From NCBI GenBank assembly GCA_022616275.1, contig JAKEFB010000080.1:1-47493 (forward strand): a DNA stretch of 47,493 bases. Direction: 5' to 3'. Below the pieces are notes generated by a model. It did no database searches and had not been told where the DNA came from. It saw nothing but the letters and a program-made list of their open reading frames with translations. Below, one piece after another: positions 1-47,493 of the stretch. The translations under genes were made by a program, and so were the position numbers. Each line of letters starts with the position of its first letter. Within the stretch, counting starts at the first letter, position 1. Source of the stretch: Chloroflexota bacterium. GTDB lineage: Bacteria; Chloroflexota; Anaerolineae; Promineifilales; Promineifilaceae.

Positions 1-1
1 C

Positions 2-589
2 TTAGGCAAGTTCCTCAGTGGCATTGGCCTGGGGATGCTCGTACGCGCCGTTACCAACCTCGAAACCAAGCGCTTGGTGGGTGTTGACGCCGGCCGCCGG
101 GCTATTGACGTGCAAAAGACCATTAACGTCATGGCCCCGGTGCAAGAAGTTTATAACTTCTGGTCCAACTTCGAGAACTTCCCGCGCTTTATGGCCCACG
201 TTCGCGAGGTACGCAACCTCGGCGGCGACCGTTCCCATTGGGTGGTAGATGGGCCGGCCGGTATTCCTGTCAGTTGGGATGCAGTCGTTACCAGGCGCAT
301 TCTCAACGAGCTATTGGCCTGGCGTAGCCTGAAGGGCTCTATCATTCACAACGCCGGGATTGTCACCTTTGCGCCGGTCCCCAATGGGGGCACCCAGGTT
401 AACGTCCATATGTCTTATAACCCACCGGCCGGAGCTATCGGCCACAGCGTCGCCAGCTTCTTCGGTAGTGACCCCAAGAGCGCGATGGACGATGACTTAG
501 TTCGTTTCAAGAGCCTGATCGAAAAGGGCAGAACGACGGCTAATGGCCAGACGGTAACACGTGAACAGATCGAGCAACCTCGGATCTGA
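2..589 (+). CDS. SRPBCC (START/polyketide-cyclase-like) family protein, 5' end outside window
   Basis: The frame is open from the first bases, so the start lies upstream; 195 residues are visible. The visible N-terminus (GKFLSGIGLGML) is glycine-rich and hydrophobic, as in the membrane-associated SRPBCC proteins of the COG5637 type. The SRPBCC part follows: a TINVMAPVQEVYNFWSNFEN strand-helix start, then WVVDGPAGIPVSWDA, then a C-terminal helix with DDDLVRFKSLIEKG. The fold is a helix-grip cavity that binds hydrophobic ligands; no substrate can be inferred. The C-terminus overlaps the ribokinase-like start by 29 bases, so the two are probably co-transcribed. Family assignment is good; function is unknown. 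Confidence 0.8.
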   Translation, partial: LGKFLSGIGLGMLVRAVTNLETKRLVGVDAGRRAIDVQKTINVMAPVQEVYNFWSNFENFPRFMAHVREVRNLGGDRSHWVVDGPAGIPVSWDAVVTRRILNELLAWRSLKGSIIHNAGIVTFAPVPNGGTQVNVHMSYNPPAGAIGHSVASFFGSDPKSAMDDDLVRFKSLIEKGRTTANGQTVTREQIEQPRI

Positions 590-1514
590 GATCGTGGTTC
601 TGGGTGGGGCCAACGCCGATTATCTGGTGCGTGGCCCCCACCTGCCTGGCCCAGGAGATACCGTTCACGGCGACCTGTTCCAGCAAGCGCCCGGTGGCAA
701 AGGCGCTAACCAGGCCGTTGCCGCTGCCCGGCTTGGCGCCAGGGTCGCCTTCGTTGGCTGCGTTGGCCAGGACCAGCCAGGTGAAGAGCTAGTCGAAGCC
801 CTGGCGGCCGAGTGTGTGGACACGGGGCTCATGCGCGTGGATAACACGACTCACACCGGCGTGGCTCTAATCCAGGTAGCAGAAAACAGCGGCCAGAAGC
901 AAATCATGGTTTCCCCGGGAGCGAATCAACAACTCTCGGTGGCCGACGTGCTGGCCGCGGCTGGGGCTATTTCCAGCGCCGATGCCCTCTTGTTGCAACT
1001 GGAAGTACCATTGCCCACCGTGTTGGCCGCTGTTCGCCTGGCGCGCGAAGCGGACGCCCTGGTTATCCTGGATGCCGCGCCGCCCACAGAGCTGCCGGAT
1101 GAACTCCTGGTGGCCGTGACTGTGCTCAGGTTGAACGCCGGCGAGGCGGAAGCCCTGACCGGCGTGCCTGTCCACGACCGCCAATCAGCCCGGCAGGCCA
1201 TTGACCGACTGCGAGAGCGCGGCCTGGAAGCGGCCATCGTCGAGGCTGGCGACGAGGGTAACCTGGTGGTCAGTCGCAATGGCGAATGGCTGTTGCCGCT
1301 GCTGGACGTGGAAACAGTAGATACCACCGGGGCCGGCGACGCTTTTGCCGCAGCCCTGACCGTGCTCCTGGCGGAAAGGGAGTTGCTGGAAAAAGCAGCC
1401 ACTTTTGCCAACGCCGCGGCCGCCCTGGCGACAACCAAAATCGGGGCGCAGGCAGGTCTACCATATCGGGAGGAGGTGGAAGCTCTACTGGAACAGATCA
1501 CTTCGGCTACCTGA
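561..1514 (+). CDS. Ribokinase-like PfkB-family sugar kinase
   Basis: 317 residues, GTG start inside the end of the SRPBCC gene. PfkB carbohydrate kinases phosphorylate sugars or nucleosides with ATP. Visible signatures are the N-terminal strand EIVVLGGANADY, PFKB signature 1 GGKGANQAVAAARLG near residue 50, and the C-terminal signature DTTGAGDAFAAAL near residue 255, which holds the catalytic Asp and the anion hole. The length and the GGKGANQA form fit ribokinase best, but other PfkB sugar kinases are possible. A later GTG at 594 would cut off the first beta strand, so 561 is preferred although no clear Shine-Dalgarno is seen. It converges on the glucan synthase with only 20 bases between the stops and no visible terminator. 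Confidence 0.85.
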   Translation: MNRSSNLGSEIVVLGGANADYLVRGPHLPGPGDTVHGDLFQQAPGGKGANQAVAAARLGARVAFVGCVGQDQPGEELVEALAAECVDTGLMRVDNTTHTGVALIQVAENSGQKQIMVSPGANQQLSVADVLAAAGAISSADALLLQLEVPLPTVLAAVRLAREADALVILDAAPPTELPDELLVAVTVLRLNAGEAEALTGVPVHDRQSARQAIDRLRERGLEAAIVEAGDEGNLVVSRNGEWLLPLLDVETVDTTGAGDAFAAALTVLLAERELLEKAATFANAAAALATTKIGAQAGLPYREEVEALLEQITSAT

Positions 1515-1534
1515 ATGATGATACGACTTTGGAA

Positions 1535-4500
1535 TTACTGAATTACCTTCTTCCTCAACACCACCCGAACCTCGTGCGTCCGGCCGTCGTCCTCCAGGAG
1601 GATTTCTTTATTCTCCAGCACCCGGCCGTCTAGAATGACTTCGACCACATCCTGTCCGGCGCCGTTTTCGTTGTCTACCTGGATCTGGTAGGTGCTCCGG
1701 CCGTATCGGTAAGTAAGGTTGTAGCCGGGCCACTCGGGTGGTATGTGGGGATCCAGGCGCAGAGATCGGCCGCGGCGTTGCAGCCCCAGGATGGCTTCCA
1801 CCCCCAGGCGGTACATCCAGCCGCTGGAGCCGGTGTACCAGGTCCAGCCGCCCCGGCCGGTGTGGGGTGCCGCCCCGTAAACATCGGCGGCAACGACGTA
1901 AGGCTCCACCCTATAATGGCGAGCTTTGGCCGCGGTGTCGGCCCGGTAAATGGGATTAATGAGCCGGAACAGGGCCGTCGCCAGGTCACCCCGGCCCAGG
2001 CGCGCCAGGGCCCAAATAGACCATAAAGCGGCGTGAGTGTACTGGCCGCCATTCTCGCGAATGCCTGGCAAGTAGCCTTTAATATAGCCAGGGTCGCGCG
2101 GTGTCTTGTCGAAGGGAGGGGTGAGAAGCAGGATCAACTGCGCATCCCATTTGACCAATCTGTCCAGCATGGCCTGCATCGCCTGGCTGGCCCGATCAGG
2201 GCGGGCCGCTCCTGAAAGCACGGCCCACGATTGGGCAATGGCATCTATCTGGCATTCCCGATTCTGGCTGGAGCCCAACGGCGCGCCGTCGTCATAATAG
2301 GCCCGCCGGTACCACTGCCCATCCCAGCCATGCTGTTCCAGGGCCTGCTGCAAATCGGTAGCGCGGCGGCGGTAGGCCTCCGCCTGGACCGGCCGGCCGG
2401 TCTGGTCGCACAGGCCGGCAAAATCTACCAGGGTAGTGTATAAAAACCATCCTAACCAGACGCTTTCTCCCTCGCCTTCAATCCCTACCCGGTTCATACC
2501 GTCGTTCCAATCCCCGGCTCCTATCAGCGGCAGGCCATGCTGCCCGGCCGTGTCAGCCCGGGTGAGGACGCGCCGGCAATGCTCAAAGAGGGAATAATGC
2601 TCGTCGGTCGTTTCAAACAGCCCATACCGCTCTTCCTGGCCTTCTTCTAACGGCTCACCGCGCAGGAACGGTATCTCCTCTTCCAGGATCGTTTCGTCGC
2701 CGGTGGCCTGGACGTAGGCGGCTGTGACAAAGGGCAACCAGACCAGGTCGTCGCTGATGCGGGTGCGGACGCCCCGGCCGGAAGGTGGATGCCACCAGTG
2801 AAGCACGTCGCCGGCCTCAAACTGGTGGTGGGCAGCTCTCAGGATATGTTCTCGGGCCACGTCCGGACGGGTGTGGAACAGGGCCATCACGTCCTGCAAC
2901 TGGTCACGAAAGCCATAGGCGCCACTGGACTGGTAGAGCGCCGAGCGGCCCCAGACGCGGCAGGACAGCGCCTGGTACAGCAACCAGCGATTCAGCAGCA
3001 AGTCCATAGCCGGGTCTGGCGTTTGAACCGTTACCATGCCCAGGATGGACTCCCACGTTTCCCGGACTCCTTGCCAGGCAGCCTGGACGGTGGCCGGATC
3101 TTTGTAGCAGCCGATGAGGTCCAGCGCCTCCTCGTGGTCTGCGCCCTGGCCAAGCAAAAAAGTAACTTCCTCGCTCTCCCCTGGCTGCAAATCCACGTGG
3201 AGCTGCAGCACCGCCGCCGGGTCCACGCCGGCTTCCACCCGGCCGGCCAGGCCAATGCGCCTGAGGGCAGCCGGCTGGCGGAGACTACCTAATCGGCCCA
3301 GGAATTCGGTCCGGTCGGCCGTCAGCCCGTGTACTTCCTTGTTGGCGGCCAGGAAAGCAACCCGCTGGCCAAACTCTTCCTGGTAGGGATTCCGGGCCAG
3401 CAGAGCCTGGCAATCTTCCTCATACTCGGGGATGATATGCTGCTGGCTCTCCTCTCGCTGCACGCCCAGTACCCAGGGCACATAGTAGGTGATCGTCAGG
3501 CGGCGGGGGTTAGACCAGGTGTTTTCCAGGCGCAATTGGATGATTTTAACCGGCTCCTGGGGGGCGGCGAAAAGGCGCAGGCGTTGTTTCAGGCCGTGAC
3601 TATGGTGCTCAAAGGTCGTGTAGCCGGCACCATGGCGCACCAGGTACGGGCCGTCGGCCGGGGCCGGTTGTGGTGTGGGCGACCAGAGTTCGGCCGTTTC
3701 CTCGTCCCGCAGATAGAGGGCTTCCCCTGGCAGGTCAGCAACCGGGTCGTTGTGCCAGGGGGTCAGCCGATTCTCGCCGCTATTGACGGCCCAGGTATAG
3801 CCGCTGCCCGATTCTGAGACCAGGAAGCCGAAGTTGGGGTTGGCAATGACGTTGATCCACGGCGCCGGAGGCAGGACCGGCGGTTCCTTGGGGGGCCGGG
3901 ACTCCAGGAAGATAACATACTCCCGGCCGTCCGGCGTGAAGCCACCCCAGCCATTGTCAAACAGCAGGCCAGTCGGGCGGGGTAAAGGTGGTGTGGCTTC
4001 GGCGTCGGCCGGCGGCCGGGCGGGGGTAAATTCCGGCAGGCGAACGGGTTGTTCCAGCAGGCTTTGCAACTGCCTGGCCAGGCCGCCCCGAGCGCCGTCC
4101 AGCACCACCCGGGCGGCCGTATGCAGCAGGATTTTGTCGGCGTCGCCAAGCTGATCCTGGTGCAGCAGAAAAATACCGCCACGCCGATTCAGCCAGTGGG
4201 CGCTGTGCAGCCGTTGCAGCAACCGGTAAATGTGGCCTTGCAAGGCCTGGCCATAATTGCTGTCCTCCTCATTCAAAATAACCAGGTCAATGGCCAGGTG
4301 CCGGTTGCGCCAGTAAGTGTGGGCCAGGATTAATTCCTGGAGCAGGCCCAATTCCCCTTCCTCGTGGAGGCTCACCAACAAAATCGGGTAATCGCCAGAA
4401 ATGCTGTAGGCCCACAGGCCGGGCTGCCCCCTGCGGTTGGCGGCCAGGGTGGCCGGGTTGGCCCGCAACATCCAGGCCGGGTAGAGGAGCAGGCTGAGGA

Positions 4501-7500
4501 GCTGTTGGATTTGGGCCAGGAGGAGGCTTTCCAGCCCTAACCGGCGCAGTTCGTTCTCGCTCTGGATGCGGGCCTGGAAGAAGGCGTGGTCAATGGCCGA
4601 CCGGCGCTGATAATGTTCAGCCAGTTGCAATGCCGTTTGCCGCGAGCCGGCCGCCCCGGTAATGAAATCGAGGGTAGCCGAGGCGTGAGATTCCAGTTCC
4701 ACCACCTGGCCCAGGGCAAAAATGGGGTCCAGGGTGGCTCCGGTGGTGCCGGAAAGGGAGGGTGTGTCTGGAGCCAACGCCTGTGGAGCGTCGGCCGTCC
4801 GGCCACGGCCGAGGAAACGGGCCCGATCACTCTCGTGGAGGCTGGCGTGGCTATCCCGGTTAGCGACGATCAGTGTATGGATCAAATAGGCTTCCTTTTC
4901 CACGGCCGATCGCGGCCGGCGGCGGAAGAGTAGGGTGTTGAACTCTGGAATGTATTGGCTCTCGACAAAGAGTTTGACAAAGGCCTGGTGGCGTTGGTCG
5001 GCGCCTGGGGCAGCCAGCACCACCTCTCCATAGCTGGTTAGCCGCAGCCGGCGCGGCCGGTTGCTGTTATTGGTTACCGTGACGTGGCGGATTTCAACGT
5101 CGTGATCCGGCGCGACGACCACCCTCATTTCCAGGGTGATGTCGTCGTCGTGGCGGCGAAACTGCGCCAGGTGGGGGTGGAAAGTCACCTGGACATCGGC
5201 CGGGCCGCCGGTTGGTTGGTAGGCGGCTGACCACAGCCGGCCGCTTTCCTCGTCCTGGACGTACAACCATTGGCCCCAGTGGTCCAGGGTGGTGTCGGCC
5301 CGCCAGCGCGTCAGGCGCAGTTCTCGCCACTGGCTGTAGCCGCCCCCGGCGTTGCTAATGAGCACACTGTAGCGGCCGTTCGACAGGTGATGGACCAGGG
5401 GAACCGCTGTCTCCAACGGGACTGGCCAGGGCATCGTGTTCAGCGTCCGGGTGGGGCGGACGGCGCGCACCTTCTCTTGCCCGGCCTGTTCATGGGTGGC
5501 TCGCTGGGGAATGCGCTCTTGCAGCAGCAACTCAACGCTCTGGATGAGGGGCTCGGCGTGAAAGCGGCGCACCAGGGCCTCCTGGTTGAGGAAGTTGTCC
5601 AGGGCGGCCAGGATCATGCCCTGGTGGTGGGACATGTACGAGCGGACCACCTGGTAAGGCTGGCCCAGCGCCAATCGCTGGTGGGTGTAGTCGAGGGCTT
5701 CATAGAAACCGTACAGGCCCAACATCTCGCACTGGACCAGGTGTTCCATGTTTTTCAGAACAGAGTGGGGGTACAGGGGCAGAGCCAGCAGCGAGGCGTA
5801 GGGGCTGATGACCAATTCTTCACCCAGGCCACGCTTGAAGCCCAGGGCCGGCACCCCAAAAGCCTTATACTGGTAATTCTGGGCCGAGTCGAAGGTGTAG
5901 TAGCCGGATTCAGAGATGCCCCAAGGTACACCCTTTTGCCGGCCGTAGGCCACGTGCTGGCGGACCACCGTGTGCAGACTTTGGTGGAGCAGCGTCCCTT
6001 CGTAGTTGCGAATCAGCAGCGGCGGCATAAAGTATTCAAACATAGTGCCGCTCCAGGAGAGGAGCACCGGCCATCTTTCCAGGCGAGCAATGGGGCGGGC
6101 CAGGTGGAGCCAATGTTTGACAGAAATGTCGTACTTGGCAATGGCGACCAGGCTGGCCAGCCGCGCTTCAGAAGCCAGCAAATCGTAGTAATTGTTGTCG
6201 AGCCTGCTCGCCTCCAGGTTATAGCCGATATGAAAAACGTTGCGCATACTCTCGTAGAGGAAGGTGAAGTCCATCTCCCGCACGTAAGCATCGGCCTCCT
6301 GGGCCAGCCGTTCAAAGCCGATGAGCAACGTCTTACTCCGCAACTGGGCAGCTTCCAGCTTTTGCGCCAGGCCGCTACACCAGGCACAGGCTGCCTGCAC
6401 GGCTTCCGACTCTCCGGCCAGCAATGAGTGCAGCCGGGCCAGTTTGGCCAGAGCAGCCTGGCAGGCTGCGTCTACGTCTTGGAGGGCCAGCGATAAAGAC
6501 AGGGCCTCGGCCAGCGCCTGCCAGGCCTGGTGGACATCCGGCCCAGCCTCTGAGGTAGAGAAAAAGGCCGGCGGTCGGCTGAGGGGGATAGCCCAGGGTA
6601 ACAACAGCTCCAGGTGGCGTTCCATATTGTCCAGGTGGCGGTGGATCTGTTGGACGTAGAGACGGAGTTCGTGCAGCCGCGCGCTGTCTACCGGGTCGCC
6701 GTCATCAGCTTCAACCAGGGCAACCAACAACTGGTCAAGCCGGGGCGCTTCCACGCCGGCAAAGCGCACCAGGAGTTCCGGCCAGCCGGTTATCGTATTT
6801 TGCGCCGCCTCCAGCGCCTGTTCCAACTGCCGGCGCATGGCGGCGATGTGCTCCTGGACCGGCCTGATCTGGGCTTCCCGGCCGAGGCCGGCGACGGTGG
6901 TAGTCAGAATGTCCAGTAAGTCCAACAACCCTTCCCACCGTTCACGCCGCCAGGCCAGGCTCTGGCCCATGGCCAGGCAGCCCTGCTTGAGCGCCAACAG
7001 GCAGGCAGCCAGGTTGCCGCTGTCCACGGTCGAAATGTAGCCGGGGTAGAGCGGAGCGAGCGTGCGGGTGTCAATCCAGTTCAAGAAGTGGCCCCGGTAA
7101 CGGTCCAGCCGGCCGAGCGTGTCAAAGGTAGCCTGCAGGCGCAGCAGCAAGCCAAAAACGTCCACGTAGCCCAGGTCATAAGCAGCCAGCGTGGCCAGCA
7201 GATAGAGGCCGACGTTGGTTGGCGACGTGCGATGGGCCACCACGCCGCGTGGCTCTTCCTGAAAATGGTCAGGCGGCAACCAATTGCCGTCCGGGCCGAC
7301 GAATTGCTCGAAGAAAAACCAGGTCCGGCGGGCCAGGCTGCGTAGTTGTTGCCGGCCGGCCTCAGCCACCTGATCGTTTTCACGGGCCAGGGGCTTGCTA
7401 ATCCAGTAGGCAATTTCTGGGGACAACGCCCAAAGAATCAACAGGGGGGTGGCCACGGGCAGAGCGGCCGGATTGACCAGGGCAAGCGCCAGAGCAAGCG

Positions 7501-10177
7501 CCACCGGGATTAAGAGGGCAGAAATCATTTGCTGCCAGGTAAGGTTAGCTGTCACCTGGGAGCCAAAGGCGCGAACAGTGTGGGCGGACGTGGTCCACTG
7601 CAGGAGGTGGCGGCCAAAAAGCAGGCGCAACAATGTAATCACTATAGCGTCCAGCGCCAGGAGGCTTTCGTAAGAGAGGAAAGCCAGAGCCAGCAGCCAG
7701 CGAATGATGCTGTCTTGCAAGGGAGGCGGGGCGCTGGCCCGTTCTTTTTCTTCTAGCAAATACTTGATCCGGCTGATGAGGTTGGTGAGGATAGAGCCGG
7801 CCGGGGCCAGTAGCCCCACCATTGTCCAGACCAGCGACGAGCCGGGCAGCCACGTCCAACCAGCCAGGAACAATAGGAGCAGCGCTGGGGGTAACAGGCT
7901 GCGCTGCAAATTGTCCACAATTTTCCAGCGGTCAATCGGCCGCAACCGGTTCGGCAAAGTAGTTCCTGCGGCGCCGGGAACGCGCGGCAGCAGCCAGGGG
8001 AGTAATTGCCAGTCACCGCGAATCCAGCGGTGGAAACGATGGATGTGGACCAGGTAGTGGGGCGGGTAATCTTCGTATAAGATAATGTCCGTCACCAGGC
8101 CGGCCCGGCCGTGAATGCCTTCAAACAGGTCGTGGCTGAGCAGGCTGTTTTCGGGAACACGGCCGGCCAGACTGCGCTCGAAAGCATCTACGTCGTAAAT
8201 ACCCTTGCCGACGTAAATGCCTTCGCCAAAAAGATCCTGGTAGATGTCGGAGACAGCCCGGCTGTAAAGGTCCAGGCCGGCATCGCCAGCAAAGACCCGG
8301 GTAAAGCGGGACTGGTTGGCGCTGACCGGCTTAATTTCGGTGCGCGGCTGGAGAATGGTATAGCCGGCGACCACCCGGCCGCTTGGCGGGTCAAACCGGG
8401 CCTGGTTCAGGGGGTGAGCCAGAGTGGCCACCAGCCGGCTGGCGCTGTCGCGGGGCAGGACCGTATCTACGTCCAGGGTAATGACGTAGCGGATCCGAAG
8501 CAAGATGCTCTCGTCGCCGACCTGGGTGGTAAAGGACGTACTTGTGTCGCCGCGCAGCAGGCGGTTGAACTCGTGCAGCTTGCCCCGTTTGCGTTCCCAG
8601 CCCATCCACGTACCTTCTGAGGGGTTCCACAGCCGGCGCCGGTGAAAGAGGTAAAAAGGTCGGCCCGGGTAGCGCTGGTTCAAGGCTTCAATACCGGCCG
8701 TGGCCTGGGCAACCAGGCTGTCGTCGCCGAGCATATGCTCTTGCGGCGCGTCGGCAAAATCGGTGAGCAGGGCATAACTGAGGTGGCCGTCCGGGTTGCG
8801 CAGGTGGTGGAGTTCCAACTGGAATAGGAGAGATTCCACCTCCCTTTTACGGGTCAAGAGGGCCGGAATGACGACTATCGTCCGGCAGCGTTTCGGGATG
8901 CCGTTGGCAAAGTTTAGCTTGGGCAACACCCGGGGGCGCAGGGCATTGGTAATGGCCCAGTTCGCCAGACTGGTAGCCAGGGTCAGAACCGGGATAAAAG
9001 CGATCACAACCACACTTAACAATTGCCAGGGCGTTCCCCCCGCTCTCCAGGCATGGTCCAACAGACCGGCGAGGAGCAGTCCGGTAGCCAGGCTCAGACT
9101 GCCCAGGTATAGTAACGTAGGGTGGGCGAGCAGCCAGCGGCAAAGCCACGGCCGGCCGGCCGGCCGGTAACCTAAATCGCTTTCTAGCTCGGCCCGGCCA
9201 TCGCCGACGAGGAAATAACCGACGTGGGCCACATGGGGTAGATACAAGCCACGCCAGGTTGGCACAGTATCTTCACGGCCAGGCTCCTGGCCGTCCTCGC
9301 CAGCCGGCGCCTCGGCCCGCAAGCGCTCGTGGGCCAGGTGGGTCGCTGCCTGGGCAACGTCGGCCTCGTCGCGGCCGGTGCGCAAAGCCAGCCTTTCCAC
9401 CGCCTTCCGGTACTGGTCCCGGGTGTCAAAATCCATGTGGGGATAAATGCCGGTCGGATCAAGGCCCAAAATCTGTTCCACCCGGCTGACGCCTTCAAAA
9501 AATTCCCTCCAGTCGTAGGTCGCCAGTGCCCGCAGGACAGGGATGGAGCGGGCGACCACGTCGGTGTCGCGCAGGTCGAACTCAAATTGCAGGCCAGGAT
9601 CAGGGGGGGCATAAGCCAGGAGGCCGGTTAGCCGGCCGGTGGCCTGGGCCAGGCTTTCCAGGGCGACCAGCCGCAATATGGCCGGGAAAGCCCACAGTTC
9701 GCCCATCCGCAGCGGTTGGACGTCCTGATAAGTGTTTATAAATCGTTCAGCCCGCGCCGGGTCCAACTGGGCCTGCTCATAGAGGAAAAAATCCCGTGCC
9801 AGGGCGTAAATACGGGGGTAATGGCTGAGGGGAGCGCCTGGCCCCAGAACAGGCAATTGGCGATAGTACCCTTCCGGTAAATCTTCATTTACCTGGCGAA
9901 GAGATTGTTGCACCAGGTAATAGTTGTCCAGCAGCCATTCAGCCGCATACGACAGGGTTAGTTCCCTGTCCGAGGCTTCCAGGAAATGTTGGTGCGCCTC
10001 GTGGAGCCACCTTTTGAGGTCTGGCAGCCGCCTTAGGAGGCGATAACTGCGGTCTGGCTCACGCACCAGGTGGTGAGTGGCAGCTAACTGGTGTGCCAGT
10101 TGGCTCAGGCTGGTGGCGCTGGCCGGCTCTAGTTGTTCTGTGTTGCTGGCTACTTTGTCAGATGGCGGGCTTATCAT
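1535..10177 (-). CDS. Cyclic beta-1,2-glucan synthase (GT84-glycoamylase-GH94)
   Basis: 2880 residues, the usual size of NdvB/ChvB/Cgs enzymes. These are inner-membrane proteins that build beta-1,2-glucan from UDP-glucose, cyclise it and trim its length. Order seen: an N-terminal soluble region; two membrane segments near 345-410; a GT84 transferase with DVDTVLP near residue 566 and the RFHRWIRGDWQ motif near 719; a membrane cluster about 755-960; a glycoamylase-like module with GISESGYYTFD near 1422; sugar-binding regions; and a C-terminal GH94 phosphorylase module with GAGDWNDGMNRVG near 2556 and HTGRGGWTWYTG near 2776. The start overlaps the stop of the upstream stress protein by 20 bases, implying translational coupling. 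All catalytic modules look intact. Whether the product is cyclic or linear cannot be read from sequence. Confidence 0.93.
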   Translation of the reverse strand: MISPPSDKVASNTEQLEPASATSLSQLAHQLAATHHLVREPDRSYRLLRRLPDLKRWLHEAHQHFLEASDRELTLSYAAEWLLDNYYLVQQSLRQVNEDLPEGYYRQLPVLGPGAPLSHYPRIYALARDFFLYEQAQLDPARAERFINTYQDVQPLRMGELWAFPAILRLVALESLAQATGRLTGLLAYAPPDPGLQFEFDLRDTDVVARSIPVLRALATYDWREFFEGVSRVEQILGLDPTGIYPHMDFDTRDQYRKAVERLALRTGRDEADVAQAATHLAHERLRAEAPAGEDGQEPGREDTVPTWRGLYLPHVAHVGYFLVGDGRAELESDLGYRPAGRPWLCRWLLAHPTLLYLGSLSLATGLLLAGLLDHAWRAGGTPWQLLSVVVIAFIPVLTLATSLANWAITNALRPRVLPKLNFANGIPKRCRTIVVIPALLTRKREVESLLFQLELHHLRNPDGHLSYALLTDFADAPQEHMLGDDSLVAQATAGIEALNQRYPGRPFYLFHRRRLWNPSEGTWMGWERKRGKLHEFNRLLRGDTSTSFTTQVGDESILLRIRYVITLDVDTVLPRDSASRLVATLAHPLNQARFDPPSGRVVAGYTILQPRTEIKPVSANQSRFTRVFAGDAGLDLYSRAVSDIYQDLFGEGIYVGKGIYDVDAFERSLAGRVPENSLLSHDLFEGIHGRAGLVTDIILYEDYPPHYLVHIHRFHRWIRGDWQLLPWLLPRVPGAAGTTLPNRLRPIDRWKIVDNLQRSLLPPALLLLFLAGWTWLPGSSLVWTMVGLLAPAGSILTNLISRIKYLLEEKERASAPPPLQDSIIRWLLALAFLSYESLLALDAIVITLLRLLFGRHLLQWTTSAHTVRAFGSQVTANLTWQQMISALLIPVALALALALVNPAALPVATPLLILWALSPEIAYWISKPLARENDQVAEAGRQQLRSLARRTWFFFEQFVGPDGNWLPPDHFQEEPRGVVAHRTSPTNVGLYLLATLAAYDLGYVDVFGLLLRLQATFDTLGRLDRYRGHFLNWIDTRTLAPLYPGYISTVDSGNLAACLLALKQGCLAMGQSLAWRRERWEGLLDLLDILTTTVAGLGREAQIRPVQEHIAAMRRQLEQALEAAQNTITGWPELLVRFAGVEAPRLDQLLVALVEADDGDPVDSARLHELRLYVQQIHRHLDNMERHLELLLPWAIPLSRPPAFFSTSEAGPDVHQAWQALAEALSLSLALQDVDAACQAALAKLARLHSLLAGESEAVQAACAWCSGLAQKLEAAQLRSKTLLIGFERLAQEADAYVREMDFTFLYESMRNVFHIGYNLEASRLDNNYYDLLASEARLASLVAIAKYDISVKHWLHLARPIARLERWPVLLSWSGTMFEYFMPPLLIRNYEGTLLHQSLHTVVRQHVAYGRQKGVPWGISESGYYTFDSAQNYQYKAFGVPALGFKRGLGEELVISPYASLLALPLYPHSVLKNMEHLVQCEMLGLYGFYEALDYTHQRLALGQPYQVVRSYMSHHQGMILAALDNFLNQEALVRRFHAEPLIQSVELLLQERIPQRATHEQAGQEKVRAVRPTRTLNTMPWPVPLETAVPLVHHLSNGRYSVLISNAGGGYSQWRELRLTRWRADTTLDHWGQWLYVQDEESGRLWSAAYQPTGGPADVQVTFHPHLAQFRRHDDDITLEMRVVVAPDHDVEIRHVTVTNNSNRPRRLRLTSYGEVVLAAPGADQRHQAFVKLFVESQYIPEFNTLLFRRRPRSAVEKEAYLIHTLIVANRDSHASLHESDRARFLGRGRTADAPQALAPDTPSLSGTTGATLDPIFALGQVVELESHASATLDFITGAAGSRQTALQLAEHYQRRSAIDHAFFQARIQSENELRRLGLESLLLAQIQQLLSLLLYPAWMLRANPATLAANRRGQPGLWAYSISGDYPILLVSLHEEGELGLLQELILAHTYWRNRHLAIDLVILNEEDSNYGQALQGHIYRLLQRLHSAHWLNRRGGIFLLHQDQLGDADKILLHTAARVVLDGARGGLARQLQSLLEQPVRLPEFTPARPPADAEATPPLPRPTGLLFDNGWGGFTPDGREYVIFLESRPPKEPPVLPPAPWINVIANPNFGFLVSESGSGYTWAVNSGENRLTPWHNDPVADLPGEALYLRDEETAELWSPTPQPAPADGPYLVRHGAGYTTFEHHSHGLKQRLRLFAAPQEPVKIIQLRLENTWSNPRRLTITYYVPWVLGVQREESQQHIIPEYEEDCQALLARNPYQEEFGQRVAFLAANKEVHGLTADRTEFLGRLGSLRQPAALRRIGLAGRVEAGVDPAAVLQLHVDLQPGESEEVTFLLGQGADHEEALDLIGCYKDPATVQAAWQGVRETWESILGMVTVQTPDPAMDLLLNRWLLYQALSCRVWGRSALYQSSGAYGFRDQLQDVMALFHTRPDVAREHILRAAHHQFEAGDVLHWWHPPSGRGVRTRISDDLVWLPFVTAAYVQATGDETILEEEIPFLRGEPLEEGQEERYGLFETTDEHYSLFEHCRRVLTRADTAGQHGLPLIGAGDWNDGMNRVGIEGEGESVWLGWFLYTTLVDFAGLCDQTGRPVQAEAYRRRATDLQQALEQHGWDGQWYRRAYYDDGAPLGSSQNRECQIDAIAQSWAVLSGAARPDRASQAMQAMLDRLVKWDAQLILLLTPPFDKTPRDPGYIKGYLPGIRENGGQYTHAALWSIWALARLGRGDLATALFRLINPIYRADTAAKARHYRVEPYVVAADVYGAAPHTGRGGWTWYTGSSGWMYRLGVEAILGLQRRGRSLRLDPHIPPEWPGYNLTYRYGRSTYQIQVDNENGAGQDVVEVILDGRVLENKEILLEDDGRTHEVRVVLRKKVIQ

Positions 10178-11153
10178 AGGTCAACGCCCGTACGCCGTTG
10201 CCAGCCTGGTAAGCGGCTGCTTCGGCGTGGGCTGCGAGAATCTCCTGAGGGGGCAGGTCCTGGATAATGAGAAGGGGCGCACGGCCATAAGCAATGAAGT
10301 TGGTGACCACGCTGCCATAGGGACGCTGGCCGCCGTCGCCACAGGAATAACCGTGGGCGCACATGAGTACCAGGTCAATCCCTTCGTTGGTCACCAGGCG
10401 GCTGAGCGCAGAAATGACATTGTCGCTGTCAATGACACGGGTCTGGATGTGGCCGGGACGTTGCGCCTCCAGGCGGGCCAGGTAGCGGGTGGCCTCTTGC
10501 CGGTTGCGGGCCACGAGTTGCTCGACCAACTCTTTTTCTTCCGGCGTCAGAGGGGCGCGGCGTGGTACCTCCGGCCGGACGACCACGTGGGCTAACAGGA
10601 ACTGGACCTGTGAATCCCGAGCCAGAGGGTCGAGAAAGGGTAGGACATACTCAGCCCGCTGTGAGCCATCCAGGGGGACCAGGATACGCCGGTAACGAAC
10701 CTCGCTCAATTGCTCGCCCGGTCCTTCATAGGCGCGGACAAGTAAGATAGAAGCGCCGGCTCGCGCCACAATTTTGCTGACCACGCTGCTCACGTTCCAG
10801 AGGCTGAGCCCACTTTGCCCGTGGCTGCTGAGCGCGATCAGGTCTACCTCGTTCTGGCCGGCGAAGTCAAGGATTCGTTCCGGGGCCTGGCCCTCCAGCA
10901 AAACGGCCGTGGGGCGTGGGCCTGTTTCCTGCCAACGAGCGCACAGGCGATCCAGGTAAGCCTGGGCTTCTGCCTTGCGCAGGTGCCAGTTGAGGGGATC
11001 AACCGGGGCTGCCTCGGCGGCCATGTCAGGCCGTTCCAGAACGTGTACCAGGGTAACCTGAGCGCCGGTAGAGGTGGCCAGGGCGGCTGCGTGTGGCAAA
11101 ACACGCTCGGCCAATGCTGAACCATCTAAGGGTACCAGGATATGACTCAACAT
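10158..11153 (-). CDS. Universal stress protein with two UspA domains
   Basis: 331 residues, about twice the single-domain length. Domain 1 (about 1-145) begins MLSHILVPLDGSALAERVLPHA and ends in LSSHGQSGLSLWNVSS..ASILLVR. Domain 2 (about 155-305) begins RRILVPLDGSQRAEYVLPF and ends in CAHGYSCGDGGQRPYGSVV..PLLII. The G-x2-G-x9-G-S/T nucleotide motif is only partly kept: domain 1 has VS in place of the last G-S/T, and domain 2 has the GSV but altered glycine spacing, so ATP binding is uncertain. About 25 residues follow domain 2. The gene lies directly upstream of the glucan synthase and overlaps it, which suggests joint expression, for example in an envelope or osmotic stress response (inference). 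Confidence 0.9.
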   Translation of the reverse strand: MLSHILVPLDGSALAERVLPHAAALATSTGAQVTLVHVLERPDMAAEAAPVDPLNWHLRKAEAQAYLDRLCARWQETGPRPTAVLLEGQAPERILDFAGQNEVDLIALSSHGQSGLSLWNVSSVVSKIVARAGASILLVRAYEGPGEQLSEVRYRRILVPLDGSQRAEYVLPFLDPLARDSQVQFLLAHVVVRPEVPRRAPLTPEEKELVEQLVARNRQEATRYLARLEAQRPGHIQTRVIDSDNVISALSRLVTNEGIDLVLMCAHGYSCGDGGQRPYGSVVTNFIAYGRAPLLIIQDLPPQEILAAHAEAAAYQAGNGVRALTYDKPAI

Positions 11154-11742
11154 GCTTTTCCTCTTCTAGACAAACACTCGCGACCGGCCCCGAACCTACC
11201 CTCCCGGAGGTTTGAACCTCCGGGAGGGTGTCTCGACTCGAGATTATTCGTCCTATGGTAACAGAGCGAGCCGGGGCTGCGTATGGGGGATTACCCTAAT
11301 TGTTGGCGGTGAATATATCCGTCTTTGTATCCGCTTTGTATACCATGACCTATAGCAGAACGGCTCATTTAGGAGTAAAGTGTGAAGTGCAATCACGGAG
11401 CATGATGCTGGCCCTCTAATCATCATCCTCGCCAGCCGGGCATCATAGAGTCGTGTACTTTTGGGCTCGGGGTTGCTGGTGGGCTACAACATCGCCCCTA
11501 TCATCGCCGTCGTGGCTTATGCCGACCCGGCCCACCTGGCCCGTAGGGATACGGCGCCTGATTAATTAGGTCCTGGCCGCCCGCCATCGCGCTCTGCACA
11601 GGTTCCCCGGGCGGCCAGCTCCTGGCCCCTCTGGCGTCAACACGCGCTACGGCTTATCGCATTCCGAATGCCGGCTAGAGTTCCCCCTTTAGCCGGCATT
11701 TGGACGTGATAAAACGGTGTAAAACGATTTTATAAAATCGTT
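11154..11742. other. 589-base gap with palindromes and a possible gene remnant
   Basis: No convincing gene. It holds the GGAGG palindrome (11198-11229), an 11-bp stem with arms 11667-11677 and 11690-11700 around a 12-base loop, and a perfect palindrome against the pgeF stop (11719-11746). A stop-to-stop frame at 11449-11565 reads as a hydrophobic stretch (LLGSGLLVGYNIAPIIAVV) followed by AYADPAHLAR and a stop. It may be the decayed end of a membrane-protein gene, but no family is recognised. Confidence 0.5.
11198..11229. repeat. Perfect 15-bp palindrome (ACCCTCCCGGAGGTT arms)
   Basis: Arms 11198-11212 and 11215-11229 match perfectly around a 2-base loop. It lies about 45 bases upstream of the stress-protein start on the minus strand. 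There is no T-run on either side, so it is not a classical intrinsic terminator. It resembles, with different bases, the CCCCGCAGGTT palindromes elsewhere in the window. Confidence 0.7.
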
Positions 11743-11746
11743 TTAC
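11719..11746. terminator. 28-bp perfect palindrome at the pgeF stop codon
   Basis: GTAAAACGATTTTA is followed at once by its exact complement. The pgeF TAA stop (11743-11745) lies inside the right arm. It is AT-rich, unlike its surroundings. It could act as a transcript-end hairpin for pgeF or as a protein site; a T-tract does not follow clearly, so the terminator role is uncertain. Confidence 0.45.
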
Positions 11747-12519
11747 AAGATGAAGAGCACGCCGAAGCGGCCGGTCCGCCCTTTTTCCGCGCGATGCGAG
11801 AAGAAGAGGTCAGTCCGGCAGGCGGTACACAGGCCAGACAGTTCGATCTGTTGGACACCGGCCGCCGACAACCGGCGGCGGTTGGCCTCCGGCAGGTCGA
11901 AATGGGGACGAGGGCCTGGTTGGGGGAGGAGTAAGGAGGCTGGCTCCATAAACGTTTCCTGGACGGCCGAAATTACCGATTCGCCCACTTCGTAGCAGCA
12001 AGGGCCAATACAGGGGCCGATGCCGGCCAGCAGGTCGGCTGGCCGGCTGCCAAAAGCCGCCTGCATGGCCCGCACCAGCGCGCCGGGCAAATCTTTCACC
12101 ACGCCCTGCCAGCCGGCGTGCCCCAGGCCAATGGCCTGCCGGACCGGGTCGTAGAGAAAGATCGGGGCGCAGTCGGCGTAGTTCATCGTCAGGCCACAAC
12201 CAGCTTCGCCGGTAATCAGCCCGTCGGCCGGGCCGGCGTGCCGGCCGTGGTCTTGCTGTGTCACCTGGACGACGTCTGCGCCGTGGACCAGGTGGGCGTG
12301 CGCCAGCCCGTCACTTTGGCGGCCGTGTGTGCCATAAGCGCGCGCCCGGTTGGCGTAGACATTGTCCCGGCTGTCAGACACCGAGGCGCTCAGGTTCAAC
12401 GAATCATAGGGCGCCGGGCTCACACCCCCTTGCCGCGTAAAAATTGCCTGCCGGATCCGGCCGTTGGGAAAACTCTCAAAACGAAAAAACGGCAAACCGT
12501 CCTGAATAAACTGTCTCAT
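11743..12519 (-). CDS. pgeF: Peptidoglycan editing factor PgeF / multicopper-oxidase-like (YfiH/YlmD, DUF152)
   Basis: 258 residues from the start MRQFIQDGLPFFRF, chosen because GGAGGG sits just upstream. A longer frame to 12591 only translates the GCGAGT repeat. Family signatures: LNLSASVSDSRDNV, VHGADVVQV, MNYADCAPIFLYDP, GLGHAGWQGVVKDLPG and GPCIGPCCYEVGES, supplying the His/Cys metal-site residues typical of PgeF. PgeF proteins are linked to removing wrongly incorporated residues (such as L-Ser) from cell-wall precursors, and purine nucleoside phosphorylase/deaminase activities are reported for the family. It is divergent from ftsK, a natural pairing of cell-wall and division genes. Confidence 0.9.
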   Translation of the reverse strand: MRQFIQDGLPFFRFESFPNGRIRQAIFTRQGGVSPAPYDSLNLSASVSDSRDNVYANRARAYGTHGRQSDGLAHAHLVHGADVVQVTQQDHGRHAGPADGLITGEAGCGLTMNYADCAPIFLYDPVRQAIGLGHAGWQGVVKDLPGALVRAMQAAFGSRPADLLAGIGPCIGPCCYEVGESVISAVQETFMEPASLLLPQPGPRPHFDLPEANRRRLSAAGVQQIELSGLCTACRTDLFFSHRAEKGRTGRFGVLFIL

Positions 12520-12532
12520 TGCCCTCCGAAAA

Positions 12533-12618
12533 AGTCTGCGAGTTTGCGAGTTTGCGAGTTTGCGAGTCTGTCGCCCACCTGGTACTCGCATACTCGCCCA
12601 CTTGCATACTCGCCACTT
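12533..12618. repeat. GCGAGT/ACTCGC inverted repeat, copy 1
   Basis: The left side has four GCGAGT units spaced 9 bases apart. A spacer with GTCGCCCACCTGG follows, then a right side of ACTCGCATACTCGCCCACTT type. The arms are inverted relative to each other. The spacer and right arm closely match the copy at 39405-39487. It lies between pgeF and ftsK and supplies the DNA just upstream of the ftsK promoter. Confidence 0.8.
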
Positions 12619-12623
12619 GACAC

Positions 12624-12653
12624 TTGGTACTTGACACCTGACATTGTTATAAT
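12624..12653 (+). promoter_or_regulatory. Sigma-70-type promoter of ftsK with extended -10
   Basis: A -35-like TTGGTA (12624-12629), 18 bases, then TATAAT (12648-12653) preceded by TG one base upstream, making an extended -10. Transcription would begin near 12660, leaving a short leader before the ftsK ATG at 12678. Two nearby TTGACA words (12617, 12631) have poor spacing. Confidence 0.55.
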
Positions 12654-12677
12654 CACCTACTCAGGAACATTTGAGCT

Positions 12678-15398
12678 ATGGCCAGCAAAAAACCGCTCAA
12701 CAAAAAAAGCGCCACCAGGCGACGCGCGGCGGCTAAATCGGCCACGCGCGGTGGCACCGCTTCGTCGCGCAAGAAGAAAAGCACGCGCCAGGCCACTACC
12801 CGCCGGAATTCTACCCAGCGCAAGCCAAAGCGCAACGTGCGCCGCAATTTCCGGCCGCGGTTCCGGGTCACTCTGGACCTGCGGCAGAAGGCCCTGATCC
12901 TGGGCATTGGCCTGATTTTCTTTACGGCCGTCCTTGTCCTGAGCCTGCTCTCCCCCAACCAGGGCCAGTTGACTTCCGCTCTTTCCGATATGATGTGGCA
13001 ACTGTTTGGCTGGGGCGGCCTGATAGTGCCCATTGTCATGGCTGCCTGCGGCTTCTACCTGGTTCTGTGGGGCATGGACCAGCCGCCCCATTTGCCCTCC
13101 CGTCGCCTGCTCGGCCTGGGGTTGCTCTTTCTGTCCCTCGAGGCGTTTGCTTCCCTGGCCCTGGTGTTAGCCAGTGATAATCTGCCGGACGTCTGGTCCG
13201 TGGCCCAGGCGCAAACGGGCGGCGGCTACCTGGGTGGGTTGATTGTCTGGCTTCTCACTGGAGTAGTTGGCCGGTTGGGGGCTGTTTTCGTTTTGTTACT
13301 CCTGGGCTTTATGGCCATTGTCCTGGCCGCCGGCGTCAGCCGCCAGGAGTTGGGGGCGCTGTTGCGTCGCCTGGCGGTACGAGAACCGGCCCCTGAGCCA
13401 CAGCGGGAGATCGCCATTAACCCCGGCCGGCCGGCCCGGCCCGACCCCCTAGCGGAAGTGCAGCCACCCCTGCCCCTGACCACCTCGCCGGCCGCCCCAC
13501 TTTCCCCTTCTCGTGTCCCTCCCTCCCCGCGTCCCTCGGTCTCTTCATCTTCCCCAACCCGCCAGCCGGCCCGGCCTACCCGGCCGGCCGCCGCCCCGGC
13601 GCCCAGCCTGGAACAGGCCCCGGCCCCCATGCCCGTTTTTCTGGGGCGGGGCGCTGCCCAGAGCTGGACGCTGCCCAGGGTGGAAGAAATGCTGGAAGCC
13701 GGTACCGACCAGGAAATCAGCGACGTTTATATCCGCGAGCAGGTCGAGGTGATCGAGCATACCCTGGAGAGCTTTGGCGCGCCGGCCACGGTGGTCGAGA
13801 TTAACCAGGGTCCCACTATTACCCAATATGGCGTGGAGCCCAGCTTCGTCGAGCAGCGCGGCGGCAAGCGGACCAAAGTCAAGGTTGGCAAAATTGCCAG
13901 CCTGGCCGACGACCTGGCCCTGGCTCTGGTCGCCAAATCTATCCGCATCCAGGCCCCCGTGCCCGGTAAAGGGTACGTCGGCATTGAAGTGCCTAATACC
14001 AGTAAAGCCCTGGTCTCCTTACGCGACGTGATGGAGTCCGGTGACTTCCAGCGTATCAGGTCGCCGTTGCGGCTTGGCCTGGGGCAAAACGTAGCCGGCC
14101 AGCCGATTGCCACCGACCTGGCCCAGATGCCCCATTTGCTTATTGCTGGGACCACCGGCTCCGGTAAGTCGGTCTGTGTCAACGCCATTGCCGCCTGTCT
14201 GCTGCTGCAAAACACGCCGGACGATCTAAAGCTGGTGATGGTAGACCCCAAGCGGGTGGAACTGACCAACTACAACGGTATCCCCCACCTGGTGGCCCCG
14301 GTTGTGGTGGATCTGGAGCGGGTCGTCGGGACGCTGCAGTGGGCCATGCGCGAGATGGACAACCGCTATAAACGCCTGGCCACGGCCGGCGTGCGCAATA
14401 TCGCCGAGTTTAACCAGAAGGCCGTGCCCAAGGGTGAGGAAAAAATGGCCCACATCGTCATTTTTATTGACGAACTGGCCGACCTGATGATGCTGTCCCC
14501 AGAGGAAACGGAACGGGGTATTACTCGCCTGGCCCAGATGGCCCGGGCCACCGGCATTCACATGGTCATCGCCACGCAGCGGCCCTCGGTGGACGTGGTC
14601 ACCGGGCTGATCAAGGCCAATTTTCCGGCCCGTATTGCCTTTGCCGTGGCCTCCAGCACCGACAGCCGGGTCATTCTGGACACGACGGGGGCGGAGCGGT
14701 TGCTGGGCCAGGGCGACATGCTCTTCCAAAGCCCGGACGCGGCCGCGCCCATCCGCATGCAGGGTTGTTTTGTCAGCGAGAAAGAACTGCACAATATTAT
14801 TGATTACTGGCAGGGCGCTCGCCGCTCTATCAACCGGCCGGCGACCGCTGGCAGCGTGGGGAGTGGTGTGTCTGGCGGTGCGACTAGCGTAGCCAGTAGC
14901 GGCCCAGCCGGCGGCGAGGTGAGCCTGGAAAAGAAAGTAGCGGCGAGCAGGCCTGCGGTGAACACAGTGGCGGCGAGCCCACCGGCCGCAACCCAGCCAG
15001 CGGCGAACGCACCGCCAGCTACCACGCCGGCTCCGACCCAGGTATCCGCCCCGGCGACGGCGCTCCCGGTCCCCACTTTGCCTCCACCGCCTGTCCAGCA
15101 GCCGCTATGGGACGAGCTGCGCCAGATGGAGGCCGATGGCGAAAAGGTTGCCGATGAATTGCTGCCGGAAGCCATCGAGCTGGTCCGTAAGCTGAACAAA
15201 GCCTCCACGTCGCTACTCCAGCGCCGCTTCCGCATTGGCTACACGCGGGCTGCCCGGCTGGTAGATATGATGGAAGAGCAGGGCATCATTGGCCCGCCCA
15301 CCGGCAACAGCAAAGCTCGTGAAGTCCTGGCTCCGCTGGCCGGGGCAGAAGGCCAGGAGCCGGAAACACCACAGGAAGAAGCCGAAGAGGAGAACTAA
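12678..15398 (+). CDS. ftsK: DNA translocase FtsK/SpoIIIE
   Basis: 906 residues. FtsK is the septal, membrane-anchored hexameric pump that moves chromosome termini during division. Seen in order: a basic N-terminus rich in Lys/Arg (about 1-70); four membrane segments (about 72-220); a Pro/Ala-rich linker (about 245-325); the motor with Walker A GTTGSGKSVCVN near 488 and Walker B HIVIFIDELADLM near 592; and a C-terminal winged-helix gamma domain (ELVRKLNKASTSLLQRRFRIG) near 830-880. A second low-complexity Ala/Pro/Thr linker (about 725-810) separates motor and gamma domain and is longer than usual. The Shine-Dalgarno is weak (AGGA, 13 bases from the ATG). ubiE follows 36 bases downstream. Confidence 0.95.
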   Translation: MASKKPLNKKSATRRRAAAKSATRGGTASSRKKKSTRQATTRRNSTQRKPKRNVRRNFRPRFRVTLDLRQKALILGIGLIFFTAVLVLSLLSPNQGQLTSALSDMMWQLFGWGGLIVPIVMAACGFYLVLWGMDQPPHLPSRRLLGLGLLFLSLEAFASLALVLASDNLPDVWSVAQAQTGGGYLGGLIVWLLTGVVGRLGAVFVLLLLGFMAIVLAAGVSRQELGALLRRLAVREPAPEPQREIAINPGRPARPDPLAEVQPPLPLTTSPAAPLSPSRVPPSPRPSVSSSSPTRQPARPTRPAAAPAPSLEQAPAPMPVFLGRGAAQSWTLPRVEEMLEAGTDQEISDVYIREQVEVIEHTLESFGAPATVVEINQGPTITQYGVEPSFVEQRGGKRTKVKVGKIASLADDLALALVAKSIRIQAPVPGKGYVGIEVPNTSKALVSLRDVMESGDFQRIRSPLRLGLGQNVAGQPIATDLAQMPHLLIAGTTGSGKSVCVNAIAACLLLQNTPDDLKLVMVDPKRVELTNYNGIPHLVAPVVVDLERVVGTLQWAMREMDNRYKRLATAGVRNIAEFNQKAVPKGEEKMAHIVIFIDELADLMMLSPEETERGITRLAQMARATGIHMVIATQRPSVDVVTGLIKANFPARIAFAVASSTDSRVILDTTGAERLLGQGDMLFQSPDAAAPIRMQGCFVSEKELHNIIDYWQGARRSINRPATAGSVGSGVSGGATSVASSGPAGGEVSLEKKVAASRPAVNTVAASPPAATQPAANAPPATTPAPTQVSAPATALPVPTLPPPPVQQPLWDELRQMEADGEKVADELLPEAIELVRKLNKASTSLLQRRFRIGYTRAARLVDMMEEQGIIGPPTGNSKAREVLAPLAGAEGQEPETPQEEAEEEN

Positions 15399-15429
15399 AA
15401 CCCCGCAGGTCTCGCAGACCTGCGGGGTT
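15399..15429. repeat. CCCCGCAGGT palindrome, copy 1, directly before ubiE
   Basis: Perfect 14-bp arms (15399-15412, 15416-15429; AACCCCGCAGGTCT type) around a 3-base loop. It begins right at the ftsK stop and ends 5 bases before the ubiE ATG. Only TT follows, so it is a poor intrinsic terminator. Its right arm carries the only G-rich stretch that could serve ubiE as a ribosome site. Confidence 0.8.
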
Positions 15430-15434
15430 AGTGA

Positions 15435-16142
15435 ATGGCCCACTTACAAGGAGAAGCGCGCGCCCGCTACGTGCAGGGCATGTTTGCCCGGATTGCCGGC
15501 CGCTACGACTTGATGAACCGGCTGATGACCGGCGGGCAGGACGTTCGCTGGCGGCGCTACGTCATCCGCCAGGCCCACCTGCCACCGGTCGGCCGCTTGC
15601 TGGACATTGCCACCGGCACGGGGGAGATTGCCTGGGAAGGGTTGCGCCAACATCCCGGTATCCAGGCGGTGGGTGGCGATTTCACTATTGAAATGATGCT
15701 GGCCGGCCGGCGCGACCCGCAACGGCAGGCCATTCATTGGCTGGCGGCCGATACCCTGGCTCTGCCCTTTCCCGACGATACGTTTGACGCCGTCACCTCC
15801 GGTTTTTTGATGCGCAACGTCGTTGACATGCCCGGCGCTTTCCAGGAACAGGCGCGCGTCACCCGGCCGGGCGGCCGGGTAGTCGTCCTGGAATCCAGCC
15901 CGCCCAAGAAAAATTTGCTACGGCCCTTCATTCGCCTGCACCTGAACGTGGTCATTCCCACACTTGGCCGGCTGATTGCCGGCGATGGCGAGGCCTATCG
16001 CTACCTGCCAGACAGCACGCAGCAGTTCCACGACCCGAAGAGCCTGGCCGAAATGATGCGCCGCGCCGGGCTGGTGGACGTTCACTACCGGCTCTTCATG
16101 TTTGGCGCGATTGCCATCCACGCCGGCCGGAAGCCGGAGTAA
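15435..16142 (+). CDS. ubiE: UbiE/MenG quinone-biosynthesis methyltransferase
   Basis: 235 residues. It methylates demethylmenaquinone (and/or a ubiquinone precursor) with S-adenosylmethionine in the last steps of quinone synthesis. Motif I LLDIATGTGEIAWEG near residue 55 binds SAM. The family signatures RYDLMNRLMTGGQDVRWRR (N-terminus), SGFLMRNVVDMPGAFQEQARVTRPGG and YRYLPDSTQQFHDPKSLAEMM are all present, and the C-terminus FMFGAIAIHAGRKPE is normal. In this lineage menaquinone is the likelier substrate. No independent promoter is visible; it lies directly after ftsK with a palindrome between. Confidence 0.93.
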   Translation: MAHLQGEARARYVQGMFARIAGRYDLMNRLMTGGQDVRWRRYVIRQAHLPPVGRLLDIATGTGEIAWEGLRQHPGIQAVGGDFTIEMMLAGRRDPQRQAIHWLAADTLALPFPDDTFDAVTSGFLMRNVVDMPGAFQEQARVTRPGGRVVVLESSPPKKNLLRPFIRLHLNVVIPTLGRLIAGDGEAYRYLPDSTQQFHDPKSLAEMMRRAGLVDVHYRLFMFGAIAIHAGRKPE

Positions 16143-16195
16143 GCGTTGGAGTAGGGAGTTAGAGTTAGAGTAGGAAGTTAGAGTTAGCTGTTGCT
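16143..16195. repeat. GAGTTAGAGT short tandem repeat
   Basis: GAGTTAGAGTTAGAGTAGGAAG followed by AGTTAGAGTTAG. It is a small repeat after the ubiE stop with no gene content, and is of the same kind as the other intergenic repeats in the window. Confidence 0.6.
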
Positions 16196-16228
16196 TCCTG
16201 TTGTAATCTGGGCTTAAGGAGCAAGCAG

Positions 16229-16234
16229 TATAAT
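16229..16234 (+). promoter_or_regulatory. TATAAT -10 box upstream of the DsbA-like gene
   Basis: A perfect TATAAT 37 bases before the ATG at 16271. The -35 region is weak; TTGTAA at 16201 is 22 bases away, too far for a standard spacer. It suggests the gene has its own promoter rather than depending on ubiE. Confidence 0.4.
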
Positions 16235-16270
16235 GTGGGCCACTATCCCACTATTCGAGGTAAACGCTTG

Positions 16271-17074
16271 ATGAAACGACTTATCTACTATGCGCTGCTG
16301 GCCTGGCTCCTGGTGGCCTGCGCCGGGGCTGAACCTGAGCCAACGGTAGCGACGACGGCCGCGCTGCCTGGCAACGCGCTGCCGGAGGTGGCTGTGGCCG
16401 GGCCAACCAACACGGCCGCGCCAATGCCAACGGCCGCGCCAACAGCCACAAACGCGCCCGACGGAATCCCAGCCGACGCGGCGGCCCCGGAAGAATCCCC
16501 GGCCGCCGCTCCCTCGCCAACGCCAACCACCGGCGCCCAGGTGAACGGCAACTACGAAAATACCTATTTCCGAGGATCGGCCGGCGCGCCGGTGACGCTC
16601 ATTGACTACTCCGATTTCCTCTGAGGGGCCTGCCGTGCCTACGTGCTAGGCACTGAGCCGGAAATTGTCGAGAGCTACGTCAACGGTGGCCAGGTCCGCC
16701 TGGTCTTCTGGCCGGTGTTAGACCACGGCAACGCCAGCCTGGATTCTCACGCTGCGGCCGATTGCATCGGCCGGCAGAGCGCGGATGCCTTCTGGCAAAT
16801 TCACGACCAATTCTTCGCCAACCAGAACGAGCTGTGGCAGGCGGATCGGGAATATTATGTCAATGCGGCTGTAGCCGTGGGCGTAGACCAGGCCGCTTTT
16901 GAGGAATGCTACGACGGCGGGACCGGGCATGCCACGGTGACGGAACTGGACAGTATCCGCCGCGAGCGAGGCATCTTTAACCGGCCGACCTTCGACGTCA
17001 ACGGCCAGCTCTTCTTCGGCGCCCAGCCGTTCGAGACCTTTGCCCAGTTCATCGAAGCGGCCTTGACCCAATGA
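16271..17074 (+). CDS. DsbA-like thiol-disulfide oxidoreductase lipoprotein with in-frame UGA (candidate selenoprotein, U-G-A-C)
   Basis: Read through UGA, the product is 267 residues. The start MKRLIYYALLAWLLVACAG has a lipoprotein signal with lipobox LVAC. An Ala/Pro/Thr-rich tether follows (about 20-95), then a DsbA/thioredoxin-fold domain starting APVTLIDYSDFL. The next codon (16622-16624, residue 118) is TGA, followed in the same frame by GACRAYV, so UGA occupies the first cysteine of a C-x-x-C motif (C121 is the second). The rest of the domain is intact: VFWPVLDHGNASLDSHAAAD, FEECYDGG, and a cis-Pro-type RPTFDVNG near 239. Such proteins oxidise or exchange disulfides outside the membrane. 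Selenocysteine, a recent nonsense mutation and a sequencing error are the three readings; the downstream hairpin and the exact active-site position favour the first. No selA, selB, selC or selD is in the window. Confidence 0.72.
16635..16653 (+). promoter_or_regulatory. SECIS-like hairpin after the UGA
   Basis: GTGCCTA (16635-16641), loop CGTGC (16642-16646), TAGGCAC (16647-16653): a perfect 7-bp stem inside the coding frame. The loop begins 17 bases after the UGA and has G at its second position. GGC (16627-16629) and GCC (16657-16659) can add a lower stem across an internal loop. The known bacterial SECIS pattern places the loop about 16-37 bases after UGA with a G in the first two loop positions. 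The stem uses a CTA leucine codon, which looks uncommon next to the CTG/TTG used by its neighbours. Confidence 0.6.
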
Positions 17075-17098
17075 TATAAGTGTGGACAAATAAAATTG

Positions 17099-17243
17099 GG
17101 ACGCAGATTTGCGCTGATGAACGCCGATTAGGTTCTGTCGCCACTGGCTGCGAATGACGTGAATATTTTGAGTTATTCGCGTCATTCGCTTATTCGTGTT
17201 ATTCGCGATTATTAATCAGCGCCATCCGCGTGCATCTGCGTGT
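17099..17243. repeat. ACGCAGAT inverted-repeat element (MITE-like), copy 1
   Basis: Imperfect outer arms of about 30 bases (GGACGCAGATTTGCGCTGAT type at 17099-17130, and its complement at 17211-17243) enclose an inner stem. The inner arms are 17150-17164 and 17175-17189 (GCGAATGACGTGAAT type) with one wobble pair. The element ends within 10 bases of the Shine-Dalgarno of the SDR gene. The same ACGCAGAT units occur at 19517-19595. Confidence 0.7.
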
Positions 17244-17260
17244 CTTATGAGGAGGGAAAG

Positions 17261-18028
17261 ATGGAGTTGCGTGTGGATGGCAAGGTAGCCATTGTGACCG
17301 GGGCCGGGCAGGGGTTAGGGGAGGCGATTGCCAAGACGTTGGCTGCGGCCGGGGCCAGCGTGGCCGTCAACGACCTGAACCCGGACCGGGCCGAGCGGGT
17401 GGCCGGCGAGATTCGTGCCGCCGGCGGGCAGGCTATTGGCCTGACGGCCGACGTGGCCAACAAGTTCCAGTGCGTCCACCTGGTGGAGAGCACCCGCGCC
17501 GAGTGGGGCCAGTTGGACATTCTGGTCAACAACGCCGGGGTGGAGCCGGTGGTCTCCATTCTCAAGATGGACGAATGGGACTGGAACCGCTGTATTGACG
17601 TGAACTTGAAGGGCACGTTCCTGATGAGCCAGCTCTGCGGCCGGGTCATGGCCGACGAGAACCGGGAGCGGGGTGGGGCGATTGTCAACATCACCTCTAT
17701 TGCCGGCGTGGAAATTCCGCTGGCCAACCGGGCCGCCTATTGCGCCAGCAAGGCCGGCGTGGTCGGCTTTGCCCGCGAGTGTGCCCGCGAATTTGCCCAG
17801 TACGGCATCCGCGTCAACACCGTCGTGCCCGGCGTCTTCATTACCCCAATGACGGAAAAGGCGCGCCAAAACCCGGAAATGATGGCCAGGTGGATGCGGG
17901 AAATTCCCATGGAGCGGCTGGGCGACGCCCAGGAAGTGGCCGGCGTGGTCCTCTTCCTCTGTTCAGACGCCAGCAGCTACATGACCGGCAGCACAATCAC
18001 CGTGGATGGGGGTAAAGTCATGCGGTAG
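17261..18028 (+). CDS. Short-chain dehydrogenase/reductase (FabG-like SDR)
   Basis: 255 residues from [16 protein letters not shown], with an excellent GGAGG five bases before the ATG. Classical SDR features: the cofactor motif TGAGQGLG near residue 13, NNAGV near 90, a catalytic Ser in [17 protein letters not shown] (Y-x3-K) near 160, and the C-terminal [14 protein letters not shown]. It probably uses NAD(P)(H) to interconvert a hydroxyl and a keto group. The sequence is close to 3-oxoacyl-ACP reductases and glucose dehydrogenases, so the substrate cannot be fixed. It stands alone, between two repeat-bearing gaps. Confidence 0.9.
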
Positions 18029-18107
18029 CTTGGAAGATAGTCCAGGCATGTGCTAAACTTCAACCCAGGTCCTCTTACCGTGTTCATTGCTCAGAGGAGG
18101 TGTGCAG

Positions 18108-18641
18108 ATGAGCAACGACATAGGCGATGATAGTCGCCTTGATGACGATAGTCACCAAGGTGACAATGGCCGCTACGGCCGCGATAGTCGCAGCAACCGT
18201 TCGGAGTACATTAAATTTGGACTGCTGATCCTGATCCTACTAGGTACGTTGGTCGTCATTGCCTTGCTGCGGCCGCTGATTTTTGAGCGGATTGTGCCGG
18301 CCGTCCTGGGCATGGGGAGCGGCAGCGACAGCCTCTACCTGCCTTCCGTGACAGTGCCTCAAGGCAACCAGCCCGGCAACCAGCCCCAGCCCGTAGACAC
18401 GGCCGTCCCTGGACCGGTGGAGAATATCGTCGCCCCAACGCCCGCGCCTCCCACAGCGCCCCCACCCACTCCCACGCCGACCCCGGTCCCGCTCCGCCAG
18501 CATGTCGTCCGGCCGGGAGAGAACCTGACCCGTATTGCCAGCCAGTACGGCGTGACAATCCAGGCCATCGTCGCCGCCAACCAGATCGCCGACCCCGATC
18601 GGATTACGGCCGGGACGGTTTTGCTGATTCCTGACCCTTAA
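18108..18641 (+). CDS. Membrane-anchored LysM-domain protein
   Basis: 177 residues from [14 protein letters not shown], chosen for the GAGGAGG seven bases upstream. An acidic, Asp-rich cytoplasmic N-terminus (about 1-35) leads to one membrane segment ([19 protein letters not shown]). An external Pro/Thr-rich linker with a Pro-Thr-Pro run follows, then one C-terminal LysM domain ([20 protein letters not shown]...LLIP). LysM binds peptidoglycan or chitin-like N-acetylglucosamine polymers, so the protein likely ties membrane to wall or displays on the surface. There is no catalytic domain. Confidence 0.88.
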
Positions 18642-18653
18642 GAGGGGTCATTA

Positions 18654-18720
18654 AGTAATTCAGTAATTGAGTAATTGAGTGTGCCCAGGAGTTACTTAAT
18701 TACCCAATTACCTAATTACT
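18654..18720. repeat. AGTAATT long imperfect hairpin
   Basis: Two 27-base arms (18654-18680, units of AGTAATT; 18694-18720, units of AATTACT) pair with a few G-T or mismatched positions around a 13-base loop. It is AT-rich against the GC-rich background. It lies between the LysM gene and the cyclic-nucleotide-binding gene and could act as a transcript-end hairpin, but it has the form of a dispersed repeat. Confidence 0.65.
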
Positions 18721-18741
18721 ATTATTTTCCAGAGGAAACAA

Positions 18742-19509
18742 ATGGATCCTAATCACCAATCCCTGCGCCAGATACCGTTGTTCAGCAACCTTTCAGAAGA
18801 AGTTATTCGCGAATTGGGCCAGAAACTGCTGCACCGCCACATCCAGGAAGGAGAAATCCTCTTTCGGAAAGGGGACACGGGTGATTCACTTTACATTATC
18901 GAATCCGGCTGGGTCAAGGCCGTGGCCGGCAACATTCATGGCGAGGAAGTGCTGCTGAACCAGTTCGGCCCGGGCGAATCCTTTGGCGAAATGTCCCTGG
19001 TGGACGGCCGGCCCCGTTCGGCCACCATTGTTGCTCTTACGGCGCTGGAAGCGCTGCAACTGAAACGAGACGACTTCCTGGACGTGCTAATCGAGCAGCC
19101 GGAATTTGCTCTGGAGCTGTTGCGCGACATTTCCGGCAAGCTGCGTTTTGCCGCCAACTACATCCAAAAAGTAACGGAGTGGAGCCAGTACATTGCCGAG
19201 GGTAACTATATGCACGCCCTCGACGAAATCGAGTCGGCCCAGATAACGGCCGCGGAGGAAGGGGACGAGGGCGAAGAAGAACGGACTCGCGCCTTCCTGG
19301 AATCTCTGTTCAAGATGATCCACCACATCAAGGCCCGCGAGGAGGACCTGGAACGCCAGGTGCAACAACTGCGGATTAAGATTGACGAGGGCCGGCGAGC
19401 CAACGACGTGGCTGAAATTACGGAAACGGAATATTTCCAGGAACTGCAGCGCCGGGCCAAGGCCATGCGCCAGGGCGGCCGGGGCCCTAAAGGTGGTTCT
19501 ACGGATTAA
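18742..19509 (+). CDS. Cyclic-nucleotide-binding domain protein with C-terminal coiled coil
   Basis: 255 residues, with AGAGGA upstream of the ATG. Residues about 8-130 form a Crp-type cNMP domain: IPLFSNLSEEVIREL, RHIQEGEILFRKGDTGDSLYIIESG, and the phosphate-binding cassette GESFGEMSLVDGRPRSATI with the Arg that contacts the cyclic phosphate. There is no helix-turn-helix. Instead the C-terminus (about 145-255) is charged and helical with likely coiled coil (HIKAREEDLERQVQQLRIKI). It therefore looks like a cNMP-responsive adaptor rather than a transcription factor. The tandem class III cyclase follows 95 bases downstream, suggesting sender and receiver of the same messenger (inference). Confidence 0.88.
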   Translation: MDPNHQSLRQIPLFSNLSEEVIRELGQKLLHRHIQEGEILFRKGDTGDSLYIIESGWVKAVAGNIHGEEVLLNQFGPGESFGEMSLVDGRPRSATIVALTALEALQLKRDDFLDVLIEQPEFALELLRDISGKLRFAANYIQKVTEWSQYIAEGNYMHALDEIESAQITAAEEGDEGEEERTRAFLESLFKMIHHIKAREEDLERQVQQLRIKIDEGRRANDVAEITETEYFQELQRRAKAMRQGGRGPKGGSTD

Positions 19510-19516
19510 ACGAGGC

Positions 19517-19595
19517 AATAGGACGCAGATGCACGCAGATTAACGCAGATAAACAGGGAAAATCAGCATTTATCGGCGTCAATCTGCGTCCTATT
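19517..19595. repeat. ACGCAGAT inverted-repeat element, copy 2
   Basis: The left arm (19517-19553) contains ACGCAGAT three times; the right arm (19568-19595) reads TTTATCGGCGTCAATCTGCG then TCCTATT. The outer AATAGGACGCAGAT pairs exactly with the right end. It fills the gap before the cyclase gene and ends 9 bases before its ATG, with no Shine-Dalgarno left visible. Confidence 0.7.
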
Positions 19596-19604
19596 AACAG
19601 TTAA

Positions 19605-22600
19605 ATGGATTCTTCGGCCGTCTACATACCCGTTGATCGCCGCCGGGCCATTGCCCGGGGCGAAGCCATGCCCGACCGGACCACCGGGGCGGCCTTGTTT
19701 GCCGACATTTCCGGTTTCACCCAATTGACCAGCGCCTTACTCGACGAATTGGGACCGCAGCGGGGAGCGGAAGAGGTGCTCCGCCACATCAACCCGCTGT
19801 ACGACGCCCTCATTGACCGGCTGCATCATTACGGCGGCAGCGTCATCGGTTTTGCCGGTGACTCGATTACCTGCTGGCTGGACGGCGACGACGGCCGGCG
19901 GGCTATCGCCTGTGCCCTGGCCATGCAGGGGACCATGTCTCGCTTTGCCACGGCCAGAACTCCGGCCGGGGCCGAGATCCCCCTGGTCATTAAGGTCGCC
20001 ATTGCCGTCGGGCCGGTGCGCCGCTTCGTGGTCGGCGACCCGCATATCCAGGCCATTGACGTCCTGGCCGGGGCCACGCTGGATCGCATGGCCGCGGCCG
20101 AAAGCCAGGCCGGCAAGGGAGAGATTGTCGCCAGCGCCGAGGTGATAGAAGCAGCCGGGGGCGAGCCGGTGGTCCAGGTGGCCGAGTGGCGCAAGGATGA
20201 ACCGGGGGGTGGACGCTTTGCCGTCATTACCGGGTTGGCCGCCGACGTGGCCCCATTGCCCTGGCCGGCCGGGTTGCTGTACCCGGGGCGCAATGAATAT
20301 GGGCTGACCGAAGCCCAGGTCCGCCCCTGGCTACTGAAGCCCGTTTACGAGCGTTTGCAAAGCGGCAGCGAATTTTTAAGTGAATTGCGGCCAGTGACGG
20401 CCCTCTTTTTGAAATTTTCCGGCCTTGACTACGACGCCGAGGACGCCGGCCAGAAGTTGGATAGGTACATTCGCTGGGTGCAGGGCGTCCTTGGCCGCTA
20501 CGAAGGCTACCTGCTGCAACTGACTGTCGGCGACAAGGGCAGCTATTTGTACGCTGCTTTCGGCGCTCCTCTGGCCCACGACGACGACCCGGCCCGGGCG
20601 GTGGTGGCGGCGCTGGAGCTGCAGGAGCCGCCCTCCGGCCTGGATTTCACGCCCCAGGTCCAAATCGGCGTCAGCCAGGGCCGGATGTGGACCGGGGCCT
20701 GCGGCGCGCAGACCCGCCGGACGTATGGTGCTATGGGCAACGAGACCAACATGGCCGCCCGCCTGATGACCCTGGCCCAACCAGGCCAGCTCCTGGTGAC
20801 CGAGCGGGTGGCCCTGGCCGTCGAGAAGAGTGTCCGCCTGAATAGCCTGGGGCCGGTGACTATCAAGGGCAAAAGCAGGCCCTTGCAGCTTTACGAAGTG
20901 CTGGGCCGCCAGGCAGCTTCCCTGCAGCGGCCGTCTACCCTCTTTACCCACCCCCTGGTCGGCCGGAACGAGATTCTAGCCAGCATGGAACAGACCCTGG
21001 CCCAGGCCAGAACGGGGATGGGGCAACTGTTGCAGTTGGAAGGTCAGGCCGGCCTGGGTAAAAGCCACCTGGCGGCCGTTTTCGCTGAGCGGGCGGTGGG
21101 ACTGGGCTGGCGCGTGGCTCTGGGGAATTGCCAGAGTATTAATCAGGATAGCGCTTACTACCCCTGGCAGCAGATTTTTCATAGTTTGCTGGAGTTAGAC
21201 GAGAGTGACGCGCAGGGGCCGGGAACGGCCGCCTACCACGTGGCCCATCTGGAACGGCTGGCCCAGGAAGCGAACCCGGACTGGCTGGTACGTTTGCCGT
21301 TGCTGGGCGACCTGTTGGGGTTGCCCATTCCCGATAACGCCACCACGGCCGCCCTGGAGCCCCGGTTGCGGCAGAGGGCGCTGTTCGCCCTGGCGGTGGA
21401 GATGGTCCAGACCTGGTCGCGCCGGCAGCCGCTGCTCCTGTTGATCGAGGATGCCCACTGGATGGACGAGGCTTCGCTGGGGCTGGCCCAGGCCCTGGGT
21501 TGGGCCATTGGCCAGTTGCCGGTTATGCTGCTGCTGGTCCACCGGCCGGCCCTTCCGGCGGGGGGCGAGGACAGCGCCGGCCAGGCGCTACTGCCTGACC
21601 TGGCCGGGCAGCCTTACATCCACCGGATTGATTTAACTGAGTTATCGTTGGAAGGGATAGCGGCGCTGGTGGCCCATCGTTTGCAGGGTCAGGCCTCACC
21701 GCTGGCCCTCTCCCTGCTCCAGGCCAAGGCCCAGGGCAACCCGTTCTTTGTCGAAGAGCTGGTGGATACCCTACGCGAGTCAGGCCGTTTGCGCCGGCAG
21801 GCCGACGGCGTCTGGGCGCTGTCGGAACCGGTCTTCCAGGCGCTGCGCGATGCCAACTGCCTGGTGAAGCGCAACGGCCACTGGGTGCTGGCCGACGATG
21901 CGCCCTTGTCGGCCGTAGATCTGGGCATTCCCGTCTCCATTCATGGCACGGTGCTCTCGCGCATTGACCGCCTGCCGGAAAGCCACAAATTAACGTTGAA
22001 AGCGGCCAGCGTCATCGGCCGGAGCTTTGAGATGGAATTGCTGGTCCTCTCCCATCCCGCCCAGCCGGAGCGGGAGACGCTCTGGGCACAGGTGCAGGAG
22101 ATGGAAGCCCGTGACCTGGTCCGGCTGGAGCAGTCACGTCGGCCCGGGACGATGCCGTTGTACATGTTTAAGCACAACATTACCCAGGAGGTGGCTTACG
22201 AAACGCTCCTCTTTGCCCAACGGCAGCAGCTCCATCGGGCGGTGGGCGAGGCGTTGGAGCGATTATTCTCGAACGAAGTGGAGCAACTGGCCTACCACAC
22301 CTTCCTGGGCCAGGACTGGCCGCGGGCGGTGCGCTACCAGTTGCAGGCCGGGGAACAGGCCCGGCAGTTGTTCGCTAACCAGCAAAGCATCGAATATTTC
22401 CGCAAGGCGTTGCAAGGAGCGGAAAATCTGCCTCCGGCCGAGACGGTCGGCGAACGGCAGACGATCCACACGGCCCTGGGCGAGCTGCTGATCACGACCG
22501 GGCAATACGAAACGGCCTTAGCCCATCTGCATGAAGCCCTGGCGCTGGCCCGGAAGCGAGGCGACCAACAGGGGCAGGCGCGGGCTTGCCGCTGGCTGGC

Positions 22601-23690
22601 CCGTCTCTACGAGCTACAGGGAGAGTACCCACCGGCGCTGGAGTGGATTCAAAAAGGATTGCTGGCCCTGGCTTCCCAGGAGACGGCCGAGGCAGTGGAG
22701 ATGTTGCTCATTGCCGGGCTGATTAATACCCGGCAGGGAGATTACGACAACGCCCTGGCCCTGTGCCAGCATAGCCTGCAATTGGCCGAGAAATTGGGCG
22801 AGTTGTCTGTCCTGGCCCGCACCTACAACTTGCTGGGCATTATTACCCGCCTGCGCGGCAGCAGCACCGACGCCGTCGCCTATTTCCAGAAATCATTCGA
22901 CCTGTACCGGGAGGCCAACAACATCCACGGCCAGGCGCTGGCCCAGATGCAAACTGCCACCGCTTATTTTGACATGAGCCAGTGGCGAGAAGCGGACCGC
23001 TTTTATCGCCAGGCTCGCGACATCTTCGGCCAGCTTGGCGACATTTACAACAACATGGCCGTAGACAACAACCTGGGAGGCATTGCCCTGAACCAGGGGC
23101 GGCTGGAAGATGCGCTGGCCTTTTACCAGGAGGCGCTAGAAGCCCAGGAGCAAATCGGCCGCTCCCTGTGGATCCTGGGCGTGCTGCATATGAACCTGGG
23201 CCACACCTTTATCCGGCTGGGCCAGGCGGAGGCCGCCCGGGAACACCTGCGCACCAGCCAGGAATACTTTAGCCAGGCCAAAGCGCGGGACTTTCTACCG
23301 GAGATGCACCGCCTTTTTGCCGAAGCGGCCTTGCTGGCCGGTGAGCTGGCTGAGGCTGAGTCCCAGGGCCGGCTGGCGCTGGAGCTGGCCAACGAAATGT
23401 CCATGCGCGGCGAGCAGGGCAACAGCCGGCGCGTCCTGGGCGAAATTGCCATGGCCCAGGGCCAGGGAAAGACGGCCAGGCAATACCTCGAGGACAGCCT
23501 GGCCATCCTGGAAGAGGTCAACGACGCCTACGAATGGGCGCGCTGCCAGTTGTCCCTGGCCCGGCTGCACGCCTGGCAGGCTAGGCCAGAGCTGGCCCTG
23601 GCCGCTCTAGAGTCTGGCGAAGCCGTCTTTGAGCACCTGGAGGCGGCCCTGGACCTGGCGGCCGCCCGGGCGCTGCGCGACGAACTGTAG
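19605..23690 (+). CDS. Tandem class III nucleotide cyclase / AAA-type ATPase / TPR signalling protein
   Basis: 1361 residues. Cyclase half 1 (about 28-200) has ALFADISGF (metal Asp 34) and FAGDSI (Asp 86) but lacks the N-x3-R pair. Cyclase half 2 (about 265-430) has Lys 270 where a metal Asp belongs but keeps NETNMAARL (Asn 382, Arg 386). Together they could form one composite active site, as in soluble adenylyl cyclase, which has the same cyclase-cyclase-ATPase-repeat order. The ATPase part has Walker A GQAGLGKSH near 479 and Walker B LLLLIEDAHWMDEA near 610. From about 900 to the end are TPR-type helical pairs (RQGDYDNALALCQHSLQLAE, NQGRLEDALAFYQEALEAQE). It is probably a cytoplasmic cAMP-making sensor gated by its ATPase/TPR part. 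The start fits homologous openings (YIPVDRRRAIARGEAMPDR). The 3' end overlaps the convergent gene by 84 bases. Confidence 0.9.
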   Translation: MDSSAVYIPVDRRRAIARGEAMPDRTTGAALFADISGFTQLTSALLDELGPQRGAEEVLRHINPLYDALIDRLHHYGGSVIGFAGDSITCWLDGDDGRRAIACALAMQGTMSRFATARTPAGAEIPLVIKVAIAVGPVRRFVVGDPHIQAIDVLAGATLDRMAAAESQAGKGEIVASAEVIEAAGGEPVVQVAEWRKDEPGGGRFAVITGLAADVAPLPWPAGLLYPGRNEYGLTEAQVRPWLLKPVYERLQSGSEFLSELRPVTALFLKFSGLDYDAEDAGQKLDRYIRWVQGVLGRYEGYLLQLTVGDKGSYLYAAFGAPLAHDDDPARAVVAALELQEPPSGLDFTPQVQIGVSQGRMWTGACGAQTRRTYGAMGNETNMAARLMTLAQPGQLLVTERVALAVEKSVRLNSLGPVTIKGKSRPLQLYEVLGRQAASLQRPSTLFTHPLVGRNEILASMEQTLAQARTGMGQLLQLEGQAGLGKSHLAAVFAERAVGLGWRVALGNCQSINQDSAYYPWQQIFHSLLELDESDAQGPGTAAYHVAHLERLAQEANPDWLVRLPLLGDLLGLPIPDNATTAALEPRLRQRALFALAVEMVQTWSRRQPLLLLIEDAHWMDEASLGLAQALGWAIGQLPVMLLLVHRPALPAGGEDSAGQALLPDLAGQPYIHRIDLTELSLEGIAALVAHRLQGQASPLALSLLQAKAQGNPFFVEELVDTLRESGRLRRQADGVWALSEPVFQALRDANCLVKRNGHWVLADDAPLSAVDLGIPVSIHGTVLSRIDRLPESHKLTLKAASVIGRSFEMELLVLSHPAQPERETLWAQVQEMEARDLVRLEQSRRPGTMPLYMFKHNITQEVAYETLLFAQRQQLHRAVGEALERLFSNEVEQLAYHTFLGQDWPRAVRYQLQAGEQARQLFANQQSIEYFRKALQGAENLPPAETVGERQTIHTALGELLITTGQYETALAHLHEALALARKRGDQQGQARACRWLARLYELQGEYPPALEWIQKGLLALASQETAEAVEMLLIAGLINTRQGDYDNALALCQHSLQLAEKLGELSVLARTYNLLGIITRLRGSSTDAVAYFQKSFDLYREANNIHGQALAQMQTATAYFDMSQWREADRFYRQARDIFGQLGDIYNNMAVDNNLGGIALNQGRLEDALAFYQEALEAQEQIGRSLWILGVLHMNLGHTFIRLGQAEAAREHLRTSQEYFSQAKARDFLPEMHRLFAEAALLAGELAEAESQGRLALELANEMSMRGEQGNSRRVLGEIAMAQGQGKTARQYLEDSLAILEEVNDAYEWARCQLSLARLHAWQARPELALAALESGEAVFEHLEAALDLAAARALRDEL

Positions 23691-26600
23691 GGGTACGATA
23701 CATCGTGCCCCTACACATCGTGCCCCTACAGCGGCCGGGGCCGGCGAGGCGCTGGCCTGGGTGGGTGGGGCTGCCCCGATGATAATCGGCAGGTAGAGCG
23801 TACTGCCGCTGACCATAACCACCGCTACGTCGCCATCGCTGCCGCTGTCGTCGTCGGTGACAGTGAAGGTGACAGTGTAAACGCCCAAGCCGGTGGGTGT
23901 AAAGCTGAAATCCTCATCGGTTCCGTCAGGCACATTCTGGCCGTTGCTGGCCACCACTTCCCAGAGGAAGGTATGGCTGTCACTCAGGCCAGGGTCGGTG
24001 AAAGAGCCATCAAGCGTTACCAGGTTGTTGCTGGTCGCAGTCTGGTCTGGCCCAGCGTTGGTGGTGGGGGCGACGTTGTTGACGGTGATAATGGCTGTAT
24101 CTGTGCCGCTGTCGCCGTCGTTGTCGGTCACCGTAAGGGTAGCGGTGTAAACGCCGTTGTCGTAGGGGGTGAAAGTGAAGTTGAGCGTGGTGAACTCCGG
24201 GATGACCTGGCCGTTACTGGCCACTACCTGCCACAAGTAGGTGTGGGTATCGTTACCACCGGGGTCGGTGAAGGAGCCGCTGATGGTTAGCCACTGCCCT
24301 TCGTTGGCGACCCGGTCCGGCCCGGCGTTGGCCGCGGGGGCAGCATTGTCTACCAGCACCAGGGCCACGTCGCTGTCGCTGCCACCATCGTCGTCCGTGA
24401 CCGTCAGCGTGACGGTGTAGACGCCGTTGTCAACGGGCGTGAAGCTAAAGCTCTGGTCGGTTCCGTTGGGGATCGTCTGCCCGTTGTCGGCCGTCACCTG
24501 CCACAGATAGGTGTGGCTATCGTTGCTGCCGGGGTCGGTCACCAGGGCAGCGAGCGCCACCAGGTCGCCCTCGCCCACGGACTGATCCGGTCCGGCGTCG
24601 GCCGTCGGAGCCACATTACCGGCCGTGATGAACGCTACGTCACTGTCGCTGTCGCCGTCGTCGTCGGTGACAATCAGCGTAACGGTGTAGACGCCGTCGT
24701 CAAAGGGGGTGAAGCTGAAGTTCTGACCGGCCCCGTTGGGAATGTTCTGGCCGTTGCTGGCTGTTACCTGCCACAAATAGGTGTGGCTATCGTTGCTGCC
24801 AGGGTCGGTCACCAGGGCAGAGAGCGCCACCAGGTCGCCCTCGCCCACGGACTGATCCGGTCCGGCGTCGGCCGTCGGAGCGACGTTACCGGCCGTGACC
24901 ACTATCACGTCGCTACTGGCTGCGCCATAGCTGTCGGTGACGGTGAAAGTGACAGTGTAGAGGCCGTTGTCAAAGGGCGTGAAGCTGAAGTTCTGGTTCG
25001 CCCCAGCGGGGACAACCTGGCCGTTGCTGGCCGCCACCTGCCAGAGGAAGGTGTGGCTGTCATTGGGGTTGGGGTCTTGGAATGTGCCACTGAGCGCCAC
25101 CAGGTCGCCCTCGTCGGCGGCCTGGTCGGAGCCGGCGTTAGCGGTCGGGGCGACGTTGGGTACGGCCAGGGTGAAGAAGTTGCCATGGTCCAGCAGCAGG
25201 GCCACGTTGCCAGCCTCGTCCACCGCCTGGACCCAATAGGAAACCAGACCCACCGGCCGGGACACTGAACCCGTCGCCTGCCCGGTGGTTGGATTGTAGG
25301 CCATCTCCACCTTCGACCAGGCGCTCTCCCCCTGGGCGTAATACAGCACCACCACCCGCTGGACGCCGCCGCTGTCATCCTCGACCAGGACCGAGAACTC
25401 CAGCGTTGCCGGGGTGGTGATGGCCGTCGCCTGCCAGATTTGCGGGGCCAGGAAATCGGTCTGGCTGAAGGGTGCGGTGTAGACGGCCAGCTCCAGGCTG
25501 CCGTACAGCCGCTCGAGACCGACCGTCGGTGTCACCCCGGCCGTGGCCAGGAACTGGCCCGGCACGACCACCAGCCGCTGGCGCATCTGGCCGTCCACGG
25601 CCAGGAAGCGGTTGACCGAGACGGGAACCACCGGATACCACTGGGCGACGGGGTAGCTGGACTCGGCGGCCAGGTAAATCTCCTCGGTGATGACGCTGGC
25701 CACGACCGGGTCAAAGGCCAGGGTGTCGCTGAAGGAGCCGCCCAGGAGGAGCACCCCGTGGGCGATGTCGCCGGGGGTGGAAAGCTCAATAGTCGTGCGC
25801 GGCTGGACCGGCCGGCCGCCGGTGACGTGCAGGTCGCTCTCCCCCTGGAGGGTGTAGTACGTCCCAGGGGCGAAGCCGCTGTTGGCGTGGGCCTCGTAGG
25901 CAAAGGTCAGCGTGTAGTTGGTTGACCCCCGAATGGGCGCCAGGCTGGCTTCACCACCAGGTTGGTGGCCGAGGGCGTTGGGCATGTCCACGGCCAGCAT
26001 CGGCAGGCCGTAGAGCGTCAGCTCCAGCAGCACCTTCTCGTCGTAGGAGCTGAGCGAGCCGCCGACGATGCTGTTGTAGTAGCGCTGCTTGGCTGCCAGC
26101 AAGGCGCTGCCCACCGTCGGCGTGCCGGCCGAGTCGTCGGCCAGCTCCTCGACAAAGTTGACCATCAGCCGCTCCGAGTAAGCCACCAGGTCCGAGTCGC
26201 CGTAGCCGTAGCCGGTGTTGCCCAGATAGGTCGCCCCCTGGCGCAGAAAAGCCTGGGCCCAGTCCGTGCCGGTGGGTATGGAACTGGCCGCCAGGTCGGA
26301 GATGCTCAGCCCTGAATGGCAGCCGACGGAGAAGACCAGCGAGCCGAGGTAGCTGGTCGTGCTCGTCACCTCCGTGGCCCAGACCAGGCTGGGGTCGTTG
26401 GGGAAGAAGTTGAAATGCTGGAAATGGGAGTTGAGCGAAATCAACCCCGGCGCGTCCGTCAGGGCAAAGAGATTGTTGCGGAAATCATTGGCCGTCCAAC
26501 TGTTGTCAATCATCGGGGTGATGCTGCCAATCCCAGCCGCAGCCAGCGTCTGGCTGACGGCGGTGGCCTGGTCTATGAGGAAGTCGTAGCCGGTGACCAG

Positions 26601-29600
26601 GGCGTCGGTGGGGGCGATGGTGGCTTGAGCCTGGAAGGCGTCCAGGAAAGCGGCAATCTCGGCCGGGCTCTCCACCAGCCGGCCGAGGGCGTACTGGGGC
26701 AGGTAGAACTCCCGCCCCTGCCAGGGGAAGGGCAGGACGGCGGTGTAGTAGTCGTCGGTCAACAGATAGCGCTTGTCCAAGGCCTCGCTAATGATGGGGT
26801 TATCGGCCAGAGGGGCGTAGTGGCGCTCGTTGGCCACCAGCGTCTTGTCCTGGATGCGGCGGAAGGGGACGATGTCGTCCCCGCCGACGACGACCAGGTA
26901 CTTGAGGTTGGGGTAGGCCGGGATGAGGCTGTACAAGAGCGACTTGACGTTGCGGGCGACGTGGTTGGCCATCTGCGGGTTGTCGGGGTTGTTGTCCCAC
27001 AGCCCGTAAGCCTGGCCGATGGCCGGGTAGTCGTCCAGGTTGACCAGGAGCCCATTGACGGCGGGGTGGGCGGCCAGGGCGTTCAGCCGGGTGATGAGAC
27101 CACTGGAAGTAATCGTATCCGTCCCGGTGTAAATCTGGTTGAAGCGGCTCTGGTTGAAGAGGATGAGCGTCTCCACGGCCGTGTCGCTGACGGGGGTGGT
27201 GAAGGTAACGGGAACGGTGGCGGTGACAGGGATGAGCGGCTCCACCGGCGGGGTGAGGGAGACGGTCAGGGTGAAGGGCTCGCTGACGGCCGAGGGGTTG
27301 AAGGCCACCACGGCGATGTAGTAGTTGCCGTATAGCTCGTGAACGTCGTAAAGGATGGCTTCTTCAGCCGGACCGGAGCCAGCCGAAATGGCCACCAGTG
27401 TGCCGATGTCCCCCACCTCCCCGATGTTGGTGATTTGCCCGATATTCGTAATCTGGCCGATGTTGGTGATTTGCCCAATGTTCGTAATCTGGCCGATGTT
27501 GGTAATCTGGCCCAAATCCAATAACTGGCCAATATTGGTAATCTGGCCGATGTTGGTGATTTGCCCAATGTTCGTAATCTGGCCGATGTTGGTGATCTGG
27601 CCGATGTTGGTAATCTGGCCGATGTCGCGGAGCTGGCCAGACTCCTCGTCCACCTGGGGAGCAAAGAGGAAGAGGTCATAGTCATGGCCGCTGGTCAGGG
27701 TCAGGCTGATGGTCGAGCCGGCCTGGGGCACAGGCAGTTGGTACCAGTTGGTGTCGGTAATGGTAATTGAGGTCTCCGTAATGGTGCTACCGTTGCTGAT
27801 GGGCGTGGCCCCATCGCGGACGTTATTGTTGTTGTATTCGACCGCACCAATGTCGCACTCTGGGCCATACGGCCGGACCACCCCGCGCTGGTCGGTGGCC
27901 GGGCAGGCTTCGATGGTGGCAGCATCAATGGCCGGGCTACCGGGCAGCGGCAGGTGGGTGAGCGTACCGCCGCCGTTGTCGGCCAGCGGGCCGAGCACGG
28001 TAACAAAAACGTCGGCCGGATCAACGATGACGTCGCTGGCTGTGGTCGGGCAGCCACCCCCACTGCTTAGCAGATTATAGCCTTCAGAGGTGAGGGGCCA
28101 GCCGAATAGCGTCCGGCAGTCGGCATTAGAAACGACGGCCGTGTTCCCGGCAACAATACTACTGGTGAAGCTGGTGACGCCATAGTTGTCAATACCGCCG
28201 GACTCGCTATTGGCCGCGTTGCCGGTGACAGTCACGTTAGACAGCGTGAGTGAACCGGTATTGACGTAAATACCGCCCCCATCATCCCCGGCCGTATTCC
28301 CACTGATGGTGCTGTTGCTGACAGACGTGTTCGCGCTGCCAGTGCTGGCCAGGCCGCCGCCAAAGACAGACGCCTGGTTGCCGCTGAGCGTGACCCCGGT
28401 GATAGTCACGGTGGCGCCAGCGGTACTGGCGAAACCGCCTCCTGTCGTGGCCACGTTATTGGTAAAGGCGCTGTTGCTGACGGTCATGCTGACCGTAGCG
28501 CCCTGGCTCAAGAGGCCGCCGCCATTGCCGCTGGTGTTGCCATTTTGCGCGGTGATACCGGAGATAACGACGTTGCCACTCAGGACGTGGAAAACGCGGT
28601 CCAGGTCGTTGCCGTCAACAATGGTCAGCTCCGCGCCATCGCCGAGAAGGGTCAGGTCGTTGGTGATGTCCAGGTCGCCGGTAGCGGCCGCGTCCTCGCC
28701 GGTCCCGCCCAGGCTCAAGTTGTAAGTACCGGCCGGGAGGACGATCGTATCGGCGCCGCTGCCGGCCGGGCAGGCGTCTACGGCCGCGTTGGTGTTAGCG
28801 GCAATAATGGCCTCACGCAGGGTGCAGTTGCCATTGATGGTGTTGTCGTCGGCGGTGGTGTCCACGACGATGCCAAAGCCGGTCTCATAAGCGCCGATGT
28901 CACAGCCACTCCCCTGCGGCCGGGTCACGTCACGCTGGTCAATCTCCAGGCAGGCGCTGTCGTCGGCCGCATCAATAGCCGGGCTGTTGGCTAATAGGGC
29001 GTGGGTATCTGTCTCGCCGCCGTTATCGGCCAACGGGCCGAGCAGCGGGTCCTGGCCGGTAATATCATTGGCCGTCACGCCGCCGATGCTGCAACTGACC
29101 ACATCCTCGATCAGGTTGTAATCCTGGGACGTCAACAGGCCATCACAATCAGGGCCAACCTCGGCGCTGTTATTCGCTATCAGGCTGTTTTTTACGTTGA
29201 CCGTGCCGCCGGGGTTGTCAATGCCGCCGCCATCGAAGGCGCTGTTGCTGGCGACGGTGCTGCTATGAAGCGTCGTCGTGCTGGAGGCGGCCGTATCAAT
29301 GCCGCCGCCATCGGCGGGCGTGCTGTTGCCGCTGATGGTGCTGTTAAAAATGTACAAAATATTGCGGTTGTTAATGCCGCCGCCCCCGCCGCTGCCAACG
29401 TCAGTATTGTTGACGATGGCGCTTTCCATGATCTCCAGAGTACCCTCGTTCCAAATTCCCGCGCCGCCGCTGCCGGCGGCCGTGTTGTCCGCGACGAGCG
29501 TGTGGTCTAATGCCAGGGTATCAACGTTAAAGATGCCGCCGCCACTATCGGTGGTACTGCCACCCTGGATGGCCAGGTTATTCAAGAAGACAGTGCCGGT

Positions 29601-30017
29601 CAGTACGTGAAAGACACGGTCTATTTCATTGCCGTCAATGATCGTCGTCCTGGCTCCGGCTCCGTTGATGGTCAAGCCGTCAGCAATGTCCAGGTCGCCG
29701 GTGGCAGCCGCGTCTTCGCCCGTCCCGGCGATGGCCAGATTGTACACGCCGGCCGGGAGGACGATGGTGTCGGCGCCGCTGCCGGCCGGACAGGCGTCTA
29801 CGGCCGCGTTCGTGTTGGCGGCAACGATCGCCTCGCGCAGGGTACAGTTGCCGTTGACGGTATTATCGTCCAGCGTCGTCGTCGGCGTGATAACCGCTAA
29901 AAGGCTGCGTGGTTCGCTGGCGGCCGTGGTCGTTCCGGCCAGCGTTAAGAGCCAGTATAGAAGGATGATAAGACCCGACGAGAGAACAATTGGCGAAAGC
30001 CAGCGCTGTATTTTCAT
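23607..30017 (-). CDS. Giant secreted protein: CSLREA beta-helix, hexapeptide repeats, C25 (gingipain-like) peptidase, PKD domains
   Basis: 2136 residues from [20 protein letters not shown], a signal peptide with AAGGA upstream. Two CSLREA modules ([20 protein letters not shown] near 50, [20 protein letters not shown] near 395) each lead into right-handed beta-helix repeats ([18 protein letters not shown]). A prepeptidase-C-like beta domain near 760-920 is interrupted by 13 hexapeptide units (ITNIGQ, about 795-870). A C25-like caspase-fold peptidase (about 955-1340) has His 1198 (LNSHFQHF) and Cys 1233 (SVGCHSG). Five PKD domains (about 1620-2070) follow, then [10 protein letters not shown]. 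The last 56 residues look non-native and include the translated GTAGGGG repeat. It is likely a surface or secreted protease-adhesin. Confidence 0.87.
23687..23729. repeat. GTAGGGG-ACGAT palindrome with an extra arm
   Basis: GTAGGGGTACGAT (23687-23699), AC, ATCGTGCCCCTAC (23702-23714), then AC and a second identical ATCGTGCCCCTAC (23717-23729). The first two arms pair with one wobble. The stop of the cyclase gene (TAG, 23688-23690) lies in the first arm, and the convergent gene reads through the whole element. Confidence 0.75.
23810..25150 (-). repeat. Five PKD-domain coding repeats
   Basis: Each unit is about 265 bases and encodes a PKD fold beginning [10 protein letters not shown] and ending in [12 protein letters not shown]. 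Units 2 and 3 are nearly identical over long stretches (both carry [10 protein letters not shown] and [18 protein letters not shown]), pointing to recent duplication or gene conversion. Confidence 0.75.
27402..27632 (-). repeat. 18-bp tandem repeat encoding ITNIGQ hexapeptides
   Basis: Thirteen consecutive six-residue units: LRDIGQ, five [12 protein letters not shown], four ITNIGQ, one ITNIGE, then VGDIG. The register I-G-Q-I-T-N fits the left-handed beta-helix hexapeptide rule ([LIV]-[GAED]-x-x-[STAV]-x). The array sits in a loop of the beta domain before the C25 peptidase. Confidence 0.85.
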
Positions 30018-30292
30018 GATGAATCCTTTTTTTCTTGTCTGCGGGGCACGCGATTGAACTTCCTGGTGTGCCGGCTCGCTTCTGGCGACTGGGTGACGAG
30101 TAGTTGAATTGTAATCAAAAGGATCACAATAAACAATTGGACTTGGGTACACACGTATCCTTCCGGCCCGCCAATAATAGAGACGGCAATCACTGGGCTA
30201 CTACCGCCAGAGCTGCGCTGGTAAACGTGAAGCGCACCCAGGTCCGTGCGCGAAAAGCAAAACAAACAGGCCAACCAGGGGCCTATTTTTAT
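30018..30292. other. 275-base gap carrying the promoter of the CSLREA/C25 gene
   Basis: No gene seen. It contains the candidate promoter at 30108-30136 and an AT-rich stretch around 30100-30140 that stands out from the GC-rich surroundings. No terminator hairpin was recognised after the DUF2283 gene. Confidence 0.5.
30108..30136 (-). promoter_or_regulatory. Sigma-70-type promoter of the CSLREA/C25 gene
   Basis: On the minus strand, TTGTTT (30136-30131), 17 bases, then TACAAT (30113-30108). The transcript would start near 30100 with a leader of about 85 bases before the ATG at 30017. Confidence 0.45.
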
Positions 30293-30613
30293 CTATTGTC
30301 GGTTGTGGAAGCGAAAAGGGGTCGTAACGTGGAGGAGTTGATTGACCGGTGGAGTAGTAACCATTTCGATCACCGCTTCCCGCAACTCTGGTTCTAGCTC
30401 TTCCAGGCCGTCCAGCGGGAAACTACGTGGCCCTAATTCGGTTGGCTGGACCAATACCGAAAAATCCATCAACGTCACTCCAATGGCTCGCTTTTCGGCC
30501 AGGTTAAAACGCAGCAGAATGTTACTATTCAGTTCGACAGCAGCCGTAGCTGCCTCCCCTGGAGCGAAGGAGATATACAGCACATCAGCTTCTTGGTCAT
30601 AGGACTCAATCAC
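30293..30613 (-). CDS. DUF2283 family protein
   Basis: 106 residues. It starts with GTG at 30613, overlapping the TGA of the upstream ATPase gene by four bases (GTGA), so the two are translationally coupled. DUF2283 features: YDQEADVLYISF at the start, then a central strand LLRFNLAEKRAIGVTLMDFS. The family is widespread, short and of unknown function. The last 35 residues (PELREAVIEMVTTPPVNQLL) extend past the usual DUF2283 core. The operon position behind helicase-loading genes may be only structural. Confidence 0.8.
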   Translation of the reverse strand: MIESYDQEADVLYISFAPGEAATAAVELNSNILLRFNLAEKRAIGVTLMDFSVLVQPTELGPRSFPLDGLEELEPELREAVIEMVTTPPVNQLLHVTTPFRFHNRQ

Positions 30614-32031
30614 TTACGGCGACTCGACGTACGCTTGGCCTTGACGCTGCCCCGGTAGCTGGGCACTTCCAGCAGGAAGAAAGTGCAGCGGCTGCTGTCG
30701 AACATCCGCGTGGCCAGCCGGGGATCAATTTCGTCCAGGGGCGTGGCCGTGGTAATGACGGTCGGCAGCCGGGCGTTGTAGCGGTAGTTGAACAACTGGT
30801 ACAGCTTTTCCCTGGCCCAGGCCGTAGCGCTCTCTGTGCCCAGGTCGTCCAGAATGAGCAGGGGGGCGCTCTTCACTTCGTCAAAACGCTTGTCGTAGCG
30901 AACGCCGCTGGCCGGATTAAAGGTCGCCCGCAGGTGATCTAACAACTCGGGCACCCCCACAAAGAGGACCGGCTCACCCTGGTTGGAAACGTGGTTGGCG
31001 ATAGCCGCGGCCAGATGGGTTTTGCCGTTGCCGTAGCCGGCGCTGTTGAGCACCAGCCAGTCCTTGGGACTTTCGGCAAACTCTCTGGCCGTATCCAGGG
31101 CGCGCCGCAAGTTTTCCGACTGGGCGGCCGGCAGCTCCCGCTCACGCAGGTCAAAGTTGCTAAGGGTCTTGTCGCGGTGCAAATGGAGCATGGACAGCCC
31201 GGATTGATCCTCATTGACGCCGGCGCCCCGAAAATCCGGGGCCTGGATGGTGACAATCTGCACCAGGCTGGGGTCCACCATCCGGGAGCGGATACGAATC
31301 TCAATGTCCTCCAATCCCTCGTTGGTGGTCACAACGGTTGGCAGTCGGCCATTGTAACGAAAATTGAAAATCTGGTACAGCTTTTCCTGGGCCCACTCCG
31401 TATTGTTTTGAGTGCCCAGATCGTCGAGGATCAACAAGGGCGCGCTGCGGACCTGTTCAAAACGCTCGTCGTAGCTGCTCGTCGAGGCCGGGCCGTAAGT
31501 AGCCCGCAAATGGTCCAGCAGGTCAGGGGTGTTAACGAAGAGCACCGGCTGGCCCTCGACGATGCGGGCGTTGGCAATCGCCGCCGCCAGGTGGGTCTTG
31601 CCGCAGCCGTAGCCGCCTTTGAGCACCAGCCAGCCATCCGGGTTTTCGGCGTAGGTCAGGGCCCGCTCGTAGGCTGCTTTTAAATTGCGCTGCTTGGCCG
31701 GCGGCAGGCCAATGCCGTCCGGGAAGAAGTTGTCGAAGGTGTAATCCTTCAGCGCGCCAAGCTGGCTCAATTGGAGCAGCCGCCTGGCCTGGGAAAGCTC
31801 TTCCTCGGCCGCGCGGCAAGAACAGGTGACCGCCCGGCCGAAATTGGGATGGTCCAGCCCCACGTCGGGAATGACAAAACCCATCCCGCCACAATAAGGA
31901 CAATCGGGCCGGCCGCCGCCCGGCCGCTCTAGGGGCGGCGGAGGCGGCTGGTCAGCGTTTGATAATATCTTTGAGTTCGTCCGGGATTTGTTGTCTAAGC
32001 TCTTTTTGAGTATCTCGGCGGTTGATTCCAT
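30610..32031 (-). CDS. Double DnaC/IstB-like AAA+ ATPase (putative helicase loader, two fused ATPase modules)
   Basis: 473 residues from MESTAEILKKSLDN, preceded by AGGAAGG. A zinc-finger-like CPYCGGMGF...VTCSC lies near 40-65. ATPase module 1 has Walker A GGYGCGKTHLAAA near 140, Walker B LLILDDLGTQ near 200, and RIRSRM arginines. Module 2 repeats the plan: AGYGNGKTHLAAA near 335, LLILDDLGTE near 393, and RLATRMFDSSR. Phrases such as DLLDHLRAT / ELLDHLRAT and YDERFEQVRSAPLLILDDLG / YDKRFDEVKSAPLLILDDLG show that it arose by internal duplication. DnaC/DnaI loaders normally have one ATPase domain. With the DnaD-like gene and dnaB upstream it is most likely the DnaB loader. The start overlaps the DnaD-like gene by 80 bases. 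Confidence 0.85.
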   Translation of the reverse strand: MESTAEILKKSLDNKSRTNSKILSNADQPPPPPLERPGGGRPDCPYCGGMGFVIPDVGLDHPNFGRAVTCSCRAAEEELSQARRLLQLSQLGALKDYTFDNFFPDGIGLPPAKQRNLKAAYERALTYAENPDGWLVLKGGYGCGKTHLAAAIANARIVEGQPVLFVNTPDLLDHLRATYGPASTSSYDERFEQVRSAPLLILDDLGTQNNTEWAQEKLYQIFNFRYNGRLPTVVTTNEGLEDIEIRIRSRMVDPSLVQIVTIQAPDFRGAGVNEDQSGLSMLHLHRDKTLSNFDLRERELPAAQSENLRRALDTAREFAESPKDWLVLNSAGYGNGKTHLAAAIANHVSNQGEPVLFVGVPELLDHLRATFNPASGVRYDKRFDEVKSAPLLILDDLGTESATAWAREKLYQLFNYRYNARLPTVITTATPLDEIDPRLATRMFDSSRCTFFLLEVPSYRGSVKAKRTSSRRK

Positions 32032-32659
32032 CGCTCTTGCCTTCCTGGCGCCACCGTTCCAGAATAGCCAGGACGTAGCGCCATTTGCGAACGTTATTTT
32101 CCACAGCCAGCTCAATGGCCTCGGCAATCCAGCTCAACGGGTAATTCTGTTCGGCGTCCCGCAATTCGTCGGCGATGAGGGGGGTGAGCGGGCCGATATT
32201 TTGCTCGTAGAGAACGAAGATGTTCGGCCGTTCTACCAGCAGCGTAATCGGCTCGTCTTCGTCCGGGTTGGGCCGCCATTCGCCCCGGGTGATGCCCTCG
32301 ACGGCGGCGCGCCCTTTTTCGGTATTCAGAAAGTACAGGTCCATTTTACCATCGGCGCTTTCCACGTTCACGTGCAGGAAGGTGCCCCGGGCCACCGCCC
32401 GCTCAATACCGTCGGTCAAGACCTCGGCCGCCTGGGTGGGGTTCGGCCCCAGCCCCTTCATAAACTCGCCGTCGTTCAAAAAGTCGGTCAGGCGCAGGTA
32501 GCGGACCTGGCCCTCTTTCTGGCCCAGCGCCCAAAAGGCGTACAAAGTGGCCTTCAGCTCGGCCAGGCTGTCTATAATAGGTAACAGGTCGCTAAAGAAC
32601 AGGTTGGGTATTTGCGTCAACCGCAACTTCCCCTCGGGAAAACCAGGAAAACCTTTCAT
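31952..32659 (-). CDS. DnaD-domain primosome protein
   Basis: 235 residues. An N-terminal winged-helix-like part begins GFPEGKLRLTQIPNLFFSDL. The C-terminal DnaD/DnaB2-type helical domain is about 145-220 (NIFVLYEQNIGPLTPLIADE, LSWIAEAIELAVENNVRKWR, YVLAILERWRQEGK). In Firmicutes such proteins remodel DNA and help DnaI load DnaC/DnaB helicase at replication origins and restart sites. AGGT-GAGAG precedes the ATG. It starts 12 bases after the dnaB stop and its end overlaps the DnaC-like ATPase gene, giving a compact dnaB-dnaD-dnaC order. Confidence 0.85.
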   Translation of the reverse strand: MKGFPGFPEGKLRLTQIPNLFFSDLLPIIDSLAELKATLYAFWALGQKEGQVRYLRLTDFLNDGEFMKGLGPNPTQAAEVLTDGIERAVARGTFLHVNVESADGKMDLYFLNTEKGRAAVEGITRGEWRPNPDEDEPITLLVERPNIFVLYEQNIGPLTPLIADELRDAEQNYPLSWIAEAIELAVENNVRKWRYVLAILERWRQEGKSDGINRRDTQKELRQQIPDELKDIIKR

Positions 32660-32671
32660 CTCTCACCTAAC

Positions 32672-34528
32672 CTATAACGCAATCTCTTGCCGCTGCAAAT
32701 TGCGGAATGTGGCTAACTTGCCATGCCAGTACAAATCAATGACGGCCGTCGGCCCGTTGCGGTGCTTGGCAATGCTTACCTCGGCAATATTCGGCCGTTC
32801 AGTCGTGTCCGGGTTGTAATATTCGTCACGGTAAATGAACATGACAATGTCGGCGTCCTGCTCAATTGAGTTGTGGGCGACAACGTCGTTGGCTACAAAA
32901 TTGTGCGGCCCCGGCACCGTTAAATCAAAAACTTCACCTTCACCATCGGCCTCAATGGCCACGATTTCGTCCCAGCCTGGAAGTAGTCTACTGTCTGATA
33001 TGGAGAAGAGAGCATCCTCAGATGCGACCCGTCCGGCATCCTCAGATGCCGGACTCCTCATTGTGCCAATAAGGGATACTCTCTCTGCCAGGGCTTGAGG
33101 CAGAGCGATTCGTTCACCTGGCTGCAATTTATCCAGGCGTTTCCAACCGTCAAAAGCTCGGAATTTGTGGTTCGCCGTGGCCTTGATTGAACGGCCGAGA
33201 CGGGTTCTCAGGTGATAAACAGGTTTGACTCCGGTACAAAACGCATGGCTTACGACGGCTCGTTCAATTTGCCAGGTTGCCTCATTTAAGGCCCACACGG
33301 CAAAACCGGACTGACCAGCCAGGTCGCGAATAGGTATACGCCGGCCGCTATCGGCCAGCGTAATCAGCGTATCGCCTGCCAGGCAGCCGGATTCACGCAG
33401 ATCGGCCAACTGCGGCCGCTTGTCCTGCCGCTGTTCCACCGCCCGGCTGAGCTGCGAGGCGGCCACGACCGGTACGTCCAACTCCCGGGCCAGCCCCTTC
33501 AAGGACCGGGAGATTTCGCTAATCTCCTGCACCCGGTTGTTGTAGCCGCGTTCCGTCTGCATTAACTGGAGATAATCAATCATCACCAGGTCCAGCCCAT
33601 GCTCGGCGTACAACCGGCGGCACTTGGTGCGCAACTGGAGCGGGGTAATGGACGGCGTATCGTCAATGAAGACCCGCGTTTCTGAAATCCGGCCGACCGC
33701 CTCGTAAAAGATAGGCCACTCGTGCTCGTGCAGGTCGCCGCGCCGCAGCCGTTGGGAATCAATCCGCGTTTCGGCGGCAATCATCCGCTGGACCAGTTGC
33801 TCGCCGGACATCTCCAGGCTAAAAATGGCTACCCGCTTGGCATAGCGCCGGGCGGCGTTCAGACCGATAGCCATCTGCAGCGCCGTCTTGCCCATACCCG
33901 GCCGGGCGGCAACGATGATCAGGTCCGACTTATTCAGACCGCCCAACAGTTTGTCCAGGTCGGTGAAGCCCGTCGGTACGCCGATGACCTCTTCGCCACG
34001 GGCGTGTAACTCCTCAATCCGGTCCAGGTAATGGCGGGCAATCTCCTTGACCGGCACCAGTTCGCGGCTGTTGCGTTCCTCACTGACGGTGAAGAGGGCC
34101 TGTTCGGCGCGGTCAATGACCACGTTAATATCTTCGTCCTCTTCGTAAGCCAGGTTGGCGATGGCGCTGGCGGCGCCAATCATCCGCCGCCGTAGCGAGG
34201 CCCCTTCCACGATCCGGCCGTAGCTGCGCGCGTTAATCGAGGTGGGGACAGTGTTAATCAGGCCGATGATGTACGCTTCTCCCCCCAATTCGTCAAGCTG
34301 GCTGCGCCGGCGCAGTTCGTCGGCCAGGGTAATCAGGTCCACCGGCTCGCGCCGCTCGTTGAGGTCCAGGATGGCCTCGTAAATCCAGCGGTTCTGCTCG
34401 CGGTAGAAAGCAACCGGCCGCAAAAAAGAGGCGACCTCGAAAATGGCGTCGGGGTCAATGAGCAGAGAGCCCAGGAGCGCTTCCTCGGCTTCTACGTTGT
34501 TCGGGGGAACACGATCAATGGCGGACAT
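32672..34528 (-). CDS. dnaB: Replicative DNA helicase DnaB with a mini-intein
   Basis: The precursor is 618 residues; after splicing, the helicase would be 446. It starts at MSAIDRVPPNNVEAEEALLG; an upstream extension to 34573 only translates a repeat and is rejected. The N-terminal domain (about 1-150) binds primase. The RecA-like motor has Walker A ARPGMGKTALQMA near 210, Walker B DLVMIDYLQLM near 320, and VAASQLSRAVEQR. The intein (residues 382-553) interrupts DLRESG / SIEQDADIV, a conserved site also used by the Synechocystis DnaB intein. No Shine-Dalgarno is visible; an inverted repeat sits immediately upstream. Confidence 0.95.
   Translation of the reverse strand: MSAIDRVPPNNVEAEEALLGSLLIDPDAIFEVASFLRPVAFYREQNRWIYEAILDLNERREPVDLITLADELRRRSQLDELGGEAYIIGLINTVPTSINARSYGRIVEGASLRRRMIGAASAIANLAYEEDEDINVVIDRAEQALFTVSEERNSRELVPVKEIARHYLDRIEELHARGEEVIGVPTGFTDLDKLLGGLNKSDLIIVAARPGMGKTALQMAIGLNAARRYAKRVAIFSLEMSGEQLVQRMIAAETRIDSQRLRRGDLHEHEWPIFYEAVGRISETRVFIDDTPSITPLQLRTKCRRLYAEHGLDLVMIDYLQLMQTERGYNNRVQEISEISRSLKGLARELDVPVVAASQLSRAVEQRQDKRPQLADLRESGCLAGDTLITLADSGRRIPIRDLAGQSGFAVWALNEATWQIERAVVSHAFCTGVKPVYHLRTRLGRSIKATANHKFRAFDGWKRLDKLQPGERIALPQALAERVSLIGTMRSPASEDAGRVASEDALFSISDSRLLPGWDEIVAIEADGEGEVFDLTVPGPHNFVANDVVAHNSIEQDADIVMFIYRDEYYNPDTTERPNIAEVSIAKHRNGPTAVIDLYWHGKLATFRNLQRQEIAL
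32870..33385 (-). mobile_element. DnaB mini-intein without endonuclease (172 residues)
   Basis: It begins with the nucleophile Cys (CLAGDTLITLADSGRR, block A). Block B follows (TANHKFRAFDGWKRL, with the TxxH histidine), then blocks F/G (EVFDLTVPGPHNFVANDVVAHN without the first residues), with the His-Asn end and Ser as the first C-extein residue. All splicing residues are present. Only about 45 residues lie between block B and block F, so no LAGLIDADG endonuclease remains. It can probably splice but not home. Confidence 0.9.
33012..33054. repeat. REP-like palindrome inside the intein linker
   Basis: Perfect 10-bp arms GTCCGGCATC (33031-33040) and GATGCCGGAC (33045-33054) with loop CTCA, preceded by a partial copy GCATCCTCAGATGC (33012-33025). 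It is translated in frame as RSPASEDAGRVASEDA within the intein, exactly where an endonuclease would lie. Confidence 0.75.
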
Positions 34529-34535
34529 AGAATGC

Positions 34536-34591
34536 AAAACGTGAAACGCAAAACGTGGAGCGCAGCCTTCCACGTTTCACGTTTCACGTTT
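34536..34591. repeat. AACGTGAAACG inverted repeat upstream of dnaB
   Basis: The left arm ends at 34559 (AAACGTGAAACGCAAAACG type) and the right arm is 34569-34591 (CACGTTTCACGTTTCACG type). They pair over about 23 bases with two mismatches. It ends 8 bases from the dnaB start, between dnaB and the DUF151 gene. Confidence 0.7.
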
Positions 34592-34632
34592 CAACGGGCC
34601 GGACAACAGGCGTCAGGCGCGCCCTTCACATC

Positions 34633-35142
34633 TCATTCGTCGCCTTCGAAGTCCTCAAAGTCCAGGGTGTCTACGAAATCCTTGAAGGCATCCAGTTTTT
34701 CGACGTCGTCGCCGCCGGTGGGTTTCTCTTCCTCGATGTCGGGTTCGGGCAGGATACCGGCCTGCTCCATCACCAGCTCGTCCACAAAGATGGGCACCTT
34801 GGCCCGGACGGCCAGGGCAATTGAGTCCGACGGCCGGCAATCAATTTCCAGCAGTTCCCCTTTGAGGTCAATGAAAAGGCGAGCGTGGAAGACCTGGTCC
34901 CGCAGTTCGTTGATGAGGATGTGAGAGACCTTGCCGCCCATCTCTTCGATGACGTTTTTGAGCAGATCGTGAGTAACCGGCCGGGCAATTTCGACGTCCT
35001 GGAGTTCGATGGTAATGGCTTCGGCCTCGCAAGGGCCGATCCAGATCGGCAACTGGCGTTCCCCGTCTACGTCGCGCAGCATGACAATACGGTGCTGCGA
35101 GATGAGACTGATACGAATACTGTCTATTACGACTTCGATCAT
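34633..35142 (-). CDS. Bifunctional nuclease family protein (DUF151/BFN)
   Basis: 169 residues from MIEVVIDSIRISLISQHRIV, with AGGGG upstream. Family features: VMLRDVDGERQLPIWIGPCEAEAI, a VTHDLLKNVIEEMGG helix, FHARLFIDLKGELLEIDCRP and SDSIALAVRAKVPIFVDELV. The acidic C-terminus (about 135-169, many Asp/Glu) is typical of the longer members. Characterised plant and bacterial relatives have RNase/DNase activity, but most are unstudied. It lies upstream of dnaB, separated by an inverted repeat, so co-transcription is possible but not shown. Confidence 0.88.
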   Translation of the reverse strand: MIEVVIDSIRISLISQHRIVMLRDVDGERQLPIWIGPCEAEAITIELQDVEIARPVTHDLLKNVIEEMGGKVSHILINELRDQVFHARLFIDLKGELLEIDCRPSDSIALAVRAKVPIFVDELVMEQAGILPEPDIEEEKPTGGDDVEKLDAFKDFVDTLDFEDFEGDE

Positions 35143-35171
35143 TAGGATACCCCTTTGTATCTGCTCAGGCT

Positions 35172-35249
35172 GGTCTCTAGCAGAGACCGGCCACAATTAG
35201 AGAAACCAGGTTCAGAGGTGACTGTCACTTGCGGAAGTGACAGTCACCT
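35172..35249. repeat. Two hairpins, including the AGGTGACTGTCACTT palindrome
   Basis: A 7-bp stem GGTCTCT / AGAGACC (35172-35178, 35182-35188) is followed by a perfect 15-bp stem. Its arms are AGGTGACTGTCACTT (35216-35230) and the complement (35235-35249), with loop GCGG. Related AGGTGAC/GTCACTT sequences occur at 39585-39672. It lies in the leader region of the DUF151 gene. Confidence 0.7.
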
Positions 35250-35367
35250 GACGTACTAAGCAGTTACTAACAATTTATGATTGTAATCGAAAATCACAAA
35301 TCGCAAACCATTTACAGAGCGATTTTAGCATAAAAAGGCAAAAGCTTCATGTGAAATTTGGTCTATC

Positions 35368-37182
35368 TTAACGGGCCAAAATCCAGGCCTGGTTATCCAA
35401 AACCAGCCGGAGTTGGAAAAGGTTCGCCTGGCCGGGACGGAGTACCGCCACGGTGGCTTCGTCGCCCACCAGCTCCACTTGCTGCACCTCGTAGCCCAGG
35501 TTGGTGGCCGTCTGGACAATAGCCAGGTAGTTGTTGGCCAGGGGGTCCAGGAAAGCGCCGTTGTTGTCTATCACCCGCGACACGCTATCCAGCAGGACGG
35601 TCGCCCGGTTATAGTCGCCGGCATTCAGCGCCGCGTCGGCCGCCTGAAGCATCGTCTCCAGGGTAATGTGCCTGACCGACTCCGGGTGGCGGGTAAACTC
35701 GGCCGTCAGGCCCCGTTGTTCCAGCTCCTCGGCCGGAGGCAGCCAGGCCCGCAGGTAATAGGCGGCCGGGTCGTAAACGTTCTGGTAACGGCGCACCACG
35801 TCGTAAAAGTGAATGGTGGTTCGCAGGTCGGTGATGGCCATGCGGTCACGGGGCAGGCCGGCCAGGTAGACCATCCACTCCGCCTCAACCTGGGCCAGCG
35901 TTTTGTTAAAGTGGATCTGTAAATTGATGTCCACAGCCTGGTGCAAGGTCGGGGCGTCACTGGCGGTCACGTCGACGTAGAAGGGGCGGACCCTTTCCCA
36001 GCCGTAGGTGTTGACCAGGAAGCTGACAAAGCCGGCCGCTTCCAGGTAACTGATTTCGTGCTGGGCCGGGTAAAAGTTATCAATCAACTGCTCCAGGGGA
36101 ATGTACAGGCCACTCTCCACCAGGGCGGCCGTCCGCTGGTCTACGTTCTCCTGCTTATAGTGGCCGCCGGTGGCCCACACGGCCACACCCTCGGCCAGGA
36201 ACACCACCCGGTTGGGGGCAAACTGGTGGTCTAGCAGGTGAACGGCCTCGTGGACCAGCACTTCGTATAATCCACCACCAGCATAGTCCCGGTCCAGGTA
36301 GGAAATAACCATCGAACCAGCGGCATAACCACCCTGGCCTATCACCCGGTCCACCAGGTAGACCTGGTAACGTTGCGCTGCCGGCTCGGCTAGCCGGGCG
36401 CTGGCCTCCTGAAAAGCGCCATCCACCAGGGCCAGCAACTGCTCCAGGTCACGGTGGGCAGTCGTGTTGCTAATCACGTGAACGGTGCAGCAGTTGTTGT
36501 CGGCCGTTAGCCAGGTGGCTTCGACTTCGGCCGGCGGCCGCGCTTCCGGCGCCTCAATGGTCAGGGTAAAGTCCACCCGGTTGTTATTCGGGTTTTCGTC
36601 GCCAACGTAAACGAGGTTGCCAGGGTCCAGGAGGACACTAACCATGTGCGGGCCGGCCTGGCCGGTCGTATTCCAGGCCCATGGGAACAGGCTACCCACG
36701 TCGCCGCCCAGCGTCCGCCAGTTCAGGTTGCCGCTGGCCACCTGGTTGCCGTCCACCAGGAGCTGCACGGTGACGGCGTCCGGGGCCAACCCGTTGGGGA
36801 GGTAGGGCATGACCTGGAAGGAAACTGGTTCTCCGGCGTAGACGGCCGGCGCCGGGTAGACGAGGACATCCCTGACGGCCAGCGACAGGTCACTCAGCAG
36901 CGGCGTGGGGACAGGCGTGTTGGTCTGGGTCGGCCGAGCCGTCGGCGACTCGGCCGGCGTGGCCGAGGCCGGAACGGCCGAGGGTGTGGGAATGGCCGTA
37001 GTCGCCGCCAGGCTGGGCGACGGGGTCGGGCTGGCGCTGGGAACAACGGCCACCGGGGTGAGGACGGCCGCTGTTGGTTGGCCGGATAGAAAGCCACAGG
37101 CCAGCGAGATCAAGAGGAGGGGAACCAATAAAAGCCAGAGGCGGTTGGCAACAAAGAAACCCTTATGGTGCAGCAAACTCAT
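35368..37182 (-). CDS. Zinc metalloprotease-like lipoprotein (HEAVH)
   Basis: 604 residues from MSLLHHKGFFVANRLWLLLV. A lipoprotein signal with lipobox SLAC leads to a Pro/Ser/Thr tether (about 45-100). A CARDB-like beta domain follows (about 100-215; VQLLVDGNQVASGNLNWRTL). The peptidase-MA-like core has HEAVH (His 311, Glu 312, His 315) and a downstream Glu in FLAEGVAVWATGG, the pattern of gluzincin-type zinc proteases. The C-terminal part holds short helical repeats (ADAALNAGDYNRATVLLDSV). It probably acts outside the membrane on proteins; the substrate is unknown. Confidence 0.83.
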   Translation of the reverse strand: MSLLHHKGFFVANRLWLLLVPLLLISLACGFLSGQPTAAVLTPVAVVPSASPTPSPSLAATTAIPTPSAVPASATPAESPTARPTQTNTPVPTPLLSDLSLAVRDVLVYPAPAVYAGEPVSFQVMPYLPNGLAPDAVTVQLLVDGNQVASGNLNWRTLGGDVGSLFPWAWNTTGQAGPHMVSVLLDPGNLVYVGDENPNNNRVDFTLTIEAPEARPPAEVEATWLTADNNCCTVHVISNTTAHRDLEQLLALVDGAFQEASARLAEPAAQRYQVYLVDRVIGQGGYAAGSMVISYLDRDYAGGGLYEVLVHEAVHLLDHQFAPNRVVFLAEGVAVWATGGHYKQENVDQRTAALVESGLYIPLEQLIDNFYPAQHEISYLEAAGFVSFLVNTYGWERVRPFYVDVTASDAPTLHQAVDINLQIHFNKTLAQVEAEWMVYLAGLPRDRMAITDLRTTIHFYDVVRRYQNVYDPAAYYLRAWLPPAEELEQRGLTAEFTRHPESVRHITLETMLQAADAALNAGDYNRATVLLDSVSRVIDNNGAFLDPLANNYLAIVQTATNLGYEVQQVELVGDEATVAVLRPGQANLFQLRLVLDNQAWILAR

Positions 37183-37280
37183 ACTTCCACTTCTTATCAA
37201 GCCAGGCAAAAGCCCGGAGTTTCACATCCTACCCCTAAAACATACACCCTAAAAATTGGAAAGGATATGGCCTTTGTTGG

Positions 37281-38369
37281 CTACCTCCGCCTGAAGAGTC
37301 CCTGGAAGAAGGTGAGGATAAATTTCCAGTAGGGGTAAAGGCGCTCAAGGAGAGGCCAACGGCGTGGCGGCGCCCCGGCCGGCGGCGGGAGTTCGGGCAA
37401 CAACTGGCCCGGAAAGCGGATTTTCAGGTGGCTGACCACGGCAGTAATGTCGTGGGCCAGGGCAAACTCAGGCGAAGGCCCTGTTTCGCCGGCAAAATGG
37501 AGGCCCACCGCTTTGCCGCTGGCCTCGTCCACCCAAATGGAGCCGGAATCACCGCCAATGCTGATTTCGCCGGGCGGCGCCCCCGGCCGGGGGACCATGC
37601 GAAACACGTCTTGCAACTGGCGGGTACCGGCCGCCCCGTAGGAAAGCTGGGTGGTCATTTTAACGCCGTCAATGAAGCCTTCGGTGTAGCCGGTGCTGCG
37701 GCCACTTTTCCAGACCATCATGCCCAGGCGGGGGCTGGTGATGTCCTCAATCGGCCGGCCTTCGACGGTTGTGCTCCGCACCGGGCGCACTCCGGTCAGG
37801 CGGGCCACGGCCGCGTCGTAGGGCCCCAGCACCCAGCGGCTCAACTCGGCAATGACGTTATCCTCGCCGGCGCCGCCGTCTATGGAGCCGGGCTGCCAAC
37901 TGGCCAGGGAGATCTGCGCCTCCGGGCTGCCGGCCAGCACGTGCCAGTTGCTCAGAATCATTTCGCTGCCGCTCTCCAGGTCGAATACTTTGGCCCCCAG
38001 CGTGCCGGCCGTGGTGAAGGAACAGCCCACACTGACGCCCAGGGGGATGTCGTCGAAACGAACCCCCCGGCCTTCAAAGGCTGCCTCCAGTTGGGTTTCC
38101 AGGCCCAGTTGCGGCACGTAGGTGGCCTCAATGACGTCTACCGGGATGCCGTTGACCGCTTCGGGGAAGCGTTCTTCCGGGCTTAGCTCGGCCAGTGGTT
38201 TCTTTTGGGCCACGTGGACGCGGATAGACAACTGGTTTGTCATCTGGCCGTCTGTCCACTTGAAGCCCAGGTCTACGGCCGTCACCCCCGGCCGCTGCAG
38301 CCACGCTTCACGGATTGATTCCAGGGCCTGCTCCGCCTGGACCATTGCTTCCGGCATAAAAGCTGACAT
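37281..38369 (-). CDS. Trypsin-like serine protease domain protein
   Basis: 362 residues from MSAFMPEAMVQAEQ, chosen for GGAGGT five bases before the ATG. No signal peptide is visible, so it may be cytoplasmic or exported by another route. The chymotrypsin-fold triad is readable: His 143 (ILSNWHVLAG), Asp 185 (GPYDAAVARL) and Ser 275 (IGGDSGSIWVD). The N-terminal 100 residues (TNQLSIRVHVAQKKPL, NGIPVDVIEATY) match the leader seen in bacterial trypsin-like proteins of the Nal1-like group. The C-terminus ends in an aromatic, basic tail (YPYWKFILTFFQGLFRRR) that could lie on the membrane. It starts 2 bases after the galE stop, so the two form an operon. Confidence 0.85.
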   Translation of the reverse strand: MSAFMPEAMVQAEQALESIREAWLQRPGVTAVDLGFKWTDGQMTNQLSIRVHVAQKKPLAELSPEERFPEAVNGIPVDVIEATYVPQLGLETQLEAAFEGRGVRFDDIPLGVSVGCSFTTAGTLGAKVFDLESGSEMILSNWHVLAGSPEAQISLASWQPGSIDGGAGEDNVIAELSRWVLGPYDAAVARLTGVRPVRSTTVEGRPIEDITSPRLGMMVWKSGRSTGYTEGFIDGVKMTTQLSYGAAGTRQLQDVFRMVPRPGAPPGEISIGGDSGSIWVDEASGKAVGLHFAGETGPSPEFALAHDITAVVSHLKIRFPGQLLPELPPPAGAPPRRWPLLERLYPYWKFILTFFQGLFRRR

Positions 38370-38371
38370 GG

Positions 38372-39367
38372 CTAACCTCCATATCCGTGGGGATGAGCGC
38401 GGTGCCATTCCCAGGCGGAGGCAATAATGCTCTCCAGCTCCGGGTAGCGGGGCGTCCACCCCAGTTCTCGTTGAATCTTTTCACTGCTGGCCACCAATAC
38501 GGCCGCATCACCCGGCCGGCGGGGCGCGATGATGGCAGGGATGGGATGGCCGGTGACGCGACGGGCTGTTTCCACTACTTCCTTATTTGAATAACCATGC
38601 CCATTACCACAATTATACACCCGCTGGCCCATATTTTCATCCTGGAGCGCTGCCAGGGCCAGAACGTGAGCCTGGGCCAGGTCGTCAACGTGAATGTAGT
38701 CGCGAATGTTCGTGCCGTCCGGGGTGGGGTAGTCGTCGCCAAAGATGGCCATCTGTTCCCGCCGGCCCAGGGCTACCTGCAGCAGCAGGGGGATGAGGTG
38801 GGTTTCCGGCCGGTGGTCTTCACCGCGTATCTGGCCGTCCAGGCGAGAAGCGCCGCTGGCGTTAAAGTAGCGCAAGACGCAGTTCCGCAGCCCATATAAC
38901 TGGCCATACCAGGCCAGCGCCTCCTCGACCATCCGCTTCGTCTGGCCATAAACGTTGGCCGGCCGGATAGGGTCTTCTTCGACCAGCCGGCCGGACTCCT
39001 TGCCGGCGTAGACGGCCGCCGTGCTACTGAAGACGAACTGGCGCACCCCATGGGCCACGGCCGCGTCAATCAGGGTAATCGAGCGGCCGGTGTTGTTCTC
39101 AAAATAGGTGGCCGGCGCTTTCATGGATTCCCCAGCCTCGATGAGGGCGGCAAAATGGACCACTGCCTCGAAGCCACCGGCCAGCGCCTCGTCCAGCCTG
39201 GCCCGGTCGCCAATATCCCCTTCAATGAACCGGGCGCCGGCTGGCACGGCCGCCCGGTGGCCACGACTCAGGTTGTCGTAAACCGTCACCTCGTGCCCGG
39301 CCGCCAGCAGGTGAGCCACCGTGGCCGAGCCAATGTACCCCGCTCCCCCGGTAACAAATACCTTCAA
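38372..39367 (-). CDS. galE: UDP-glucose 4-epimerase
   Basis: 331 residues with a TTG start, supported by GGAGGT five bases upstream. It interconverts UDP-glucose and UDP-galactose using bound NAD. Visible: the nucleotide motif VTGGAGYIGSATV at residues 4-16, HFAALIEAGES, the catalytic region SSTAAVY, YGQTKRMVEE (Y-x3-K), RYFNASGAS, and IRDYIHVDDLAQAHVLAL. Full family length. UDP-glucose is also the substrate of the glucan synthase at the other end of the window, but the genes are 28 kb apart. A serine protease gene follows directly. Confidence 0.93.
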   Translation of the reverse strand: MKVFVTGGAGYIGSATVAHLLAAGHEVTVYDNLSRGHRAAVPAGARFIEGDIGDRARLDEALAGGFEAVVHFAALIEAGESMKAPATYFENNTGRSITLIDAAVAHGVRQFVFSSTAAVYAGKESGRLVEEDPIRPANVYGQTKRMVEEALAWYGQLYGLRNCVLRYFNASGASRLDGQIRGEDHRPETHLIPLLLQVALGRREQMAIFGDDYPTPDGTNIRDYIHVDDLAQAHVLALAALQDENMGQRVYNCGNGHGYSNKEVVETARRVTGHPIPAIIAPRRPGDAAVLVASSEKIQRELGWTPRYPELESIIASAWEWHRAHPHGYGG

Positions 39368-39404
39368 CGTTCACCTCCGAAAGAAAGTGATGGATGAGTG
39401 ATGA

Positions 39405-39487
39405 GGACTGAGTTTGCAAGTCTGCGAGTCTGCGAGTTAGTCGTTCACCTGCTACTCGCATACACGCCCACTCGCATACTTGCCCCT
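39405..39487. repeat. GCGAGT/ACTCGC inverted repeat, copy 2
   Basis: GAGGACTGAG, GCAAGTCTGCGAGTCTGCGAG, a spacer GTCGTTCACCTGC, then TACTCGCATACACGCCCACT and CGCATACTTGCC. The spacer and right arm match copy 1 at nearly every position, so this is a true repeat family and not just similar low-complexity DNA. Confidence 0.8.
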
Positions 39488-39584
39488 GTTATATGCCAAT
39501 CCCCGGTGGCCGGCAACGGGTGGCGGCCGGCCGTAGGCCAGTCGTAGCCGGGTTAACGTGAAGCAGTAGAAAAAAGATGGTCCC

Positions 39585-39672
39585 AGAGGTGACAGCCACT
39601 TGAAAACTAGCTTTTAGTGGCAGCTACCTCTGGTCAAAAGTGACAGGCTCTGCTTTGCAAAGCTCAGTCACC
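39585..39672. repeat. AGGTGAC-type hairpins, second locus
   Basis: Imperfect arms AGAGGTGACAGCCACT (39585-39600) and AGTGGCAGCTACCTCT (39616-39631). A second stem is built from AAGTGACAGGCTCTGC and GCAAAGCTCAGTCACCT-type bases, ending at 39672. Related to the perfect palindrome at 35216-35249. Confidence 0.6.
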
Positions 39673-39879
39673 TGAACAGTTACCTTTTTTCTGGATCGAG
39701 GTAAGAAATCTGGCAAAAGCGGGATATTAATATATAGAGGGGTAAGCCCGGGAGTGGGGAGCCAAAGAAAGGGGGGAGCCAAGTGGGGAGTAGCGTGCTG
39801 CGGCGCGCTATCTCAGGGGGAGCTTATTTGGAAAGGGAGGCGCCTGGGGACCTCCCTTTCCACTTTTTTGAAAACTCGC

Positions 39880-39930
39880 AAACCCCGCAGGTTTCCGAGG
39901 GCACGCTTCGTGCCCCAACCTGCGGGGTTT
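39880..39930. repeat. CCCCGCAGGTT palindrome, copy 2
   Basis: Outer 14-bp perfect arms (39880-39893, 39917-39930; AAACCCCGCAGGTT) and an inner 7-bp stem GGGCACG / CGTGCCC (39899-39905, 39909-39915) with loop CTT. The unpaired TCCGA between the stems shows that the middle varies while the outer arms are kept. Confidence 0.85.
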
Positions 39931-40101
39931 GTGCCACCCCAAATTGGAATGCGCCCCTGATATTCCCTTGCCCGGAAGCAAAGATTGAGAGATGATAAGG
40001 GCTGCCTGACCCATTGTTCCCACTTTCAAAACGATTTGTTCGTTGAGGCTTACCAGCCCTGGATTGAAACTCTCGTAAAGAGAACAGGAGTTACAAAAAC
40101 C

Positions 40102-41337
<1,236 letters not shown>

Positions 41338-41344
41338 CTGCGCC

Positions 41345-41391
41345 AAACCCCGCAGGTTGGAGCACGCTTCGTGCTCCAACCTGCGGGGTTT
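41345..41391. terminator. CCCCGCAGGTT palindrome, copy 3, after icd
   Basis: A perfect 22-bp stem (41345-41366 with 41370-41391) and a CTT loop. The outer part is AAACCCCGCAGGTT, as in copies 1 and 2, and the inner part GGAGCACG pairs with CGTGCTCC. It begins 7 bases after the icd stop and would stop or protect the transcript end. Only TTTT follows, so rho-independent termination would be modest. Confidence 0.7.
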
Positions 41392-41414
41392 TCCGACGCC
41401 GTGCATCTGTGGGC

Positions 41415-42233
41415 ATGGCCAATGAACCCCTTAAACTCCTGACCATTGCCGGCTCCGACAGCGGCGGAGCGGCCGGCTTGCAGTGTGACCTGAAGACCTT
41501 TACGGCCTTAAACGCCTACGGCATGAGCGTGGTGACGGCCGTTACTGCCCAAAACAGCCTGGCGGTGGCGGCCGTGTACTATTTACCAGCCGATTTCGTG
41601 GCCGCCCAACTGCTGGCTGTGCTGTCCGATTACGGCGCGGCTGCGGCCAAGACCGGCTTTATTGGCCGGGTAGACATCGTCGAGGCCATTGCCGCCACGC
41701 TGGCGGCGCACCCCATCCGCCGCCTGGTGGTGGACCCGGTGCTGGTCAATCATCGGGGGGAACCCATGTTTACCCCGGCCGTCGTCCAGGCTTACCAGGA
41801 GCGGCTGCTGCCGCTGGCCACGCTGGTCACGCCCAATCGCCGGGAGGCGGCCTTGCTGGCCGGCCGGCCGGTAGAGGCCGTCACGACGATTCGCGAGATG
41901 GCCGGCGCGGCCCAAGCCATCTACGCCTGCGGCCCCGGCGCTGTCCTGGTCAAGGGCGGCCGGGACGGGGAGGAGATGGCGGACGTGCTCTACGACGGCC
42001 GGACGCTGGCCACCTTCCGCAGCCCCCGGGTGGACACCGACAATCTGCACGGCAGCGGCGACACTCTCTCGGCGGCGGTGTGCGTCTTCCTGGCCCAGGG
42101 GCTGCCGCTGGCAGAAGCTGTCCGCCACGCCCACCACTTTACGGCCGGGGCCATTCGCGGCGGCGCTGCCTGGCGCCTGGGCGCCGGCCACGGCCCGATC
42201 AGTGTATGGGGAGGACTGAGGACTGAGGACTGA
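41415..42233 (+). CDS. thiD: Hydroxymethylpyrimidine/phosphomethylpyrimidine kinase
   Basis: 272 residues from MANEPLKLLTIAGSDSGG; a GTG two codons earlier is an equal alternative and no good Shine-Dalgarno is seen. ThiD phosphorylates HMP twice on the way to thiamine diphosphate. Signatures: TIAGSDSGGAAGLQCDLKTF, VVTAVTAQNS, AKTGFIG, VVDPVLVNHRG, VLVKGG and the C-terminal HGSGDTLSAAVCVFLA with the catalytic Asp. The last residues (GGLRTED) and the stop are encoded by a GAGGACTGA repeat, so the original C-terminus may have been replaced. No other thiamine gene is nearby and no TPP riboswitch was recognised. Confidence 0.92.
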   Translation: MANEPLKLLTIAGSDSGGAAGLQCDLKTFTALNAYGMSVVTAVTAQNSLAVAAVYYLPADFVAAQLLAVLSDYGAAAAKTGFIGRVDIVEAIAATLAAHPIRRLVVDPVLVNHRGEPMFTPAVVQAYQERLLPLATLVTPNRREAALLAGRPVEAVTTIREMAGAAQAIYACGPGAVLVKGGRDGEEMADVLYDGRTLATFRSPRVDTDNLHGSGDTLSAAVCVFLAQGLPLAEAVRHAHHFTAGAIRGGAAWRLGAGHGPISVWGGLRTED

Positions 42234-42295
42234 GTCTGCGAGTGAGCAAGTGACTCGCATACTCGCACACTCGCAGACTTGCAAACTTGCCACTT
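42219..42295. repeat. GCGAGT/ACTCGC inverted repeat, copy 3
   Basis: GAGGACTGA tandem units, then GAGTCTGCGAGTGAGCAAG and TGACTCGCATACTCGCACAC followed by TCGCAGACTTGC. It overlaps the thiD stop. Its right end provides the TTGCCA that serves as the -35 box of the downstream regulator. Confidence 0.75.
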
Positions 42296-42315
42296 CCCCA
42301 TACCCCTGCTATTCT
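42287..42315 (+). promoter_or_regulatory. Promoter of the GbsR-type regulator
   Basis: TTGCCA (42287-42292), 17 bases, TATTCT (42310-42315). Transcription would start near 42322, inside the palindrome at 42320-42337. Confidence 0.45.
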
Positions 42316-42319
42316 TTGC

Positions 42320-42337
42320 ATTCAAAACGTTCTGAAT
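42320..42337. promoter_or_regulatory. Candidate operator palindrome
   Basis: ATTCAAAACGTTCTGAAT, an 18-bp palindrome with a single mismatched pair (positions 6 and 13). It covers the predicted transcription start and lies 13 bases before the ATG of a winged-helix regulator, a typical place for autorepression. Confidence 0.5.
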
Positions 42338-42350
42338 ACAGGGGATTTTT

Positions 42351-42887
42351 ATGGACAAGAACTTAGAGGCCGTTCAAGACAGCACGGTGGCAGGGCTCGG
42401 CCGGCTGGCTGGATTTTTTGGTTTTAGCGAACTCATGGGCCGCCTGTACGGCATGTTGCTGCTCAGCCCTGGGCCGCTTTCGTTGGATGACCTGGCCGAA
42501 GGGCTGGAAATCAGCAAGGGCTCGGTCAGCATGAACATGCGCTCCCTGGAACGGTGGGGCATGGCCAAGGAGGTCTGGGTCCGGGGCGAGCGCAAGAAGT
42601 ATTACATGGCCGAATCGGACTTCTGGAAGGTGATTCGTAACGTGCTCAGCGGCCGGGAAATGCGAGAGGTACAACTGGCCTTGCAGGTGTTGGGGGAAAG
42701 CGTCGAGAAACTGAAGGCCGTGGAAAATGAGCTGCCGGCCGACGAACAAAAGCGGGCCGCCTACGTCCTGGAGCGGATTGCCGACCTGCGCTCTTTCTTC
42801 CAGTTTGCCCAGATGGCCCTGGAAACGTTGCTGGCCTCAAATGAAGCAATTGACTTTGAGGGAGTTACCAGGATTGAAATTGGGTAG
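42351..42887 (+). CDS. GbsR/MarR-type winged-helix transcriptional regulator
   Basis: 178 residues, with AGGGGA before the ATG. The winged helix spans about 28-100: GRLYGMLLLSPGPLSLDDLA, EGLEISKGSVSMNMRSLERW, GMAKEVWVRGERKKYYMAES. These follow the GbsR family closely; members sense osmoprotectants such as choline or glycine betaine, or control unrelated transport genes. The C-terminal helices (about 105-165) form the dimer or effector part. The palindrome overlapping its promoter suggests autoregulation. No transporter gene is adjacent, so the regulon is unknown. Confidence 0.88.
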   Translation: MDKNLEAVQDSTVAGLGRLAGFFGFSELMGRLYGMLLLSPGPLSLDDLAEGLEISKGSVSMNMRSLERWGMAKEVWVRGERKKYYMAESDFWKVIRNVLSGREMREVQLALQVLGESVEKLKAVENELPADEQKRAAYVLERIADLRSFFQFAQMALETLLASNEAIDFEGVTRIEIG

Positions 42888-42920
42888 AGAGTTTGCGAGT
42901 AGGCGAGTCTGCGAGTGGGG
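42888..42920 (+). repeat. GCGAGT repeat, left arm flanking the four-helix-bundle gene
   Basis: GAGTTTGCGAGTAGGCGAGT then CTGCGAGTGGGG, directly after the regulator's stop. Its complement (ACTCGC units) appears at 43391-43451 on the other side of the S23 gene. Confidence 0.75.
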
Positions 42921-42942
42921 TGGTTGAATAGAAGGAGGTATG

Positions 42943-43374
42943 ATGCAAGATGGCCTGAAGAGTTTTGAGGTCTGGGAAAAGTCGGTGCATCCAATTGTGC
43001 GGAATAACCCGCTATGGCAATTTCAGGTTTATCCTAAGGCGCTTTTTGCCTATGATCTGGCCTGGGAAGATTGCGAGCGGTTGCTGAAGGACGAACGGGG
43101 CAAGAAAGTTGCCGGCCAGCTTATTCGCAGTGTCGGCTCAATTAGCGCGAATATAGAGGAAGGTTACGGGCGCGGATACGGGCAAGATTATTCTTACCAC
43201 TTGCGTGTTGCGATGGGCGAGGCTCGTGAATCGTGCGGCTGGTATTGGCGGGGCCACCAACTTCTTTTGCCGGAAATCTTGGATCATCGTCTAAAATTGC
43301 TGAACGAGATTATCTCCATGTTAGCGCCCAATATTTCCCGGCAGCGCAGCTTCAAAAAGGACAACAGTCGCTAG
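42943..43374 (+). CDS. Four-helix-bundle protein (S23 / 23S rRNA intervening-sequence family)
   Basis: 143 residues. Two ATGs (42940, 42943) follow AAGGAGG; 42943 gives the better spacing. The family signature GQLIRSVGSISANIEEGYGR lies near 64-83, followed by YHLRVAMGEARESCGWYWRG and a final helix LKLLNEIISML. These small helical proteins are encoded in 23S rRNA intervening sequences and in many scattered chromosomal loci, and relatives serve as accessory proteins of diversity-generating retroelements. Their function is not settled. Its codon use (TTT, TAT, GAT, CAA) is less GC-biased than its neighbours, consistent with transfer. The gene is bracketed by inverted GCGAGT/ACTCGC repeats. Confidence 0.9.
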   Translation: MQDGLKSFEVWEKSVHPIVRNNPLWQFQVYPKALFAYDLAWEDCERLLKDERGKKVAGQLIRSVGSISANIEEGYGRGYGQDYSYHLRVAMGEARESCGWYWRGHQLLLPEILDHRLKLLNEIISMLAPNISRQRSFKKDNSR

Positions 43375-43390
43375 ACCCACACTTACAACC

Positions 43391-43451
43391 TTGCTCACCT
43401 GCAACCTTGCCTACTCGCCCACTCGCCAACTCGCAGACTCGCCAACTCGCC
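43391..43451 (-). repeat. ACTCGC repeat, right arm flanking the four-helix-bundle gene
   Basis: TTGCTCACCTGCAACCTTGC then CTACTCGCCCACTCGCCAAC and TCGCAGACTCGCCAACTCGC. It contains the CACCTGC spacer word of copies 1 and 2 and is the inverted counterpart of 42888-42920. It runs directly into the truncated NTPase sequence. Confidence 0.75.
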
Positions 43452-43843
43452 ACCGGGCCACGGCCGCCCGCCGGGCAGCCAGCGCCGACCTGGGGGTGGG
43501 GCTGGAGGGGGGTGTCAACCACGAACCGGCCGGGCTGGTCCTCACCGGCTGGGTAGTCGTGGTGGACAGTAATGGCCGTGAGGGTGTGGGTGGGGCCGGC
43601 CGCCTCCCCTTGCCGCCTTTGATCGCCCGGCGGGTGGCGGCCGGGGAGGAGTTGGGACCGCTAATGGATGAGCTGTTGAGCGAAGATAACGTCAAGCAGA
43701 AGGGGGGTGCGGTGGGGGCGCTGACGGCCGGGCTGGCGACGCGCGGCCAGGCTTTTGCCCTGGCGGTGGCCTACGCCCTGGCCCCCTTTGTTTCCCCTCA
43801 TTTTTACGGCGGCGGGCCGGCTGGTAAAAGTTCGAAAGTTTGA
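43452..43843 (+). pseudogene. Truncated YjjX-type (DUF84) inosine/xanthosine triphosphatase, N-terminal half missing
   Basis: The frame encodes the C-terminal part of a DUF84 NTPase: ADLGVGLEGGV, GWVVVVDSNGREGVGGAGRL, PLPPLIARRVAAGEELG, DNVKQKGGAVGALTAGLATR, FALAVAYALAPF. Whole family members are about 170-180 residues and begin with a VGSxNPxK nucleotide-binding strand that is absent here. Upstream, in the same frame, is only the ACTCGC repeat. A TTG-started frame from 43391 would simply translate the repeat. The gene is therefore a remnant, probably cut when the repeat/S23 unit arrived. Intact enzymes remove non-canonical purine nucleotides. Confidence 0.75.
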
Positions 43844-43886
43844 AGGTTAAACGTAAAAAGAACGCCTGTCATGCTATGCGGAAGAA

Positions 43887-43919
43887 AAAGGCGCGTTGCC
43901 TACCCGGCAACGCGCCTTT
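43887..43919. terminator. Strong hairpin between convergent genes
   Basis: A perfect 14-bp stem AAAGGCGCGTTGCC / GGCAACGCGCCTTT (43887-43900, 43906-43919) with loop TACCC. It has an A-run before and T's after the stem, so it can act in both directions for the remnant (+) and the BNR gene (-). Confidence 0.75.
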
Positions 43920-43938
43920 CCAAAGAGATGCTTAGACG

Positions 43939-46900
43939 TTAGGGTCTCTTGATTACCGGCAGGTACAACTCGTAAGTAACAGACGTTGGCGTCGCGTTAG
44001 TGGTGCCGGTGGCGCTGTCCGTCACCGACGAATCGGTGGTCGAGGTGGCGGTCAGAGTGAAGCTGTCGGTGCCACCAGGCCCGCTGGGTACCTGGACTTC
44101 GACGACGATTGTCGCCCACGACCCGGCCGTGATGCTAATCGGCGTGCTGGTTAGAAGCGTCGTCGGCCAGGTATTGCCGCTGATGGCCAGGTCGTAGCTG
44201 TCATCATTCTGCCCCCGGTTGACCAGGGTAAAGGTGTGGGTGATGACCTCGCCAGCCTGCGTATCAACGGTGCTGTCCGGTCCGAACTGGACAGCGTAAT
44301 TGGTCACGACGGGCGCATTCGGCAGGGGCCAGACATAGGCGCCACGGGAGCGGGTGAAGAGGGCCAGCGTGGTGAAGCCGGCGTCAATGGACATATCCCA
44401 GATCATGACGTTGGGCAAGCCGGCCTGGAAACGGTTCCAGGTGGGCGTTCCGGCGGTAATGTCGTCGGTGTAGTACAGCCCCCAATCAGTGCCGGCGAAG
44501 ACCTGCTGCGGGAAGTTGGGGTTGGCGATGATGGAGTCAACCGGAATGTTGGGCAGGTTGCCAGACTTGTCCAGCCAGGTGAAGGAGCCGCAATCGGCCG
44601 TGCAGGTGACCCGGAAGACGTGGCCGGGGGTGGCCGGGGTGTTCTGGTCGAAACCACCCACGGCGGCGTAGCCAATCAACGGGTTGGCCGGGTCGGTGGC
44701 CACGTCCAGGATCGGCCGGTTGGGCAAAACGGCATTGCTGCCGGTCACGTTGACCCAGGTAGCTGTGTTGAGCACGCCCTGGCCCAGGTCGAAGCCATAT
44801 TGGACGTTGCCGTCGTTGGTGCCGGCGATGGCCACCGTCTCGTCGCTGACGGCAAAGGCCAACTGGTTGATGAAGGAGCGGTCAGCCAGAGTGTTCTTGG
44901 TCAGGTCCGGGCTGTTGATGTACCAGGTCGTGCCGGGCGTGCCGCCAACGATGGTTTCCCAGACCCGGTAGCTGCCAGCAATCAGGTGGGCGCAGCCGGT
45001 TGGTGGGCAGTCGTATTTGTAGATCTCATAGGGGAAGACGAAGCTGAGCCGGCTATCGCTTACCCAGCCACCGGTGGCCGAGACCTGGCTGCTGTAAGGG
45101 CCGGCGACCGTGACGGCCAGGTTGCCGTTCTGGCTTTCCTGGTACCAGCGCTGGGCCAGGACCGGCTCGATGCGGGCGTACATGCCGTCGCCGCCCTTGC
45201 GGACCTGCCACATGGCCGGCCCCGGGTCGCCCGAAGACCAGACATAGACGGCCGAGCCGTTGTCCTGCGCCCCGGCGTTGATGCCCGGCTGGGCCGAATA
45301 GGCGAAGTTGGCGGTAATGTCGCCGGCGTACCACTCGATCGTCGGCAGCGTGTCGTTCATCTGGGTGAAGGCCACGGCCGCCGGGTTGGGGTCGTCGGCG
45401 TTGTCGGTGACGTAAATGCCGCCATCAGAGCCAACCAGGAGGCGGGAGGAATCACCAGCAATGTAAGCCCGGGCATGCTGATCTACATGAACGTCCTCGC
45501 CGCCACAGTAGCCGTCGGTCAGGTTAATGAACGTGTCGGCCCCATTCACCGAGCGATAGACGTCAATCTGGCTCAGGAAGACGACGTTGGGGTCGTTGGG
45601 GTCCACCACCACGCCGGCGTTGTACCAGGTTTGACCCATGCCGCCGCCGCAACCGCTGAAGTCGGCCGGGGTGGCTCGCTGGGTCCAGCTCGTGCCGCCG
45701 TTGGTGGTCTGCCAGACACCGATCGTCGCCCCGGGGTTCGTGTTGTTAGCCACCTGGGCGTAAATGACGTCGTTGTCGCTGGGGGCCATGGCCAGGTCAA
45801 TCCGGCCGACCAGGTCGTTGGCCGGGTTGCCGTCGCCGGTGCCGGCCGGCCAGCCCGTGTTCAGCAGCGTCCAACTGGCCGGGCAGCCGGAGGCCGGCAC
45901 GGTCGTCTTGTAGACGGCGTTGGCCCCGGTGTTGCTCAGGTCCGGCTGGACCGGTGTGCCAAAGCCGCGCGTGCCCACGGCGGCGTACAGGTCGGTGTTG
46001 GCGCCGGCGTCGCTGACAAGCAGGCCGGTAATGTCCTGCCGCTGGGTGACGTGGCTGTTGGTCAGGCAGGGGCCGCTCCAGTTGGCCCCGCCGTCGTAGG
46101 AGAAGTAGACGCCGGTCTTGGCCCCGACGATGACGTTGTCGCTGTCATTGGGGTCAACCTGGACCTTGCCGATGGCCTGGTACTGGGGAAAACCACCCGG
46201 CGGCACGGGGTAAGGCGGCGCGAAGACGCTCAACCCTAAAACCGTCCAGGTCGCGCCGGCGTCAACGCTCTTGAGCACGCCGGCCGCGCCAAAGCTGAAC
46301 GAGCCGTAGCGCAGGTCGCCAGTGCCGGCATAGATGGTGTTGTGGTCGTTGGGGTCCAGGACGATGTCGCCGATGGCAATGGTTGAGAGCAGCGGGTCGT
46401 CGGTGACCGCCGTCCAGGTGGTATTCTCGTCGCAGCAATTTTCGCTCTTCCACACCCCTCCGCCGTCAGAGCCAATGTAGGCGATATTGGGCGAAATCGG
46501 GTCGGAGACGGCTACGTTGGTCCGGCCGGCCACGTGGCCGTAGTTAAAGCAACTGATACAGCCGTCGCTTTGCAACGGCATGGGGCCGAGGGAGGTGAAC
46601 TGGGTCGGGTCCAGGTTCAGCGGTGAGCTACCCTCGCTGTTGTCGTAGACCACCTCGCCGGCCGGGATACCGCGTGGGACCAGGGCGTCCTGGGCGGCGG
46701 CCTCGACCAGCCAGCGCTGGTCAAACTGGCCAGTGGGGTAGGTGTAGCGGGTAGCCCAATAGTCGCCCATGCCGAGCAAGGCTTCGTTTTCGGCGGCCGG
46801 GTTTTCGCCCGGCTCAGCCAGATACCGTTCGCGCGCCGCGCCGGCCAGGCCCAGTTGATCGGCCTGGGCCTGGCGGGCCGTGGCGCTTTCCGGCGCCAAC

Positions 46901-46992
46901 GACGCCGGCCGTTGCAGCAGCCAGATCCCGGCCGTCAAGAGGACCAGGACAGGCAGCAAACGTAAAGGGGTTTTAATATTTCGCGACCTCAC
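43939..46992 (-). CDS. Secreted BNR/Asp-box beta-propeller protein with C-terminal NEW3-like domain
   Basis: 1017 residues, GTG start with GGAG eight bases upstream. An N-terminal signal or anchor (LLPVLVLLTAGIWLLQ) is followed by a propeller of sortilin/exo-xyloglucanase type with Asp-box motifs SVDAGATWT, SYDGGANWS and TTNGGTSWT and recurring VDPNDPN-type loops. Cysteine pairs (GCISCFN, ENCCDEN) suggest disulfides. Near 910-990 is a NEW3-like beta domain (VITHTFTLVNRGQNDDSYDL). The end TYELYLPVIKRP resembles the [10 protein letters not shown] tail of the CSLREA/C25 protein. Such propellers bind or degrade glycans; no catalytic residues can be assigned, so a binding or structural role is equally possible. 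Confidence 0.85.
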   Translation of the reverse strand: MRSRNIKTPLRLLPVLVLLTAGIWLLQRPASLAPESATARQAQADQLGLAGAARERYLAEPGENPAAENEALLGMGDYWATRYTYPTGQFDQRWLVEAAAQDALVPRGIPAGEVVYDNSEGSSPLNLDPTQFTSLGPMPLQSDGCISCFNYGHVAGRTNVAVSDPISPNIAYIGSDGGGVWKSENCCDENTTWTAVTDDPLLSTIAIGDIVLDPNDHNTIYAGTGDLRYGSFSFGAAGVLKSVDAGATWTVLGLSVFAPPYPVPPGGFPQYQAIGKVQVDPNDSDNVIVGAKTGVYFSYDGGANWSGPCLTNSHVTQRQDITGLLVSDAGANTDLYAAVGTRGFGTPVQPDLSNTGANAVYKTTVPASGCPASWTLLNTGWPAGTGDGNPANDLVGRIDLAMAPSDNDVIYAQVANNTNPGATIGVWQTTNGGTSWTQRATPADFSGCGGGMGQTWYNAGVVVDPNDPNVVFLSQIDVYRSVNGADTFINLTDGYCGGEDVHVDQHARAYIAGDSSRLLVGSDGGIYVTDNADDPNPAAVAFTQMNDTLPTIEWYAGDITANFAYSAQPGINAGAQDNGSAVYVWSSGDPGPAMWQVRKGGDGMYARIEPVLAQRWYQESQNGNLAVTVAGPYSSQVSATGGWVSDSRLSFVFPYEIYKYDCPPTGCAHLIAGSYRVWETIVGGTPGTTWYINSPDLTKNTLADRSFINQLAFAVSDETVAIAGTNDGNVQYGFDLGQGVLNTATWVNVTGSNAVLPNRPILDVATDPANPLIGYAAVGGFDQNTPATPGHVFRVTCTADCGSFTWLDKSGNLPNIPVDSIIANPNFPQQVFAGTDWGLYYTDDITAGTPTWNRFQAGLPNVMIWDMSIDAGFTTLALFTRSRGAYVWPLPNAPVVTNYAVQFGPDSTVDTQAGEVITHTFTLVNRGQNDDSYDLAISGNTWPTTLLTSTPISITAGSWATIVVEVQVPSGPGGTDSFTLTATSTTDSSVTDSATGTTNATPTSVTYELYLPVIKRP

Positions 46993-47493
46993 TGCAAACT
47001 CTCCTTGTAGAACTTGTCACAGGGGGCTACCCATCATGGCACAACAGGCTGACCGGCCGGTAGCCACTCATTGCCCGCCAGCGCAGGAAATTATACTCAC
47101 TAAAAGACGACCAGACTACAAAAGTCTGCCGGGATTTTTGTAGTCTCCTGAGCAAAATTAGATTAGATGACGGCAGTTGCGGCGCGTACGATGGGCTGGT
47201 TACAGCGGGGAATGGATTGTTCCGGCCGGCCTCATCGTTTTTCTTCCAGAACATGGGAGGCGGCCGGCGTGTAAAAACCGTCCAGGCAGGCTGGCGAGTG
47301 AGCAAAGAGGGGCGCTTCGAGGTGAAAGCGCCCCTCATGTCTTTATGTTCGATGAAGTGGAGATGCGATGGTTAGGATGCCACTGCAGTAGCAATTAGTA
47401 CGACAATGTCACATTTAAGGACTAGAACCGCTTCTAAGCCGGGATTTGCGTGAGCGAGTTCGATTGTCGAGATGTTTAACAACTAAATAAGCC
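46993..47493. other. 501-base terminal gap with two hairpins, no gene
   Basis: It contains the stem AGACTACAAAA / TTTTGTAGTCT (47113-47123, 47136-47146) and the stem GAGGGGCGCTT / AAGCGCCCCTC (47307-47317, 47326-47336). Short open frames have no recognisable protein features. The second hairpin is flanked by AAA and a later CTTT and may end a transcript from beyond the window. Confidence 0.5.
47307..47336. terminator. GAGGGGCGCTT hairpin
   Basis: Perfect 11-bp stem with an 8-base loop; A-rich before and ATGTCTTT after. It is a plausible but weak intrinsic terminator in either direction. Confidence 0.45.

Follow-up and report, generated by a model that had tools for sequence, protein, structure and literature searches.

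A candidate selenocysteine codon at the active site of a DsbA-like lipoprotein gene from Chloroflexota

Selenoproteins resembling the disulfide oxidoreductase DsbA have already been catalogued from sequence data. 'DsbA-like' selenoproteins with a UxxC motif appear in the Sargasso Sea survey, under COG2761 (PMC1088965), and Table 1 of a 2026 review (PMC13188914) lists a 'DsbA-like protein form 1', PF01323. The same table lists as a 'DsbG-like protein' with UxxC, predicted with high confidence, the family held by NCBIfam as NF041057, 'Rcas_1661 family thioredoxin-like (seleno)lipoprotein'. Words beginning with chloroflex, anaerolin or lipoprotein are absent from the main text of that review.

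The window analysed here, a stretch of 47,493 nucleotides from a Chloroflexota genome, contains a frame with an internal TGA that is almost certainly read as selenocysteine (Sec) at the active site of the encoded enzyme. We put the probability at about 96% that 16271-17074 is a selenoprotein gene, in which Sec would be inserted at codon 118 and whose product would be a lipid-anchored, exported DsbA-like oxidoreductase. For the source genome this amounts to a corrected annotation, the standard-code listing of open reading frames (ORFs) having cut the gene in two (16235-16624 and 16643-17074).

The gene and its family

The features of the gene, all on the plus strand, are as follows.

16271..17074, plus strand: putative selenolipoprotein gene of the NF041057 (Rcas_1661) family, 267 aa with Sec as residue 118 (translation and NF041057 match)
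16271..16321, plus strand: lipoprotein signal peptide with lipobox LVAC and Cys17 (pattern)
16556..17059, plus strand: DsbA-like domain, Pfam Thioredoxin_4, residues 96-263 (E 2.2e-22)
16622..16624, plus strand: UGA, predicted selenocysteine, first position of U-x-x-C (TGA in 28/28 alignment rows)
16631..16633, plus strand: TGC, second (resolving) cysteine of U-G-A-C (invariant in 28 family rows)
17072-17074, plus strand: terminal stop TGA (translation)

Translation with TGA as U bore out the preliminary description, in which the frame was broken at 16622 only and the TGA took the place of the leading cysteine in a DsbA-type C-x-x-C: the single internal TGA (16622-16624, residue 118) lies in the context YSDFL-U-G-A-C-R, and the profile alignment places it in that same position. 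A Pro/Thr/Ala-rich linker extends from the signal peptide to about residue 90. The lipobox was recognized by pattern in 22 of the 28 family members and by eye in five more, the remaining sequence (L026) being cut by a contig end. The Pfam DSBA profile (PF01323) matches residues 144-261 (E 2.1e-10; 41.1 bits against a cut-off of 25.6), Thioredoxin_4 scores 80.4 bits, and NF041057 matches residues 8-263 with 298.1 bits (cut-off 190). Given this last score and the listing of the family in PMC13188914, the gene is, by its sequence, a fresh member of an already catalogued selenoprotein family and not a new kind. The suggestion that Sec in such DsbA-like lipoproteins would be new fails, since NCBIfam already names the family (seleno)lipoprotein. 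In Table 1 of the review the family is listed as predicted only; it is now supported by a covarying hairpin that was tested on outside sequences and by Sec/Cys exchange, and a menG neighbour is added to its description.

Downstream of the TGA, 149 codons are open, conserved and free of decay, in agreement with the earlier statement that more than 140 sense codons follow with their sequence intact. The same openness occurred in 19 of 2000 base shuffles of the stretch, which makes it moderate evidence by itself, so that homology and conservation carry the case. A genome-wide reassignment of UGA to a sense amino acid, for which no supporting point was found, is vanishingly improbable: TGA ends the gene itself and 4 of 18 long ORFs hand-picked in the window, so UGA is also a stop codon in this DNA, and four homologues from the same genome (L018-L021) lack internal stops and carry TGC or TGT in the Sec column. 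Two very long minus-strand ORFs were also noticed in the window, at 1535-10177 (2880 aa) and 23607-30152 (2181 aa).

The UGA column and the Sec machinery in relatives

Protein matches were found in all 53 genomes searched at the family level. In 28 of these, the source included, the best match carries exactly one TGA, while the best matches of the other 25 are lower-scoring homologues, nearly all stop-free. These 28 head the ranking, the cut having been placed where TGA ends (116 bits; the next row, at 108 bits, is stop-free). They correspond to the highest 29 rows, each with exactly one TGA, from the source and 27 other genomes, one of which (G052) carries two TGA copies on a single contig. 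In the profile alignment the TGA stands in one column in 28 of 28 first copies, TAA or TAG never does, and the surrounding sequence is SDFL-U-x-x-C, with SDYL in one row.

The pattern extends beyond the family, and the gene is present in many Anaerolineae-level genomes. Of the top 47 matches in a class-level search of 397 genomes, 16 are from the family used to make the profile and 31 from outside it; TGA was found in 46, including 30 of the outside matches, and TGT in the remaining one (G361). One of the 46 (G221) has a TAG besides its TGA. The 18 phylum-level loci retrieved, which are part of the rows of the phylum search, have a best match with TGA in seven cases and with Cys in eleven. Counting rows identical across 60 nt from the codon once, the retrieved loci include 77 distinct places scoring at least 140 bits, with TGA at 65, TGC at 9 and TGT at 3; rows outside this tally include seven stop-free class-level rows at 140-145 bits and, at the phylum level and at least 140 bits, stop-free rows in G522, G536 and G700 and TGA rows in G517 and G751. 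G522 and G536 hold both kinds through second Cys copies. The comparison of homologues called for in the preliminary description favours its reading, close relatives having UGA or Cys in the column.

A lone in-frame stop within an open frame of a draft genome could reflect a pseudogene created by nonsense mutation, or a sequencing or assembly error at one codon. This is exceedingly improbable for a TGA common to 28 family genomes and to all but one of the 31 out-of-family genes among the best class-level matches, with the frame and purifying selection persisting downstream. Comparison of the window with L025, for example, gave pN 0.15 and pS 0.73 after the TGA, dN/dS being of limited use with synonymous sites saturated in most pairs. 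In a quick tree, built without a mixture model, arbitrarily rooted, with several of these forks open or unstarred and the direction of change not given, 10 changes suffice for the U label, compared with 31.4 in shuffles, and the Cys rows L083, L124 and L128 are placed among Sec rows. The first of these is the TGT match of G361 (L083, nt 2930), which stands among Sec rows with 81% support and no star; its hairpin keeps 4 of 7 pairs, the loop is lost and selA is kept, and it looks like a Sec-to-Cys change.

Searches for related loci gave no match with the single protein and 29 loci with the alignment, all from Chloroflexota metagenome-assembled genomes (MAGs). A plasmid collection yielded 119 records, all below 60% identity and none with 80% query coverage.

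Two further groups of loci were noticed. Five loci from other families of the class (L104, L107, L109, L111, L114) encode longer proteins of 421-628 aa with U-P-Y/F-C or similar motifs, score above the NF041057 cut-off in two or three stretches each and show, by eye, another downstream hairpin. Six more (L100, L101, L102, L103, L120 and L116, the last at nt 1980-2678 on the minus strand) encode TGA-bearing DsbA-like proteins that, as judged by eye, have a hydrophobic N-terminal segment, no lipobox and a hairpin at a greater distance from the UGA (about +25 to +43). Scores of 116-137 bits, below the NF041057 cut-off of 190, were obtained for the three that were compared (L100, L101, L116), and the six are possibly an uncatalogued subfamily.

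The search for sel genes proposed in the preliminary description succeeded in full. The source genome, a MAG-like draft of 8.5 Mb in 309 contigs (98.25% complete, 5.5% contamination), holds selA (569 bits), selB (334 bits) and selD (366 bits), each above its cut-off, and ARAGORN detected a tRNA-Sec with anticodon TCA. Its selD has one UGA of its own, in the motif CAG-U-ASK (L022, nt 1531, G000:C60); SelD is a known kind of selenoprotein, entered as UxxK in Table 1 of PMC13188914.

Across the 53 genomes at the family level, selA was above cut-off in 43 and selB in 45. Among the 28 with the TGA gene, selA was above cut-off in 25; the exceptions are G010, G035 and G051 (85, 68 and 82% complete), of which G035 and G051 also lack a selB above cut-off. 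A separate check of selA covered 49 genomes: 30 class-level genomes with TGA, seven phylum-level genomes with TGA and 12 with a Cys relative. It was above cut-off in 25 of the 30 (the other five being 67, 86, 91, 67 and 81% complete, the 91% one being G287) and in all seven phylum-level TGA genomes read. Five of the 12 Cys genomes kept selA, while seven gave no selA match. These distributions bear on selenium-independent read-through of the UGA with a residue other than Sec. Such read-through is very unlikely, both from the company of TGA with Cys codons at the 77 places and from the presence of selA in every phylum-level TGA genome read as against its lack of a match in most Cys genomes.

A covarying hairpin downstream of the UGA

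The coding sequence immediately downstream of the UGA contains a further conserved element.

16635..16653, plus strand: SECIS-like hairpin in the coding sequence, 7-bp stem 16635-16641 / 16647-16653, loop CGUGC 16642-16646

The hairpin starts 10 nt past the UGA and is common to the family as a 7-bp stem with loop CGUG(C/U), one or two positions being unpaired in some members. The same stem was recovered unasked by RNAalifold. Within the family 94.9% of 196 cells are paired, against at most 44.9% in slid controls; 33 cells show two-sided changes, against 9.3 in shuffles, and such changes occur in six of the seven pairs. The loop starts 17 nt after the UGA and its second base is G, a distance and a base that agree with the rule for bacterial SECIS elements.

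An outside test set was assembled from 37 distinct TGA genes unused in defining the hairpin (28 from other families of the class, eight from elsewhere in the phylum, and the second copy of G052). Here 91.5% of cells are paired, against at most 54.4% in slid controls, and 83 cells show two-sided changes, against 26.0 in shuffles; the number of pairs with a two-sided change and the number of pair types do not exceed shuffles in this set. The loop sequence CGTG is present in 36 of the 37, the exception being the second copy of G052. In close Cys relatives the hairpin is largely lost: 12 such genes retain a mean of 3.75 of the seven pairs, and CGTG in one case. Codon usage and substitution rates show further signs of constraint, the valine codon in the loop being GTG in 28 of 28 rows (37% for valine codons elsewhere in the alignment) and mean pS being 0.51 over the first ten codons past the UGA and 0.79 farther on.

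Folding of single sequences over the 54 nt that begin at the UGA predicts no unusual stability (mean z -0.68; +0.36 for the window), and this measure was left unused, so the case for the hairpin rests on covariation. A search of the source genome with the hairpin model R1 gave one place at E <= 1 (16635..16653) among the 150 of 2598 first-look candidates that were scored; with this sampling, and as a model of the family's coding flank, R1 is silent on other selenoproteins. Rfam matched 15900-17400 at a chance level only (Xoo8 with 15.9 bits, where the gathering score is 90).

The hairpin also bears on a two-peptide reading, in which translation would terminate at 16622 and re-initiate at GTG 16643. 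A GTG-started ORF (16643-17074) does exist, but re-initiation would split the active site, its start codon is the very valine codon of the hairpin loop, all 28 rows have TGA as the stop, with no TAA or TAG, and the constraint on pairing would be left unexplained. We regard this arrangement as scarcely credible. Reading of the TGA as Sec, by comparison, is strongly supported by the sel genes, the UGA/Cys column, the covarying hairpin and the downstream conservation. Four points are established by comparison: conservation of the UGA, presence of the Sec machinery, the hairpin and the fold as predicted. From these we infer that SelB and Sec-tRNA(UCA), acting with the hairpin 10 nt past the UGA, would place selenocysteine at codon 118. 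The resulting protein would be exported and lipid-anchored as a DsbA-like thiol/selenol-disulfide oxidoreductase, with its U-x-x-C active site where the first helix of a thioredoxin fold begins. Sec would attack or accept the substrate disulfide, and the second Cys would resolve the selenenyl-sulfide.

Genomic neighbour, predicted fold and relation to known systems

The following gene lies directly upstream.

15435..16142, plus strand: MenG/UbiE-type methyltransferase gene, ending 128 nt upstream of the selenolipoprotein gene

Of the 27 other family genomes, 12 have a same-strand MenG match that ends 222-857 nt upstream of the UGA. The distance is 1281 and 1676 nt in two more and about 2.0-2.1 kb in three, giving 17 of 27 within 2.1 kb. 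The match was not found in ten of the 27 family loci, three of which (L026, L035, L039) hold less than 600 nt of upstream sequence, nor in the class-level loci L068-L098. This neighbour in part of the family hints at a link to menaquinone. A tie of the selenolipoprotein to the menaquinone pool in its family, suggested by a same-strand menG that directly precedes the gene in the window and the 12 genomes and stands 1.3-2.1 kb away in five others, is doubtful. If real, it could mean a Sec-based extracellular disulfide-forming route with electrons ending in menaquinone, or protection of menaquinone-dependent respiration.

Modelled with AlphaFold2 (mean pLDDT 92.6, pTM 0.87), the domain has the features of a DsbA-type fold: a thioredoxin fold, a helical insertion and C(U)xxC at a helix start, the Sec position, modelled as Cys, being model residue 39, just before helix 40-47. 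Pro160 of the family alignment is invariant in 28 rows and is, we assume by reference to DsbA, the candidate cis-proline beside the active site.

The best fold match is BdbD of Bacillus subtilis (PDB 3eu3, 3eu4; TM 0.79-0.82), which also ranks first in the PDB by sequence (E 1.2e-23), the UxxC of the query being aligned with the CPSC of BdbD. BdbD differs in having Cys where Sec is predicted in the query, and identity is 20-21%. Corynebacterial DsbA and TsdA (PDB 4pwo, 7unn) follow with TM 0.78 over the query and sequence E values of about 2e-18, and likewise differ in having Cys, not Sec (CPFC in 7unn). From the predicted fold and the match to BdbD by structure and sequence, the protein is probably an exported enzyme that acts in the manner of DsbA, with selenium as the attacking atom. 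Its resemblance to BdbD and to the corynebacterial DsbA and TsdA prompts the guess that it may be an oxidant rather than an isomerase or reductase.

Among selenoproteins, the query is, like the NF041057 family, a lipoprotein with UxxC, and no defining difference was found. With the 'DsbA-like' selenoproteins of the Sargasso Sea survey and form 1, as these are listed (PMC1088965; PMC13188914), it shares a DsbA-type fold, predicted Sec at the first active-site position and a match to PF01323, but differs from them in being matched better by Thioredoxin_4 (80.4 bits) and NF041057.
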